Below, piece after piece: positions 1 to 64,000 of a DNA stretch of 64,000 nt. Made by a program: the position numbers and the translations under genes. The DNA is taken from contig CM022670.1 of assembly GCA_012295275.1 (NCBI GenBank), forward strand, positions 7,918,712-7,982,711, read 5' to 3'. Within the stretch, counting starts at the first letter, position 1; every line of letters starts with the position of its first letter. The stretch comes from Chrysomallon squamiferum (taxonomy: Eukaryota > Mollusca > Gastropoda > Neomphalida > Peltospiridae). Below the pieces are notes generated by a model, which made no database searches, was not told the DNA's origin, and was given only the letters and a program-made list of their open reading frames with translations.

Positions 1-1453
1 GAATTGATGAGGTGATTATTGATTGGTGGGAGCAATATGGAGAACTCCCATTGGTGGATTTCTCTTTAAGACTGCTGCGTAAATACATTGCAGTTTGACA
101 TTTTTTGCTAAACACTGAGCCAAATTAAATTTTGACTGGTTTTGTCAGCTGTAAATATTTATTGAAAGTTTCAGTGAGCAGTCACCCAGTGTTATGAAGC
201 TAAACTAGTTTCCTTCTTCATTTTCAGTGCTGATAGAATTTCTTTTTCTTTTATTTTTCTTTTTCTTTATTTTATTTTATTTTTTTATTTTATATATATA
301 TATTTATATTTATATTTATATATTATTTTATAAATAAATAAATGAAACTGCAGCTATCTTTACTGAATATATTACACTGAAATGAAATATATGATCATTT
401 TGTAGTGGCTTATTGAAAAAACATAAAGATTGTTGAGATTTAAATAAAATTATTCTGATAATGTTTAACACCAACTGCTGCATGCTGTTTCTAGAAAAAA
501 TGAATTAAGTTGTCATAACACTGATGCATTAAAATCAATCAAAATTTAATTTCCAAGGTTTTTTTAACTTGTAAAATTATTAACTACATAAGAAAAACAT
601 TGTTTATTTATTTTATAAATGTCATGACTATAAAGCAGATATAAAAACCTTATTATTTCAAAGAATACATTTGAAAGTAATCATAAAAAGACAAAACTAT
701 TACATATGCATATTGTTTTCATTTTACTTGCTGTCTCTCTCTGCCTCTATAACATATCTTTATGCATATTTTTAAAAATAAGTTATAATGAAATATTTAA
801 AAAATACAACTTAATTAGTGATATGGAGCTCACCTTGTATAATGCTGCTAGCAACTAGACCTATGCTGTAGTATAGTAATGAATATAATTGTTTTCAGTG
901 TGTAAGATTTACCTACAAGGAAGTAGGGGTACATCATGCTGGTATTTGTTTTGTGACCACTGCAGGACACAGTATGGTTAATCCTTAACTAATTGTTCCA
1001 TGCTGCTCCATGTTGGGTGGTTCACTCCCAGATGTATATACTCCTTGCTGTGTGGATACCTGGCCCATGTGGTTTTTTACATTTGTCAGCCACCTAGGTG
1101 GGGTGGTAATTACAGGACTCCATAGAGTGTTTACAGCTGAATATCTCTGGACCTACATAGATTCACATTTATTTCATATATAAAATGTTTAGTTTTAAGT
1201 CTCTTTCTATATCCCCCCAAAAAAAACTTCTTTCTGGTGTCATAAATACATCAGTAAATTTACATTACTTAGTGACTGTTAAAGTTCAGAATATATTAAT
1301 TTGTGGCTTAACCATTGTGTACATTGTTTAACCGAAATCTTTGTTGATCTGCACTTTTATTATACATAACAGAAGCTGTAAGTGACTGTTTAAAACATTT
1401 CACATACTATTATAACTAAATTCTGGATACCAGAAGATTTTTCAATAATCACA
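1..1453. other. Upstream region of APBB exon A
   Basis: No coding sequence is recognised. It contains a T/AT-rich block at about 239-330 (CTTTT/ATTTT then TA repeats). A GC-richer, less repetitive stretch lies at about 900-1140. The last 60 bases may be 5' UTR. No convincing TATA or initiator can be assigned. Confidence 0.5.
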
Positions 1454-1976
1454 ATGATACCGTCATCATCTCTTAAGACTGAAGACTGGCACAAATCCAA
1501 AGACAAAAAGGAAAATAGTTGTCTACAGAGAACTGATGGGAACAGTTTTAAACAACTGAAGCAAAGTGCTGATGGTCAGTCAAACATCTTGCTCAAGAGT
1601 GAAGATGATTTTTACAGCAGTCCTGAAGGCAGTGATAATGATAATGGATTTGAGAGTGGTTTTGAGAATGATGATGATGTTCTTGAAGATGATGGCATTT
1701 TTGATGATTCAGTAGATACCAGTAACTGTGGTCTGCCAGGTCAAGATTCTATTACTGAGATTAAAAATGGTCAACAGGTAGACAACAGTAGGGGTAATAA
1801 TTCTGGTGGATGGCATGATGACTTATCATTTTGTGAATCTGGTATTTTGGATTCTCGTGAGAAAGTTAGAAACAAGGCTATCTGTGAAATATCAAGTACT
1901 GTTTGTGGTGAAGCCAGACAAAAGAACTGTACCGAACCAGTGGTCACCAAGGGCAAAGACATCTCTATCAGTCCCT
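1454..1976 (+). CDS. APBB: APBB N-terminal coding exon A (acidic)
   Basis: An open frame starts at ATG 1454 (context ACAATGA) and runs 174 codons plus one base to a donor GTAAGT at 1977. An in-frame TAA at 1391-1393 lies upstream, so this is the first available ATG unless 5' exons add more. A possible UTR acceptor (GGATACCAG) sits at 1425-1433. The protein is Ser/Lys-rich at the start, then highly acidic around residues 50-85 (runs such as EDDGIFDD), with no fold I recognise. It looks disordered, like the acidic N-termini of vertebrate Fe65 proteins. Its phase-1 end joins the acceptor at 30438 to give a Tyr at the junction. Assignment to this gene rests on strand, phase and composition. The 28-kb intron means it could instead belong to an unseen upstream gene. 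Confidence 0.7.
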
Positions 1977-3930
1977 GTAAGTTTTGACTTAGATGTATCA
2001 CATCACGAGACAGTCTCTTCCTTTTTTTCCCCTTCCATTTTCAAATAAAATAGTATGTTATTGATCTTTTTCTTTCCCTTTTATTACATATAAATGTATC
2101 TTTGTGACATGTTACTTTGTATGGATAGTTAGTGTGTGTTATGGGATAATTTTAAAACATTATGTATTTCGTATTTTATTATTTTTCACTCTGAATTACA
2201 ACTGTTTTATAAATGTATCATTAACAGTTTTTAAAATCTAGTATAAAAATATATGAAACAGAATTTTTTTGATTTCAATACCTTAATATTGAAAATGAAT
2301 TGTTGGATATACATTCTTCATTTCTGATATTCAGAAAAGAAATGCTTTGAAAACAGTAGCAATACATTTAAAATAATACAATTTTTGTAAGACTTATGCT
2401 TCGAAATTTTGAAACAACATAAGCTGTATAACTCGTTGTTTTTTTTTCACTTGTATTTTTGTGAGAAACTTTGGTTAATGCAGAGTTTTGTATCAACATG
2501 CAAGCAGCTAAGATTCACGAAACAAAAAAGACTGAAAATAGCAAAAAGAAAAGAAAAGAAAAAAAAAAAACTCTGATTAAAGCAATATCCAATTTCCCTT
2601 CTTTATGACATAGACAACATCGTCAATAAAATCTAATAGAGAATTAATATGAGGCTTAACTGCAAAACACGTAAATGTCTTTGATCAGTTTTAGCGTTCT
2701 AACTACTTTTCATCAATTTCTTAGCAAATGAGAATTACGATCCTGAGGGAATAAACCTGCCGTGTTGCGCGTGGTGGAATCATGCTGCATTAGGCAGGGT
2801 CCCCAGTCTGCCATCAGCCTGCTCAACCATGCACTGCCGTAATGGAACAGTTTGGCAGACATTTCAGAACTAAATTTAGACAACTGTTGAATACATCGAT
2901 ACCAGAACCACCTACTTTAAGATTTTTGTGCACACAGTTTATAGTTTTATTAGTTTCCTTTATTTTTATTTTTTTTTCATTTAGATTTTTTTCTCGTTCA
3001 TCTGAATTATCTGCTTGAAATTTTTATGAAATCTTAATGTCTGCTGTCATTTCTTCAAATAAAAATAAGATTTTAAATATTTGATTCTGACAAGTAATTA
3101 AATATCATTGTTCATGATAAATTATCACATCTTTTCAGTTTACTGAATTTAGAGAGAGAGAAAGAGAGATATGAATAAGAAAAAAGATGGAGAGAAATAC
3201 ATTTTTTTAGAGAAATAGTTTAACTTTATTTATTATATTACTTTAAATCTGGCAATATCAAATATACTGGTACAATACGTGCTGTGAGTTACAGTTCAGT
3301 TCTTATCAAGCAGTATTTTAAGTAGGTTTTATTTTTATTTCTTTTTTTTAAAGAAAGCTTTTAGTTTGCTGTTGGTTTGTTTCGTTTAAACAATATCCCA
3401 GTACACTGTGATATAAAATAATCAGAAATATCAGCAAACTGCAGACTCTTTATTTGCGTGTTTGTCAATGTTCAATTTGGTGATGTGAATACGCTAAAAT
3501 TTCCTAATTATTGGTGGGAATCTAATCAGACAGGATTAAAGTCAAGGATCATCATGGCCAACTTGAATAATCAAACCTCATTGGGAATAGTCTTGTTACA
3601 GTATTAATACGTGGACACAGATCCAGCATACACAGCAGACTGGAGACAGGTTTGATCACTCTAATTTAGATGTATTTCAACTTGTTTGATTTAATAAGTC
3701 TGCAATTTGGGATGTGTTTCACTGTGAGATATTTGTAGTCACCTGTCTCGGTACAGCTGATTTCATCAATCTTGTAAATAGCATGGAAATGTCTCGCGTG
3801 TCTGTCTTTATTTTTCTTGCTTTTTCTATCACACAGATATTTTTTTTGTTGTTGTTCTTCTGTCCCCGTTTCAGTTTTTTTCATTCTTTCTCTCCCTCCC
3901 TTCCACCCTCTCTCTCTCTCACTCTCTCCA

Positions 3931-3965
<35 letters not shown>

Positions 3966-6900
3966 CTCTCTCTGCATCTCTCTCTCTGCACATTACCAAG
4001 ACACCAAAAACATCAGATTTGTATTAAAATGTTAGAGACTTTAGGTATTCTTTGCCATTTCTTTTTAGCTAAAGGGCACATTATTGAATTTTGTATTCCC
4101 ATTAAAAAAAATTAAATGCTTTGCTTATTGTATTTTTCAGATTTAAAACTATAATGTTTTTCACCATTTAATATTTGATGCAGTTCATTAGTCTGCTGTA
4201 TAACAGCTCCAACAATAAAAATTCTTAAAATGATACTTATCAAGAATAACAATGCATGTTAAAATCATAGATTTCTTTTTCGTTTTTATTATTTTTTATT
4301 TTTTATTTTTTTTATTTTTTTGTAGATTGTATTTCACTAACTGTACTCAGGATTTCAATATCTTGTTTCCAGAGTTCATAGTCTTAATGCATTTCTATAC
4401 AATAACACTGTTATCTGAAGACTATTCATTAGTTTGTCATAACAGCTCTCTAAATAGATTAATTTCACAAACATGTATCATTCCTCACACAAACCAGTGT
4501 TCTGACAAGATTTATTACAATAGTAATATTTATTAAAACCGACATACAGGCATTAAAAAGAAAAATTAATACATTTGTAGGTGTCTAATTGTATCAGTAT
4601 TCTGTTCACTTTTCACTGGGCTGATTTGATTACCTTCAGTTATTGGAGAAATCTTGATGTATTGCCTTGTGCAGTGTCATTTTGCTGCTTCTTCCAGTCT
4701 GAGAGGATGAGAGAAAAACAGAATCATTTAATTACGTCCATACTCAAAACAGAGAACAACATCCCTGCTGGGCTTTCGTACTGGAGCCAACACAGGATGA
4801 AAATACCACACTGCAGATGTTTATGTTTGATACCCAGTGAAAGTTGGAGATTGCAGACCTCAACATTAGTGTTTAATTTATTGGCCTAATAGTCCGATTA
4901 GATTAGTCTTCAGCACCATTGAGCCACAGTCTGATGGCCAGTGTTAATAATTCAATCAGAAATTTTCACTTCATTTCATTTCCAACCATGTGTTACAATG
5001 GCTTTTTTTTTTTTCATTTTTTTTTTTTTTTTTTTTCAATGCTTCATGAGTCCGGTCATCTCTAAGATAGGCTGTCCTTATGAAAAAAGACAAGTAAATG
5101 GATTCATGTTTCATTGCACTAATTAAATCAAACTACTTCTGTGACGGTCTCAGCCTGCTGGTCTGAATAAAGACAGGGTTAAAGATAGGATTTGTTGGTA
5201 TTGTTGATGTTATTGATTTTAAGTGAAAAAAGGCTAATAACAGTTGTTTTGTGTTTGGCTGATGTATGAAACAGTGAATGTGTAGACAAGTTTTCAGATT
5301 AGAATGTGACCACGGGAAAGAAACCAAGAGAAAGAGTCTGTGAGTGAATATGTTTTACCCAAATCTCACAATTACTCTTATCACATCTTCAATTTTCTTC
5401 CATCCAGAAAAAATAAAATAAAATAAAAAATAAAACATTATAAAAGCATAATTGTTTACTAAGAAGTTTCTGAATTTTGCTAATTGTGTTCAGAATGGAT
5501 ATTGTTTTGAAGTATGACAAACTCCATAAATATTGGTTTATTTTCCTGCAATTCAATGCACATTATTTTGGTCAACATTAATCAAACTCTAAAAAATTGT
5601 TTACAATTAAACATAAATACGTTTTGAAGATCAATCAATTAACATTAATTTATGGTCATGGTAAAGTATACTCAGCCTAACACAGACCATATTTAATTCT
5701 GTATATCTTGAGGTTACAGATTTTTGGGAAGGTTCTGGTAAAGTTAAAAATAAAATGTTGAGATTAGTTTCAGTCTGGGGTATCATAAAATCCAATTGTG
5801 AAATGAATGATCTCCTAATACTTTCAGATAGCAACTGTTGTAGTTTAATTTAAAGTCATCAGGTTATAAAAAGTTGAGTTTATTAATTAAATCACTGTAA
5901 AAATGAGCTTACTCCATCTCTAAATGCATCCAATTTATTTCTAATGCTGAGACATTTATTGAAACGTGCAATACAAATTTCATTTATTCACCCATTGTGG
6001 ATTTAATAGTTGTTTTCATGACACATAATTTAGTTTGAGCCACAAGCTGATTTGTTCTCCTGTTATAAACCAACAAGTTTATTTGACACAACATTTTCAG
6101 TGTCACATGAATAAGTCACTCCGAAAACATTTCCATGTTGAAATATGTCGTAAACTGTCGATTATTTAGCGTGTTGTTTGAGAAGCAGTGTAATAAACCA
6201 TTTCAGATGATAGTTTTGTCTCAAGACAAAGCTTAACTGTTTCAGTTATAAATGTCTGTAATTTGATGATTTGTCATCTTAGTCTGCGGTAGTTTATATG
6301 TGTCCATTCATGGATGTATGTGTTACAGAACAAAAACTCTTGTTTTATTGCATGATATTTTATAATTTGCACATACATATGCATATGAGCGTCTGTTTAT
6401 GTGTATATGTGACCATTGCCAACCTTGTTCTTGTTTATTTACAAAGTTTAAAGAATTAGATAATGTTTTGTGTTTAGGGTAAATGTCTGTTATATATTCT
6501 ATCACAATATTATATAAATAAATGGACTAAAATCTATAAATGGTCATTCTAAAGCTGATTAATGAAGTAAAATAAGAATTGTTAGATGCATTTTTTATTT
6601 TCAATTTCAGTAACTTACCAGTTGTAATTTCCCACACTTTTTCTTCTTTTTTCTAATTTTCTTTTCTTTTCTTTTCTTTTTTTCATTTTATGTTATTTCT
6701 GAAGTGTACTTATATCTTAGTTTTTCATTTTGTTAACACATAACACTAGACTAAACAGACATTAATGACCCAAATTAACAAATCTCATTTCTATATAATC
6801 TTGTTAAACTGCAGTAATATTATCATGCACAGATATTTTTGTATCTGAAACAACAGTCGGCCTGTCAGCTTCTCCTAATAATACATGAAGAAATATTGAA

Positions 6901-9900
6901 AATCTTCTTGTTCTGACATCACATCAAAGGCCTCAGAATATCATTAGAGAATCAGATCCGATTCTCATCAAGTGAATTTGCGGTTCAATCCATGCGATCC
7001 GCCAGATATCTCTTGCTTTTCTTCTACTTCAAAAGACTGCTGAGTGTTGTTGAACAAGGATATTAACAAATAGCTAATTATCTTAATTGATTAGTATGAG
7101 TTAAAGTGGTGCATTGTCTACGGTTTGAAATGCATGATACTGTCTGCTGAGTGTTGCAATGTGCTTGTTTTTCTTATGATTGCAGATCGTTAATCTTTTT
7201 TTCCTTTATTCTTGTTTTATTTGTTTTTAATAACTCTTTCTTTAAGTTTCTTTTAGTTTTTTTTTTTATCTGATCTGATTTTTAAAGATTGTCAAATAAC
7301 AAATGCAGTCTGGTTAGAATAATAGTTGAAAAGATGTTTACATCACTGTTATCTGACTTTATCTTATTTCCAGACATACTTATCCCTATCTTAAATCAAG
7401 ATTGCTTTTTCATTTTATATAATATTTGTATTGTTTTATTATTATTGTTATTATTATTATTATTATTATTATTAATTGTTGTTATTTTACTTTCCTTAAT
7501 TTATTCTAAGGATACTTGTCAGTTTTTGAGGTCAGATTTCAGGTGTGTGATTTTTATTGATCATTTTAATGAACTGACATGTTGATCAATTGGAAAAATT
7601 ATCTTGAAAGCGTATAACAATCTGTAACAGTATGAATCAAAATTACAAAAAAAAAAAGAAAAAAAACGAAAAGAAGAAAAGAAACAAACATATTAAGAAA
7701 ACAGCTTGACTAAGAAAATAAAGAAACAAAACAACAACATATTATCTTTTATTTAAATGAAACTTGGTAAACAAAGAAAAGAAAGAAGAAAGCACAGGCA
7801 TGATTAACAAATGTGGTTCTGTGTGTTTATATATATCTGTATGTGTAAGGTATATAATGGATTAGACTAAAGATTTCATATTGACACCAGAAATAAATAC
7901 ACTGATTAGTCAGAAAATATAATTTTAACCAAAATGACATATTTAGAAACACTAATACTATGTTACTATATCAATCTTCCAGCCATGACCAGCTTCCAAA
8001 TTAATCTGTTAATACTTCCTATTCAAGAAAAAGTCAACCTTTACAGTTTTACCAATTATAGCTCATTTTTCACTCACACAAAAATAATTGAAGTACTGTA
8101 CTTATTTCTTTTGTTTAGAGTGAAAGATAAATATTTTCACAACACCAGGATATCATTTCCTATGTTGTGTTGTTTGTGTTGTTCATTGTGTGTGATTAAC
8201 AGATTATTCTTGTACACTGCAGTGTTTTCATGCTGCACAAAATCTTTAAAGCAGAGCTGTGGTCTTTGTTTGATGTTTGCACAACATTGCAGTTCATTTT
8301 GTGATTACTGTCAGAAATAATTTCAAGTAAAACTAATCGGTTGTGAAGGTTTCAAAAGCACTGAAGCTTACTGTGAATCTTAAATGTTAATGCTAATCTA
8401 AGATTCACTACTATCCACAATGCAAACAGAATCATCGTGTTAAGAGTAAATATTTTATGTTTCCAGTTATTGTTGTAAATACCAAATTAATTATTTGCTT
8501 GAATGTTCTTATAAATCAACAGGATTAAAATAAGTAGATTTTCAATAGGTTTTTTGGACATAAAACTAACAAAACAGTAATGAAGAAGAACCTGTATTAT
8601 GAAAATTAAAAATTTGGCTAGACCACTGACTTCAAGTCCCCTTGCACTAACTCAGGCTGATTTTAATAAACATTAATCATTACACATTTATTAATGATTT
8701 TATGGTAGAACTGTGGTGTGGTAAAACTGACACTTTATTTTCATTAATCCAATAAATTTACTGTTTCAGACTGCTGAAGTTTATTGCAAAACATGAAGCT
8801 TAGGCTTCCATCTTGATTTATAAGTGGTCATCAATGGAACCATGTTATATATCTTGTAAATAATATATTCGTCATTTGAATCAATAAAGATCCTAAAACT
8901 GTAAAGTGTTAAATGAAAATAAGTGAATACTAGTAATTTTGATTTTAAAACTATTTTTGTTAGGAATATTTCTCTACAAAATTTAAAATATGATAAAGTT
9001 AAATTTTTATATAATTTGTTTGTTTTTGTATGTTTTTTTGTGGTTTTTTTTTTTTGTTGTTGTTTTTTCTGTTTACTTTTCTGTTAGTTTTGTGATATAG
9101 GTCATTAATAATAATAATAATAATAAACCTTTTTTCTAGCTTTTAGAAAAACAAATGTACTGGTATACAAATACACAGATAATATTTTCTCATAAATTGC
9201 CATGTAAATCAAGAACAAAAAGAAATCAAAAGCAAAATTTTGAAAATTTTGAAAAATCCAGTTTTTTTATATTGGAATAAAATAAAATCACAGTAGATTT
9301 GAGACAGACGTTCTAATTTAACTGTTATTCTAACCCAGTGTTTCTATGGTAGCAGCAGGTAACTAACAGTGCCAATATGCTGAATGGCCATCTAGCCAAT
9401 TTTGTTAATGCTCCTGTATTTGGTTAATAGAAGTCCATGAATCCTTTTATTTTCATTTTTATTCCTTTTTCTTTTTTTATTTCTGATGTAATCTTATTTA
9501 TGGCTTAGACCATACCAAAAAAAAACCTTACAACTTTTATTTAATTTTTGGCCTCTCTTAACTCAATAAAATTTGGCAAAGAATTCATTTCGCAGTTGTC
9601 CACAGGAGTGACAGAATTTCTGAATTAACTTGTTCCACCAGCTCCAATTTCCGCTCTCTCCTATATTAATGTGTCGAAGGCTTACTGAATAAACACAGAC
9701 GGCCTGTATACTGGATTATAAAACTACCCGAATCAACACGAACTCAGTAAAACTACAGTGTTTTGCAGGTTTCTACATATTGATTTGAAGGGATCATAGG
9801 CCAGTGGACAAGAAGATATCCATGGAAACGTTAAAGCAATTATTTGGTAGAATTCCTTGGGATTTTATCCAGAAAATATTTTAATGCTGAGTTTTAATTA

Positions 9901-12900
9901 AGGAGACATTTTATTTCATTCTAAGTTGGTCTTTGTTTGAGTATTAGACAAACAGTGTAATTAGTTTCTTTAATGTTGATTGGGTTCCAAATAAATAGTC
10001 TCATAGTCTCAGTAGAAATGTCTGCAAATCTTTTATATACATACATACATACATACATACACACATACATAGATATATATATATCATTTATATAAATAAC
10101 ATCATATAGATCTGGTCATTGTTCTTTTTTATATAAAATTATCTATTAATAATGTGGGTTTTTTGTGGGTTTTTTAACCATACCATAATATAAAAGATTA
10201 AATCTTTAACAGAAAATTTTCATTCCCTCTCATTAGTGAAATGTACTGTGTATTTACCTGTACATACCTACATTACCAATCATCAATACAGTTGTGACTT
10301 GAGAAACTTACTTATGTCCACTTAAGCTTTAATTGGTATCTTCTTTTTTTGATTAAAATTAATGCTTTGTAATGTGTAACATTTGCAATTAGTACCAAGC
10401 ATGAAAAGCTAAACAAGAGATTATAAAGTTTTAGGACACTTTATAGATTTTTACTAATAACAAGAAACAGACTTGCTCTGTCTTTGGGTAATATGAGAAA
10501 TACAATAGCCCTGCGGATAATGTAATATCTTTTGTGATTAATATATCTAATTTGCTCTGTGTGAATTTTCTGTGATCTGTTTGACTTGTTTTTAAATGGC
10601 TCTATCTGTGAATTGTCTCTGACCTGTTTAACATATTTTTTGATTCACTGTATCTGTAAGCAATATGAAGTCACACGATCTACTGTGTCTTTGATGTATA
10701 TAACATATCTGTGACTTGCTCTATCTGTAAGTTCTACGAAATCATTGGTTTGTCAGCAGTATAACATTTTTCTTGTTTCCCTAACTTGAAGCTGTACATT
10801 TTTATGATTAGCTCTACCTGTAGACTGCATAAAAACTGTAGTCCTCTCTATCTAAACAGTACTCTTCTGAAATCCAGTACCATTATAAACACATGAAAAT
10901 GTATAGTTATAACCCAATCACTGCACCCATACAGGCTTATTTTATGTCCTGTGTCCAGCATGTTAATTTTAATGAAGATTGTAAAATGTAACGCAAGATA
11001 ATGAGTTAATGGAACCAAGCCATTGTGTACTCACTTGGCAATTGCTTTTGTCTTTTCATTAGTAAATCTTGCCTAAAAAGTCATGGATATTAATTACTTT
11101 ATCTTCCTAATGGTTATGAATAAAGGACTTGATGGCTCCGTGTGCCAAATGGCTTCTGCATAACCTTCGCCATTTCCTTTCGTGAAAACATTTACAATGT
11201 CTATCAAGTAAATTGGAAAAAAGATTTAGTGCCATGGTATTGTCTGATCATGATATAGCTGTGTTTGAGATGTTCTTTAGAGGGGGTTTTTTGTTGTTGT
11301 TTTTTGTTTTTTTCTTTCTGAAGAATCTAAGAGTTTGAGTCTTCTTAATTAGATGTATCTTAATGAACAAAGAATCTGGACCAAAATGAGAATTTTTTTT
11401 TTTTTAAATTTCTATTTTAGCTTATATATGGATAAAATTTCCTATTTAATCTGTTCCTTGCTAATTTTTTGTTTCACTTTTTTATTTCTTTATTTTTTTT
11501 ATAATAATTATTGTTATTATTATTGTTGTTGTTTTGTTATTATTTATTTATTTATTTATTTATTATTATTTTTTATTAATCTATTATTATTATTATTGTG
11601 TTGTGTTTACTATTTTTGAATTAAATGTAATTAGTTACAGAGAAAACAGGAAAAAATAGGAAATAATTTTATTTAGGATGTTGACATGCATGATTAATTA
11701 TAAAAAAATGTATATTGATTACATCCTCATATTAACAAAAACAAATGTTTTTAACAAATATTCATATGCCATTTTTACTAATATAGAAACCAAACCATTT
11801 AGTTTTTTAATTGGAGGCTTTTATATTTTTATTTTTTGAAAAAGGGAAAACAAAAAAGATATTGTCAGTGTTGCACGTAATGTGTTTATAAAAGGTAAAT
11901 CTATTGTATTTTGACACCTATTATTCAAGTCAGAATTGATGATTTCATTATCAGTTCCATGTCTGGCTGATTTCAAAGTAGATTTTTCAAAGCACTTGTC
12001 ACCAGTGCTGTGAATTACAATTGATAATAAATTACAAACTATACAACTCACAGATTTAACTTACTTTTTATATCATTTCCTGCATTAAATGCACAATTTC
12101 AGTGTGAAGATCTAATTGTAAATGTAGAATTTGTTTGGGTTTTTCTGACTGAGAAGAAAATGAAATAATAGCTTTTATAAATGAAAATTAAAACGATTTT
12201 ACTAAGTAATTTAAATTTTCAGTTACGAAAGTGATGGCAAAGGTGAAAGACATATATTTGTGTGCGTGTGTGTCCATAGGCAGATAATGAATTTAAAAGA
12301 CAAATACATGATTAATTAGTATTAATTTGACTTGAAATAGTTTGAAAATCTTTAAAAAAAAATCCATGACCCAACTTTTATTTTTAATTTGGAATATTTA
12401 ATTAAGATCACTTTTCGATTTGTGTGTTGTTTTTTTATGCTCTTTTTTTTTTTTCCCCTGTCTCTTTTTTTTGCTCTCAAGATGTCTTTACCAAATGCTA
12501 TTTTCTTCTGTTAAATATTGGATTGTGTTATTACACATTCATCTTGCTTATCTTTTGCTTTCTCTTCCTTTCTGATTCTTAAGTGTGTTTGTGATAAATC
12601 AGAAATTGTCCGATCAGTTTGCACTGAATTGTGTAGGCTTCATATCATCCTGAGATTACATTCAGTACACATTGCCCATCTTTTAGGCTTTCCCTGCACA
12701 GCCATGAAACTCGAGACAATATTGTCAGTGTGTCGGTGAATCAATTCCATCTTCTATTAGACCAGTGTGTGCCAGTGATCAAGGCAAATGATTAATTGAC
12801 AAAACTCAGTGGTCTAAGTAATCCTCAAATTGAGAGAAACTTTCAAAGCTAGATGTTAGAGATAATGGTGCACAAGTGTCAGAGGCGAGACAGTTTTGCT

Positions 12901-15900
12901 TGGACTGTATCAAAAAGTGACTCTCCAACACTGTTCTCCGTGCCCAATAATTTCATTACCACGAGCAAATCAGAGCAGTGCTTGTCTCCCGCAGACTACT
13001 TGTTGCTGGCAACAGGCAACCTGTCTGCTGATCAACACCACGGACAACAGCATACAGTGCCAGTGGGCTTTGATGACACACCTCAACAACTGGGCTTCTA
13101 TCATTTGCTTCATCATCGTCGTGATATGACGAATGTTATGACTTGTACTTTCAGATAGGACACCTGATGATTTTTTGAGTAAAATATTTGTTTTCTTATA
13201 TTTGACATCTCTTTTGTAGTTCTTTTTTTTTTTTTTTTTTTTTTTTAAGATGGAAAGTTACAATTTCACTGTTCAAAGTTTACCTTTACAAAGTTTGGAA
13301 TTATGTTTTTCGTCAAAAATAATACAGTGGTTTTTCAGACATTCATACTCAGAAAGGCCTTAAAAGGTTTTATTTATTTGATTTGATTTTCATTTTAATT
13401 ATTATTTCATTTGATTATTACTTAAAACATTTTTTTAAACAATGTGTCTGTTCACGAGAGGATTTTGTAAATAGCAATAATTTATTCAGAGGCAGACCAA
13501 AGTTATTTGCATCAACTTTTGAATTTTTCAAACATAAAAAAAACCCTGTGACTACATCAATTTATTTTCTGACATTAATTTTGTAGTGAGTATTTCAACA
13601 GTGTTTGTGGAATCAACAGGTTTAAGTTTTAAATCTGTTGCATTTTTCAACAAAGACACTGCTAGCTTTTCAACAGCATGGACAGTGAGACAAGGATTTC
13701 TCTTGGGAAATGATATTGATCCCCAAACTAGAAGCGACAGGAAGGTTTTCAAACTTAGTTGTCATTTATCCTCCATCATGCTCATTGTTGTTAATGACTG
13801 TGAAACAAAATATTTTGGATACCGTCGGCTTCACCTGATGGAATCAACTGTTTAAATAAACTGTTCACTTTGAGGAATATTTTGCATATATATCACCAAA
13901 TGTTTCATTCGCCACTCACAGTTTGTGAAAACTATTGATCCAGGATTGAAAAAGAAAGTGAGAAAAAATACACAAGAGTGTACAAATGTGTGGCTTTTTG
14001 ATGTCTTAGCGTTACGATGGATGATTATCTACAGTGATATGTTTTCTATGTACATCAGAGCCTGGCTCGCATATGTTTTTTCAAATGAAAGAGAAAGCTT
14101 TTATATATAAGACAGTCTCATCTGATATATGTAATCTTTAATTCATAAGATTATTAATAGACTTGTATATTTGGTGTAGATTTCAGCTGATTGTGAAACA
14201 TCTTTAGGGAGTAAAGAATAATATTTGAATTTTTTTTTTATTAATATCTGATTTATAAAAAAGCAACAAATTTATGTAAAAATTATAATTCTGATTACCT
14301 CTGAGACAATTTCGTTTTTGTTTTCTTTTTTTTGAATATTTCTTAAAAAAAGAATTGTAGATGACTTTACTAAATATTAAGTGAAAAAATAGAGAAGATT
14401 ATTTAGCTTCCTTGAAGATCCTCATGAAATATGGAAAATACTAATGTCGGATAATAGTTCTTCCTCTCAGAAGGTATTTATTTATTTTTAAAAAAAATTT
14501 CAATTTCAATTTTTTTTTTTTTACAAAAACTGTTAAAATTTAAAAATTCTTTAATTATATGAGCAATAAAATTCCAAATGACAGTCGACTCCATGAATCA
14601 CCGACCAAAGTTTAACTTCACGACTGCAGAGACTTACCAAAGACGCAGACAGCGTAAAGAGGCACGGCGCTTTAATCTAAAATTGTTTTCTCATGCCTCT
14701 CTCTACCCTAAACAAACCAGGTGGGAGGAACCCTGGATTATTCACCACAATCCACTTGAAGGTGAGTAGAACTGCAAGGTGCAGTAGATATCAGAACAAC
14801 TTCATGTATGTAATACGATTATGGGGAAGAAGACATGAGGGATTGAGTGTGAACAAGTGAGTTGTGTATGTGTGTTTTGGGCAGCAGTAATTGTGGATGT
14901 AAGCATGATGTTATGGTATGTTTATATTTGTTTATATTTGTCTCCCCGATTGCTGTTTTAAAACAGATTTTTTCTTCTTTTTTTTCCTCTTTTTAGGTTA
15001 TTTATATATTTTTATTATTTTTTATTTTTATTTATTTATTTATTTTTTTTATTATTAATATTTTTTTTAGTGGTACATCTTTAAGATTTTGCATTGGGTA
15101 GTGAAAAAAACACCTATATTATACTTAAACTTGATACAGCAGTCAGTCAGTTTTCTGTTGTTGTTTCTAATCTGTCCAGACTTTGTACTTGTACATAAAG
15201 ATTTCTCTGAGATACAGATGGTTCTGTAATCAAATTAGTTGTTAATGGACTTCAATATAACATCATTTGTCAACTAATCTGCCTGTAATGTGTCGCGAGA
15301 GCTTGACAAATCAACACACGCTGGATGCAGTTTCAATTTGGCTTTATGTCACACTCATATCACCACACATTTATTTTGCAGGATTTAGTTTATTTCTGGA
15401 TCCCAAATCTGCACATTTTAAATCATGTAAAACTGACAGCTTGTTCAATAGTTATTGTTGACCAAATAATCAAGAGAAAATTTTTTTTTGATGGATTTCC
15501 AATTTAATTTCACACCTGAATTGACATGGCCGAGACATTCTAGTGAAATCCATGTTTCCGGTGAGTCATTTTAAAAGCAACATCGATGTTTTGAAATTGT
15601 ATGTAAATGACAAATCACTACATTTTTATAATAATTCTTTCATTACTTCTTAATTTAATTTCCTCAGAATAACTTATGATTATTTTACGACAAGAGGTCA
15701 TCTGGTTTCTCTAAACTTCACATTATTTTTCATTTTTCACTTATTTATTTTTTTCCTCATTTTGTTAATATACTTATTAAGACTGACTGATTTTTAAACT
15801 GCAAACATTAATGAATAAGTTTGTTTAACAGCACCCCATCACTTTCGATACTATTAGTCATCAAGATTTGTTTTGGTTTGTTTTGTATTTTGATATTGTT

Positions 15901-16264
15901 GTATTGAGAGCTGTTACCATTTGATAGTATTAATCTTTAATGTGCTTTCCCTTAGACAGTACAACACATACTAGAGTTTTATAATGCACCTTTATATACA
16001 AGTGAGAAAAATGAACCATTGATGATGTACCCGAGATGGTTAACTTTGTGATTTTTATTATACATATATTTGTACCAACATAACTGTTCAGTTGACTGAT
16101 CATGTAAGTAATGATTAATTTTGTAGCATTATTTCTGTTACGTTGTTTTTTTATCATACCATGAAGCTGTACTGTCACTTGTTTATATGTGAATGACACA
16201 AAAGTATCAATAGGAAGAAAAAAGTCCAACATTTTTACATTGTATATAATGAAAGATTCTGAAG

Positions 16265-16302
<38 letters not shown>

Positions 16303-16919
16303 GGAATTTGGTATTTTTTTAAAAGCTGATATATATATATAAAAAAAAAAAAATTAACTGTTGAATAAATAAGGACATTCACATTTTTGAAAGAAAGACG
16401 AAAACAAATTTATATTTATAATTATGTTCATCTTTATTTCTATACCAACAGATATACATGCAGTGAAATGAAAATTGCTATTTCTATTCAAGAAGAAAAA
16501 TAGGTCCAGGAGGGCACTAAAGGTTAACCACCTGGAGGTTTTAAGTTCAGTTCTCCTGAGGGTTATGCTACTCACTCAGCCAGATAATGATACAAAATAG
16601 TTGAATCTTTCATTTATCCGCAAGTGCTGCAAAGAGCGTAATGAGGCATTGTAAAATGCAAGGAGGAAGACTCTGCAAACCGCATCTCGGCAGACATTGC
16701 ATTGTTTGATGTGTAATTAGTATCGAGAGAAATCAGTTACTTGGCAACGACGCTGTAAAATGTAGTACTTCATAAGTGTATGCTGTTGAGAAAATTAAGT
16801 ACTCGCCTTCACTATCTCCCGAGTTTTTAGGTCTTCTATCACAGTTAACAGTCATGTCAGGTTATAAAAATTCTAGACATGTAGGCAGCATGGTGTCTGC
16901 TGTTCAGTATCCATATTTT

Positions 16920-16953
<34 letters not shown>

Positions 16954-19643
16954 CTGTTAACTGTTTCTGATCTCATTTCATGTTTTATTTATTTCTTTCC
17001 TTTTCTTTCTTTCTTTCTTTCTTTCTCTCCCCTTTCTGTCGCTTTCATTCTCTTTTTGACTCTCTTTCTATCTGTCTTTTTCCCTTTAATGTTCTCCATA
17101 AGTTTCCTATTCTTTTTATAACTAATCTTTAAAATTTCTAAGGTCATGAACTCCCTATGTCAAATAAAGAATTAAACATAACATTGATCAATCAAAGCAA
17201 AAAGGTTTTAGTATTCCACTTTTATATAGTAATTTTGCTTTTTTTTTTCTTAATGAAAAATAATTAAATACAATTATATGTTATCCAAAGATAAAGTTTA
17301 TATCAGTCTAAACAGTCAAGAATTGTTTCCATTTCTTTCTTGATTTAAGCATATAAAGTTCATACTGCTCCCAATGTTTTTTTTAAAGAAATTGTAAATG
17401 ATATTGGTGTAGTAGAACCAATCTTATTGCTATCATAGAACTAAGCGTTATGTCTAAAACTGGATTTCGAATGCAGTATCATATTTAAGACCGGATATCA
17501 GGAAAGTATTCTGCTCCAGGGTCCTCATTAATTTGATTTTTTTTTTTTTTTTTTACATATATCTTTTTTCATTTTTTCATTTCTTTTTCATCATTCTTTT
17601 TTCATTATTATTATTCATCGGTAGAGAGATACTGAAATTAAAATACAAAGGACAAACTTGATTTTATCATCACACAAACATGTTGAAGTCCTCGGGTCGT
17701 TTGCATTATTCAGTGCTGTTTAGTTCTGTAATGATCTCCAAGGGCATAGAAAATCTCGCAAACTGGGCAGTTTCTTTCCAGGCATTGAACATCAAACAAT
17801 ACAAGACGAGGGATGAATCAATGTTGTGTCCTCCTAATTGTCCTGAGTGTTATTTTACTGTTGTAATGATCGTGACAATGTCTCCAGGTGCATATAGGTC
17901 TTCAGAACCCATCTCCAGTTGTCAGATGAGATATTTCATGTTCCCTGGCTAGGTCACTGACTTTGTACAATTGTCTCTGTTTTATTCAGACTGTTGTAGA
18001 GAAAAGACAATAACTAAGTTTATATGTAGCACATTTAAACTGGTTTAATAGTCTCTTTTCATATAACTGAAGCTAGTTAAGAGATTTGCTGATTTTTGTA
18101 TGAATCGATTTTTAATACAAATGCTAGGTTTATTGAACATTATTTTAAATTTAGCTTTATTATTTGTTTATTAGAATATTTAAATCTCTTTAATGGACAA
18201 GCTAATGTTCAGATTTATTTAATATATTTAGCACAGTTTTAAATTTAGATGTAAGAATAATGGATTAATTTATTTAAAGCCCTAAATACATTATCTAATA
18301 TTTATTAGTTAATATACAACAATTATTTGTTTTAGCGATTTGGCAGAAGTAATCCACTAAGTTTGGTTTAATTTGTTTTTTTGGAGCATCTGTGTGTGTG
18401 TGTGTATCTCTCTCTCTCTATATATATATTGCTCTCTCTATTATGCATTCATTTTTCTTTTTGCACATCACAGAGAAAAAATGTTACTTAGGTTGAATAG
18501 AAAACAAGCAGTAACCAAGAAGAGAATTATCACTTATAAACAATGTATTTTCAATGAATTTTATACTTTTGTTCCTTTGTCACTTACTATATATTAAGTA
18601 TGCTTTCACTCTTCATGCCTTCGTTTCACAACAGAGAAAAAGAAAGTAAAAACCTTAGATAATATCAGTTCTTTTAAAACATTCAATCTGCTTTCCTTTG
18701 CTTTTTATTTTTTTTTTTTTTTGATACAACATGAAGAGCAGCAAGAAGAAAATGTTTCAGTCATTCCATTCTTAAAACACTGAGATGTAAAATAAATAAT
18801 TAATCTTGAATTGCCTACTGATTTTGATTTATTATTCTTAGACCATTTTATCTTCTCCTAACTCAAATTCCTGATGATAATATATATTCTAAATCATTTA
18901 TTCATTTTTGTTAGAATTTCAGTCATTTAGTGATTTATGTGGTACAAATGGAGATCTCCATGCATTTTACAGTTTGTTATATTTATTACTAAATGCTAAC
19001 CTTTATTACTAATAAAATATGGCTAAATGTCGGTTTTGTAATTTTTATTTCTATGCCCTAAAAAATAAGTCAAATAAAATAATACATAAAATAATAATAA
19101 TCATAATAATAAAAGAAGAAAAGAAACAGTGACAAACAAATATTTGTAGTGTATTTAGCCCATTTATATGTACGCTACACTTTGTTCACTATTGATGGAT
19201 CCCAAAACTTTTTATCCAGTTTATATGCAAGTTACAGTTTTTAGTAACAGAGTAATCTATTGTGCATCATAGTATTTGAAGACTGACAAAATGATTTCTT
19301 CTGTTTTTTTATTTTTTTGTGTTTCTTTAAAGATTTTTTTTCTTTATTTCAAATGCTACTGACAGGTTGGTTTCCGAGCAGAATTGATATTCTCAACAAG
19401 TGTGTGCCTCCTAGCATTCTCATAAGAAACTTTTCTCAGGGTCGTTACTCAAATCATTAATGGTGGAGGTGGTGGATGATATTAAATTCATTACCTATCT
19501 CTCATTAATGTAAATCAACTAATTTGATTCTCCGTTTTAAGAACTAATTTAGGTTATTAATTAAAATGAGAAAGTAATTATCAGAGTTAAAAATATATCA
19601 CTTCTTCTTACACCCACTCATATAATCACTACCAAACCTTCCC

Positions 19644-19689
<46 letters not shown>

Positions 19690-22600
19690 ATAAAAAAAAA
19701 AACTGCACCAGAATTCAGAGTGAAGGGTCTCATGCCAGAGTTTGATTACCTGAATTGCATTTTTCTGGCCGATTGACACATCTGAAGATCCGAGTTTGAT
19801 GAGATTCTCTATATTTCGTGTGAGTCATCAGCGAGGGTCTGTAGTTTTTGTCAGTCCATTTAGACTGTAAATTGAAGCCATGATCAAATAAACTGTTCAT
19901 GTTGCAGTGGTGAAGAAGTTTTATTAACAAGTCGTTTTAAGTTCTGCAAATATCAGCCGCAGACTGTTACAAATATTGAAGACCACATATGAAAATTACA
20001 GCATAATTTTGTTTGAATGTTCAAAAGTTTTATGGATGAATATTGATCAGTGAAAAAAATTAGGGTGCAGCTGCAGTAAGAGTGTTGATGTATAATATTT
20101 TGAAATAGTTGTTGCTTTTTGGATGGGTATTTTTTTTTTTTTTTTTTTTATTTTATTTTTTTTTTTTTTATTACAATTATTATTTTAAATTTAATTAATT
20201 AATATTCCTATCTTTTTTTTTTAAATTTTATTATTTATTTAAAAAAAGAAAGAAAAGAAAAAAAAAAACACAACAACAAAACAACTCAAACAAAAATGTT
20301 TTACTAACATTGTTAATGGTGTTCTTCAAAATTATAAAGACATTTTTGCCCCATGAGAGTTGGAATTGATATTCAATTTCAAAAATGAAATATAAAATAT
20401 CCTGATGATCTCATTCTGCTTTCTCACATCTTGTGTTTTCTGAAACAGCCTCAAAGGATTTGAATCTCATCTTAACCCTTTTACTGCAGTATGTTATACT
20501 GAAGGTATCAAAACACACAAACACAGTAGGTTAAAGGTTAAATGTGGTTACCATTAGTTACTTACGCTTGTATCTTCAATATACTCACAGATAAACTCTA
20601 AAATCCATTCCCAGAATGCCTTGTGATCCATAAAGTCATGCTACATAATTTCCTTCCTATTGTAAGATGAATTTATATTCTATCTTGCTGCTCTTTTTTC
20701 ACTTTCTTTCTTTTTTTTTTTCTTTTTCTAAAAAATTAATCATAATTTAATTTTTTTTTTTTTAAATGGACCCAATATTAAGAGTGTTTCTTTTTTCATC
20801 TGTTTACTTCTTAATGCTTTATAATTAAATGTTAAAAATATTTCTATCTGTCTTTTAATCTCCTACTATGTAAGGATTATATAAAATCAGTTCTGAACTG
20901 AATCTAATCTTAAACAGATGAAACATGGTTACTGTGTTTGTGTTACCAATGCATTTAATCTTTTGTATCAAGTGTAAAAGGGTCAAAGATAGTACCAATA
21001 AACTGTCAAAATTAAATCTCAACTTGAAGAGGGTTAAACATTGTTACAATAGGTCATTTGTGCTTGTGTCACGAATACATATACAGTCTGTTTTATCAAG
21101 TGAAAAAGGGTTAAACATAGTAACCTATAAACTTGAAGGTCTGGCAAAATCAAAAATCTCAGGTGGCAAAGAGTTAAATATGGTCTCAGTAGGTGAATTG
21201 TGCTTTTGTCAGCAAAAGAGTTAAACATGATCACTTGTCTCCCCAGTATACGCACAGTCTGACTGTAAACTAACTTTTACCAATTTGCATGTGTTAACTG
21301 CAGAAAGCACCAGTACAAAAAAGAAGTCAATAGTTTGTTCAGACCCCGGGGGTTACTGTTCCAGACTGATGCCTTTTTTTTCCCTGAGAGACTTGGTTTA
21401 GATGCCACTGATTAAAATCTGAATAAATTTTCTAGTCCATTCAGATGTTGGTGACAGATAATTACATACAGTGTCTTAGGTTATTTACAAGCCCTGAGTC
21501 AGTGTTTGTATATATTAGCTGAGAGATTTAATCTGTATTAATTAGGTTTATATTTTAATGGCAGTCGATTAATGTTGTTAATATTAAATCAATGGTAAGG
21601 AATTGGTATGTGTTGACAATATTGGTTCAGTTTATGGTAGTGTAAAGTTGGTAAAAATTAGAAAGTATTGACAAAATTTGCTCAACACTGGTTAAATGAC
21701 CTAGTAAATATTGGCTAAGTGGTATGGTAAAGAAAGGAAGGGATTAGAAGGTTTTAGCAGTATTGATTTAAAAAAAAAAAACTCAAAATATTTAAAGGTG
21801 AATCAGAAGTTGGAATGATTGTTAGATAAATAAATGTTTCAGATTATAACATTTTTATACATTAAATTATTTTTTTTTTATTTTGTGTATTTTTTTTTTT
21901 TTTTTTTCAGAAATCTCATGCTATTTAAATCATTCTGCTGCAACATTTATTCAAAATTAACTAATAAGTCCTTTTTTTTTTTTTTTTTCATTCAAATTAG
22001 ATAATTCCCTTAAAAAGAATTTAAAAAATTCTTCATGCTGTATTTTCATACTTCTAATTCTGACTTAATACATATATTGCAAAAACTGTAAATAGACCTA
22101 TTTCATTTAAACAAAAGACTGCAGAAGAATATGAATTCCAACAACAAATTAATAAGTCAGCTATAGATGAATATGTTATTGTTATTAAATTCTGATATAA
22201 GTGGTTTGGAGACTGAAGTAGAATTGGACAAGAAAGCACTGCCATATTTTACATGCAAAGTGTTAAGAAAGTGAGTTGTCAGTGATATGTTAAAAAAAGA
22301 TGGTCAGTTTTTAAAATCTGTTCACATATTAGTATTTGTGAATAAAATATAAATCTTATTTCATAACAAATTAAAATGTCATTTTTTAAAACTGAATCAT
22401 GAACCATGATAATGTAAATACAGCTAATTTATGATTGAAAACCCAAACCTTTTGAAAATGTGAATAAAACTGATGTTTGACTGACTGACTACAACCAGCT
22501 CTTTGATTGAGAAACAGTTTTGAAAAAATGTAAATACATCTGAACTTGTATCTGAGAAAAAGTTAACATATGGTTAACATACAATCTAGAAAACCTATTT

Positions 22601-25600
22601 TGAAAATTTGAACAAATTGAAAAATAGTTTGAAAATGTGAATATTCTCAAACAATGTATTGGTTTATATATTATATATATCACAAGACGATCAAATTTTA
22701 TTTAAAAATTATTATTGTTTTGTTGTGTTACATATATATATATATATTGAAATTTGAATATTTTATTTGATCTGGAATCAATTTTTTATTTTTATTAATT
22801 TTTATTAATAATAACATGCACTTTATTGACTGGCTTTGGAATTTAAATTAATTCTAAGATCATTCTGCTTAAATGTAAACACAAAACAGGTTTATCAGAT
22901 TCATAACACCTGGGAATTAGTTTCAGTTTTCCTTGCAACCTTGAATAAAAATCGTATAAGTACAGGATCTATGGATTATTTTTTCTTTTTTTAAATTTAC
23001 CAAAAACAAAAAATAATAATAATAAAAAAAATTAATGAAACAGCTACATTTCAAATTATTTGTGGTGAATTAAGTAGCAGATTTTTTTTTTTTTTAATTT
23101 AAAAAAGATAGGGTTTCCATGAGAACAAAATAAAATAACAATAAAAGTTCAGCAATGAACTGATTAGTGTCTGCCATAATCTTAAGAAATAATTTTAAAA
23201 AGAAAAAAGAAAAAAAAAGAAACATGTCCTTAAAACCCAAAATTCTTCATAGTTATTGACAGATGAATAAATATTGAATATTTCATAACTAAATTTTAAA
23301 GCATATTTAACTGTTCACTTCTATTTATTTCAACATTCTCTTTTGTAATTATGCAGTTAAAATAATTTTTAGACTCAGGCCTGATGAATCTTTTTCTTCT
23401 CAGTTTAAAGTTTTTGTTATGTATTTGTTTACTAAAATTATACTGAAATATGTAATCTTATATAATCTGTCAGAAATCTTGAAAATGATTAAAAAGAAAA
23501 GATTGAAATTAAATTTCACAAAAACCATATGAACAATTATATGTGAACCATGTGAACAATAAGATTGAAATTTTGATACAAATTGGACAATTTCTGGCTA
23601 TTAGAATAATTATTTATATAATCCACTGTTCTCAGGATACATAATGATATGTATGTTTGAAATTAAAAACTCATAGATCAAACTGAAGCAATTACTGAAA
23701 TATTATATTTTAGAACTACTTGAAATAGATACATCTTGTCAGTGAAAAACAACCATGGTGAAATTTAGAATTGAAATATATATATATAAAAAAATAATAA
23801 TAATTCTGCAATAAACTTCAAAGTAACAATGTCTGTTTACCATCATTGAGGGAACAGTTTGAAATAATTATGGAAAAATGATTTCTCTGAAGTACTTGAA
23901 ATGAATATACTTATACAGTAAGGAAATAGACCTAGGTGAAATTTAAGATTAAAATTATTTTAGAAAAAGGAAAGTTCTACATTAAACAGATGGTCAGCCT
24001 AACTGTCTGTTTACCACTGGTTGTTGTATGCAGCAGATTTGAGTTGAAGACCTGATTTCAGTCATTTATCATGTGTCACCACTATCATTAGTCACAGAGT
24101 CTCTGTACAGGGATATCTCCGTCCATCAAATGTGATTTATAGCTTATTTGGAGATGCTAATTCAAATGTTAATTTAAAACCAAAAACATGTGTTGCTCAT
24201 CAGCTGGTGCATAGGAAGATAATCTGTATAGAATTACATTCCATTCTGATTGATGAAAAATACATTGTTAACTCGACATGCCAAGGTTATGAATGTTTAA
24301 TTATTCACTGTCTGTTTTTTTCAGTTTTTATATTTCACTGATATTAAGTACATTGTTAACTCCATGTGCCAAGGTTAGGAATGTTTAATTATTCACTGTC
24401 TGTTTTTTTCAGTTTTTATATTTCACTGATATTAAGAACATTGTTAACTTGACGTGCCAAGGTTAGGAATGTTTAATTATTCAGTATGAATATTTATTTA
24501 TTTATTTCTGATTGATGTTAAGTACATTGATAAATCAACATGTCAGTGTTATGAATGCTTAATTATTTGGTGTGTTATTATATCCAGTATTTATATCTGA
24601 TTGATGAAGTGTAGATATTTTTCAGTATTTATATCTGATTGATGAAGTGTAGATATTTTTCAGTATTTGCATATGACTAATTAAAAGTACAGTGATAACT
24701 TGATTTATTGAATTTATGAATATTTCGTTATTTGATGTGTATTTTACAGTATTTCAGTCAGATTGCTTAGCATTTGTACTTAAAATTAATGACTCTTAAT
24801 TTTACATGTTATATATATACTATTAATCCAGGTGTACTTTTCACTTGTGTGATTCAGTATTAAAGTTTACAGGTAGATACTTTGAACATTAAAACTACCT
24901 TGAAATGCATAATGATTGAAGGTGGTAAATTTATTAGGATGATTACATTTATTTGCAAAATTTTTCATCATAGCCTAGTTTTTTCTTGAAGTGCATCATT
25001 ATTAATGAATATTACCTGGTAATGTTTGTATTCCTGTGTCTGTATGTGTATGTATTGATGTGCATGTGCATGTGTGTGAAAATAGCTTGATTATAACTTT
25101 CCTAAAGTAAAAAAAAAAAATGGCTTCTGATTAAGAAACTTCTCTGTTTTCTTTTATGGAATATGTTTATATTAAAAATACTTTTTTTTACACTGAACAT
25201 GTTATTTTCACATAAAATTAATATCACATATATCTTTCAAGGGACTTTTGTTGATGTCTGATAAAGATTTTTCCATTACTGATAACAGTGTTTCTAGAAT
25301 GTATCATTCATCTTTACAAACATTGCTCATCCTCATTTTATCTTTTATTAACATACAAGAACACAGTCATCTTTACATTTGCCATTGACTTTGAGTTTCT
25401 TTTATATCTTCTTTGTTTTCATTTCCTTTCTTCAGCATTGATTTATCTAAACACAACTGTTTAATTTACTGACTGAACTGAGAGGTTAAAGATTTCCCAT
25501 GGCTTGGACCAGGCAGTGTTTGTGATCAACTATCTACATCCATACTTGTGTTTGTACAACAAATAAATCCATCCATCCATCATTATGTTAAAGTTTCCAT

Positions 25601-28195
25601 CCATACTCCTTGTTTATCCAAAAATAGTTTAAGCACAGAATTTAGTGTAACTGCCAGACGTTAATGAAAGCGAACATAATATAGATCTTATTTGGGCAGC
25701 TCTCTGTATAAACCCAGTTTAAGGATAAAATTTAATGAAAATGTATTTGCGTTGTCTTTTAACACCAGTTTTTAGTTAAAATTCCAAATTTACTGGAAAT
25801 TGGAAATGTAGATAAAATTGGTCTAATTTGGCCTGTTTATCAGAAAGTAGTGTTAGCATGGACTTAACTTTAGTTAACTGACTTAATGAAAGTACAGATA
25901 AAATTGATCTTGTTGGCTTGTTTATGTGAAATTAAAGTTAGGAAGCACGTCATCCACTGAAGATTTTGATAAAAGTTGGATGTGTTTTGTTTGTGATGTG
26001 AAAGAAGAATGAGAATTCAGCTCACTGATTTGTACATTAAACCACTCTAATCATACTTGTTCGTACACATCAAATAAATCCTCAGACACCATCTAAACTA
26101 CTGATCTCAATTAAAATGTACATTAATTTGGACTAATTTAGCTTGTTTATCTGAAGGTAAAGAAAGCACAGACTTTGATGTAGCCACCAAACTTAATGAA
26201 AGTGTAAATAAAACTGGCCATATGGGTTTGTTTGTCTCAAAGTTGAACAAGAAAACAGACAGCAATTTAACTACCAAGTGAAATAAGAATAAAGTTTGGA
26301 GTTTGTATGAGAGTCAGTAACAGTACAGAAAAAAATCATTTGATGTTGTTACACTGTTGAAGATTATTCGCCCCAGTTCAGAGACTAATGTCCGTTATGG
26401 AGAATCGTAATCTTCCTGGAAAAAAAAAAAAATGTCTTGATCTGCTTTCACAAAACTGTAATTTTATCTCTTTCATTGATCAGTATTGATTAAATAAAGA
26501 CTTTAAATATTTAGGTAATTGCCCTTCTTTGTAAAACCACAAAGCCATTGAAAGATATATCTGTTTGTGGAAATGTGGGGGGCTTTTAAGGAAAGAATGT
26601 ATATCGAAATTTGTGTTTGTCAGAGAGACAGAGAAAGAGAAATGCAGACAGGCAGATAACTTTGATGACTGTAATAAAATCAAAAAGTCCAGATTTATGT
26701 ATTAAGGTTCCCCTTTAATGGATTGCACCATACATAAACTATATTTTTAAATTGTATTTTACATAAACTACCTTATACCATCCATTTTTATTGAACAGTT
26801 TGCTGCTTGGAGTAATATTTCTAATTTTATTGGAATTTCCTACATTCAGACTCTTTTCAAAATGATTATGGATTATTGCTGAGACAGATCTATATACATA
26901 AGTAATAAAACAATAGATATTCATTCACCAGTATCTGGATATACTGTAATTATAATATTCATTGTGTAGTAGCTTTTAGAACAATAATATTTTTGTCTAA
27001 ATGTCTGGAGAATAATATCTTGTAGTGGGTCGAGAGTTTGATTCAAATGGTTACTGACAGTCTGTCAAAAAACTAAGTGTTTTGTTTGAGAAGTTTCTCG
27101 CTCTCTTAGGGTTAGAGAGAAATAATGGCCTCATGTTCCCTTGTTGCTGATTAAAGTGTTTTCAAATGACTTTTCAAATCAATTGCTGCATGACTTGGAT
27201 CAGTTAAATGATTGACAACTGTAGTCTCACTGGATGAAATAAAAATTGCTTTTTGTTAGGTTTGTTTTTTGTTTTGTTTTTAAAGTTAAAATAATGGCTT
27301 GATATTCCTCGGAATTCATCTAAAACAAATTAATATTTATAGCTCACTCCCCTTTTTTCCATCTTCAATTTAATTTAAATTTTTATTTTTATTTTTTTAT
27401 ATTAGAAAACATTCCATCGGAATGCATTCTGTACACTCATTTATTGAAAGAAGTGTGAATTTCTACTTTATTTATTTACAGTGTACATATATATATAGAG
27501 AGAGAGAGAGAAAATCTTTTTTTTCTTTCCTTCCTTGACTTGGGAAGGTATTTTAATAAATTGAGAAACATTAATAGAAAAACATGTTAGGCTTACATGA
27601 AAAAAATAGTCTCTGCAGTTAGAAAAATCCATGAAAAGTGATCATTTGGTCACTTAACTGGTGTGCATAATTGATTTTTTACAAACATAATTGATGTTGC
27701 TGGAAATGTTTTATGCAAAAAACACAACAGACTACCTCAGTACTGTATTTCTTACACCAACAGATCCATCAAAACCACAACAGCATACAGTGACTGGCGT
27801 ATTTCTTTACAGTTCAATATTAAAATCATAAAAATATTGTTGAATCTATTTTAAATCTGAATTTGTTTATTTTTCTCTTGTATTTATCTGAGCAGCAAAA
27901 AACAACTTTGATTTATTACCAGCTAAAAATAATATTTGAAATGTCTGTCTGTTCATTTATAGAATATGTTTTAAATGTTCAGATGAAGATCATGGTACCA
28001 TCAAAATGATTGTGTCTTTATTTGGTCGGTAGTCCAACTTCTGCTAATAGAAAAGGTTTCAAAATATTAAAAACATTAAGAATACATTTATAAAATAAAG
28101 TTTTCACTTCTTTTTTAATCTATTTTATTTTTAATTTTTTTTATGTTTCTCATGTTGGTTTGTTTTGGGTTTTTTTGCCTAATTTACTATGATTA

Positions 28196-28230
<35 letters not shown>

Positions 28231-31200
28231 GTTTTATTGTTTTTTGTTTGGTTTGGTTTTTTGTTTGTTTGTTTGTTTTGGGTTGCTTGTCTAAAAACTT
28301 AATAAATATCCTCAGTGGAACTTACTGAAATAATACTCATTTTATCATTTTCATCACTAAATTTGATTCTGCATCATAGAAGAGTAAATAATCATAGAGG
28401 AACCACTGAGCAAATATTAATTCATATTAGAATTATCCACTCGTATCCAGAGTAAACTGTTTGAAAATAATCTGAGGGTGATGTCATGTTAGTTTTGGGA
28501 CACTCTGGAGTATTCTGTTCTAGAGGTCAAGATGATACAGACAGACAGTCAAACAAACAGTTTTATAATAAAACCAGAATGTTGTTACTGGTTCTCTTAC
28601 TCACATTAGTTTTGTTTTTGGTTATTTTATTATTTTTATTTTTTTATTTTTTTATTTTTTTTATTTATATTATTTATTTGTTGGGGATTTTTCTGATTGT
28701 GTTTATTTTATTTTATTTAGTGTGTTTTTTTTGTTGTTGTTGATGTTGTTTTGCTTTTGATTTTGTGTTGATTGTGTAATTTATTTATTCATGATAAAAT
28801 AGCTTGCAATAATCAATATTATTTAAAAAAAAAAAAAAAAAAAATGGATGATGATGTGATGTATTTCATTGTTCATCCATCTATCCATCTATTTATTTGT
28901 TTTTTCTTTTGATTAATTCTTTATTATGGGAAGAAAAAATAAACGTAACACCTCATCCAAATGTTGGTATTTTTTAAAAATATATATATATTGCAGAAAT
29001 AATGTCTGTTTTAATTGGTTGTTTTCAGAACTGACAGGAAATGACACATTTAGATAGCTTATTTATATGCTTTTTATATTTATTTTTAATTTTTTAATTT
29101 TATTTTTTTGTTTGTTTTAACCACCATGTATCATTCAGTCACTGGAGGCTATGAGTAATCAAAACTTCTTCATAATTCAAATAAAAATATTGTCTGTAAG
29201 TCTGTATCTTTCTCTTTCTCTCTCTCTCTTTCATTTTTTTTCTCTCATTCTTGTTTTCTTCCTATCACTGTACCACTAAACATCTTGCCCTCTCTGTAGA
29301 TCTTTAATTTCAAAAATTTTAATGCATCATTGAGTTCTCTAGCAGTTGTTTCAAGTGCCTCATCTTTTATAAAGACTAGCTGTGCCTCTCTATTATGAGA
29401 TTTCACAGATATTGACTACATCTGATAGATGCCTATAAGTGATGTAATATCAGATATAATATCCCAGTGAAGGTTCCTGCAGGGCATGATTGATGACTAA
29501 GTATCGATGGGCAAAATTTTATGACTACTTTATCTTTTAAGTAAAGAATCTTGAACATTTTGAAATGAGAGAGAAGTCCCTTAGGGAGATAGGAAAATAA
29601 TGATACAAACAGCACTGGGAGATGGTGAAATAATGATACTTAGAGTACTGGAAGATGTGAAAATTACGATATGATCAGGACTGAAAGATGGTGATAAACA
29701 AAGGTGAAAGGAAAGTTAGAGAAATTGGGGAAGTGAAGAAATAATAATTAAAACAGATATTTTAAGACAGAGGGTAGAAGTAAGCACAGACATGTTTTGA
29801 TAATGACAGTTATTGAAAACAGTAACAAATGGTTTGTGTGCACATAGGTTAAAGATTAATGCAGTAAACATATCAGTCATCATGTCTCATATTTCTAGCC
29901 ATTGATTTAGAAGTTAAAGGTCAAATATGACATTTGAGGTGAAAAAAAAAAAAAAAAAAAAAAAATCTAATGATTGTTATTCTTGTCAAAAAGGATTACT
30001 CATTCTAGTCTTGTTAAATTTAATATTTATACTAGTATGAATTAGTATCAGATAAAGATGTTAGTGGAAAAGAAATGAGAAAGTGAATTGAATGAGAATG
30101 TATTTCATGTATTTTCTTGTTTTTTAACTTTTATTATGTGTTATTTATTTGTCATTAAAACATTCACAAGAATTGAAATAATGATGATAATGTGTCAATT
30201 TTTATTGTTAACTACAAATATCATAGAACAAAAAAAAAAAAAAAAAAAAAAATATGTTACTGACCATAAGTAAATAATTAAGAAAAAAAAAAGTTAATTA
30301 AAATTTTCCTTCTGTACATTTGTTTAACAATACAGCAACATGCTTCAGTTGATTGTTTATTGATAGAATCAAGCTGTTTTACATGCATCATTTGACTGCT
30401 CAGACAATTATTCTAGTTTCTGCATTTCTTTTTACAGATTCTGATCCTTCATACCTGAGCTTCGCTAACCCAAACTACAACTTCCCTGATGCAGCCCTCT
30501 CATTTGTCGAACATGAAGACAACAACAACCAACACCTGTATCAAATCAATCCAAAAGAACAGAATGAAACGTATGCAAATCATGACCACAAAAGGCAAGG
30601 TAGTGAGTCGAGCCTGGCATCTCCACTGTCACCAGACCGCAGTATTATTTTACACAAGCTGAAGACCCCATCTAGCGAAGAAAACAGTGACGATGAGACA
30701 TATGGAATCAAGAAGTCTAATAATGACGAGAGCAGCAAATTGCTTGACAAGGAGGAGAAAAAGGAGAAAGAGGAGGTCTCCTACTTGGCGAACAAGCCCA
30801 TCAAGTCATCAGGATTTCTTGGTTATTACTCGCTGCTTGAAGCAAAAGCTCGGGAACATGAAAGTCACACTGTTGTAGAAAGTCCTGACAGTCCAGATGA
30901 TGGGTTTGAGTTGGCCTTGGAAGAGAGACCAGCTGAACAGGAGACTAACCACAGGAAAGAGAAGTGAGTCACTTTAAAAGAAATAAAAGGACATGTTATT
31001 GAGCAGATTCTTAGAAATATGTGAGATATGTGACTAAAAAACTCAAAAGATTTATCATGAATTTAAAGTTTTTAGACAATTTTGAATTTTGTGACGAAAT
31101 GGTATATGAGACCGATGAACAAAGTTTTAATAGAATTATAAATAAAATTAGCTTAGACAAGAACTGTCAGAAGAAATGCTAGTTGATTGATAAAAAATAA

Positions 31201-34200
31201 ATGATACTGTCATTAAATAGAATAATACGGTAAAAATAATACAACGTAGTTAAACATTAAATTACAAAAAGAAAGAAAAAAATATTTATGTTTGGTTATT
31301 GTTCTTTTCACTATCACCCAAAACCTTGCTATTAAAATAGCAATAATAATGATAACATAAAACCGTTAAGCCTAACCAGATGTCATCAAACTAGCCAGAC
31401 TGCTTCAAATTAAATCGCATTCCATCTTCATCCTCACACCCTCTCCGACATAAAATCCAGACATAAAAATGAACCAACTCATCAAACAAACACATAAACA
31501 AAGAAAAACCTCCAAAACATAACACCCACGCATCAATACAGAGTAAAAAAAAAAAAATTAAAATAAATAAATAAATAAACAAAAGTAGACATTACCTCCA
31601 ATTTCATTAAAATCACTTATAAAACACCAATTACAGAACCGATGAAGATCAGAGACTGTGAAGACTTATTGTAGTTTGTCAACAGACTAATAATATTTCT
31701 TGTCTTGTCATCCACTGGTGACTACCTTACTGTATCTTTTTTTTAATTTTCACATTCCAGTGAATATCCTGAAAACACTGTAATAAATTCTCCAGACTCC
31801 AATGACAGTGGCATACACTCGGATAGCCGATCAGACGATGGTTTGTCTCACGGACATGGAAATGACAAAGAAGCTGACAGTCAGCAAAATGTAAGAACTT
31901 AATGTACTTTTAACAGAGTCAGTGGAAAACAGATTCGTAATTTGTTCTTGCATGGAGAAATTAATTTAAAGTGTGCTTTTCTTCTGAAGTTTTGAAAATA
32001 TTTTCAAATTTTGTACTCAATACTTTTTGGAATAACAGTCTCACCCAAATTAGTCTTTTTTTTTTCTTCTTTTTTTTTTCAATGGATATGATTTATAGTA
32101 AAATTAGATATCATTATGTTTTTGTGCACATTAATATTATAGATGTAATACTAGCTCAGAGCACAATGATTGACATCAAATTTTTATTACAGGGTTATGA
32201 TCCTGACCTGTACAGTCCAGAGGAAGATGAAGAGGTTTTACCTGCAGGCTGGGAGAAATGTGAGGGTAAGTATCTTGAATATCTGCATATTATTTACTTA
32301 CGATTTATGTGTGGTGGTGATTAAAGGATTTTAATTTGAAGCAGAATAAAGGAGAAGGTTAAAGACATTTCTAAGTGCATTTCATGATTTTGGTTTAAAT
32401 GTTTTTGTTTTTATTTTACTTAAATTCTGCTTGAAATAATAATGTTGTTGTTTTATCAGATGACAATGGTGCATACTACTGGCACATAAAGAGTGGGACC
32501 ATACAGAGAGACCCACCCAGTCCAGAAGACAGTGACCAGGTCACTCTTAGGTCGAAGTCAGTGTCCAGTGATGAGGTTAGTTTATTTATATTATTATTAT
32601 GTTTTTTAAAATGTTAAACCCATCAACTGTCATGTACATACCTACCAGTTCTAAGTAATGCATGGAAACATACTTGTTAATAATTTATTTATTTATTTAT
32701 TTGCTTCTTTCTCTCTTTCTTTCTTTAATTTACAAATAAAGAATTATTCTTGAAAGGAATATTTCATAAAGAGAGATATACAGTAGTTATACTTATATTT
32801 TGTTTTATTTATTTTCTCTATACATTATTAAAGAGAATTTCCTATATATGATAACATCATTACTTTTACATTTATATTAAACTTCATGATATCTAAAATA
32901 GTTCTAAGGTGGATTTTTGATGAAATAAAGATTACTGTCTACCATGAGATACATTCTATATATGATACAGACATCTAATTCTAAGATCTTAACCCAATAT
33001 TTTATATTACTGGTGTTACTAGACAACTGCAACTTATCCCATTTATATTACTTTATATTTATATATGTTAAGTAACAGGGCTGGTATGTTTGAAGAAATA
33101 GTTATTGGTCTTTCATGAGATATATTTTATAATTAGACAGACATTTTAGCTCACCATCTTAATCAACTATTTTATATAACCAAAACATCAAATATTTAAA
33201 GGCTTTTTTTTTTTTTTTTTTTTTTTGAAAGTTATTATCATTACTTACTATTTTATTTAACTGTTACTATTAAAGATATAATGATGTGCGTGTGTTACAA
33301 TCATTGTTTTTTTCCTTGTTTTATGTTAGTGTTATTATTATAGTATTGTTATATCCTCCTATTATAGGAAGATAACAGAGCGCCTTTCTTTATTAAACCT
33401 TCAGTTTAAAAAACATACCATTAAATTTAGCTATCTCTTCTCTTTGACATTTAAACAGTGAAAATAACATTTTCATGATATTTCCTTATGAAAAGCAAAA
33501 ATAACCACAAAAACAGCATACGGCCAAATGTTCTATTAATAACAGGGATCATGTATGGTATTGATTATGTAACAGAAATTTAGACAGTCTGGTTTCAACT
33601 CAGAAGTCTTGCTTGTATCCACTTGCATCACAGGTAATCACCAAAATAATAACAGTAGCTACAACATCTTATTAAGCAGGTCTCACACTGACAATTATGA
33701 CATGTATTTATTACTGCATTGGTTGTCAACTGATAATTTTACTGCCATAAAAATCAGTTCAATATTTGTCGTTCGTGCTGTTTCAGTTTTAGCGGTATTG
33801 ATACATTTCTTCTTTTAGACAATGTTAAGCTGTGGGTTTGTTTGTTCTTGTTAGTAAAATTAGTGTTATCTGTTAACATCACACCCACACATAAATATTA
33901 GCATATAATCATTTTTTTTCTTGCTTTTTTTCCTTTTTCTTTTCTCTCCCATCATATAAGGAGTTTGTAAATGTTTTGATATCTAAATTTGGTACATTAT
34001 AAAGATATAAAATAGCAAGGTAAATCTAATAACCTTATTATTGGTTGTTTATTTTTTTTAATTAATATTTTTTATTTGCTTTTTCTTTTTACCTTTTTCT
34101 TCTTCTTTTTTTATGAATACTTTTTAAAGACAACATAGTATTAATAATATGGGGGAAATTTGGTTATTTTTTTATTTTATTTTTTATTTTTTTTTTAAAT

Positions 34201-34767
34201 TTCAGATATTTCAAAATATTTTCACATTTTAATGAAACATTTTAGATTATTAAATCAACTGCAAATATGCACACACACAAACACACACACACACAGAAGA
34301 ATAACCCAGTGACCAACTGTTATAAAACTGATTAATAACAAGAAAGTCAGTCAATGTATTTGTGTATGACAACAAAATGACAATGTCCAGGGATCAATAG
34401 GACACATAATTTGTAATAGACGACTGTTTGTAACAGTTTCATGTAATCAGCCTTTTCCCCTGTTTCTAAATCCATTCCTTAATTTGCTGTCATCTACAAT
34501 TACAGCAGTGTTGGTACACACGTTATTGGGGTTAATGTGTTTTCCCATAGGATGTGTGATTTTCTTTTATTACTGGTCACTTGTCATATCCTGTTTTCAT
34601 ACAGTCTTGTCTTTGTGTAAGTTACATACCCAAGACGAAATCAGCTTTGTCATGATAATTCCTCTCATGTTTTTCTTTCTTCTTTTTCCTTTTTGTTATT
34701 ATTATTGTTGTTGTTATTGTTATTTTATTAATATTATTTATTATTATTATTATTATTATAATTATAC

Positions 34768-34801
<34 letters not shown>

Positions 34802-35052
34802 CATTATTATTTATTTATTTAGAATTTATTTATTTATTTATATTATTTATTTATTTATATATCATGTAATTACAATTTTAAATCAAGATCAGTTTTGTCA
34901 TGCTATTTCTTTTTTCTTCGTCTTTTTTTTTCTTATATTTATTTCTTTTCTTTTATTTGTTTTTATTTTTATTTATTTTTGTGGGGATTCTTTTTTACTT
35001 TTATTTTTATTTTGTTGAGTTTTTTGTAATATTTTGTATCTGTTAATTATTA

Positions 35053-35084
<32 letters not shown>

Positions 35085-38000
35085 GTTTTGTTATTGTTAT
35101 TGTTATTATTATTATTATATTCTGATATATGTTTATTTCACCCTCTTTTAATTACTTTATTTAAGTGAAGTTGAAAGACAAGACAAAAGAATTGATACAA
35201 TAAAAACAAAGCAGTTTAAAACATTTTTTAATTATCTCTGACCATTGTACTGACATTGTTTACTTTAGAATATACCTTTTTTTTATATATAATGTTAATA
35301 TATTGAATGCAGTTTAATTTTATTTATTTATTTATTTTTTTTTGTTTCCTCCCAAAAAAGAATTGTTCATTTGATTCTAGATATAAATACTTTGAGCAAT
35401 TTTTTTAGGATTTTATATAATTGTTATTAATGTTAAAAAAATGAATAATAATAATAATAGAAATAAATTTATCATCTTTAAAACTCTATTCTTCAATCAA
35501 AACATTTCTCACAAATAATTATTAACAAAAACAAAAAATTACTTGGGATTATAGCCTACCTGTTTTCACAATCTAAACATTCATTTCCTGCCTTGTTCAG
35601 ATGAATAGATTAATACTCCATTAACAATGATCTGAAATAAAAATAATACTTCCCTTGTTGCTAACTGAAGGGAAAAAAAAAAAAAAAAAAAAAAAAAGAA
35701 GAAGAAGAAATTCAGAAGAGATCATTTATTCTGTAATACAGTAATTGGTATTCTTATGGCACACCGTGGCTTTATAATCAATACAATCTGCTCCAAAAGA
35801 CAATTACACAAGAAATGTGGTAACTAGTTTTCTACATGTTTGATCCGTGGCTTTTGATGCGGATCAGTCCTGGCAAACAATGCAGGACACGCAGCCATAC
35901 ATCTCTTGTAGAGCCCATTGTGTCGAGCACATGATGCGGCATGCAAGGATGTCTTAAAGCACACAATGTGATAACGTGGTGTGGCGTGAAAACAGCCTGT
36001 TAATCCACTGCTTGTCACAAAGAGATGGCACTCGCAAATTGATGTGTAATTCATGCCAGTGGGTGATTGTATTCAAACATTTCTCAGCACTGTTTTGTGC
36101 AAACAAGTCTCAACCATACATCAAATCTGTTTTGTATAATAGTTTACAAAACAAGACTCAGCCAAACATCAACCTTATGTTGTTTAATGTTATACAAACA
36201 GATCTCAACCCTCTATTGTGTAATGAAGAGTATTGTATATATTCAGATATGTCTGTTTTGTATAATTATATATAAATATATCTCAAACCTATATCAAGTA
36301 ATGATTTGTAATACAATTAATCATGTCCCAATCCTACTTTGTATCACTGTATTCAGATATGTTCAGCCATATACTGAGTAATGTTGAATTATTTTATACA
36401 GGCACAGTTCACTGCTGTGTTGTTTAATCATGTATAATTTTTTCAAACATGTTTCTTACTCAAACTGTATTGTTATGAAGGCTAACTGCATATCAGTATG
36501 TCTCAGCTTATGTTGTTATGATTGGTAATGGAAACATCTCAATATTGTAGATAATGTTAGATAATTACTGATTGTGGGTAATTGTATATACATCTACATG
36601 AACAATGATTTATGCAATTGTAAATAATTGTATTCAGATATACCTGCACCCTCTGTTGTATGTCAGTTATATTCAAACATGTTTCAGTAATGAATTGTAT
36701 AATAATTTGACAAGTTTTCTCATACTATTACAGAACACTGTGGGGTCTGATTCAGTCTCCTCAACTCCTACAAGTAACATTTCCAGTACTGAAGAACATC
36801 TACAGGATTTTGAAGGTCATGCCCTTCAGTTTGCTGCCAAATCTCTGCAGTCTCTACAGTCCATGCAGTAAGTGTCTTTTAAATTTATGGTTACCCTTGC
36901 ATCTTCTTCAGCAATCTGAAGTTCCTGCCAGTTTTATAATCCCTCTATTTTATGTGATATATTTAAATTCAACTTCTGATTACCTGTTATATCTGACTCT
37001 TTGATTAATATATATACTGATTATTATTTAACCTATAACTTTGCCTTTTATCAGAGCATTAATCCTTTTTTTTCTTTTTTTTGTGTTGCATACATTAACA
37101 TTCACAAAATAAATAAATATGGAAAAAACATTTTATGTTACAATCTAAATTTATTTCATATTGAGTTGGAACAAAAATTCTTAGTATTTTTTCAATAGGT
37201 GGCATTTGTACACATGATTTTTTCATACACATACCTGAATTATGAAACATAAAATATTCTGAAAGGTGAATAAAATGGCATAGGTGTATAAATTTAAGTG
37301 CAGATATCTAAATAAGGTCTTCAAATTTCACTTAAAAAATCGTATGAACTTTTATTCCAAATGCAGTATAACCATAGATTCGGTGAAAGAATAGTTAGTT
37401 TCTTTTGTCCCTTGTCTGTAATGTTTTTTTTTAGAAATGCTACATTTTTCTTTACAACATTGTAACATGTACAGCAGCTATCAGTCTTTCCCCTTCACAG
37501 TTCTGATTATCTGAGAGTAGCATGTGTCAAACACACCAATTGTGAAGTGAAACAAGACTTTCTGTGATTTGTGTTTTCCTCTGTCTAGTTTTACTTGTGG
37601 TCTGATCATTTTCACTAAAACCTTCAGAGTATCCTCACTTAAACGTAGAACAGCCATTGATTTGTGAAATGAATATGTCCCGAGAGCTGATAAAATGTAT
37701 TTGTATCGTTATCCTTTCAAATGTCTTTTAGCTTTCTCCCATCTTTTTGAAAAAAAAAAAAAAAAAAAATTCTATTCTTTAATTTTTTTTTTTTTATTCC
37801 ATCTCACTAAAATACTTGACTTAATTAGCTAAGGAGTTCTCATGGAGCCATTTGCAGTTTGTTGAAGGCAAACAGTGTGTCTGAGTTGGATGCTTGTGAG
37901 ATGAATTGTTGGTTATTTTGCCTGCCAGTATTCCACGCAGCCCTTTATTTGTTGGAAATTGCCAACTCCAGTGTGATGCAAACGAGTGCACACTCTACAA

Positions 38001-38391
38001 TTTGTCACAGCTAATGTGCAGCTTTCTTCTAATTAGCATATTGATCCAACCACTTACAGACCTTGTTATATTCAAACCATGTGTCCAAAACAATTTTAAA
38101 TTACTTTTTTGAGCACTGAAAAAAATCTCGAACAAACAACTCTACATTTAATTTCGTTTCCTTATTAATGGTTTAATTAGTTAATTTTTAAATGTTCAAA
38201 AATATAATAAAAGTATGATAATAATAATGGGAAAAACCCCACAAAAAACGACAAAAAAACCCCCACTATATTATTTTTTTTTTTTAAACCTGATAATAAT
38301 AAAATAAAGAAAGAATAAATAAATATATTTAAAATATATGGGATAATACAGCAGGTGTTGATTACTTGTTTTGAAAAAAAAAATAATAATA

Positions 38392-38430
<39 letters not shown>

Positions 38431-39402
38431 TTTATTTTAATATACACCTTTTTTTATCCAACACATATTCCATGTTGTTTATTTGTTTATTGATTCCAAT
38501 CTGTTAATTTATAATTTAATTTATACCTAATGGAAAAATAATTTCCTCTTTATTATCCTAGAGCTATAATACACTTATTAATAAAATGTTTATTAAGATG
38601 ATGTTTAAAAATTCCTATACATTATCACTACTATTGTATTTTTTCTTCGTTTTTTTTCAGAACTACAAAAGCAGAACAGAAGGAAGATGCAAATGATGAC
38701 ACTATTCGACCAGTAAGGTTTGCAGTGCAGTCACTGGGGTGGGTGCCTATTGCAGAAGAGGACCTGACCCCAGAGAGAAGCAGTAAGGCAGTCAACAAGT
38801 GTATAGTAAACCTATCCTTGGGTCGCAATGACATCAATGATGTGGTCGGAAGATGGGGTGATGTAAGTTCAATAAGTGTTTTTTATTTCTAATTATTGAA
38901 ATGTAACATTACATAAGTTAAACGTAGGTCTTTTGTCAGCAATACGATGTCTGGTTAGTGTAACTTGTCTATAATTTTGAATTTAGTTATTTGAAAGTGA
39001 TTCTTTTGCTGTTGTTGTTTTTTTTGTTTGTTTGTTTTTTATTTTTTTTATTTTTTTTTCCTGTGCATATGCTGTTACAAGGATTGTATGTTACATCCTA
39101 TTACATGTAAAATTCGACTCCAAATGTAATTTTTAAAATTTTAAATTTTATTATTTAATTTCTTTTTATTATTGGTCTCTTTCTTGGCTTAAACCTTATT
39201 CCACTGAATATTTTTAATGAAACTGAATGTTCCCAGTAAATACAAAGACTCTCGAACCTTAAAATTATCTAATAATACTAAAAATAGTCCTAACCATTAA
39301 ATTTGGTTCTTTTGTAACAGACACAATTTAAAAATGGGTGTGTTTGTCTGCATAAAATTGATTTCAGGATATCATGATCAGACGTCATTGTTTTTTTTTC
39401 TT

Positions 39403-39433
<31 letters not shown>

Positions 39434-39919
39434 ATGTGAAACTTTGATGTGGACAGTAAAAACAAGCTATCTCAGGTCTTGATTTGTTTATTTTCTTCTG
39501 AGACGAGGGAATTCTTGTCACGCTATTGACGTATAAAAGACGTCATTATGTGGCGACGTGAGAGGGCTGGATGTGCGATGCAGTTATGATAATTCTGTCA
39601 GGTTTTTCATTGTATGAAAATTACAGTTTTGATGAAGTTAATTTCTCCTAGAATGGATTTATCTTGTCCCTTTCAGACGAATGTGATGAACTATAGCAAT
39701 AATTTTCATGTAAATGTAAAATAAATATTAAAATATTAGACATGTTATTTTTTTTTTTTTACTTTTATTTTTACTTAATTTAAAAATCTGATTTATTTAT
39801 TCATTCATTTTATAAACTTAAATGTATTTTTATTCTCAAGGAGAAAAATTAACTCAAATTTTCTTTTGTTTCCTTTAATAATATTTTTTTTATATATTCA
39901 TTTTATTTTTTTATATATA

Positions 39920-39959
<40 letters not shown>

Positions 39960-40011
39960 TATATATATATATCTGGGAATGTTGTTTTCAGTTTTCACCT
40001 CCTTTTTTCAT

Positions 40012-40058
<47 letters not shown>

Positions 40059-43000
40059 GAATTTTGAGTTTTGCTATTAAGCAGGTCCCATGGCAAACAT
40101 TTCAGATTTTTATTAATGGTGCCATCAGGTTGGAAAGTGATGGTTATGTCAGATAAAATAATTGCTAAAGTGGTCTTTTATGTTGCTTGGTACTTAAAAA
40201 CACATTGCTTGCACACTTGATATCTAAACATAATGGTCATGTTTCCAAAAACTGGTCAGCTGCATATAGTCATTTCTGTACTGAATACCAAATAACCATA
40301 CAGCAAAGACATGGGGAATAGCCTTGATAATAAATTTAAGGGGGAGATGGAGGTTTGGGGGGAGGTATCTTTAAAAAGATAATTAACATTTAATGTTTTT
40401 TGTGTATGTCTGTGGGTATGTGTATTGGTTCATGATGTGCATTTAAAAAAAATATGTTATTTTGACACAAATTGAAATAAAAGTTTTTTTTTTTTTTTTC
40501 ATTTGGCATATTTAATTTTTTTTCACCATTAGTATTTTGTTTGTTTTATTTACATTTAAAATATTTCCTTATTTATGTTTTATTCTTTTTTCTTTTAATT
40601 TGTTGTTGTTTATGTTCTTTTTCTGATATTGTCATAAACTAAATATAACTTGTCCGTCCATATAAAACATGCTCACAAATTAGTAATTAATTAATGTATT
40701 GTAAATGAATATTCTACTGCATATTCAAACTGTACTTCCACTGATTTGATAATTTAAAAATATAAATATTTGTATATTTCATAGCAGTAATAATAAAATA
40801 AAAATAAAAATCAGGTATTTTCTAAACACATTTGATGCACACAATCACATATGTAGGCTATGAAATAATGTGAGAGTGCTAAGTAATATATACTCAAAAT
40901 CTTTTAAAGAAACTCACCTATCAAATCAAGGGAAGATGTTTTCTCACTTTCCCATCCTTTTCTGTGGAGATAAATATAAATATTTATATTTTTGAAGTTT
41001 AACAAGTTTAAAATATTGTTTATTTTATTGTACTTCTTAATGATTTGGGATGACAGTTTTTATGAGAGCAGAGATTGGTACATGGATCTAATATAAAACT
41101 ATGTGTCTATTTCAGAGTAAAAAGTAATATAAATATCTGTGTATTTTAGGGTAAAGACTTGTACATGGATCTGATATAAATATCTGTGTATTTCAGGGTA
41201 AACATGGATCTGATATAAAATACATGTGTATTTCAGGGTAAAGACCTGTACATGAATCTGATATAAATATCTGTATTTCAGTGTAAAGACTTGTACATGG
41301 ATCTGATATAAAATATCTGTGTATTTCAGGGTAAAGACCTGTACATGGATCTGATATAAATATCTGTGTATTTCAAGGTAAAGACCTGTACATGGATCTG
41401 ATATAAATATCTGTGTATTTCAGGGTAAAGATCTGTACATGGATCTGATATAAATATCTGTGTATTTCAGGGTAAAGACTTGTACATGGATCTGATGTAA
41501 ATATCTGTATTTCAGGGTAAAGACCTGTACATGGATCTGATATAAATATCTGTGTATTTCAGGGTAAAGACCTGTACATGGATCTGATATATATATCTGT
41601 GTATTTCAGGGTAAAGACCTGTACATGGATCTGATATAAATATCTGTGTATTTCAGGGTAAAGACCTGTACATGGATCTGATATATATATCTGTGTATTT
41701 CAGGGTAAAGACCTGTACATGGATCTGATATAAATATCTGTGTATTTCAGGGTAAAGACCTGTACATGGATCTGGACAGTACAAGTCTGAGACTTGTTGA
41801 CACACAGGATCTTAGCCTGCTTCACTACCAGCCCATCCACTCCATCAGAGTGTGGGGAGTCGGCCGCGACAACGGCAGGTAAATATCACATTTAATTTTA
41901 CTCTTCCAGTAATTTTTATATTATATAAATAAGTTTATCCATTTTACATACATACATACATATATATCCACATATTTAATATAACACAATCATGCATGTG
42001 CACACACAAATATAAACATTCCAAGATTTTATAAGCATTACTAAGAGACTTAAATGTTAGAAGTGAAACAGAACCCAATGTTTATAAACAAAATTTAACA
42101 TACCCAGCCAATAAAAGTAAAATTTATTTATCTTAACTGCAGCATTATTATCTGGTTATTATCATTTACTAAATTTTCAGTTCTTATGATTAATGTCATA
42201 TCTTAACTGTTATTTTCACTAAAATAATTATCTGTTTTGTCTCAAGTTTTCAAGTTTGCAACAAACACAAATCCTTGATAATCGAAATTTATGATGTATT
42301 TCTCTTTCTTTTAATTTCTGTTTTCCTTCAACAGGGAAAGGTAAATCTATGTCAGATTAGTCTTATGATTTTTGTATTTCATATTCTTTGATTTTAGTTG
42401 AAATGTAAAAAAAAATAATAATAATTAAAAAAAAAGATAATAAAAAGAAATTTTTGTAATTTTTATTTTCGTTGTATATTTTTTTGTGAAATGAATTATC
42501 TAGATTTGTTATAAATGTTTCACTGCATTGTTTTCTTATTATTTTATTTTAATTTATTGTTAGATGTATATTAGATAAATCATTATTTGCACATTATTTT
42601 ATATTTATATGTCTTTTTTTTCTTTCTTGTTTTTCACATCTTATTTTAAATATTTCACATTTGTGTAATGGTCCTGTAGTCCAAAGTGTTCATCTGACTT
42701 AGTAGATTTTGTTGTTATTGATAAATAAACTTTGTTATTTCTTATTGCATAAAACATAATAAAGTTACTTTTATATAAAAAAATAATTTAATTTAATTCA
42801 AAGATGATAGTAAATGAATACTTATTTTATCAACAAAAAAAAAATTTCAAAGGAACATGATTAAATTAATAAGGGTTATGTGAAATATGTTGCATAAAAA
42901 TTTCTTCTTTTTTTTTCTTTTTTCTTTTTTTATTGTTACTTTATTATTAAATTTATTATAATTATTAAACAGTTTCGTAATTTTAAAATTTTAAAACAAA

Positions 43001-43414
43001 CAATTATAATTCTAGAGTTGAATATTGTATTATATATTCTAAAAATTATTGTAAAGATTTGATATTATAAAAATTTTTTTTTTTTTTTTTTTTTTTAAAG
43101 AACCAAGAATTTAAGTGTTTATCACTCTGTAAAAACATTAGCACTGTTTTACATTCTAAACCTTTTATCAGGGATTTTGCCTACGTCGCCCGAGACAAGT
43201 CAACTCAGCGTCACATGTGTCATGTTTTCCGATGTGACATGCCGGCACGGCAGATCGCCAACACCCTGCGTGACATCTGTAAGAAGTTGATGGTGGAGAG
43301 GACAGCGATGCAACGAATGAATCGGCCAACTGACCTTCCAAACCTGGAAAAGGTCAATGGAAGTGGACAGAAGATTTCATTCCAGAGTTTGTATAACAGT
43401 AAGTATCTTTCAGC

Positions 43415-43451
<37 letters not shown>

Positions 43452-46400
43452 TATTAAAGATTAAACTAGTTTTGTTGATAGTAAGGTACAGATAAGTCAG
43501 TCAGCATAATAAAAAGTACTGTGATAATATTAGTCTGAAAAGTATTCACAGAGGAAACATTTCATCAAAGACGTTTCCATTTCATATCATATATTCATAG
43601 CACGATCAATACATTACCATTTTAATGTCCCACATGAAATATGTACAGTATGTGCTGATAGTGAAAGATAAAAAAATAATTATACAAGGAATATTAAAGT
43701 GAAACACTAAAGAATTTATGTTTACTAAAAATAGTTGACAGAAATAGTTCATTTCTTTTGAGTTATTTTAAAAGATATTAACTGTTACAGATACTTCCTT
43801 CGAACATTATTTTATTTGTTTTTGTTTTTTTTTGTTTAAGTTTCAAAGAAGTAATTTTAACTTTGAATGGGTAATGAACAGTGTTGTTTTTATTTAACTG
43901 ATAACAGATAACTGTTAAGAAAATCAATTGCTTTTTGCTGTCAGTGTTAATTAGTCCATCTTATTATCTGTTGGTCATAAATACAGTCACATGTACACAC
44001 ACACATTTTTACAAACAAGCTGATATGTACTTAACAGTCATGCATTAATGTTGTTTTTATTGTGTTACTATTACTGTTATTATTATTATGATTATTGTTA
44101 TTCTTATTGTTATTGTTACTGTTATTGTTATTGTTATTGTTATTGTTATTATTATTTAGATACATCATTTCCAACTCCAATGGAAGAACCCAAAAAAGAC
44201 ATTCGTTGTCATTACCTGGGAACACAACTGGTGTGTAAACCAACAGGTAAGTGCTGTCTTGTGTTTCTCAGTTTAAAATTATCACTCATCTCTTTATGAT
44301 TTGACCTTTTTATTTTTTTTTTTTTTTTTTTTTTTTTTATAGTTTTGAAAATTAAGGGAGATAACTATCCATTTAATATATTTTTAATTACACACACACA
44401 CACACACACAAAAAAAACAAAAAAAACACAGAACAGCTGTAGTATTCATTCACAACTGATTTCAGTATTTTCAGTTCAGTGCAGTTACTGAAAATTTAAT
44501 GTTTGATTCAAAGTAATAATAATAACAGTAATATAATTTTTAATTTTTGAAAACTATGTTTCAGGTATTGACATTGTAAATGAAGCAATAGAAAGAGCAT
44601 GTCGAAAGGTTCCACCTGAGAAGTGGCAGTTTGTCTGTGTGTCTGTGGCACCCTCCACTGTCACTGTCACAGAATACAGGGTTATATTTTACTTCATCAG
44701 ATTTTCTCTTGTTGAAAATATTTTAACATTTAATGATAGCTGAGATTTCTTTCTTTTATTTCACATACAATAAATACAAGAATATTTTTTTTTTATTAGT
44801 ATTATTTTATAAATATTTTCAAAATAATTTTTGTCAAACAAAATAACAATAAATATATATTTAAAAGACTTTATTGGAGATTTTTTTTTTTTCTATTTAT
44901 CTATGTTTAATAGATATTTTACTTTTGTATATAAACACTGTATATAGATTGTTTTGATAAAATTTGTTAATTTGTTGTTTGGAGATTTTCTTTCTTTCAT
45001 TTATTTTTTTTCATTTTAGTTTTTTTATGTCAAGAAATAATATTTTACAACAGTTATATTTTTTAATTTTTTTTTTTTTTATTATTATTTTTTAAAATTT
45101 ATTTTTATATATGTTTGTTTATTTATTTATTTGTTTGTTTGTTTCAGAACCCTGAGAAAAAGATACATGAATGTCGTGTTCGTTTCCTGTCCTTCATGGG
45201 AATAGCCCTGGAAAATGTCAAGTAAGTTACAACAAACAAATACAAATCTGTGTGAAATACTGATACACTCTTGTCTTTCTGTCCTATAGTAATTTAAAGT
45301 AGTTGTAACTGTGTGCAGTATTACCTTTGTTGCTGGCAGTTATTAAATAAATAAAAATAAGATACAACTTGATATTGTTATAAATTTAACCAAATTTTCA
45401 ATATTTTACAGACACTGTTCTATTTTTCTTCCTTTTTTTTATTTTCGTTGTAGGAAAGGCATTTTAGCTGTTTAAAAATAAAGTTGTTCCTTAAAGATAA
45501 TTTAAATGTGGATGTGTACAAAATTGTTAAAAAACAGCTGTATTATTTGCTGCTATCATGAATAATTTTTAAACATTTTCTTTTTTTTTTTCTTTTATAT
45601 TTTATTATATATATATATTTTAATTAATTTATTATTATTATTATTATATTTATTTATTTATTTACTTTTTTTTTTGAAGTTTTAAAACTGATATGAGTGT
45701 ACAGTTATAAACTCTGTTTACTTTCAGGCTGTGTGCATTTATAATGCACGATGCCCAGGACAAGTTTGTTGCCCACGTGTTCCATTGTGAGCCATCAGCT
45801 GGTCCACTCTGTAAAACCATTGAGGCTGCATGCAAGGTAAAAACTTTAATTACCTTTTACACTTTACATTTTCCCTTAACTCTTACAAAACATTATCATA
45901 ATAACAACAAATTTTAATATTACAGTTTCATTATCAACAATTGATTAAATCCAGTTTCTTTTATTAGCACTATTATTTTCATTTACTTTGTAAAACTAAA
46001 AGTTACACACAATCTTTTATTAATTATTATAATAATTTCTAGAATATTTATTTTAATAAAAATTAATTTTTTTTTTTCCTGTTGGTTTATCAGGTAATTA
46101 AATAATCCAGTTTTTTAAATGTAGACATAAACTAGTGTCACTTAAAAGATAATTTCCTAAATCTTTTAAAATTACTGTTGACTTACAAATGTAATTTTAT
46201 TGTTTGTTAAAGCTGAGGTACCAAAAGGCCCTGGACTCCCACAAACCCCAGACACCAACCACACCCTCGGGAGGAAAGGTTTGTTTATCTTTAACATCTT
46301 CAGTGTTGTTGTTGTTTAACTTTTTACTTTACGTTTGTGTTAGTTATTATTACTGCTAGTGTATTATATTTATTTACTTTGATAAGTTTTATTAAAAGTT

Positions 46401-47435
46401 TGTTTCATTTCTTTCTAATTTATTTTCTTAATTTGTTTTTCTTAATTATTTAGTCATTTATTTTATTCTTTTAATTTCAGTTAAATAATTTTTTTTTTTT
46501 TTTTATTTTTTTTTTGCTGTCATGAAGATTTGCAGAAAATGTATTTGTAGAATTTAGGTTTTATGTATTTATTTATTTTTTTAAATGAATATTTTCAGTT
46601 CTATTACTAAAGTAAAATTGGCAGTTTGATACAGAGCCATTATTTCATTAGTGAAATGTATTAACTGTTCTCCCTGCAATGAAGAACCTGCTTTTCAATC
46701 TTGCTTTTTCATTTCCTTTTTAATTTTTTTTTTTTTTTTTTTTTTGTTGTTGTTGTTTTTTTTATCATTGAGCCAGTACTGAAAATACATATATTTGAAA
46801 ATTATTAGTTTATTGTGTTCAGTCATTTTTAATTTTTTATTTTATATATAAATAAATATCATATGAAAAAATAAATAATGAATTTTTAAATTTTTTTGTA
46901 ATTGCTTTTTTTCATTTCATATATATTTTTTTTATAAATTACATGTTATTTCATAGTAGTTATTTTTTTTTTTTTTTTTTTTTTTCACAATATTTCATTT
47001 TTTTTTTTTTTTTTTTTTTGTTTCTTTGACCTAATTATTATTTTTATTTATTCTTAATTCTCTTTCAGTTTTTAAATTATCCTTTAACCAATTATTATTT
47101 TTATTTTATTTTATTTTTATTTTTTTTATTTTATTTTACTTTATTTTAATTCTACTTGTGTCCCTGCTTACTGTTTGGTTGTAGTAAAGTGTTTTCTCAC
47201 TGCAGGGACTGGGTGCTGTTCTAAAAGCCGGTGTTAAAGCTAGTGTCCAGAGTGTACAGAATGTCATTGGTATTCTTAAAACCAAGAAGGCAGGCCAGTG
47301 CTGAGTAGGTAATCTCCCCTGCAAACTCCCCTCTCAAACCACCCTGCATGGCTTGCCTCATTTTGCAGCTGCAGTGTCACCATGCTTTTCACAGTATTAC
47401 TTGTTTGTTGTTGTTGTTGTTGTTGTTGTTGTTGC

Positions 47436-47472
<37 letters not shown>

Positions 47473-47487
47473 TCATAATTGTTATTA

Positions 47488-47519
<32 letters not shown>

Positions 47520-49240
47520 TATAATTGTTATTATTATTTTTTATTGTTATTATTATTTTTTATTATAATTATGATCATTTTTTTATTATTATTATTATAA
47601 TATTTTTATTAGTAGTATTAAAGTTTATTTATTCGTCATCATCGTCATCATCGTCATCATCATCATCGTCATTATTGTTATTATTATTATTAATTATTAT
47701 TAATTATTATTATTACTATCATCATTATTATTATTATAGAATAAAAGTTTAAAGTTTCTTTACTGTTTGATAATATTTTCTGTTTAAAATAGTAATTTTT
47801 ATCTCTAGAAGTATTAACGTTTTAGTTCTTTTTGCATGAGTGATGGTTTAAAAACACCAGACCAACACATTTGTTAGTTCTCAAGACAGAATCTCTTTCA
47901 GAAACTTGCTTTATTTTTACTATAGCAAAGTCTTTTGCATGCATTTAACCAAGAAAGCACCTTTGATAAACCAAACTGGCTAGAACAGGTAGAAACATTT
48001 ATTTAAAATAACTAAATAATTTAGAATTTGTTTTAGTGGTAATGTTTATTTCACAGTGGGTTTTTTTGTTTGTTGTTTGGGTATTCTTGTGGGGGGTTTG
48101 TTGTTGTTTTTTTTTAATCTAATCATGGTATAGTTTTCCTTTTTTTTTTCATAAAAAAAATACTAGTAAAAAATAAATAAATAAATAAATTAATAGGTTT
48201 TTGTAAATATCAGTATTCTGTTGTGTTTGTGTTTGTACGTTTGTTGTGTTTCTTGCTACACTGCTAAGCTGCAAAATGAAGTAAACACATTTTGGTTTCA
48301 GAGTGCTGGAAATGTCAAACAGCACTCTGTGATTCTATCACACCTATACTCTCACCTGTATCTTACCTGTACTCACCTGTCCACTAGCACCTGTCTGTAT
48401 TAACCCGAATCTTTCTTTTTCAGTTCCTGATCATGGATATAAAAATTAACACTGTCAAGAGATTTTTTAAATTGTTTTGAATATTTTATATATATTTCAT
48501 TACATAATTACTATTTTGATTTTAAGAGTTTACTGTAAATCCGTGATGTAAATTTAGGTAATTGATTATTATAATTACATTTGGACTCATAGAATGCTGT
48601 TATATCAAAGAACAATTGTTTGGTTTCTTTATTTCTACATAAGTAAAGGTTTACTAATTGATGCAGTTAATGCTGTATGGTTAGATTCATGTTAATATAA
48701 ATTAAATATTTGTTGTGTGTGTGAGGCAATTTTCAAGGGTTTACAATTCAATGCACCCTTCTTTCTAACAAAGATAATAGTGGATTTATAATCTTAAGAT
48801 AAAATTCAGTTTGTAAGATTGGCATAGTTTGGGTTTGCTTCAAGAATTTTTAAGCAACTGAATCCTGTTTATATTTTCATTATTATTAATTATTTTTATT
48901 TTTCATTTTTATTTATTTATATTTATTTTTATTTATTTAATTATTTATTTATTTATTATTTTTATTTTTATTTAATTTTTATTTAATTTTTATTATTAGT
49001 TATTTTTATTTATTCATTTATTTCTACTTTAAATTTATTTACTTACTTTTTTTTAATTTTTTAATTCTATAATTTATTTTATTTGAAATTTATTTACAGG
49101 AATGTAAGAAACAACTCTTCAACCAATTTATTTTTTATTTTTTGAAAATCTTCTTTGTTCTTCAGAATCTTCGGAGCAGTTTGAAACAGAGTGTGCAGTC
49201 AGTTCTCGAGTCAATAACTCAGCTGGCCTCTCCCAAGTGA
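1454..49240 (+). CDS. APBB: Fe65-family adaptor protein (APBB), multi-exon gene
   Basis: Gene-level entry; the exons are listed separately. Fe65 proteins are cytoplasmic and nuclear adaptors. Their C-terminal PTB domain binds the NPxY tail of APP-family receptors, PTB1 binds partners such as Tip60/KAT5, CP2/LSF and LRP1, and the WW domain binds proline-rich ligands such as Mena and Abl. The exons, chained by phase, encode an acidic disordered N-terminus (residues 1-393), a WW domain (about 409-437), PTB1 (about 519-660) and PTB2 (about 700-817), followed by a short helical tail. This is the diagnostic Fe65 order. The predicted length is 871 or 863 residues with the 1454 first exon and about 758 with the 14578 exon, against roughly 710-760 for vertebrate members. 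Strong family signatures are FAVQSLGW, RVWGVGRDNGR, DFAYVARDK, ECRVRFLSFMG and CEPSAG. Internal junctions use GT-AG sites. The 5' exon assignment is inferred from phase only; the WW-to-PTB2 part is near certain. Confidence 0.95.
1977..14577 (+). other. APBB intron between N-terminal exons A and B
   Basis: This 12.6 kb holds no recognised exon. It contains (CT)n at about 3888-3988, poly(T) near 5000-5035, (ATT)n at 7439-7475, (TAA)n at 9105-9126, (ATAC)n at 10037-10070 and ATT/ATTT repeats at 11500-11600. A degenerate CTGTGA/TCTGTAAG-type repeat lies at about 10540-10860. GC-richer, non-repetitive islands lie at 2735-2880, about 9590-9850 and about 12500-13170. ORFs here are low-complexity or lack splice and family support. 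Confidence 0.6.
14578..14761 (+). CDS. APBB: APBB alternative N-terminal or cassette exon B (basic)
   Basis: An open frame of 61 codons plus one base, clearly GC-richer than its surroundings, ends exactly at a consensus donor (GAAG|GTGAGT, intron from 14762). It begins at ATG 14578, with a second ATG at 14593 and an in-frame TGA at 14560-14562 upstream. The peptide is strongly basic in the middle (YQRRRQRKEARRFNLK) and ends in a Trp-rich stretch (TRWEEPWIIHHNPLE). I do not recognise the motif. Its phase-1 end is identical to that of exon A and fits acceptor 30438, giving Asp at the junction, so it may be the first exon of a second promoter. An alternative is internal use from the weak acceptor AATGACAG ending at 14584. 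That would make a 177-nt phase 1-1 cassette, but no good polypyrimidine tract is adjacent. Confidence 0.6.
20470..21260. repeat. Degenerate repeat with GGGTTAAACAT motifs
   Basis: AAGGGTTAAACATAGTAACC-like and TTGTGCTTGTGTCACAA-like segments recur at about 80-100-bp intervals. Copies are diverged. Confidence 0.55.
24260..24700. repeat. 88-bp tandem repeat, degenerate at right
   Basis: CATTGTTAACT recurs at 24263, 24351 and 24439 with 88-bp spacing, and a decayed copy lies near 24525. Each full unit includes TGTCTGTTTTTTTCAG, an acceptor-like string. Shorter repeats with TATTTTTCAGTATTTATATC follow at about 24600-24670. Confidence 0.8.
25590..26300. repeat. Degenerate tandem repeat, about 85-150 bp units
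   Basis: Repeated segments with the order CTTGTTTATCTGAAA, AAGCACAGAATTTAATGTA, CTTAATGAAAGTGTA and AAATTGGTCTAATTTGG. Copies are strongly diverged. Confidence 0.6.
30438..30963 (+). CDS. APBB: APBB exon: disordered acidic region with conserved FLGYY module
   Basis: The acceptor is TTCTTTTTACAG at 30426-30437 and the donor GAA|GTGAGT at 30964. The exon enters in phase 1 and leaves in phase 2, and encodes about residues 175-349. It is mostly low-complexity Ser/Glu/Asp/Lys sequence with possible SP phosphosites (LASPLSPDRS). Two short parts stand out. An NPNY (NPxY-type) tetrapeptide lies at 30467-30478. A GFLGYYSLLEAKARE module near 30810-30855 resembles, from memory, the SFLNYYADLETSARE segment N-terminal to the WW domain of vertebrate APBB2. 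That resemblance ties this exon to the Fe65 family independently of the PTB domains. An ORF extends upstream of the acceptor but is intronic. Confidence 0.9.
30964..31760 (+). other. APBB intron
   Basis: This 797-nt intron is AT-rich, with an AAAT/AATA-rich patch at about 31545-31580. I see no other feature. Confidence 0.8.
31761..31890 (+). CDS. APBB: APBB exon: Ser/Asp-rich linker before WW
   Basis: The acceptor is CACATTCCAG ending at 31760 and the donor AAT|GTAAGA at 31891. One base completes the Asn codon split with the previous exon, then 43 codons follow and the exon ends in phase 0 (residues about 350-393). The peptide is Ser/Asp/Asn-rich (HSDSRSDDGLSHGHGND) and predicted disordered. 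Vertebrate Fe65 proteins have a similar Ser/Asp-rich stretch just before the WW domain. Confidence 0.9.
32193..32265 (+). CDS. APBB: APBB exon: WW domain, first half
   Basis: The acceptor is TTTTTATTACAG ending at 32192 and the donor GAGG|GTAAGT at 32266. It enters in phase 0 and leaves in phase 1. It encodes an acidic lead-in and LPAGWEKCE, the first strand of a WW domain with the first signature Trp at about residue 413. The preceding YDPDLYSPEEDEE parallels the acidic DPDLP lead-in of vertebrate family members. Confidence 0.97.
32460..32575 (+). CDS. APBB: APBB exon: WW domain, second half
   Basis: The acceptor is TGTTTTATCAG ending at 32459 and the donor GATGAG|GTTAGT at 32576. It enters in phase 1 and leaves in phase 0. 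It encodes NGAYYWHIKSGTIQRDPP, strands 2 and 3 of the WW fold, including the YYW aromatic triplet typical of Fe65 WW domains. The position of the second signature Trp (GTxQW in vertebrate Fe65) is Arg here, at about residue 434. A Ser-rich tail with SP and SxDE sites follows (SPEDSD, SVSSDE). Confidence 0.97.
34688..34860. repeat. ATT/ATTT microsatellite block
   Basis: Long interrupted (ATT)n followed by (ATTT)n. A related block lies at 35035-35120. Confidence 0.9.
36060..36720. repeat. Degenerate tandem repeat upstream of APBB exon 36734
   Basis: A recurring unit of about 50-65 bp has the pattern TGTATTCAAACATGTTTCAG or TCTCAACC followed by a TTGTGTAATGA-like segment. Roughly ten diverged copies end just before the exon. 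Confidence 0.65.
36734..36867 (+). CDS. APBB: APBB exon: linker between WW and PTB1
   Basis: The acceptor is ACTATTACAG ending at 36733 and the donor ATGCA|GTAAGT at 36868. It enters in phase 0 and leaves in phase 2 (residues about 457-501). The first half is Ser/Thr-rich. The second half (LQDFEGHALQFAAKSLQSLQSMQ, split over the junction) could form an amphipathic helix leading into PTB1. The exon sits in a 6-kb stretch of repeat-rich intron and its acceptor abuts a degenerate tandem repeat. Confidence 0.92.
36868..38660 (+). other. APBB intron before PTB1
   Basis: This 1.8-kb intron has poly(A) at about 37750-37769 and a (TAA)n block at 38381-38430. A moderately GC-rich unique stretch lies at about 37490-38060, with no recognised function. 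Confidence 0.7.
38381..38430. repeat. (TAA)n microsatellite
   Basis: About 14 near-perfect TAA units about 230 nt upstream of the first PTB1 exon. Confidence 0.9.
38661..38862 (+). CDS. APBB: APBB exon: start of PTB1
   Basis: The acceptor is CGTTTTTTTTCAG ending at 38660 and the donor GAT|GTAAGT at 38863. It enters in phase 2 and leaves in phase 0. It encodes VRFAVQSLGWVPIAEEDL, the first strand and helix of Fe65 PTB1, then the NDINDVVGRWGD segment that in vertebrate APBB2 reads NDIRDTVGIWGE. High similarity over the whole exon fixes the family. Confidence 0.98.
39527..39560. promoter_or_regulatory. Candidate CRE/TATA cluster in PTB1 intron
   Basis: TGACGTATAAAAGACGTCAT followed by CGACGTGAG gives three GACGT cores in 34 bp, one in a GACGTC palindrome, with TATAAAAG between the first two. 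It lies in one of the few GC-richer parts of the intron. Function is inferred only from motifs. Confidence 0.3.
39900..40054. repeat. (TA)n and poly(T) block
   Basis: TA repeats at 39900-39972 and an uninterrupted T run of about 40 nt at 40015-40054. Confidence 0.9.
41069..41750 (+). repeat. 47-bp tandem array of the PTB1 exon's 3' splice site
   Basis: The unit is 47 bp: the exon's first 24 nt (beginning GGTAAAGACCTG, ending ATGGATCTG) followed by about 23 nt of intron (ATATAAATATCTG then TGTATTTCAG). Exon-like starts fall at 41116, 41150, 41197, 41237, 41282, 41330, 41377, 41424, 41471, 41516, 41563, 41610, 41657 and 41704, with the real exon at 41751. Spacing is exactly 47 bp for most, and 34-48 bp for the degenerate left-hand units. 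A more decayed copy begins near 41069. Divergence increases to the left, as expected if growth was at the exon-proximal end. The AG is intact in nearly all copies; 41377 has CAAG. Confidence 0.97.
41751..41878 (+). CDS. APBB: APBB exon: PTB1 core, with duplicated acceptor upstream
   Basis: The acceptor is GTATTTCAG ending at 41750 and the donor GGCAG|GTAAAT at 41879. It enters in phase 0 and leaves in phase 2. It encodes GKDLYMDLDSTSLRLVD and SIRVWGVGRDNGR, matching Fe65 PTB1 (vertebrate GKDMYLILENDMLSLVD and RVWGVGRDNGR). Its first 24 nt and acceptor are repeated about 14 times immediately upstream. The last copy is chosen as the true exon because only it continues into PTB1 sequence; the others run into a TAA or lose frame. 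The exon start also reads as a donor-like GGTAAAG. Confidence 0.98.
41879..42334 (+). other. APBB intron before the microexon
   Basis: A 456-nt AT-rich intron with a short (CATA)n run at about 41948-41965. Its 3' end is a strong polypyrimidine tract (TTTCTGTTTTCCTTCAACAG). Confidence 0.85.
42335..42340 (+). CDS. APBB: APBB 6-nt microexon in PTB1 (adds Glu-Arg)
   Basis: The six bases GGAAAG are bounded by a strong acceptor (TTTTCCTTCAACAG) and a good donor (GTAAAT). Joined in phase 2 between 41878 and 43172 they change GRDNGR-DFAY to GRDNGR-ER-DFAY without shifting the frame. Vertebrate APBB1 has a neuron-enriched 6-nt microexon at exactly this place, giving RERDFAY. The flanking introns are 456 and 831 nt. 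Inclusion is expected to be alternative, which needs RNA data. No clear UGC-type SRRM4 site is visible within the 30 nt upstream. Confidence 0.88.
42341..43171 (+). other. APBB intron after the microexon
   Basis: An 831-nt AT-rich intron with A- and T-rich patches and poly(T) at about 43075-43097. No other feature is seen. Confidence 0.8.
43172..43398 (+). CDS. APBB: APBB exon: end of PTB1
   Basis: The acceptor is CCTTTTATCAG ending at 43171 and the donor AACA|GTAAGT at 43399. It enters in phase 2 and leaves in phase 1. It encodes DFAYVARDKSTQRHMCHVFR and the C-terminal PTB helix (ARQIANTLRDICKKLMVER), matching the vertebrate ICSKIMAER segment. A less conserved inter-PTB linker follows. A (TG)n run begins about 20 nt past the donor. 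Confidence 0.98.
43399..44159 (+). other. APBB intron between PTB1 and PTB2
   Basis: This 761-nt intron starts with (TG)n at about 43417-43450 and ends in a (TTATTG)n tract at about 44047-44155 that replaces the usual polypyrimidine tract. The rest is AT-rich and unremarkable. Confidence 0.85.
44160..44246 (+). CDS. APBB: APBB exon: start of PTB2
   Basis: The acceptor is TTATTATTTAG ending at 44159 and the donor ACAG|GTAAGT at 44247. Phase 1 to 1. It encodes NTSFPTPMEEPKKDIRCHYL then GTQLVCKPTG, the first strand of PTB2 (vertebrate FPTPKTELVQKFHVQYLG). The acceptor lacks a normal polypyrimidine tract because a (TTATTG)n microsatellite occupies the region. Family and phase agreement make the exon secure. 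Confidence 0.96.
44247..44564 (+). other. APBB intron within PTB2
   Basis: A 318-nt intron with poly(T) at about 44310-44339 and (CA)n at about 44391-44410. No other feature is seen. Confidence 0.8.
44565..44680 (+). CDS. APBB: APBB exon: PTB2 middle
   Basis: The acceptor is CTATGTTTCAG ending at 44564. It enters in phase 1 and leaves in phase 0. It encodes GIDIVNEAIERA, then WQFVCVSVAPSTVTVTEYR, corresponding to VGMDILNSAIE and the ATVTV strand of vertebrate PTB2. The donor AGG|GTTATA at 44681 is weak but is the only one preserving frame to the next exon. Retention of the intron would reach a TGA at 44741-44743 in the same frame. Confidence 0.94.
44681..45147 (+). other. APBB intron within PTB2
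   Basis: A 467-nt AT-rich intron with T-rich runs and a TTTG/TTTA repeat before its acceptor. The donor (GTTATA) is weak. Confidence 0.8.
45148..45221 (+). CDS. APBB: APBB exon: PTB2 ECRVRFLSFMG segment
   Basis: The acceptor is TTGTTTGTTTCAG ending at 45147 and the donor TCAA|GTAAGT at 45222. It enters in phase 0 and leaves in phase 2. It encodes HECRVRFLSFMGIALENVK. The ECRVRFLSFMG stretch is essentially identical to vertebrate APBB2 and is the most diagnostic PTB2 sequence. Confidence 0.97.
45222..45727 (+). other. APBB intron within PTB2
   Basis: A 506-nt AT-rich intron with T-rich and ATT/ATTT patches at about 45580-45675. No other feature is seen. Confidence 0.8.
45728..45836 (+). CDS. 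APBB: APBB exon: end of PTB2
   Basis: The acceptor is TACTTTCAG ending at 45727 and the donor AAG|GTAAAA at 45837. It enters in phase 2 and leaves in phase 0. It encodes LCAFIMHDAQDKFVAHVFHC followed by EPSAGPLCKTIEAACK. This matches the vertebrate FAFIM, HVFWCEPNAG and VQAACMLRYQK segments and includes the C-terminal PTB helix that helps grip the APP tail. Confidence 0.97.
45837..46212 (+). other. APBB intron after PTB2
   Basis: A 376-nt AT-rich intron. I see nothing in it beyond splice sites. Confidence 0.8.
46213..46278 (+). CDS. APBB: APBB exon: LRYQKAL helix end and Pro/Thr linker
   Basis: The acceptor is TTGTTTGTTAAAG ending at 46212 and the donor GGAAAG|GTTTGT at 46279. It is a symmetric phase-0 exon of 22 codons, encoding LRYQKALDSH then KPQTPTTPSGGK. 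LRYQK directly continues the AACK of the previous exon, as AACMLRYQK in vertebrate APBB. It can join either of the two downstream phase-0 terminal exons. Confidence 0.95.
46279..47205 (+). other. APBB intron before terminal exon a
   Basis: A 927-nt intron made largely of T-rich runs (46490-46515, 46725-46745, 46964-47020) and ATTTT repeats near 47085-47150. No exon is seen. Confidence 0.75.
47206..47304 (+). CDS. APBB: APBB alternative terminal exon a
   Basis: The acceptor is TTTTCTCACTGCAG ending at 47205. It is phase 0, with 32 codons and stop TGA at 47302-47304. The peptide GLGAVLKAGVKASVQSVQNV continues IGILKTKKAGQC. It resembles the basic amphipathic C-terminal helix of vertebrate Fe65 (VRRGVQSLWGSLK, or VKRGVLSLIDTLK in APBB2). 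A donor-like TAG|GTAATC at 47310 just after the stop means the exon may also be spliced to 49166 as UTR. A separate polyadenylation signal lies at 47740. Confidence 0.88.
   Translation, partial: GLGAVLKAGVKASVQSVQNVIGILKTKKAGQC
47405..47740. repeat. Compound microsatellite (TTG)n-(ATT)n-(ATC)n-(ATT)n
   Basis: Uninterrupted TTG repeats at about 47405-47434 lead into long interrupted ATT repeats. An ATC/GTC-rich segment lies at about 47635-47675, then more ATT repeats. It lies in the 3' UTR of isoform a if that transcript uses the signal at 47740. Confidence 0.9.
47740..47745 (+). terminator. Candidate polyadenylation signal (isoform a)
   Basis: AATAAA about 440 nt after the isoform-a stop, directly after the compound microsatellite. 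Choice of site is inferred. Confidence 0.4.
49166..49240 (+). CDS. APBB: APBB alternative terminal exon b
   Basis: The acceptor is TTTGTTCTTCAG ending at 49165. It is phase 0, with 24 codons and stop TGA at 49238-49240. It encodes NLRSSLKQSVQSVLESITQL then ASPK. Joined directly to 46278 it gives an alternative C-terminus that shares the K-SVQSV core with terminal exon a, so the two look like an old exon duplication. If exon a is included this exon becomes 3' UTR. Confidence 0.8.
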   Translation, partial: NLRSSLKQSVQSVLESITQLASPK

Positions 49241-49409
49241 AACGGAGAAGAAAAGAGAGTATAGTCTTGTACACGGCTTGCAACTGCTAGCTCCCACTTC
49301 AGTGTAGAAAGCTTGTCATCACATAGTTTAGTGCTATAACTCAGTGTTTATAACCACCAGTGTCCGTTTTTATCATTTCAAAACAAAAAAAATACATCTT
49401 TAGCCAATA

Positions 49410-49810
49410 CCAATATTGTTTCAAAATACTACAGACATTTTTAGTTCATTTTAAGCAATGTTGTTAAAAAAAAAAAAAAAAAAAAAAATTTTGTTTGTTT
49501 TAAGCAATATTGTTACTAAAACTAAAATATTTTTAGCAATACAGCATTGTTTTTTAAAAGGTTTTAGCTGATTTTTGTCAGTGTTACAGAAACTATAAAT
49601 ATTTTTAGTTGATTTTAAACAGTATTGTTACTATAACTAAAACCATTTTTAGTTGATGTTTAACACCATTGTTCCTAAAAATATAGAAAAATGACAAATA
49701 ATTTTATTTGATTTTAAACAGTATTGTTACTGTAACTAAAAACATTTTTGATACTAAAAATATTACAGAAAAACAACAAATAATTTGATTTGATATTAAA
49801 CAATATTATT
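49410..49810. repeat. Degenerate tandem repeat in APBB 3' UTR
   Basis: Recurring unit of about 60 bp with the core TTTTAGTTGATTTTAAACAG followed by TATTGTTACTAAAACTAAAA. At least five diverged copies are visible. Confidence 0.75.
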
Positions 49811-50045
49811 ACAAAATCTCTGTTGTTTCCACTAAACATTAGATGTATTAAAACTGAATGAAAAAAAGAAAAAAGGATTTTGGTTTTCCCTTGAATCTGA
49901 AAAGTCACAGTTTTACAGCTAATGTGTTTATTCAGATTTTTGTAATTAACTTTTTATAGATTGTTGTGTTTCGTGATTTAATTCAAAGGGAACGTGCAAT
50001 GAAGATGGATTTGATAAATGTTTTTTTGATGACATTTTTTTAAGA

Positions 50046-50051
50046 AATAAA
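50046..50051 (+). terminator. Candidate polyadenylation signal (isoform b)
   Basis: AATAAA about 800 nt after the isoform-b stop, preceded by T-rich sequence. A second AATAAA follows at 50306-50311. In such AT-rich DNA chance matches are common. Confidence 0.4.
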
Positions 50052-50311
50052 TTATGTAGTGTTCTAGCTTTAACTGTGTAGATTGGTAACATTGCTTTGT
50101 GAGACTGTTTCTTCATTTGTGAAATTTGGACATTTTTAACCTCACTTTGTAAAAAACAACACTTTTAACTAGTAACATTTGGAAAACTATTTCATATAAA
50201 TGTAACATAAGGTTAATTTTTTCTCTTTTTAATGTAATTTTATTATTATTATTATTTTAGTTTTAAAAATATTTGCTTGTAATTTAATGTCTTTTTTTTT
50301 TTAGTAATAAA

Positions 50312-51273
50312 ATCTAATGTAACTTTGGAGTTAAACATTTACCTTTGTAATTCCTTTTTTTATTATTTATTTTATTTTATTTTTACTTACTTATTCATCC
50401 GTGTAATCAAACAGTTAATTCACTTTTTAAAATACTCATTATATAATAATATGGCTTCTCTTTTTGTAAATATTATTCAATTAAATAATAATTTATTTGA
50501 AAAATTCCTTATCAAGGACACAAGTTTCCAAAATTAATACTTTTTATAATTTTTTTTTCTTCTATTTTTATATAAATTGGAAATTAAATAATAAATTGTT
50601 AAACCTTTTTATAATTAATAACAGTTAAATTACATCTATAAATTAAAATATCAATTTTTGTTTATTATCACTTTTGAAATCTATGTATTTATTTTTTTAT
50701 GTTTTATTAATTTCAGTGTTATTAGGAATAATTTAAAGAAAATCAAAGCCTCAGTGAGTTTGTCACAGAAAACAAAAAATGTTTTAAAATATTTATTTTT
50801 TACTTCCTGGTATCATCTGATGTATTAATTATTTAAAAACATAACAATTATAAAAATTACTATAACAATAATAATACTAACAGCAGTAATAATAATGACA
50901 ATAAAAAAATAATAGTAATGACAATAAACTAAACAATAAAAATTGAAATGTTTCAGAATTACAGAGTCCATAAAACTGAAACAACGGTTTTAAAATTAGT
51001 TTGTTTATCTTCAAAATCAACAAATTAACAAATTGTATAGATGATCCATCAATATGAAACCAAAAGTGTGTTTATTTTATTTTTATAACACAAGTCAGAC
51101 TGACTAGAAAATGACTTGTTTTTAGACAGTGCAGGACACTAACCTTCTACAGTAATCACATTTTGTGTTTCTTTTACTGTTGAGTACCATCTACAAAATA
51201 AAACTTGATTTTTTTTTATTATTATTATAAATTACTTGTGCATAATTTGTTTTATTTTTTATTACTTTTATTA

Positions 51274-51305
<32 letters not shown>

Positions 51306-52282
51306 GTGTTAATCAAGATATTTTGTGGTCAAGAAAGAAAATGTGTGCCATTATAATTTAATTACATTGTTTCTGTTCATCTGTCTGTCTGTCTGTCTGT
51401 CTCGTGTATAATTGTAAATTAAATTTTAATCAGATCATCGAAAACCATTTTTATTTATTTTTCTTTTTTAAATTAATTATCGTGTTTTTTTTTTTTTTTT
51501 TCTTTTTTTTTATTATATATTCTTTCCAATTTTATTGCATAAATCAAATTAAAAATTAACAAGAAATATTACTAAGGAAATGTCTTTAATTACTAATAAT
51601 TTGTTTTTAATATTTCACTTTAAAAATGTAAAAATGCATAATATTAACATGTGTATTTTTAAACTTTCCATAATAATAATATACTCGTAAATATTAAAAT
51701 TTTTATTCAGCTAAGTATCTGCATAATTCCTTTATCATTTCATTTTGTTTAAATTTATGATTTTGCACCCATTGTTACATACCAGTATATTAAAATCATA
51801 AATACATCTTTCAGAATTTATGTATTTTTGACATATTTACTTGTCACATTTAAGACATTATATCAAACACTGTAGATTTTTACTTATATTAACATATCAG
51901 TATATTTACACTGGTTTTGAACTTAAAATAAACCTTTTTTTTTTTTTTTTTAGAAATGAAATATTAGCTCACCTAACTTGTTTTATGAGCAAACAGGGAG
52001 CAAATCTCATCAACATTTAAAAACAACCTCATTATTTATTTACATATTCATCAGTTATTTATTATGTTCATTTATTTGTCAGTATATCAATTCTTCTTTA
52101 TTTTTATTTTTTTAATTCATTATTTTTTTCTAGTTAATGGATTATTAGAAATGTAACAAGTATACCGGTATATCATGTATTCTTTATTTAAGGCATAATT
52201 TAAACATTTATTATGGTGAAAGTGGTAAAATAAAAGTTTTATAGAATTAATTAAAAACAAAAAAATATATACAGACATCAAT

Positions 52283-52322
<40 letters not shown>

Positions 52323-55300
52323 GACACATTTATGTGAAGTTGAATATATTCACAATTAAATTTCAGTTAAAACATATTTTAAACCTAGGTTTTAATCAAA
52401 AATAAATCAAATAGACTGAAGATTTACTCAATTTTAAGCTACACAATATTCTCAACTGCTCAGTAAATTTACAGTTTTGACCATTTGTACCTACCTTACA
52501 TCTGTTATCAAACATTCCAATTCAAATTATTCTGCTTAAACATTTGCTTTTTTTTGTTGTTTTTTTTTTTTTTTTTAATTTTAATTTTTCAGTTTTAATT
52601 TGATTAATGTTATGCTGTGATATGTGTAGAAAAATATAAACTGCCAATTTTAAATGTGATGTCAACAATTTTAATGTTATATATGTTTTCATCTATAGAT
52701 GTTTTGTTTGTTCATTTGTTGTTGTTTTTAGCTCAAAACCAATATCTCTTCAAAAAAAAAACTTTTTTATTATTATTATTTTCTTTTTGAATTTATTTAT
52801 TTATTTATTTATATCTTTTAATAATTTGCTGTAAAAGACAAAAATTCAATTGAATGAAAATCATGTTTTTGATAAATTAACCTTTTTCAATTTAATTCTT
52901 ATTTTTTCAGTAGATGAAATATTCTTTTAGACACTGTACTTAAAACATTCATAATCAAAACTGTACATTACTAAATAATCATAATAATAGCTGATGTATA
53001 ATCAAAATTGTACATCTCTTGATAATATATTAATCTTAACAATAATAATAATATTAATAATAATAATAATGTATGGTGTAGTTTTGCATTTAAACTTTTA
53101 CAGAATTATTAAAATTAATTTTATACATATTCCTCTTTTAGATTTAACTTTTAATGTCTCTAATATTGTGTATTGTTTTTCAGAAAAAAAATATTTTATG
53201 CATTATTGTCGATGTATTACTGATGAAATCGTAACTTTTGTGACAAGAAATGATCTAGTCGTGTTTGTGAATCATTTTTTTTCAGCATCTGTGTTTTTCA
53301 ACGTGCACAGCTTTCAGTGGTTGTGTCCTTGACATTTGCATCTGTATGACAAACATGCAACTAACATAACACCTAGCTATGAAATAAACCAATATGCAAA
53401 AATTTTGAATCGTTTTGTTTTGTTTTCAATTTTCTCAACAATTTTTTACTTTCAATTTCTTTTCTTTTTTTCTTTGATGTTAATTCATTTAGGTCTGGAT
53501 TTTTCTCTCTCTTTTTTTTTTTCACTTTCAAATTCAGTGTTGTCACTTTATTTCAGAATTAAAATGACTTGTTTGTAACCACTCAGCTTTAACAAATCTA
53601 ATTTTATTTTGTTCCCTTCATCACAAGATAATGAATTTGACAAAAAAACAATATTTAATTTTAGTGTTTTTTTTCTTGAGTTTTTTTTTTTTTTTTCTTT
53701 TTTTCTTTTTTAAAGCAAAATAAATTTGATACAGTATGATAGAAGAGAAATTTTACTGATCTAGATAATAAAACAAAATGTAAAAATGATCAGTTTCTTA
53801 AATATTTATTTAGTGTAAACACCATCTAGTTAATAAGTGAAGTACAAAACAACTAGCAGGTACATTTGTTAGCAAATATTTAAACTAACACATTTTTACA
53901 TTATTATTTTTCTACCATACAATTTTAATCATAAAATTTAAAAAGCAGTTACTAATTTCACAAAATTAGTCCTTTTTTTTTTTTTCTTTTTTTTTTTTCC
54001 CCATTGATAATGTATTCTGAACATTCAAAAATAGATTTAATAAAAAAAAAATGTAAGGTTTAGAATTTTAAAAACTATCCAAATGAGATTATTTATTCAT
54101 TGCTCTTTTTTTTTTCTTTTTATTTCAATTTTATTTATTATGTTTTCTTATTTTTTCATTGAAAATATATTTCCATTTTTTTTATTTCTCAGTTCTCAAT
54201 ATTTGTTTTTCATGTGTCAGTCTGTTTTTCTCATTCTCCTCCAACTTAAATTACACAAAAATGTTACAACAATATTTCAGCATCAGCTCATTAACAACAA
54301 TGATAAACCACACCACTTCCTCTGTCCATGAATCCATTCCACTTTATCATCTGAACAATCCACACAATGCAACCCTCCAGTTTCCACCATCTCTTGTGTC
54401 TTGGTTTTAACCATTTGTCTTTCCTTAACCTTCAGCCATAGAATATCCGACTAAAAAATAATTCTCATTACTACAGCTTTTTCAAAAAATTATATTTAGT
54501 TTTCAGTGTTTGTGAAATGATTATATGAAATATTTCACTTGATTATATTACCAGTCTAATTCTGATACAAAGTTAAGGAAATTATGACACAAATGAATGT
54601 AAAGGTTATGATGAGGTGACCTGTTGTAGAAAATTGCTTATAAAATTTGAGAAGATGAAAACTGAAGATTAAAAACAAGTTTCCTCTAATAAATGTTTTT
54701 AACTGATGGTGAAAGAGAGAAAAAAATTAACACAATCCTGACATTTTAAAAATATATAAATACTTGATATGTAAGAATTGATAAATTTTTATGTTTTTGT
54801 AAGTCAGTGAAGAAAACAAAGTTGTTGTTTGTAAAATGAAATATCTGTTGATGTAAGTCAAGTTTATTCTTCATTTCTCATTTTATTCCACCCGTCTTGA
54901 ATTCCTCTCTATTTCTTGTGCCTGGAAAAGTGCCACAGTAACATAACAATTTAGTATTTCTGATTTTAAACCTTGTAGTCTTCTTTTTTATTAATATTAT
55001 TATCATTTTTTTTTTTTTTTTATATATATATATATATATATTAATTTACATTATTAACACTTCAATTTCTTTTTCTGTTTTGATTAATTTAATACTTCTA
55101 ATGTTTAAACATTTAAATTTATTTTTGTATTGTTGCAAAATCTAATTAAAATAGATCTTTGTATTTTGAATTTAATAAGTAGATTATCAGATGGATACTG
55201 TTCATAACTTTCAATACACATTCTTTAAAATTAACATTCATGTTAACACTACAAAATGAATGGAAAAATAAGTAAGAAAATTGAAATGGTTACACTTTCC

Positions 55301-57181
55301 TAATTTGTCATGCATTAATAAAAATAATGTTGAAAGCTAAATAAAAATAACTGACAAAATCTAAACAACTAGATCATTCAAAATAAACATGCATACACAC
55401 ATGCACACTCACAAGCAAATACATTCACACATAATACATGCATGCATACATACATACATACATACACTCTGCACACACACACACACACACACACATACAT
55501 GTGTGTGTGTGTGTTGTTTTTATTAATAATAATAATTCATTTAGTTTGATATTTGATGCTGTATATCATGCTAATGTACATGCATATACAGTGAATTATT
55601 ATGTGTCAGCATAATTATTTGAAGTTAAATTTGTTCAGGATTTTCTATGGATGCCATTATTCATGCACATCTCAGAGTAATTCAACATTTTATAATAATA
55701 AAACCCATAATAACAACAATAACAATAACAATAGTAATGAAATGGTAAAATTAATAAAATATAATAATAATCATAATAATAGAAAATTAAAATAATAATA
55801 ACAAAAACAACAATAATAATGAAATTATGATAAAAATAATGAAAGGATATGGTGATGATTTTAATTTCAATAATAATAATAATAATAATAATTTAAAAAA
55901 CCAATAATAATGAAATCATAACAATATTGAAAGGATAATGGTGATGATGGTACTAATATTACTGCTAATAATAATAATAAAAATAAGGTTAATAAGAAGT
56001 GTTAATATAAAATTTAGAACATACTTCACTTTGGATTCATCGTTTTCCTTCGATTTTCTTTTTTAAAAGAAAAAAGAAACAAATATAATTAGGAAAATGA
56101 AACGTAAATTATTCAATTTCCCCTGTGAATGATAATTTTTGAAAACATTATAATATTTGAAAATTTGGGTTTTCCTTAATTTTATTTATTATTGTTATTG
56201 TTTTAGATTTATCCAAACTGAGCAGCAGGAATAGTTGTATATTTCTATTTTGTATTTTCTTAATTTTTTTCTTTTTTTTTCTTTTTTTAATTAAACATCA
56301 AATAATTTAAAAAAATAAATAATTTAACATGGTTAACAACAACTTGTTTTAAATATTTTCTGTTATCCTTCCTTATTAAAAAAAATATATAAAAATAAAT
56401 AAATAAATAAATAAATAAAATTTCTTCTTAATTCATCAAATAATTATCATCACATTAACATTTTATAATTACATCATTTTTTTATGTTATTATATTTTTC
56501 TTTCTTTATCTATTTTTCCTTGTCTGTTTAAAAACCGGTGTGTATATATGTATTTTATTTATTGTTATTTAAATAACACATACACTTGTCAGAAAAATCA
56601 TTTTATTATGTTTCCTTGAATATTTTATGTACAGATATATATATATATATATACAATCTACAACTGAAAATATATCAGTATTAAAATATACTTACATTCT
56701 GAAAAAAAGAAAAGATGTTAGTAAAATGTTTTAACATATCACTGGAATCATCAGTATTTTAAAAAATAATGATAATAAAATAAAATAAATTTTTTACAAT
56801 TAATAGAAAAAGGAAAAAGAATTAGTAAGGCAGCAGCGCGATATGATTATTTTCATTTTTTAATTTAATTTTTTTAATATATTTATAAATGCCACATTCA
56901 GATAATAAAACAATGTTTAATACACAGTACATTTAAAACACAACAAATTGTGTTTACACAACACAAAAACAATGTTGACGAGTGAAACACAACAATGTGT
57001 GTTTACAAAAACACAAGTACAACACATTTTTCATTGGTATACAAAATAAACATTTAAACACAACAGAATGCTTTTATAACAATACATTTTAGACAATGTA
57101 GACAAATGAAACACAAAACTATTTTTGACTTAACAAGGACAAATTGCATTTTTCAAACATTTTAATCTCTAGATAAGTGAA

Positions 57182-57215
<34 letters not shown>

Positions 57216-57752
57216 ATATTTGTTAAACGTAACAGAAAAGAGAACAGAAATCTTCAGTTTATCTGGGTTATCATTTTATTTTATTTTTTTGTGGGTTTTT
57301 TTTTGTTTGTCATTGCCTTTTTTTTTTTTTTTCTGAGCTAACTTCTACAGTTGAAACATAGTTTTAAATTTTTTATTATTATTTAAATTTTTTTTTTTTT
57401 TTTAGTCGTTAGTATCATTTCTTTCTTACCTGTAATTTTTTGTTGTTTTTTGTTTTTGTTTTTTCTGCTTTAATTTTAATTTTTCATTCAGATATAAACT
57501 TTGTTTTTATTTTAATTTTATATTTATTATTATTAATACTGTTATTAGTATTATTATTATTTGTTTTGTTCAAATATGTTAAATAACAAAATTACTATTA
57601 TTATTACTTTCCAAAAGTTTTATCAAATGTTAATTTTACACATTCTTAAAAACTGACAATATTGTTGTGAATGAAAATAAAAGTTTGTGAATGAGAATGA
57701 AAAAAAAACTACTTTGAAAAGAATGAGGTAGGATATTTTGTATTTTGGTTTA

Positions 57753-57786
<34 letters not shown>

Positions 57787-58610
57787 TATAATAATAATAA
57801 TAACAATAATAAATATTAATAAATAAATAATAACAATAAATAAATAATAATAATAAAAAAATAATAACAGCAACAATAATAATAACAATAATAATAATAA
57901 TAAAGATAATAACAGCAACAATAACGATAACAATATTAATAATAATATGAGGCAGACATAAAGCAATATGAAATTTAACGAATGAATTTATTTTAAATAT
58001 GGATTACATCAAATTATGAATCTGTCAAGATTAGATAATCCTGACCTAGAGTTATCTTCCTTAACTGGAATGACGTCTAATAACAGTGGTGAATTTAATA
58101 AACTGCTTTAATTTTTAAAGTTTGTATGTCATTTAAACATGTATTAAAATAAACAGAGCCAAATCTGCATGAAGAACAGTTTGTTTATATTAATGTATGA
58201 ACTAAAACACATTATGAAAAATCTTATACTTTAAATAAACCTATTTTATACAGTTACACTACATGTCTGAACATAAAAACACTACAAACATAAAATAAAT
58301 GAATATGATTTTTTATTATGTAAATTACACATGAATGTTCACAACAGAAAATCAATCATTAATTTTTTTTTTTTTTTTTTTTTTTGTTGATGTAAAATAA
58401 ATGTTATCGTATTTATAAACAACTTTAACAAATCTGAACAGATATACAATAATGAACAAAAGTTACTGAACAGACAGTGAACATGTAGATGAGGGACACG
58501 ATGTTGTGAATGAAACCAAGCAGCAGCATCGCTTGCAGACATGAACATTATCACACATAGACGCATTTTTTTAGTTAATGTCAACAGTGTGAAATTGCTT
58601 CTTTCAAATA
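50312..58610. other. Intergenic region between the converging genes, left part
   Basis: No supported gene. Poly(T) at about 51276-51301, 52285-52320 and 57184-57212; (GTCT)n at about 51380-51402; (TA)n at 55022-55040; (ATAC/CA/TG)n at about 55380-55515; interrupted (TAA)n at 55690-55985 and 57755-57945; (AAAT)n at 56393-56419. A weak GAAACACAACA-type repeat lies at about 56930-57120. ORFs here are microsatellite translations or AT-rich noise. Confidence 0.6.
57755..57945. repeat. Interrupted (TAA)n microsatellite
   Basis: TAA/CAA/GAA units over about 190 bp in intergenic DNA. The long ORFs on it are repeat translations. Confidence 0.9.
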
Positions 58611-59310
58611 CATGTTCATAGCAAAATACCAACACATCTGAACATGTTCAAAATTACATAAATTTTATCAAAGCATCAGGTTATAGCGACATGTTCATAA
58701 ATAAATATCAAGATTATGAACATGTTTGTTAAAAAATATCAGATTATTTGAACATGTTTGTAAATAAATATCATATTATTTGAACATGTTTGTAAATAAA
58801 TATCAGATTATTTGAACGCGTTTGTAAATATCAGATTGTATGAACATGTTCGAACCAAAAAATTAATACATATAAACTTGTCCATAATTATGTAAATATC
58901 AATGTATGTTAAAAAAGTTCACATATAAATATCAGTATATACGAACATGATCAAAGCAAGATATAAATTTATGTAAACATTTTCAAATGTAAATATCAAT
59001 GTATGTAAACATGTTCATTTGTAAATATCAGTACATGTAAACATGATCCTAAATAGGCATAAATGTTTACAAATGTAAATATCAATATATGTAAACATCT
59101 TTATGTGTATGTAAATATCAATATGTCAAAATATCAATATGCGTAAACATGCGTAAAAATATCAATGCATGTAAGAAGTTCATACCAAAATATCAATGCA
59201 TGTAAACATGTTTGTTAGTAAATACCAAAATGCTAAAAGCGGAACATAACGCAAATTATGGAATACTTTTATATTGAACTATCTGAATATGTGAACATGT
59301 TCAGACATGA
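58610..59310. repeat. Degenerate tandem repeat rich in GAACATGTTC palindromes
   Basis: A unit of about 32-36 bp alternates GAACATGTTT/C with GTAAATATCA. Exact RRRCATGYYY 10-mers lie at 58640, 58718, 58750, 58782, 58842, 59007, 59204 and 59293. Other copies are decayed. Confidence 0.8.
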
Positions 59311-59634
59311 GTATCAGCGCATGTGAACACTGACCACTGAAGTGAACGCCAGCAAAACAAGACAAAACGCAGAGAGCAACTTACTCAAACCAGTACTGAA
59401 AAAAATCATCCTTGCGTACAGAAAAAAAGAAAAGAGATGCTGATGTAACTAGGTGAAAAACTGTCTGTATTATAAAGAAAACTGTAAAATGTTTTGAAGT
59501 AAAAAAAATATATAATAAGATCTGAATGATATAAAAATATGAAGAAAAAGGCAACATGAATAATAGTAGTAGTAGTAGTAGTAGCAATAGTAGAAGTTGT
59601 ATTAATAAAATTAATAAACATAAAAATAGTAATG

Positions 59635-59676
<42 letters not shown>

Positions 59677-59728
59677 TCCACATATTTTTTCTTTATTTGT
59701 GGATATTAGTCAAAAATATATAATTTTT

Positions 59729-59763
<35 letters not shown>

Positions 59764-60594
59764 TAACACTGATTAAAACATGGCATTGTGAAAATCAATT
59801 CATAATGTACCTTATGTCCTTGAATTTTACCTTTGACCTCACTATAAAAAGTTAATTTTAGCATTATGGTCAATACATATCAGATCTAGTAACTTGATTG
59901 GTTTTACAAGCTGTGACCTTGAACTTTCAAAATTGTGATCCTAGCTCTTGACCTTATTGGATCATGTAAACTGTAGTCATATGAAATTAATTCTATGTCT
60001 TTAAATCTAACAATTCAGAATATAAAGAAGTAAATGTGATCCCATCATACCTGATTATTAATTTAGCATCTTTCATGTAACTTGTGATTTTATGCTAGGT
60101 GAGTAATAAAAATGAACATGCCTGAACATGCCTCATTCCTACTAAAGAAAAACACTGATTTCAACTCAAAGCAATTTGTGGTAAGATTCCAGTCTAGTCT
60201 CTCCAACAATGAAACAGGAGTGTCCCATCTCAAAATGAGATGCCCCATCTTCAAATGGGTTGTCCTATCACAGATATTATCCATTATTGTTATTCAAATC
60301 AGAATGAAGGCTTATGATTTAAATTGTTGGTTTACTTGGTCTTTTATTGTGAGTTTTTCTTCTTTGAAAATGTTTCCTTTCTTCTATTACAGCCTATTAG
60401 AAAATAATCATATTTAATTTCCAAACCTAGATTAGAATAAATTTCTGGACTGATCACAGCTAATACTGTAAATATGACCAGCTGATAATAATAAATAAAT
60501 GTATAAACAAATAAATAAAGGAGAACAAGAAGAAATATTAATAAGAATTTTAATAAGAACAATAACAACATAATATGTTTTTAAAAATGTATAA

Positions 60595-60649
<55 letters not shown>

Positions 60650-61508
60650 CTGTTATCTCTATCAGTCTGAATTAATATCAAAGACATTTTAATTATTTTT
60701 CTTTTCTTTTTTTTAAATGTAGTAAAATATATAAATTTATATAAAAAGTTTAATAAAATTCACATAAGAGTTCTATCTAAGACTGCAGTATAAAATGATG
60801 TGTCTAAAGAAACAAAACACCATGCTGTTAGTAATGTGATATACAAAATACTCTTTTTAAATGTTCATCTCTTTGAGAATATTATCATCGCAAAGATTGT
60901 GTTCTTTTTTAAAAACCATGAGAATCATCCTTATTTCATTAAAACACAAAGCAAAGAAATACATTCTTGATCAGCTGCATTCAGTAAAAAAAAAAATTAT
61001 AATAAAAATACAAGTTACCTCCCTTTAGAAAATGTTTTCTAAATTTTGAAATAAAAAACTCAGTAGTTATCCCCCTTAGAAATCTGTATAAGATTTTCGA
61101 AAAATTAGAATACTACTTTCATTTAAAGTTTGTAAACATTTTATAAAAAAGCAATATGGATGAAAATATCTGTCTGAAGATAATTTTAAAAAGATATTTT
61201 TATTATTTTTTTTATTTTTTTCAAGCTTAGAGAAGGTTTTATTTGAAAGGATTTTTTTTGTTTATTTATTTATTTATTTATTTACTTATTCAAAATCAAT
61301 ATTTATTTAAACAATTTGGACTGGGATTTGATTTACGATTAACAAAAACTTACATATTTACTGTGAACATAATGCTATTATCATTTACGTGTAAAAAATT
61401 ATTTTATTTATGACAAACAGACTTTATTTATTTTGTTTTATCCCTGATGTAATTATATTTCTCTATGGCACAGGTTTGTTTTAAAACGACAAGACGTTCA
61501 TCAGACTC
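59311..61508. other. Intergenic region, right part
   Basis: No supported gene. (TAG)n at about 59565-59585, (TAA)n at 59632-59674 and 60590-60650, poly(T) at about 59729-59758 and (TTTA)n at 61262-61284. The last part (about 61400-61508) is likely 3' UTR of the minus-strand NSUN7-like gene. Confidence 0.6.
61423..61428 (-). terminator. Candidate polyadenylation signal of NSUN7-like gene
   Basis: TTTATT on the + strand (AATAAA on the - strand), about 80 nt past the stop codon at 61509. Other matches lie further left. Confidence 0.4.
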
Positions 61509-61802
61509 TTATTTGAATGGTGTGGCATGTTTAACAGCTTTGAATCCATCTCGTTTGGCAATTTGAAGCTGATCACTGTTGGATGTTGTGGGTTTCGGAT
61601 TCTTTGTGGTGTGTTTGAGTTGTGGGGAGCCTTCCTCTTTTTTCTCGGGTATCAGAGTGGACGGGTACTGAGTGGAAGGTTCGGTGAAGTCTTTTGAAAT
61701 ACGTTTCTTCGAAAGCGCTTCTTTCTTCTCTGACTTCAGCACCAGACCTTTGCTGTGGGCTCTGGCAATGATTTCACGTGCAGCCTCTTTAGCATCTTGT
61801 GG
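61509..61802 (-). CDS. NSUN7: NSUN7-like terminal exon: basic C-terminal tail
   Basis: On the - strand the acceptor is TTCACAG just above 61802. It is phase 0, with 97 codons and stop TAA at 61509-61511. It begins PQDAKEAAREIIARAHSKGL, like the VKDVLARAAAKGLL that follows the last domain strand in vertebrate NSUN7. It continues as a disordered Lys/Ser/Thr-rich tail (KKEALSKKRISKDF, KHTTKNPKPTTSNSD). The tail is shorter than the long NSUN7 tail of vertebrates. Confidence 0.88.
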   Translation of the reverse strand, partial: PQDAKEAAREIIARAHSKGLVLKSEKKEALSKKRISKDFTEPSTQYPSTLIPEKKEEGSPQLKHTTKNPKPTTSNSDQLQIAKRDGFKAVKHATPFK

Positions 61803-63924
61803 CTGTGAAATGTGAACAGTGAACAGTGAACAGTGAACAGTGAAATGTGAAAATATGAATGGGGAAATGTGAAAATGTGAATGGTGAAATGTAAAAATAT
61901 GAATGGGGAAATGTGAAATATGAACGATTAAATGTGAAATATAAACAATAAAATGTTAAATATGAACGGTGAAATGTCAAATATGAATGGTGAAATGAGA
62001 AATATGAACAGTGATTTCTGAAGAATATTTAGTAAAAAGTAATATGAAAGAAGGAAATGTGAAAAAAAATCAACAACATTAAAAAGAAAAAAAAAATGTT
62101 GAAGACCCACTCGACACATTTTATATAGATATAACTGGACATTGTAAAGGACCACTGAGACCAATGGAGAGGAAAATTGCTACTCCTCTTTCCAGTTAGG
62201 ATAGGATATTTTACAAGCACCTTCCCACATACAGGAAAATACATATTATAGCAGATGTGAGTCACTGGCTGGAATGACAAATAACTCAGTGGACACACCA
62301 AGAGGGTTAGATCTGAGTGTCACAGCAGCTTAATGCTGGTGATCTCTAACTTTGAGAAAATGTAAATAACTAAACAACAAACTGTTCAAAATAAAAAATG
62401 CTGTTTTAAACATAACTGTTGTTAGTAATATTGAATTTATAAATAATGGAGCATGAACACCAAACTGTGAGATGTAGAAAAGGAAGTTTTAATTAAAAAT
62501 AGGGTCTAGTGAAATGTATATTGTGGAAAATGAATTGTGAAATATTATAGAACACTTGGTACAGATTAATCAAAATATAACTAATGATATGTAAACTAAA
62601 AATAACACGTGAAATGAAATCTGAAATGCAAATTGTGAACAATGAAACATGAACAGTGACATAATGTTAAGCACTGAATAATGAATAATGTAATATATTT
62701 AAATAAACAAAAACTTTAAAAGAAATGAATGGTTAAAACTAAATTTAACACATTAAAATAATAAACACTTTCTGAAAAGCATGATATAAATCCCAAGGTA
62801 CAGGCATTCACAGGCAGATCATGATAAGCATGGCTGTAGGCATATTCAGAGTCAGGTATTATGTTGTTATAGGCATATTCGCAGGTAAGTCAATATAGGC
62901 ATTCAACAGGCATACACAGGTAAAAAATTGTAGATGCATCTACAGGCATATGCAAAATAAAGTCCTGACTGGATTTGCTATAAACATAAACTGAAGTAAA
63001 ACAAGAATGACATTGCTAAAGGCATACACAAAAGTAACTATATTATGCCAGTGATATATAGCTGTAGGATAAGAGGTAAAATATGATAATCACTGATATA
63101 GGTAAACAAAAGGCATTGCTGTATGCATAAGCAGAGGTATATTTAGACAGGTATAAATAGAGGTATATTCAAACAGGTATAAATAGAGATATATTCAGAT
63201 AGGTATAAACAGAGGTATATTCAGACAGGTATAAATAGAGGTATATTCAAATAGGCATTGTTACAGACATAAATAGAAGTATGTACAAGCAGAGAGGTTA
63301 AGGCATAAACAGAGATATATATAAATAGGCATATTTATATAGTACAAACAGAGGTATATAAAGTTGAATACTGTTATAGGCATATGCTGAAGTAAGCCAT
63401 GATAGGCATTATAAACAGCAGGATCTCATTAGATCTGGCAAGCTTTGTAAACTTATGAAAAACATCATTAGAAAATAAACTGAAAGTATGACAGCATTAA
63501 TGATAACTCACACTCATGCACACACATTAAACACACACACTCATGAACTCATAAACTCACACAACATACACAAACATACATAGACATGTATATACAGACA
63601 CACAAACACAAAACACACACACATTCCAACATATATAAAAGAAATCATAAAAAAATTTCAAAAAGCAACCAACCTCTCTGGTAATGACAGCAACAAAACA
63701 TCCGTTCATCTTGCTGCTGGGTGAGAATTTCATGTACTTCCCGACTATGCCGTCCCTGCTCTCTATTTCATCGGCGTTGAAGGGAAGAACCGGGGGCACC
63801 AGGCGGTAGGGGATTCTCTTCTGCTGCACCATGTTGATGAACTCCACAGCTTTCTGGACCACGTTCTCATTCTCCTCCTCATACACTGACCTTGTGTAGT
63901 AAACCACAGCCTGACTTCGGTGTA
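61509..63924 (-). CDS. NSUN7: NSUN7-like RNA methyltransferase-family gene, 3' part
   Basis: Gene-level entry for two exons on the - strand; the gene continues past the right edge. NSUN proteins are SAM-dependent RNA cytosine-5 methyltransferases. The exon at 63674-63924 carries the end of the Rossmann domain (AVVYYTRSVYEEENENVV), then PYRLVPPVLPF and GCFVAVITRE, the terminal strands typical of the family. The TRSV form and the tail order (VLPF, VAVITRE, ARAHSKGLV, then a Lys/Ser-rich tail) match vertebrate NSUN7 as I remember it better than NSUN2/5. The Cys of the usual TC motif is Arg here. Human NSUN7 appears similar, so activity is uncertain. Confidence 0.85.
61806..62010. repeat. Tandem repeat at the NSUN7-like splice acceptor
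   Basis: On the + strand a GTGAACA heptamer repeats at about 61812-61842, and an approximately 22-24-bp unit (GGTGAAATGTGAAAATATGA-like) repeats to about 62010. On the transcribed strand this is a TTCACTG pyrimidine-rich array directly upstream of the acceptor. Confidence 0.85.
62800..63410. repeat. Degenerate tandem repeat in NSUN7-like intron
   Basis: A GTATAAATAGAGGTATATTC unit with small variants repeats most regularly at 63120-63260. More decayed AGGCATA-containing copies lie on both sides. Confidence 0.75.
63674..63924 (-). CDS. NSUN7: NSUN7-like exon: end of methyltransferase domain
   Basis: On the - strand the acceptor is ATATTTCTCAG just above 63924 and the donor AGAGAG|GTTGGT just below 63674. 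It enters in phase 1 (two bases, then HRSQAVVYYTRSVYEEENEN) and leaves in phase 0. It encodes the motif-VI strand region, a helix (VVQKAVEFINMVQQKR), PYRLVPPVLPFNADEIESRD and NGCFVAVITRE. An ORF continues leftward past the donor into intron and is not coding. Confidence 0.9.
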
Positions 63925-64000
63925 CTGAGAAATATCAGAGTAGAAATACTCATAACCTTCTTTTTTATTTTTTTTACAAAAAAAAAAAAAAAAAAATATC
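63925..64000 (-). other. NSUN7-like upstream intron, partial
   Basis: Intronic sequence on the - strand before the acceptor at 63924, including a poly(A)/poly(T) run at about 63977-63996. It is cut by the window edge. Confidence 0.7.

Follow-up and report, generated by a model that had tools for sequence, protein, structure and literature searches.

A tandem array with the anatomy of a mirage minisatellite repeats the 3′ splice site of an Fe65 exon in the gastropod Chrysomallon squamiferum

The closest described counterparts of the array reported here are the mirages of amphioxus, tandem repeats lying across an intron/exon boundary that have been described in Adh3, BflGb6, BflGb9, PGBD5 and TnC (PMC3087553, PMC3902484). 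The clusters vary in length. The two BflGb6 haplotypes carry 6 and 3 units respectively, and the copies of the PGBD5 mirage are imperfect (PMC3087553, PMC3902484). Regular splicing is apparently undisturbed by these repeats, as judged for the globins by RT-PCR (PMC3087553). The same source describes the Rogers model, in which introns are gained by tandem duplication of a sequence bearing AGGT (PMC3087553). In human genes lying in segmental duplications, variable internal tandem repeats are found at exon-intron boundaries (PMC2812944). Recursive splice sites of flies and vertebrates provide a further comparison (PMC6110457, PMC8605326), which the snail array resembles in having an acceptor and donor-like letters close together. 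Those of flies consist of juxtaposed AG/GT and are reported to be confined to very long introns, the segments of which are nearly all >1 kb (PMC6110457).

The window analysed is a stretch of 64,000 nucleotides of the C. squamiferum genome, and coordinates refer to it unless a survey stretch is named. The Fe65/APBB exons that bear on the array are as follows (slashes in splice-site motifs mark the junction).

38661..38862, plus strand: upstream Fe65 exon with the start of PTB1; ends in WGD, phase 0, donor GAT/GTAAGT
41749..41750, plus strand: AG of the last acceptor, the entry to the full exon; placed from the sequence and from a homologous protein that is continuous across 38862/41751
41751..41878, plus strand: real Fe65 exon, 128 nt, reading GKDLYMDLDS...GRDNG plus 2 nt; donor CAG/GTAAAT; matches 3d8d_A and P0121
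42335..42340, plus strand: 6-nt microexon, GGAAAG, between CAG and GTAAAT; a Glu-Arg insert is predicted from the frame
43172..43398, plus strand: next Fe65 exon (DFAYVARDK...); 3′ end placed at the GTAAGT after 43398

The identity of exon 41751-41878 was established by a match of 43 residues to PDB 3d8d_A (APBB1, E 9.6e-12). When the exons were joined into a 457-aa query, the closest relative was Fe65 of Gigantopelta aegis (89% identity, 98% query coverage) and the second best came from Haliotis (73%). The upstream exon aligns to residues 332-399 of the G. aegis protein (P0121) at 84% identity. The same protein reads WGD-GKDLYMDLD with no extra residues at the homologous junction; being a comparison of proteins, this speaks for the homologous junction and not for an array in the G. 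aegis genome. The intron between the two snail exons therefore spans 38863-41750 (2,888 nt). A genome search found no paralogue of exon 41751-41878, its two strong matches both being neighbouring Fe65 exons and the remaining three matches being weak (E 0.06-0.35). Vertebrate FE65 contains a neuron-specific 6-nt miniexon at the place of the snail microexon. A relative (P0002) reads GRERDFAY, which matches the Glu-Arg predicted for the microexon.

Tandem Repeats Finder placed an array at 41127-41774, with a period of 47, 14.0 copies, 91% matches and a score of 1103. The 47-bp unit is composed of an exon half, GGTAAAGACCTGTACATGGATCTG (24 nt), and an intron half, ATATAAATATCTGTGTATTTCAG (23 nt), and the array shares the first 24 nt of exon 41751-41878. 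Both the alignment of units and the repeat finder bear out the initial annotation, which had described a 47-bp unit of about 14 copies ending at the real exon and joining ~23 nt of intron end to 24 nt of exon start. The parts of the array are listed below.

41070..41115, plus strand: leftmost unit, decayed; recognised by unit alignment, which pushes the start of the array to ~41070
41116..41750, plus strand: 14 array units of 34-48 bp, with the exon half first and the intron half second
after 41115, 41149, 41196, 41236, 41281, 41329 and 41376, plus strand: upstream entry points
after 41423, 41470, 41515, 41562, 41609, 41656 and 41703, plus strand: further upstream entry points
41471..41496, plus strand: candidate 26-nt frameshifting pseudo-exon with donor-like GAT/GTAAAT, 7.1 bits

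There are thus 14 upstream entry points and one real one. By score, the Fe65 array ranks first among the 27 arrays detected in 264 kb of this genome (period of at least 18, at least 2.4 copies, overlaps merged), the next scoring 432. A DNA search of the genome with positions 41700-42000, using a tool that skips very common words, returned 13 matches, all of them within the array, and the 47-bp unit was absent elsewhere. A dispersed element as the source of the unit was rejected on the same lack of a genome match outside the array.

Most of the ladder retains the signals of a 3′ splice site. The AG is in place at 13/14 upstream entry points; at 41376 it has been lost (CAA/GG) and has moved by one base, to 41377. 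A branch-point-like yUnAy motif is found in 13/14 upstream copies as well as at the real site, its A lying 20-24 nt upstream of the last base of the AG, and no further AG occurs in between. In most units this motif is CTGAT, which forms at the seam of the exon half, ending in CTG, and the intron half, beginning with AT, so that a unit is by itself a complete acceptor. Acceptors were scored with a small matrix built from 13 other Fe65 acceptors, the weakest of which scores 8.4 bits. On this scale the real acceptor at 41750 scores 9.6 bits and eight of the 14 upstream acceptors score 9.6-10.2 bits, above that weakest site. The remainder comprise one of 8.3 bits and five of 3.7-6.3 bits. When 101 AGs of the intron were scored, the array held nine of the best 11, the real acceptor included. 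The earlier description of a ladder of near-identical 3′ splice sites therefore holds for the AG, which is kept in 13/14 copies, but has to be qualified for the 6/14 copies that are weakened, as measured on a small matrix.

The similarity between the real site and its neighbours is extensive. No base differs between -151 and +24 when the real acceptor is compared with the copy 94 nt upstream, and the copy 47 nt upstream matches it from -17 to +24. Past base 24 the real exon continues with GACAGT, the copies with ATATAA, ATATAT or ATGTAA. Because the 94-nt pair is identical, a choice between the two must rest on sequence beyond exon base 24, on the donor at 41878 or on position. G+C content is 54% in the exon, 32% in the array and 25% in the upstream intron. 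Our literature search on the choice between duplicated acceptors found no paper. One copy, 41471-41496, could serve as a 26-nt frameshifting pseudo-exon, judging from its GAT/GTAAAT, which at 7.1 bits falls within the range of the Fe65 donors.

Translation from the upstream entries always ends early: all 14 meet a stop within 3-23 codons. This agrees with the claim that a wrong copy would truncate the protein inside PTB1. It had further been proposed that a standard upstream copy reads GKDLYMDLI and then a stop. This is the case for 7/14 upstream entries, one of them being the entry at 41376 that has lost its AG; from the shifted AG of that entry the frame reads VKTCTWI and stop. The other entries read differently, namely GKDLYMNLI, CKDLYMDLI, GKDLYMDLM and SKK, each followed by a stop, together with one frame of 14 codons and two of 23 codons. 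Since the copies share a unit and an entry frame, the shared stop counts as one property and not as fourteen.

The units record a direction of growth. Changes relative to the last unit increase leftward (Spearman -0.69 over the 14 units before the last; a fraction of 0.0048 of 5000 permutations were as low), bearing in mind that single-base variants in near-identical units are possible polishing errors, as the assembly combines Nanopore and Illumina data from a heterozygous individual. Between 41516 and 41680, identity is 1.00 at a lag of 94 and 0.98 at a lag of 47, giving a two-unit period, and this period at the right end suggests that units were probably added two at a time in the latest growth. 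Deletions are present in three of the four leftmost units, in one of them at its outer edge. The left end of the array has diverged, whilst at the real exon the unit has the same sequence as inner ones. The gradient and the deletions at the left fit growth at the exon edge, in line with the observation in the initial annotation that right-hand copies are near-identical and left-hand ones decayed.

Set against the described systems, the array has the anatomical features of mirage minisatellites, as far as the sequence of one assembly can tell. It likewise spans an intron/exon boundary and repeats splice signals: the unit takes in 24 exon nt and 23 intron nt and the array ends at the real exon, the AG and the yUnAy motif are each kept in 13/14 copies, and 8/14 copies score like Fe65 acceptors. 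As in BflGb6, the unit contains an intron end and an exon start, and its length lies within the range of 10-72 bp given for the Adh3 mirage. It differs from BflGb6 in belonging to a mollusc gene and in having ~15 units, compared with 3 and 6. Moreover, the account of BflGb6 reports that the cluster boundaries lie outside homogenisation, whereas the unit at the real Fe65 exon is identical to inner units. A minisatellite at an exon boundary had been put forward as unusual. Amphioxus mirages, already described, make it less so; for molluscs the claim stands to the extent that our literature searches found no mirage-type array, which is not proof that none is in print.

The other two systems are more distant. 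As in the Rogers model, the array duplicates AG and GT and would in principle be able to found splice pairs. However, it sits at an existing boundary and mostly carries AGGGT. The human boundary repeats also touch exon-intron boundaries and can alter gene structure (PMC2812944). They differ in occurring in paralogues and in having exon and intron length changes documented in transcripts, and the portion of that study used here describes no ladder of complete acceptors (PMC2812944).

We consider it probable (roughly 0.8) that this is a mirage-type minisatellite of which the last acceptor is used, with slips onto other copies lost to nonsense-mediated decay and the array nearly neutral. A tandem duplication across the 3′ splice junction would have copied the intron end together with the first 24 exon nt. 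Repeated unequal exchange or slippage would then have brought the array to ~15 units, the most recent of them added next to the exon, and most of these units would each hold an entire 3′ splice site. Splicing most likely continues to join 38862 to 41751. Exon definition would favour the last acceptor, the only one that leads straight into the GC-rich exon body and its good, nearby donor (9.5 bits for the donor of exon 41751-41878). Entry at an upstream copy would lengthen the exon by at least 47 nt and include a stop codon, which would make the RNA a target for removal by nonsense-mediated decay. On this view the array is most likely a passenger, close to neutral, that exacts a small cost in splicing. 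What speaks against such a passenger is that 8/14 upstream acceptors, at 9.6-10.2 bits, equal or exceed the 9.6 bits of the real one. With upstream acceptors this strong, and with exons of just 175 and 222 nt resulting from the nearest copies, leaky use is quite possible.

Leakage is also the starting point of a different reading, in which the upstream copies yield stop-bearing isoforms whose share, set by copy number, tissue or splicing factors, would adjust how much Fe65 is made, possibly in concert with the nearby microexon. Several copies match the real site in local sequence, and as all upstream products are truncated, any leakage would cut protein output. However, the shared stop comes from one unit and one entry frame and is a single property, and the signals are weakened in 6/14 upstream copies. 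We regard this reading as unlikely, and a regulatory role of the array as possible. Less probable still is that the assembly misrepresents the copy number or created part of the array. According to the assembly report (PMC7142155), the sequenced snail had a heterozygosity of 1.38% and both Nanopore and Illumina reads were used, and short reads would hardly be able to polish the identical right-hand units, leaving the single-base variants and the exact number insecure. Private and shared unit variants arranged in a left-right gradient are, however, not expected from an assembler. Moreover, the array is far shorter than the retained reads, those <3 kb having been discarded according to the methods of that report (PMC7142155).

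The proposal with the least to recommend it is that the copies act as recursive-splicing (ratchet) sites, which the initial annotation had raised on account of an AG beside GGTAAAG. Each unit does have an AG near GTAAAG, and one copy, at 41377, has an exact AG/GT. In 13/14 upstream copies, however, a single base separates AG from GT, and every step would therefore retain one surplus nucleotide. The commonest donor-like site, AGG/GTAAAG, scores 4.2 bits in place and 2.0 bits after joining to the upstream exon, and the exact AG/GT copy 5.5 and 3.3 bits respectively. For comparison, 11 Fe65 donors score 6.8-12.7 bits on the donor matrix, which is small and was trained on these same 11 (the 9.5-bit donor of exon 41751-41878 was not in the training set). 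The 2.9-kb intron and the spacing of ~47 nt are also at odds with fly segments that are nearly all >1 kb. Furthermore, GGT AAA encodes Gly-Lys, residues present in 6/6 mollusc and nemertean proteins read, which indicates that the donor-like letters come with the coding sequence. As AG and GT are not juxtaposed in 13/14 copies, the regenerated donor is weak and the intron is short, recursive splicing was rejected, and we give it next to no weight.

The same genome was surveyed in 20 stretches of 10 kb, taken at 1-Mb steps through the first 20 Mb of one chromosome (C1), plus the window, using a crude exon predictor trained on the Fe65 gene. A boundary copy at 79% identity or more within 600 nt was found for 2/38 predicted exons, the Fe65 exon and the following one.

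Stretch L039, 3969-4054, minus strand: RCC1-domain exon with one copy ~323 nt upstream, near 4377

The L039 copy, a single one in the upstream intron, comprises the acceptor and the first 34 exon nt with two differences. When 72 predicted exons were scanned less stringently, hits were obtained at 7/144 boundaries, compared with 2/144 in the control. The seven are the Fe65 exon and L039, both sound, together with L027, L037, L038 and positions 48037 and 34321 of the window. L037 and L038 were discarded as boundary copies, being simple repeats in doubtful exons. In L027, a striatin-like exon on the minus strand has a stretch of ~28 nt from its end repeated in the next intron (~1500-1527 and 1591-1618); this is a copied exon end, which may or may not include the boundary itself. 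Inspection of an array, rather than the exon-boundary scans, revealed a weaker case in L034, where a decayed ladder of TTTTCAG/TTAAT at 6899-7090 (Tandem Repeats Finder period 44, spacing 22-88 nt) runs 5 nt into a 222-nt open exon at 7086. This open exon had no Pfam match, and its translation may resemble androglobin. Within the limits of a small sample and crude exon calls, the survey suggests that boundary duplication recurs in the snail genome.

Other repeats were noted along the way. Arrays that lie right at exon edges but contain no exon letters were seen at 61865-62009 (minus strand) and 44044-44156 of the window, at 3586-3948 of L039 and at 1726-1830 of L035; two of the four form the pyrimidine tract of an acceptor and two begin just inside donor-like sites. 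At 24261-24668 of the window, an 88-bp repeat of 3.5 copies, with TTTTTTTCAG in two of the copies, is followed by a 38-bp repeat of 2.2 copies.

The Fe65 array is a natural experiment in exon-start choice. Two of its acceptors, separated by 94 nt, do not differ in sequence from -151 to +24 and have further close copies behind them, so a preference for one of them would have to come from position, from the exon body or from the downstream donor. The array also extends the mirage-type repeat, described in amphioxus, to a mollusc. In view of the clear boundary duplication (L039) and the weak ladder (L034) also seen in 200 kb of the same genome, one may ask whether genomes beyond amphioxus repeatedly copy exon edges. 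It is conceivable, if rather improbable, that boundary-spanning duplication is recurrent in the snail, much as it seems to be in amphioxus, and that the run of Fe65 acceptors, an extreme outcome of it, leaks stop-bearing isoforms according to copy number. If so, Fe65 dosage would be a heritable, length-variable trait through copy-number-dependent leakage. More generally, copied exon edges may supply material from which stop-bearing exons and new introns arise.
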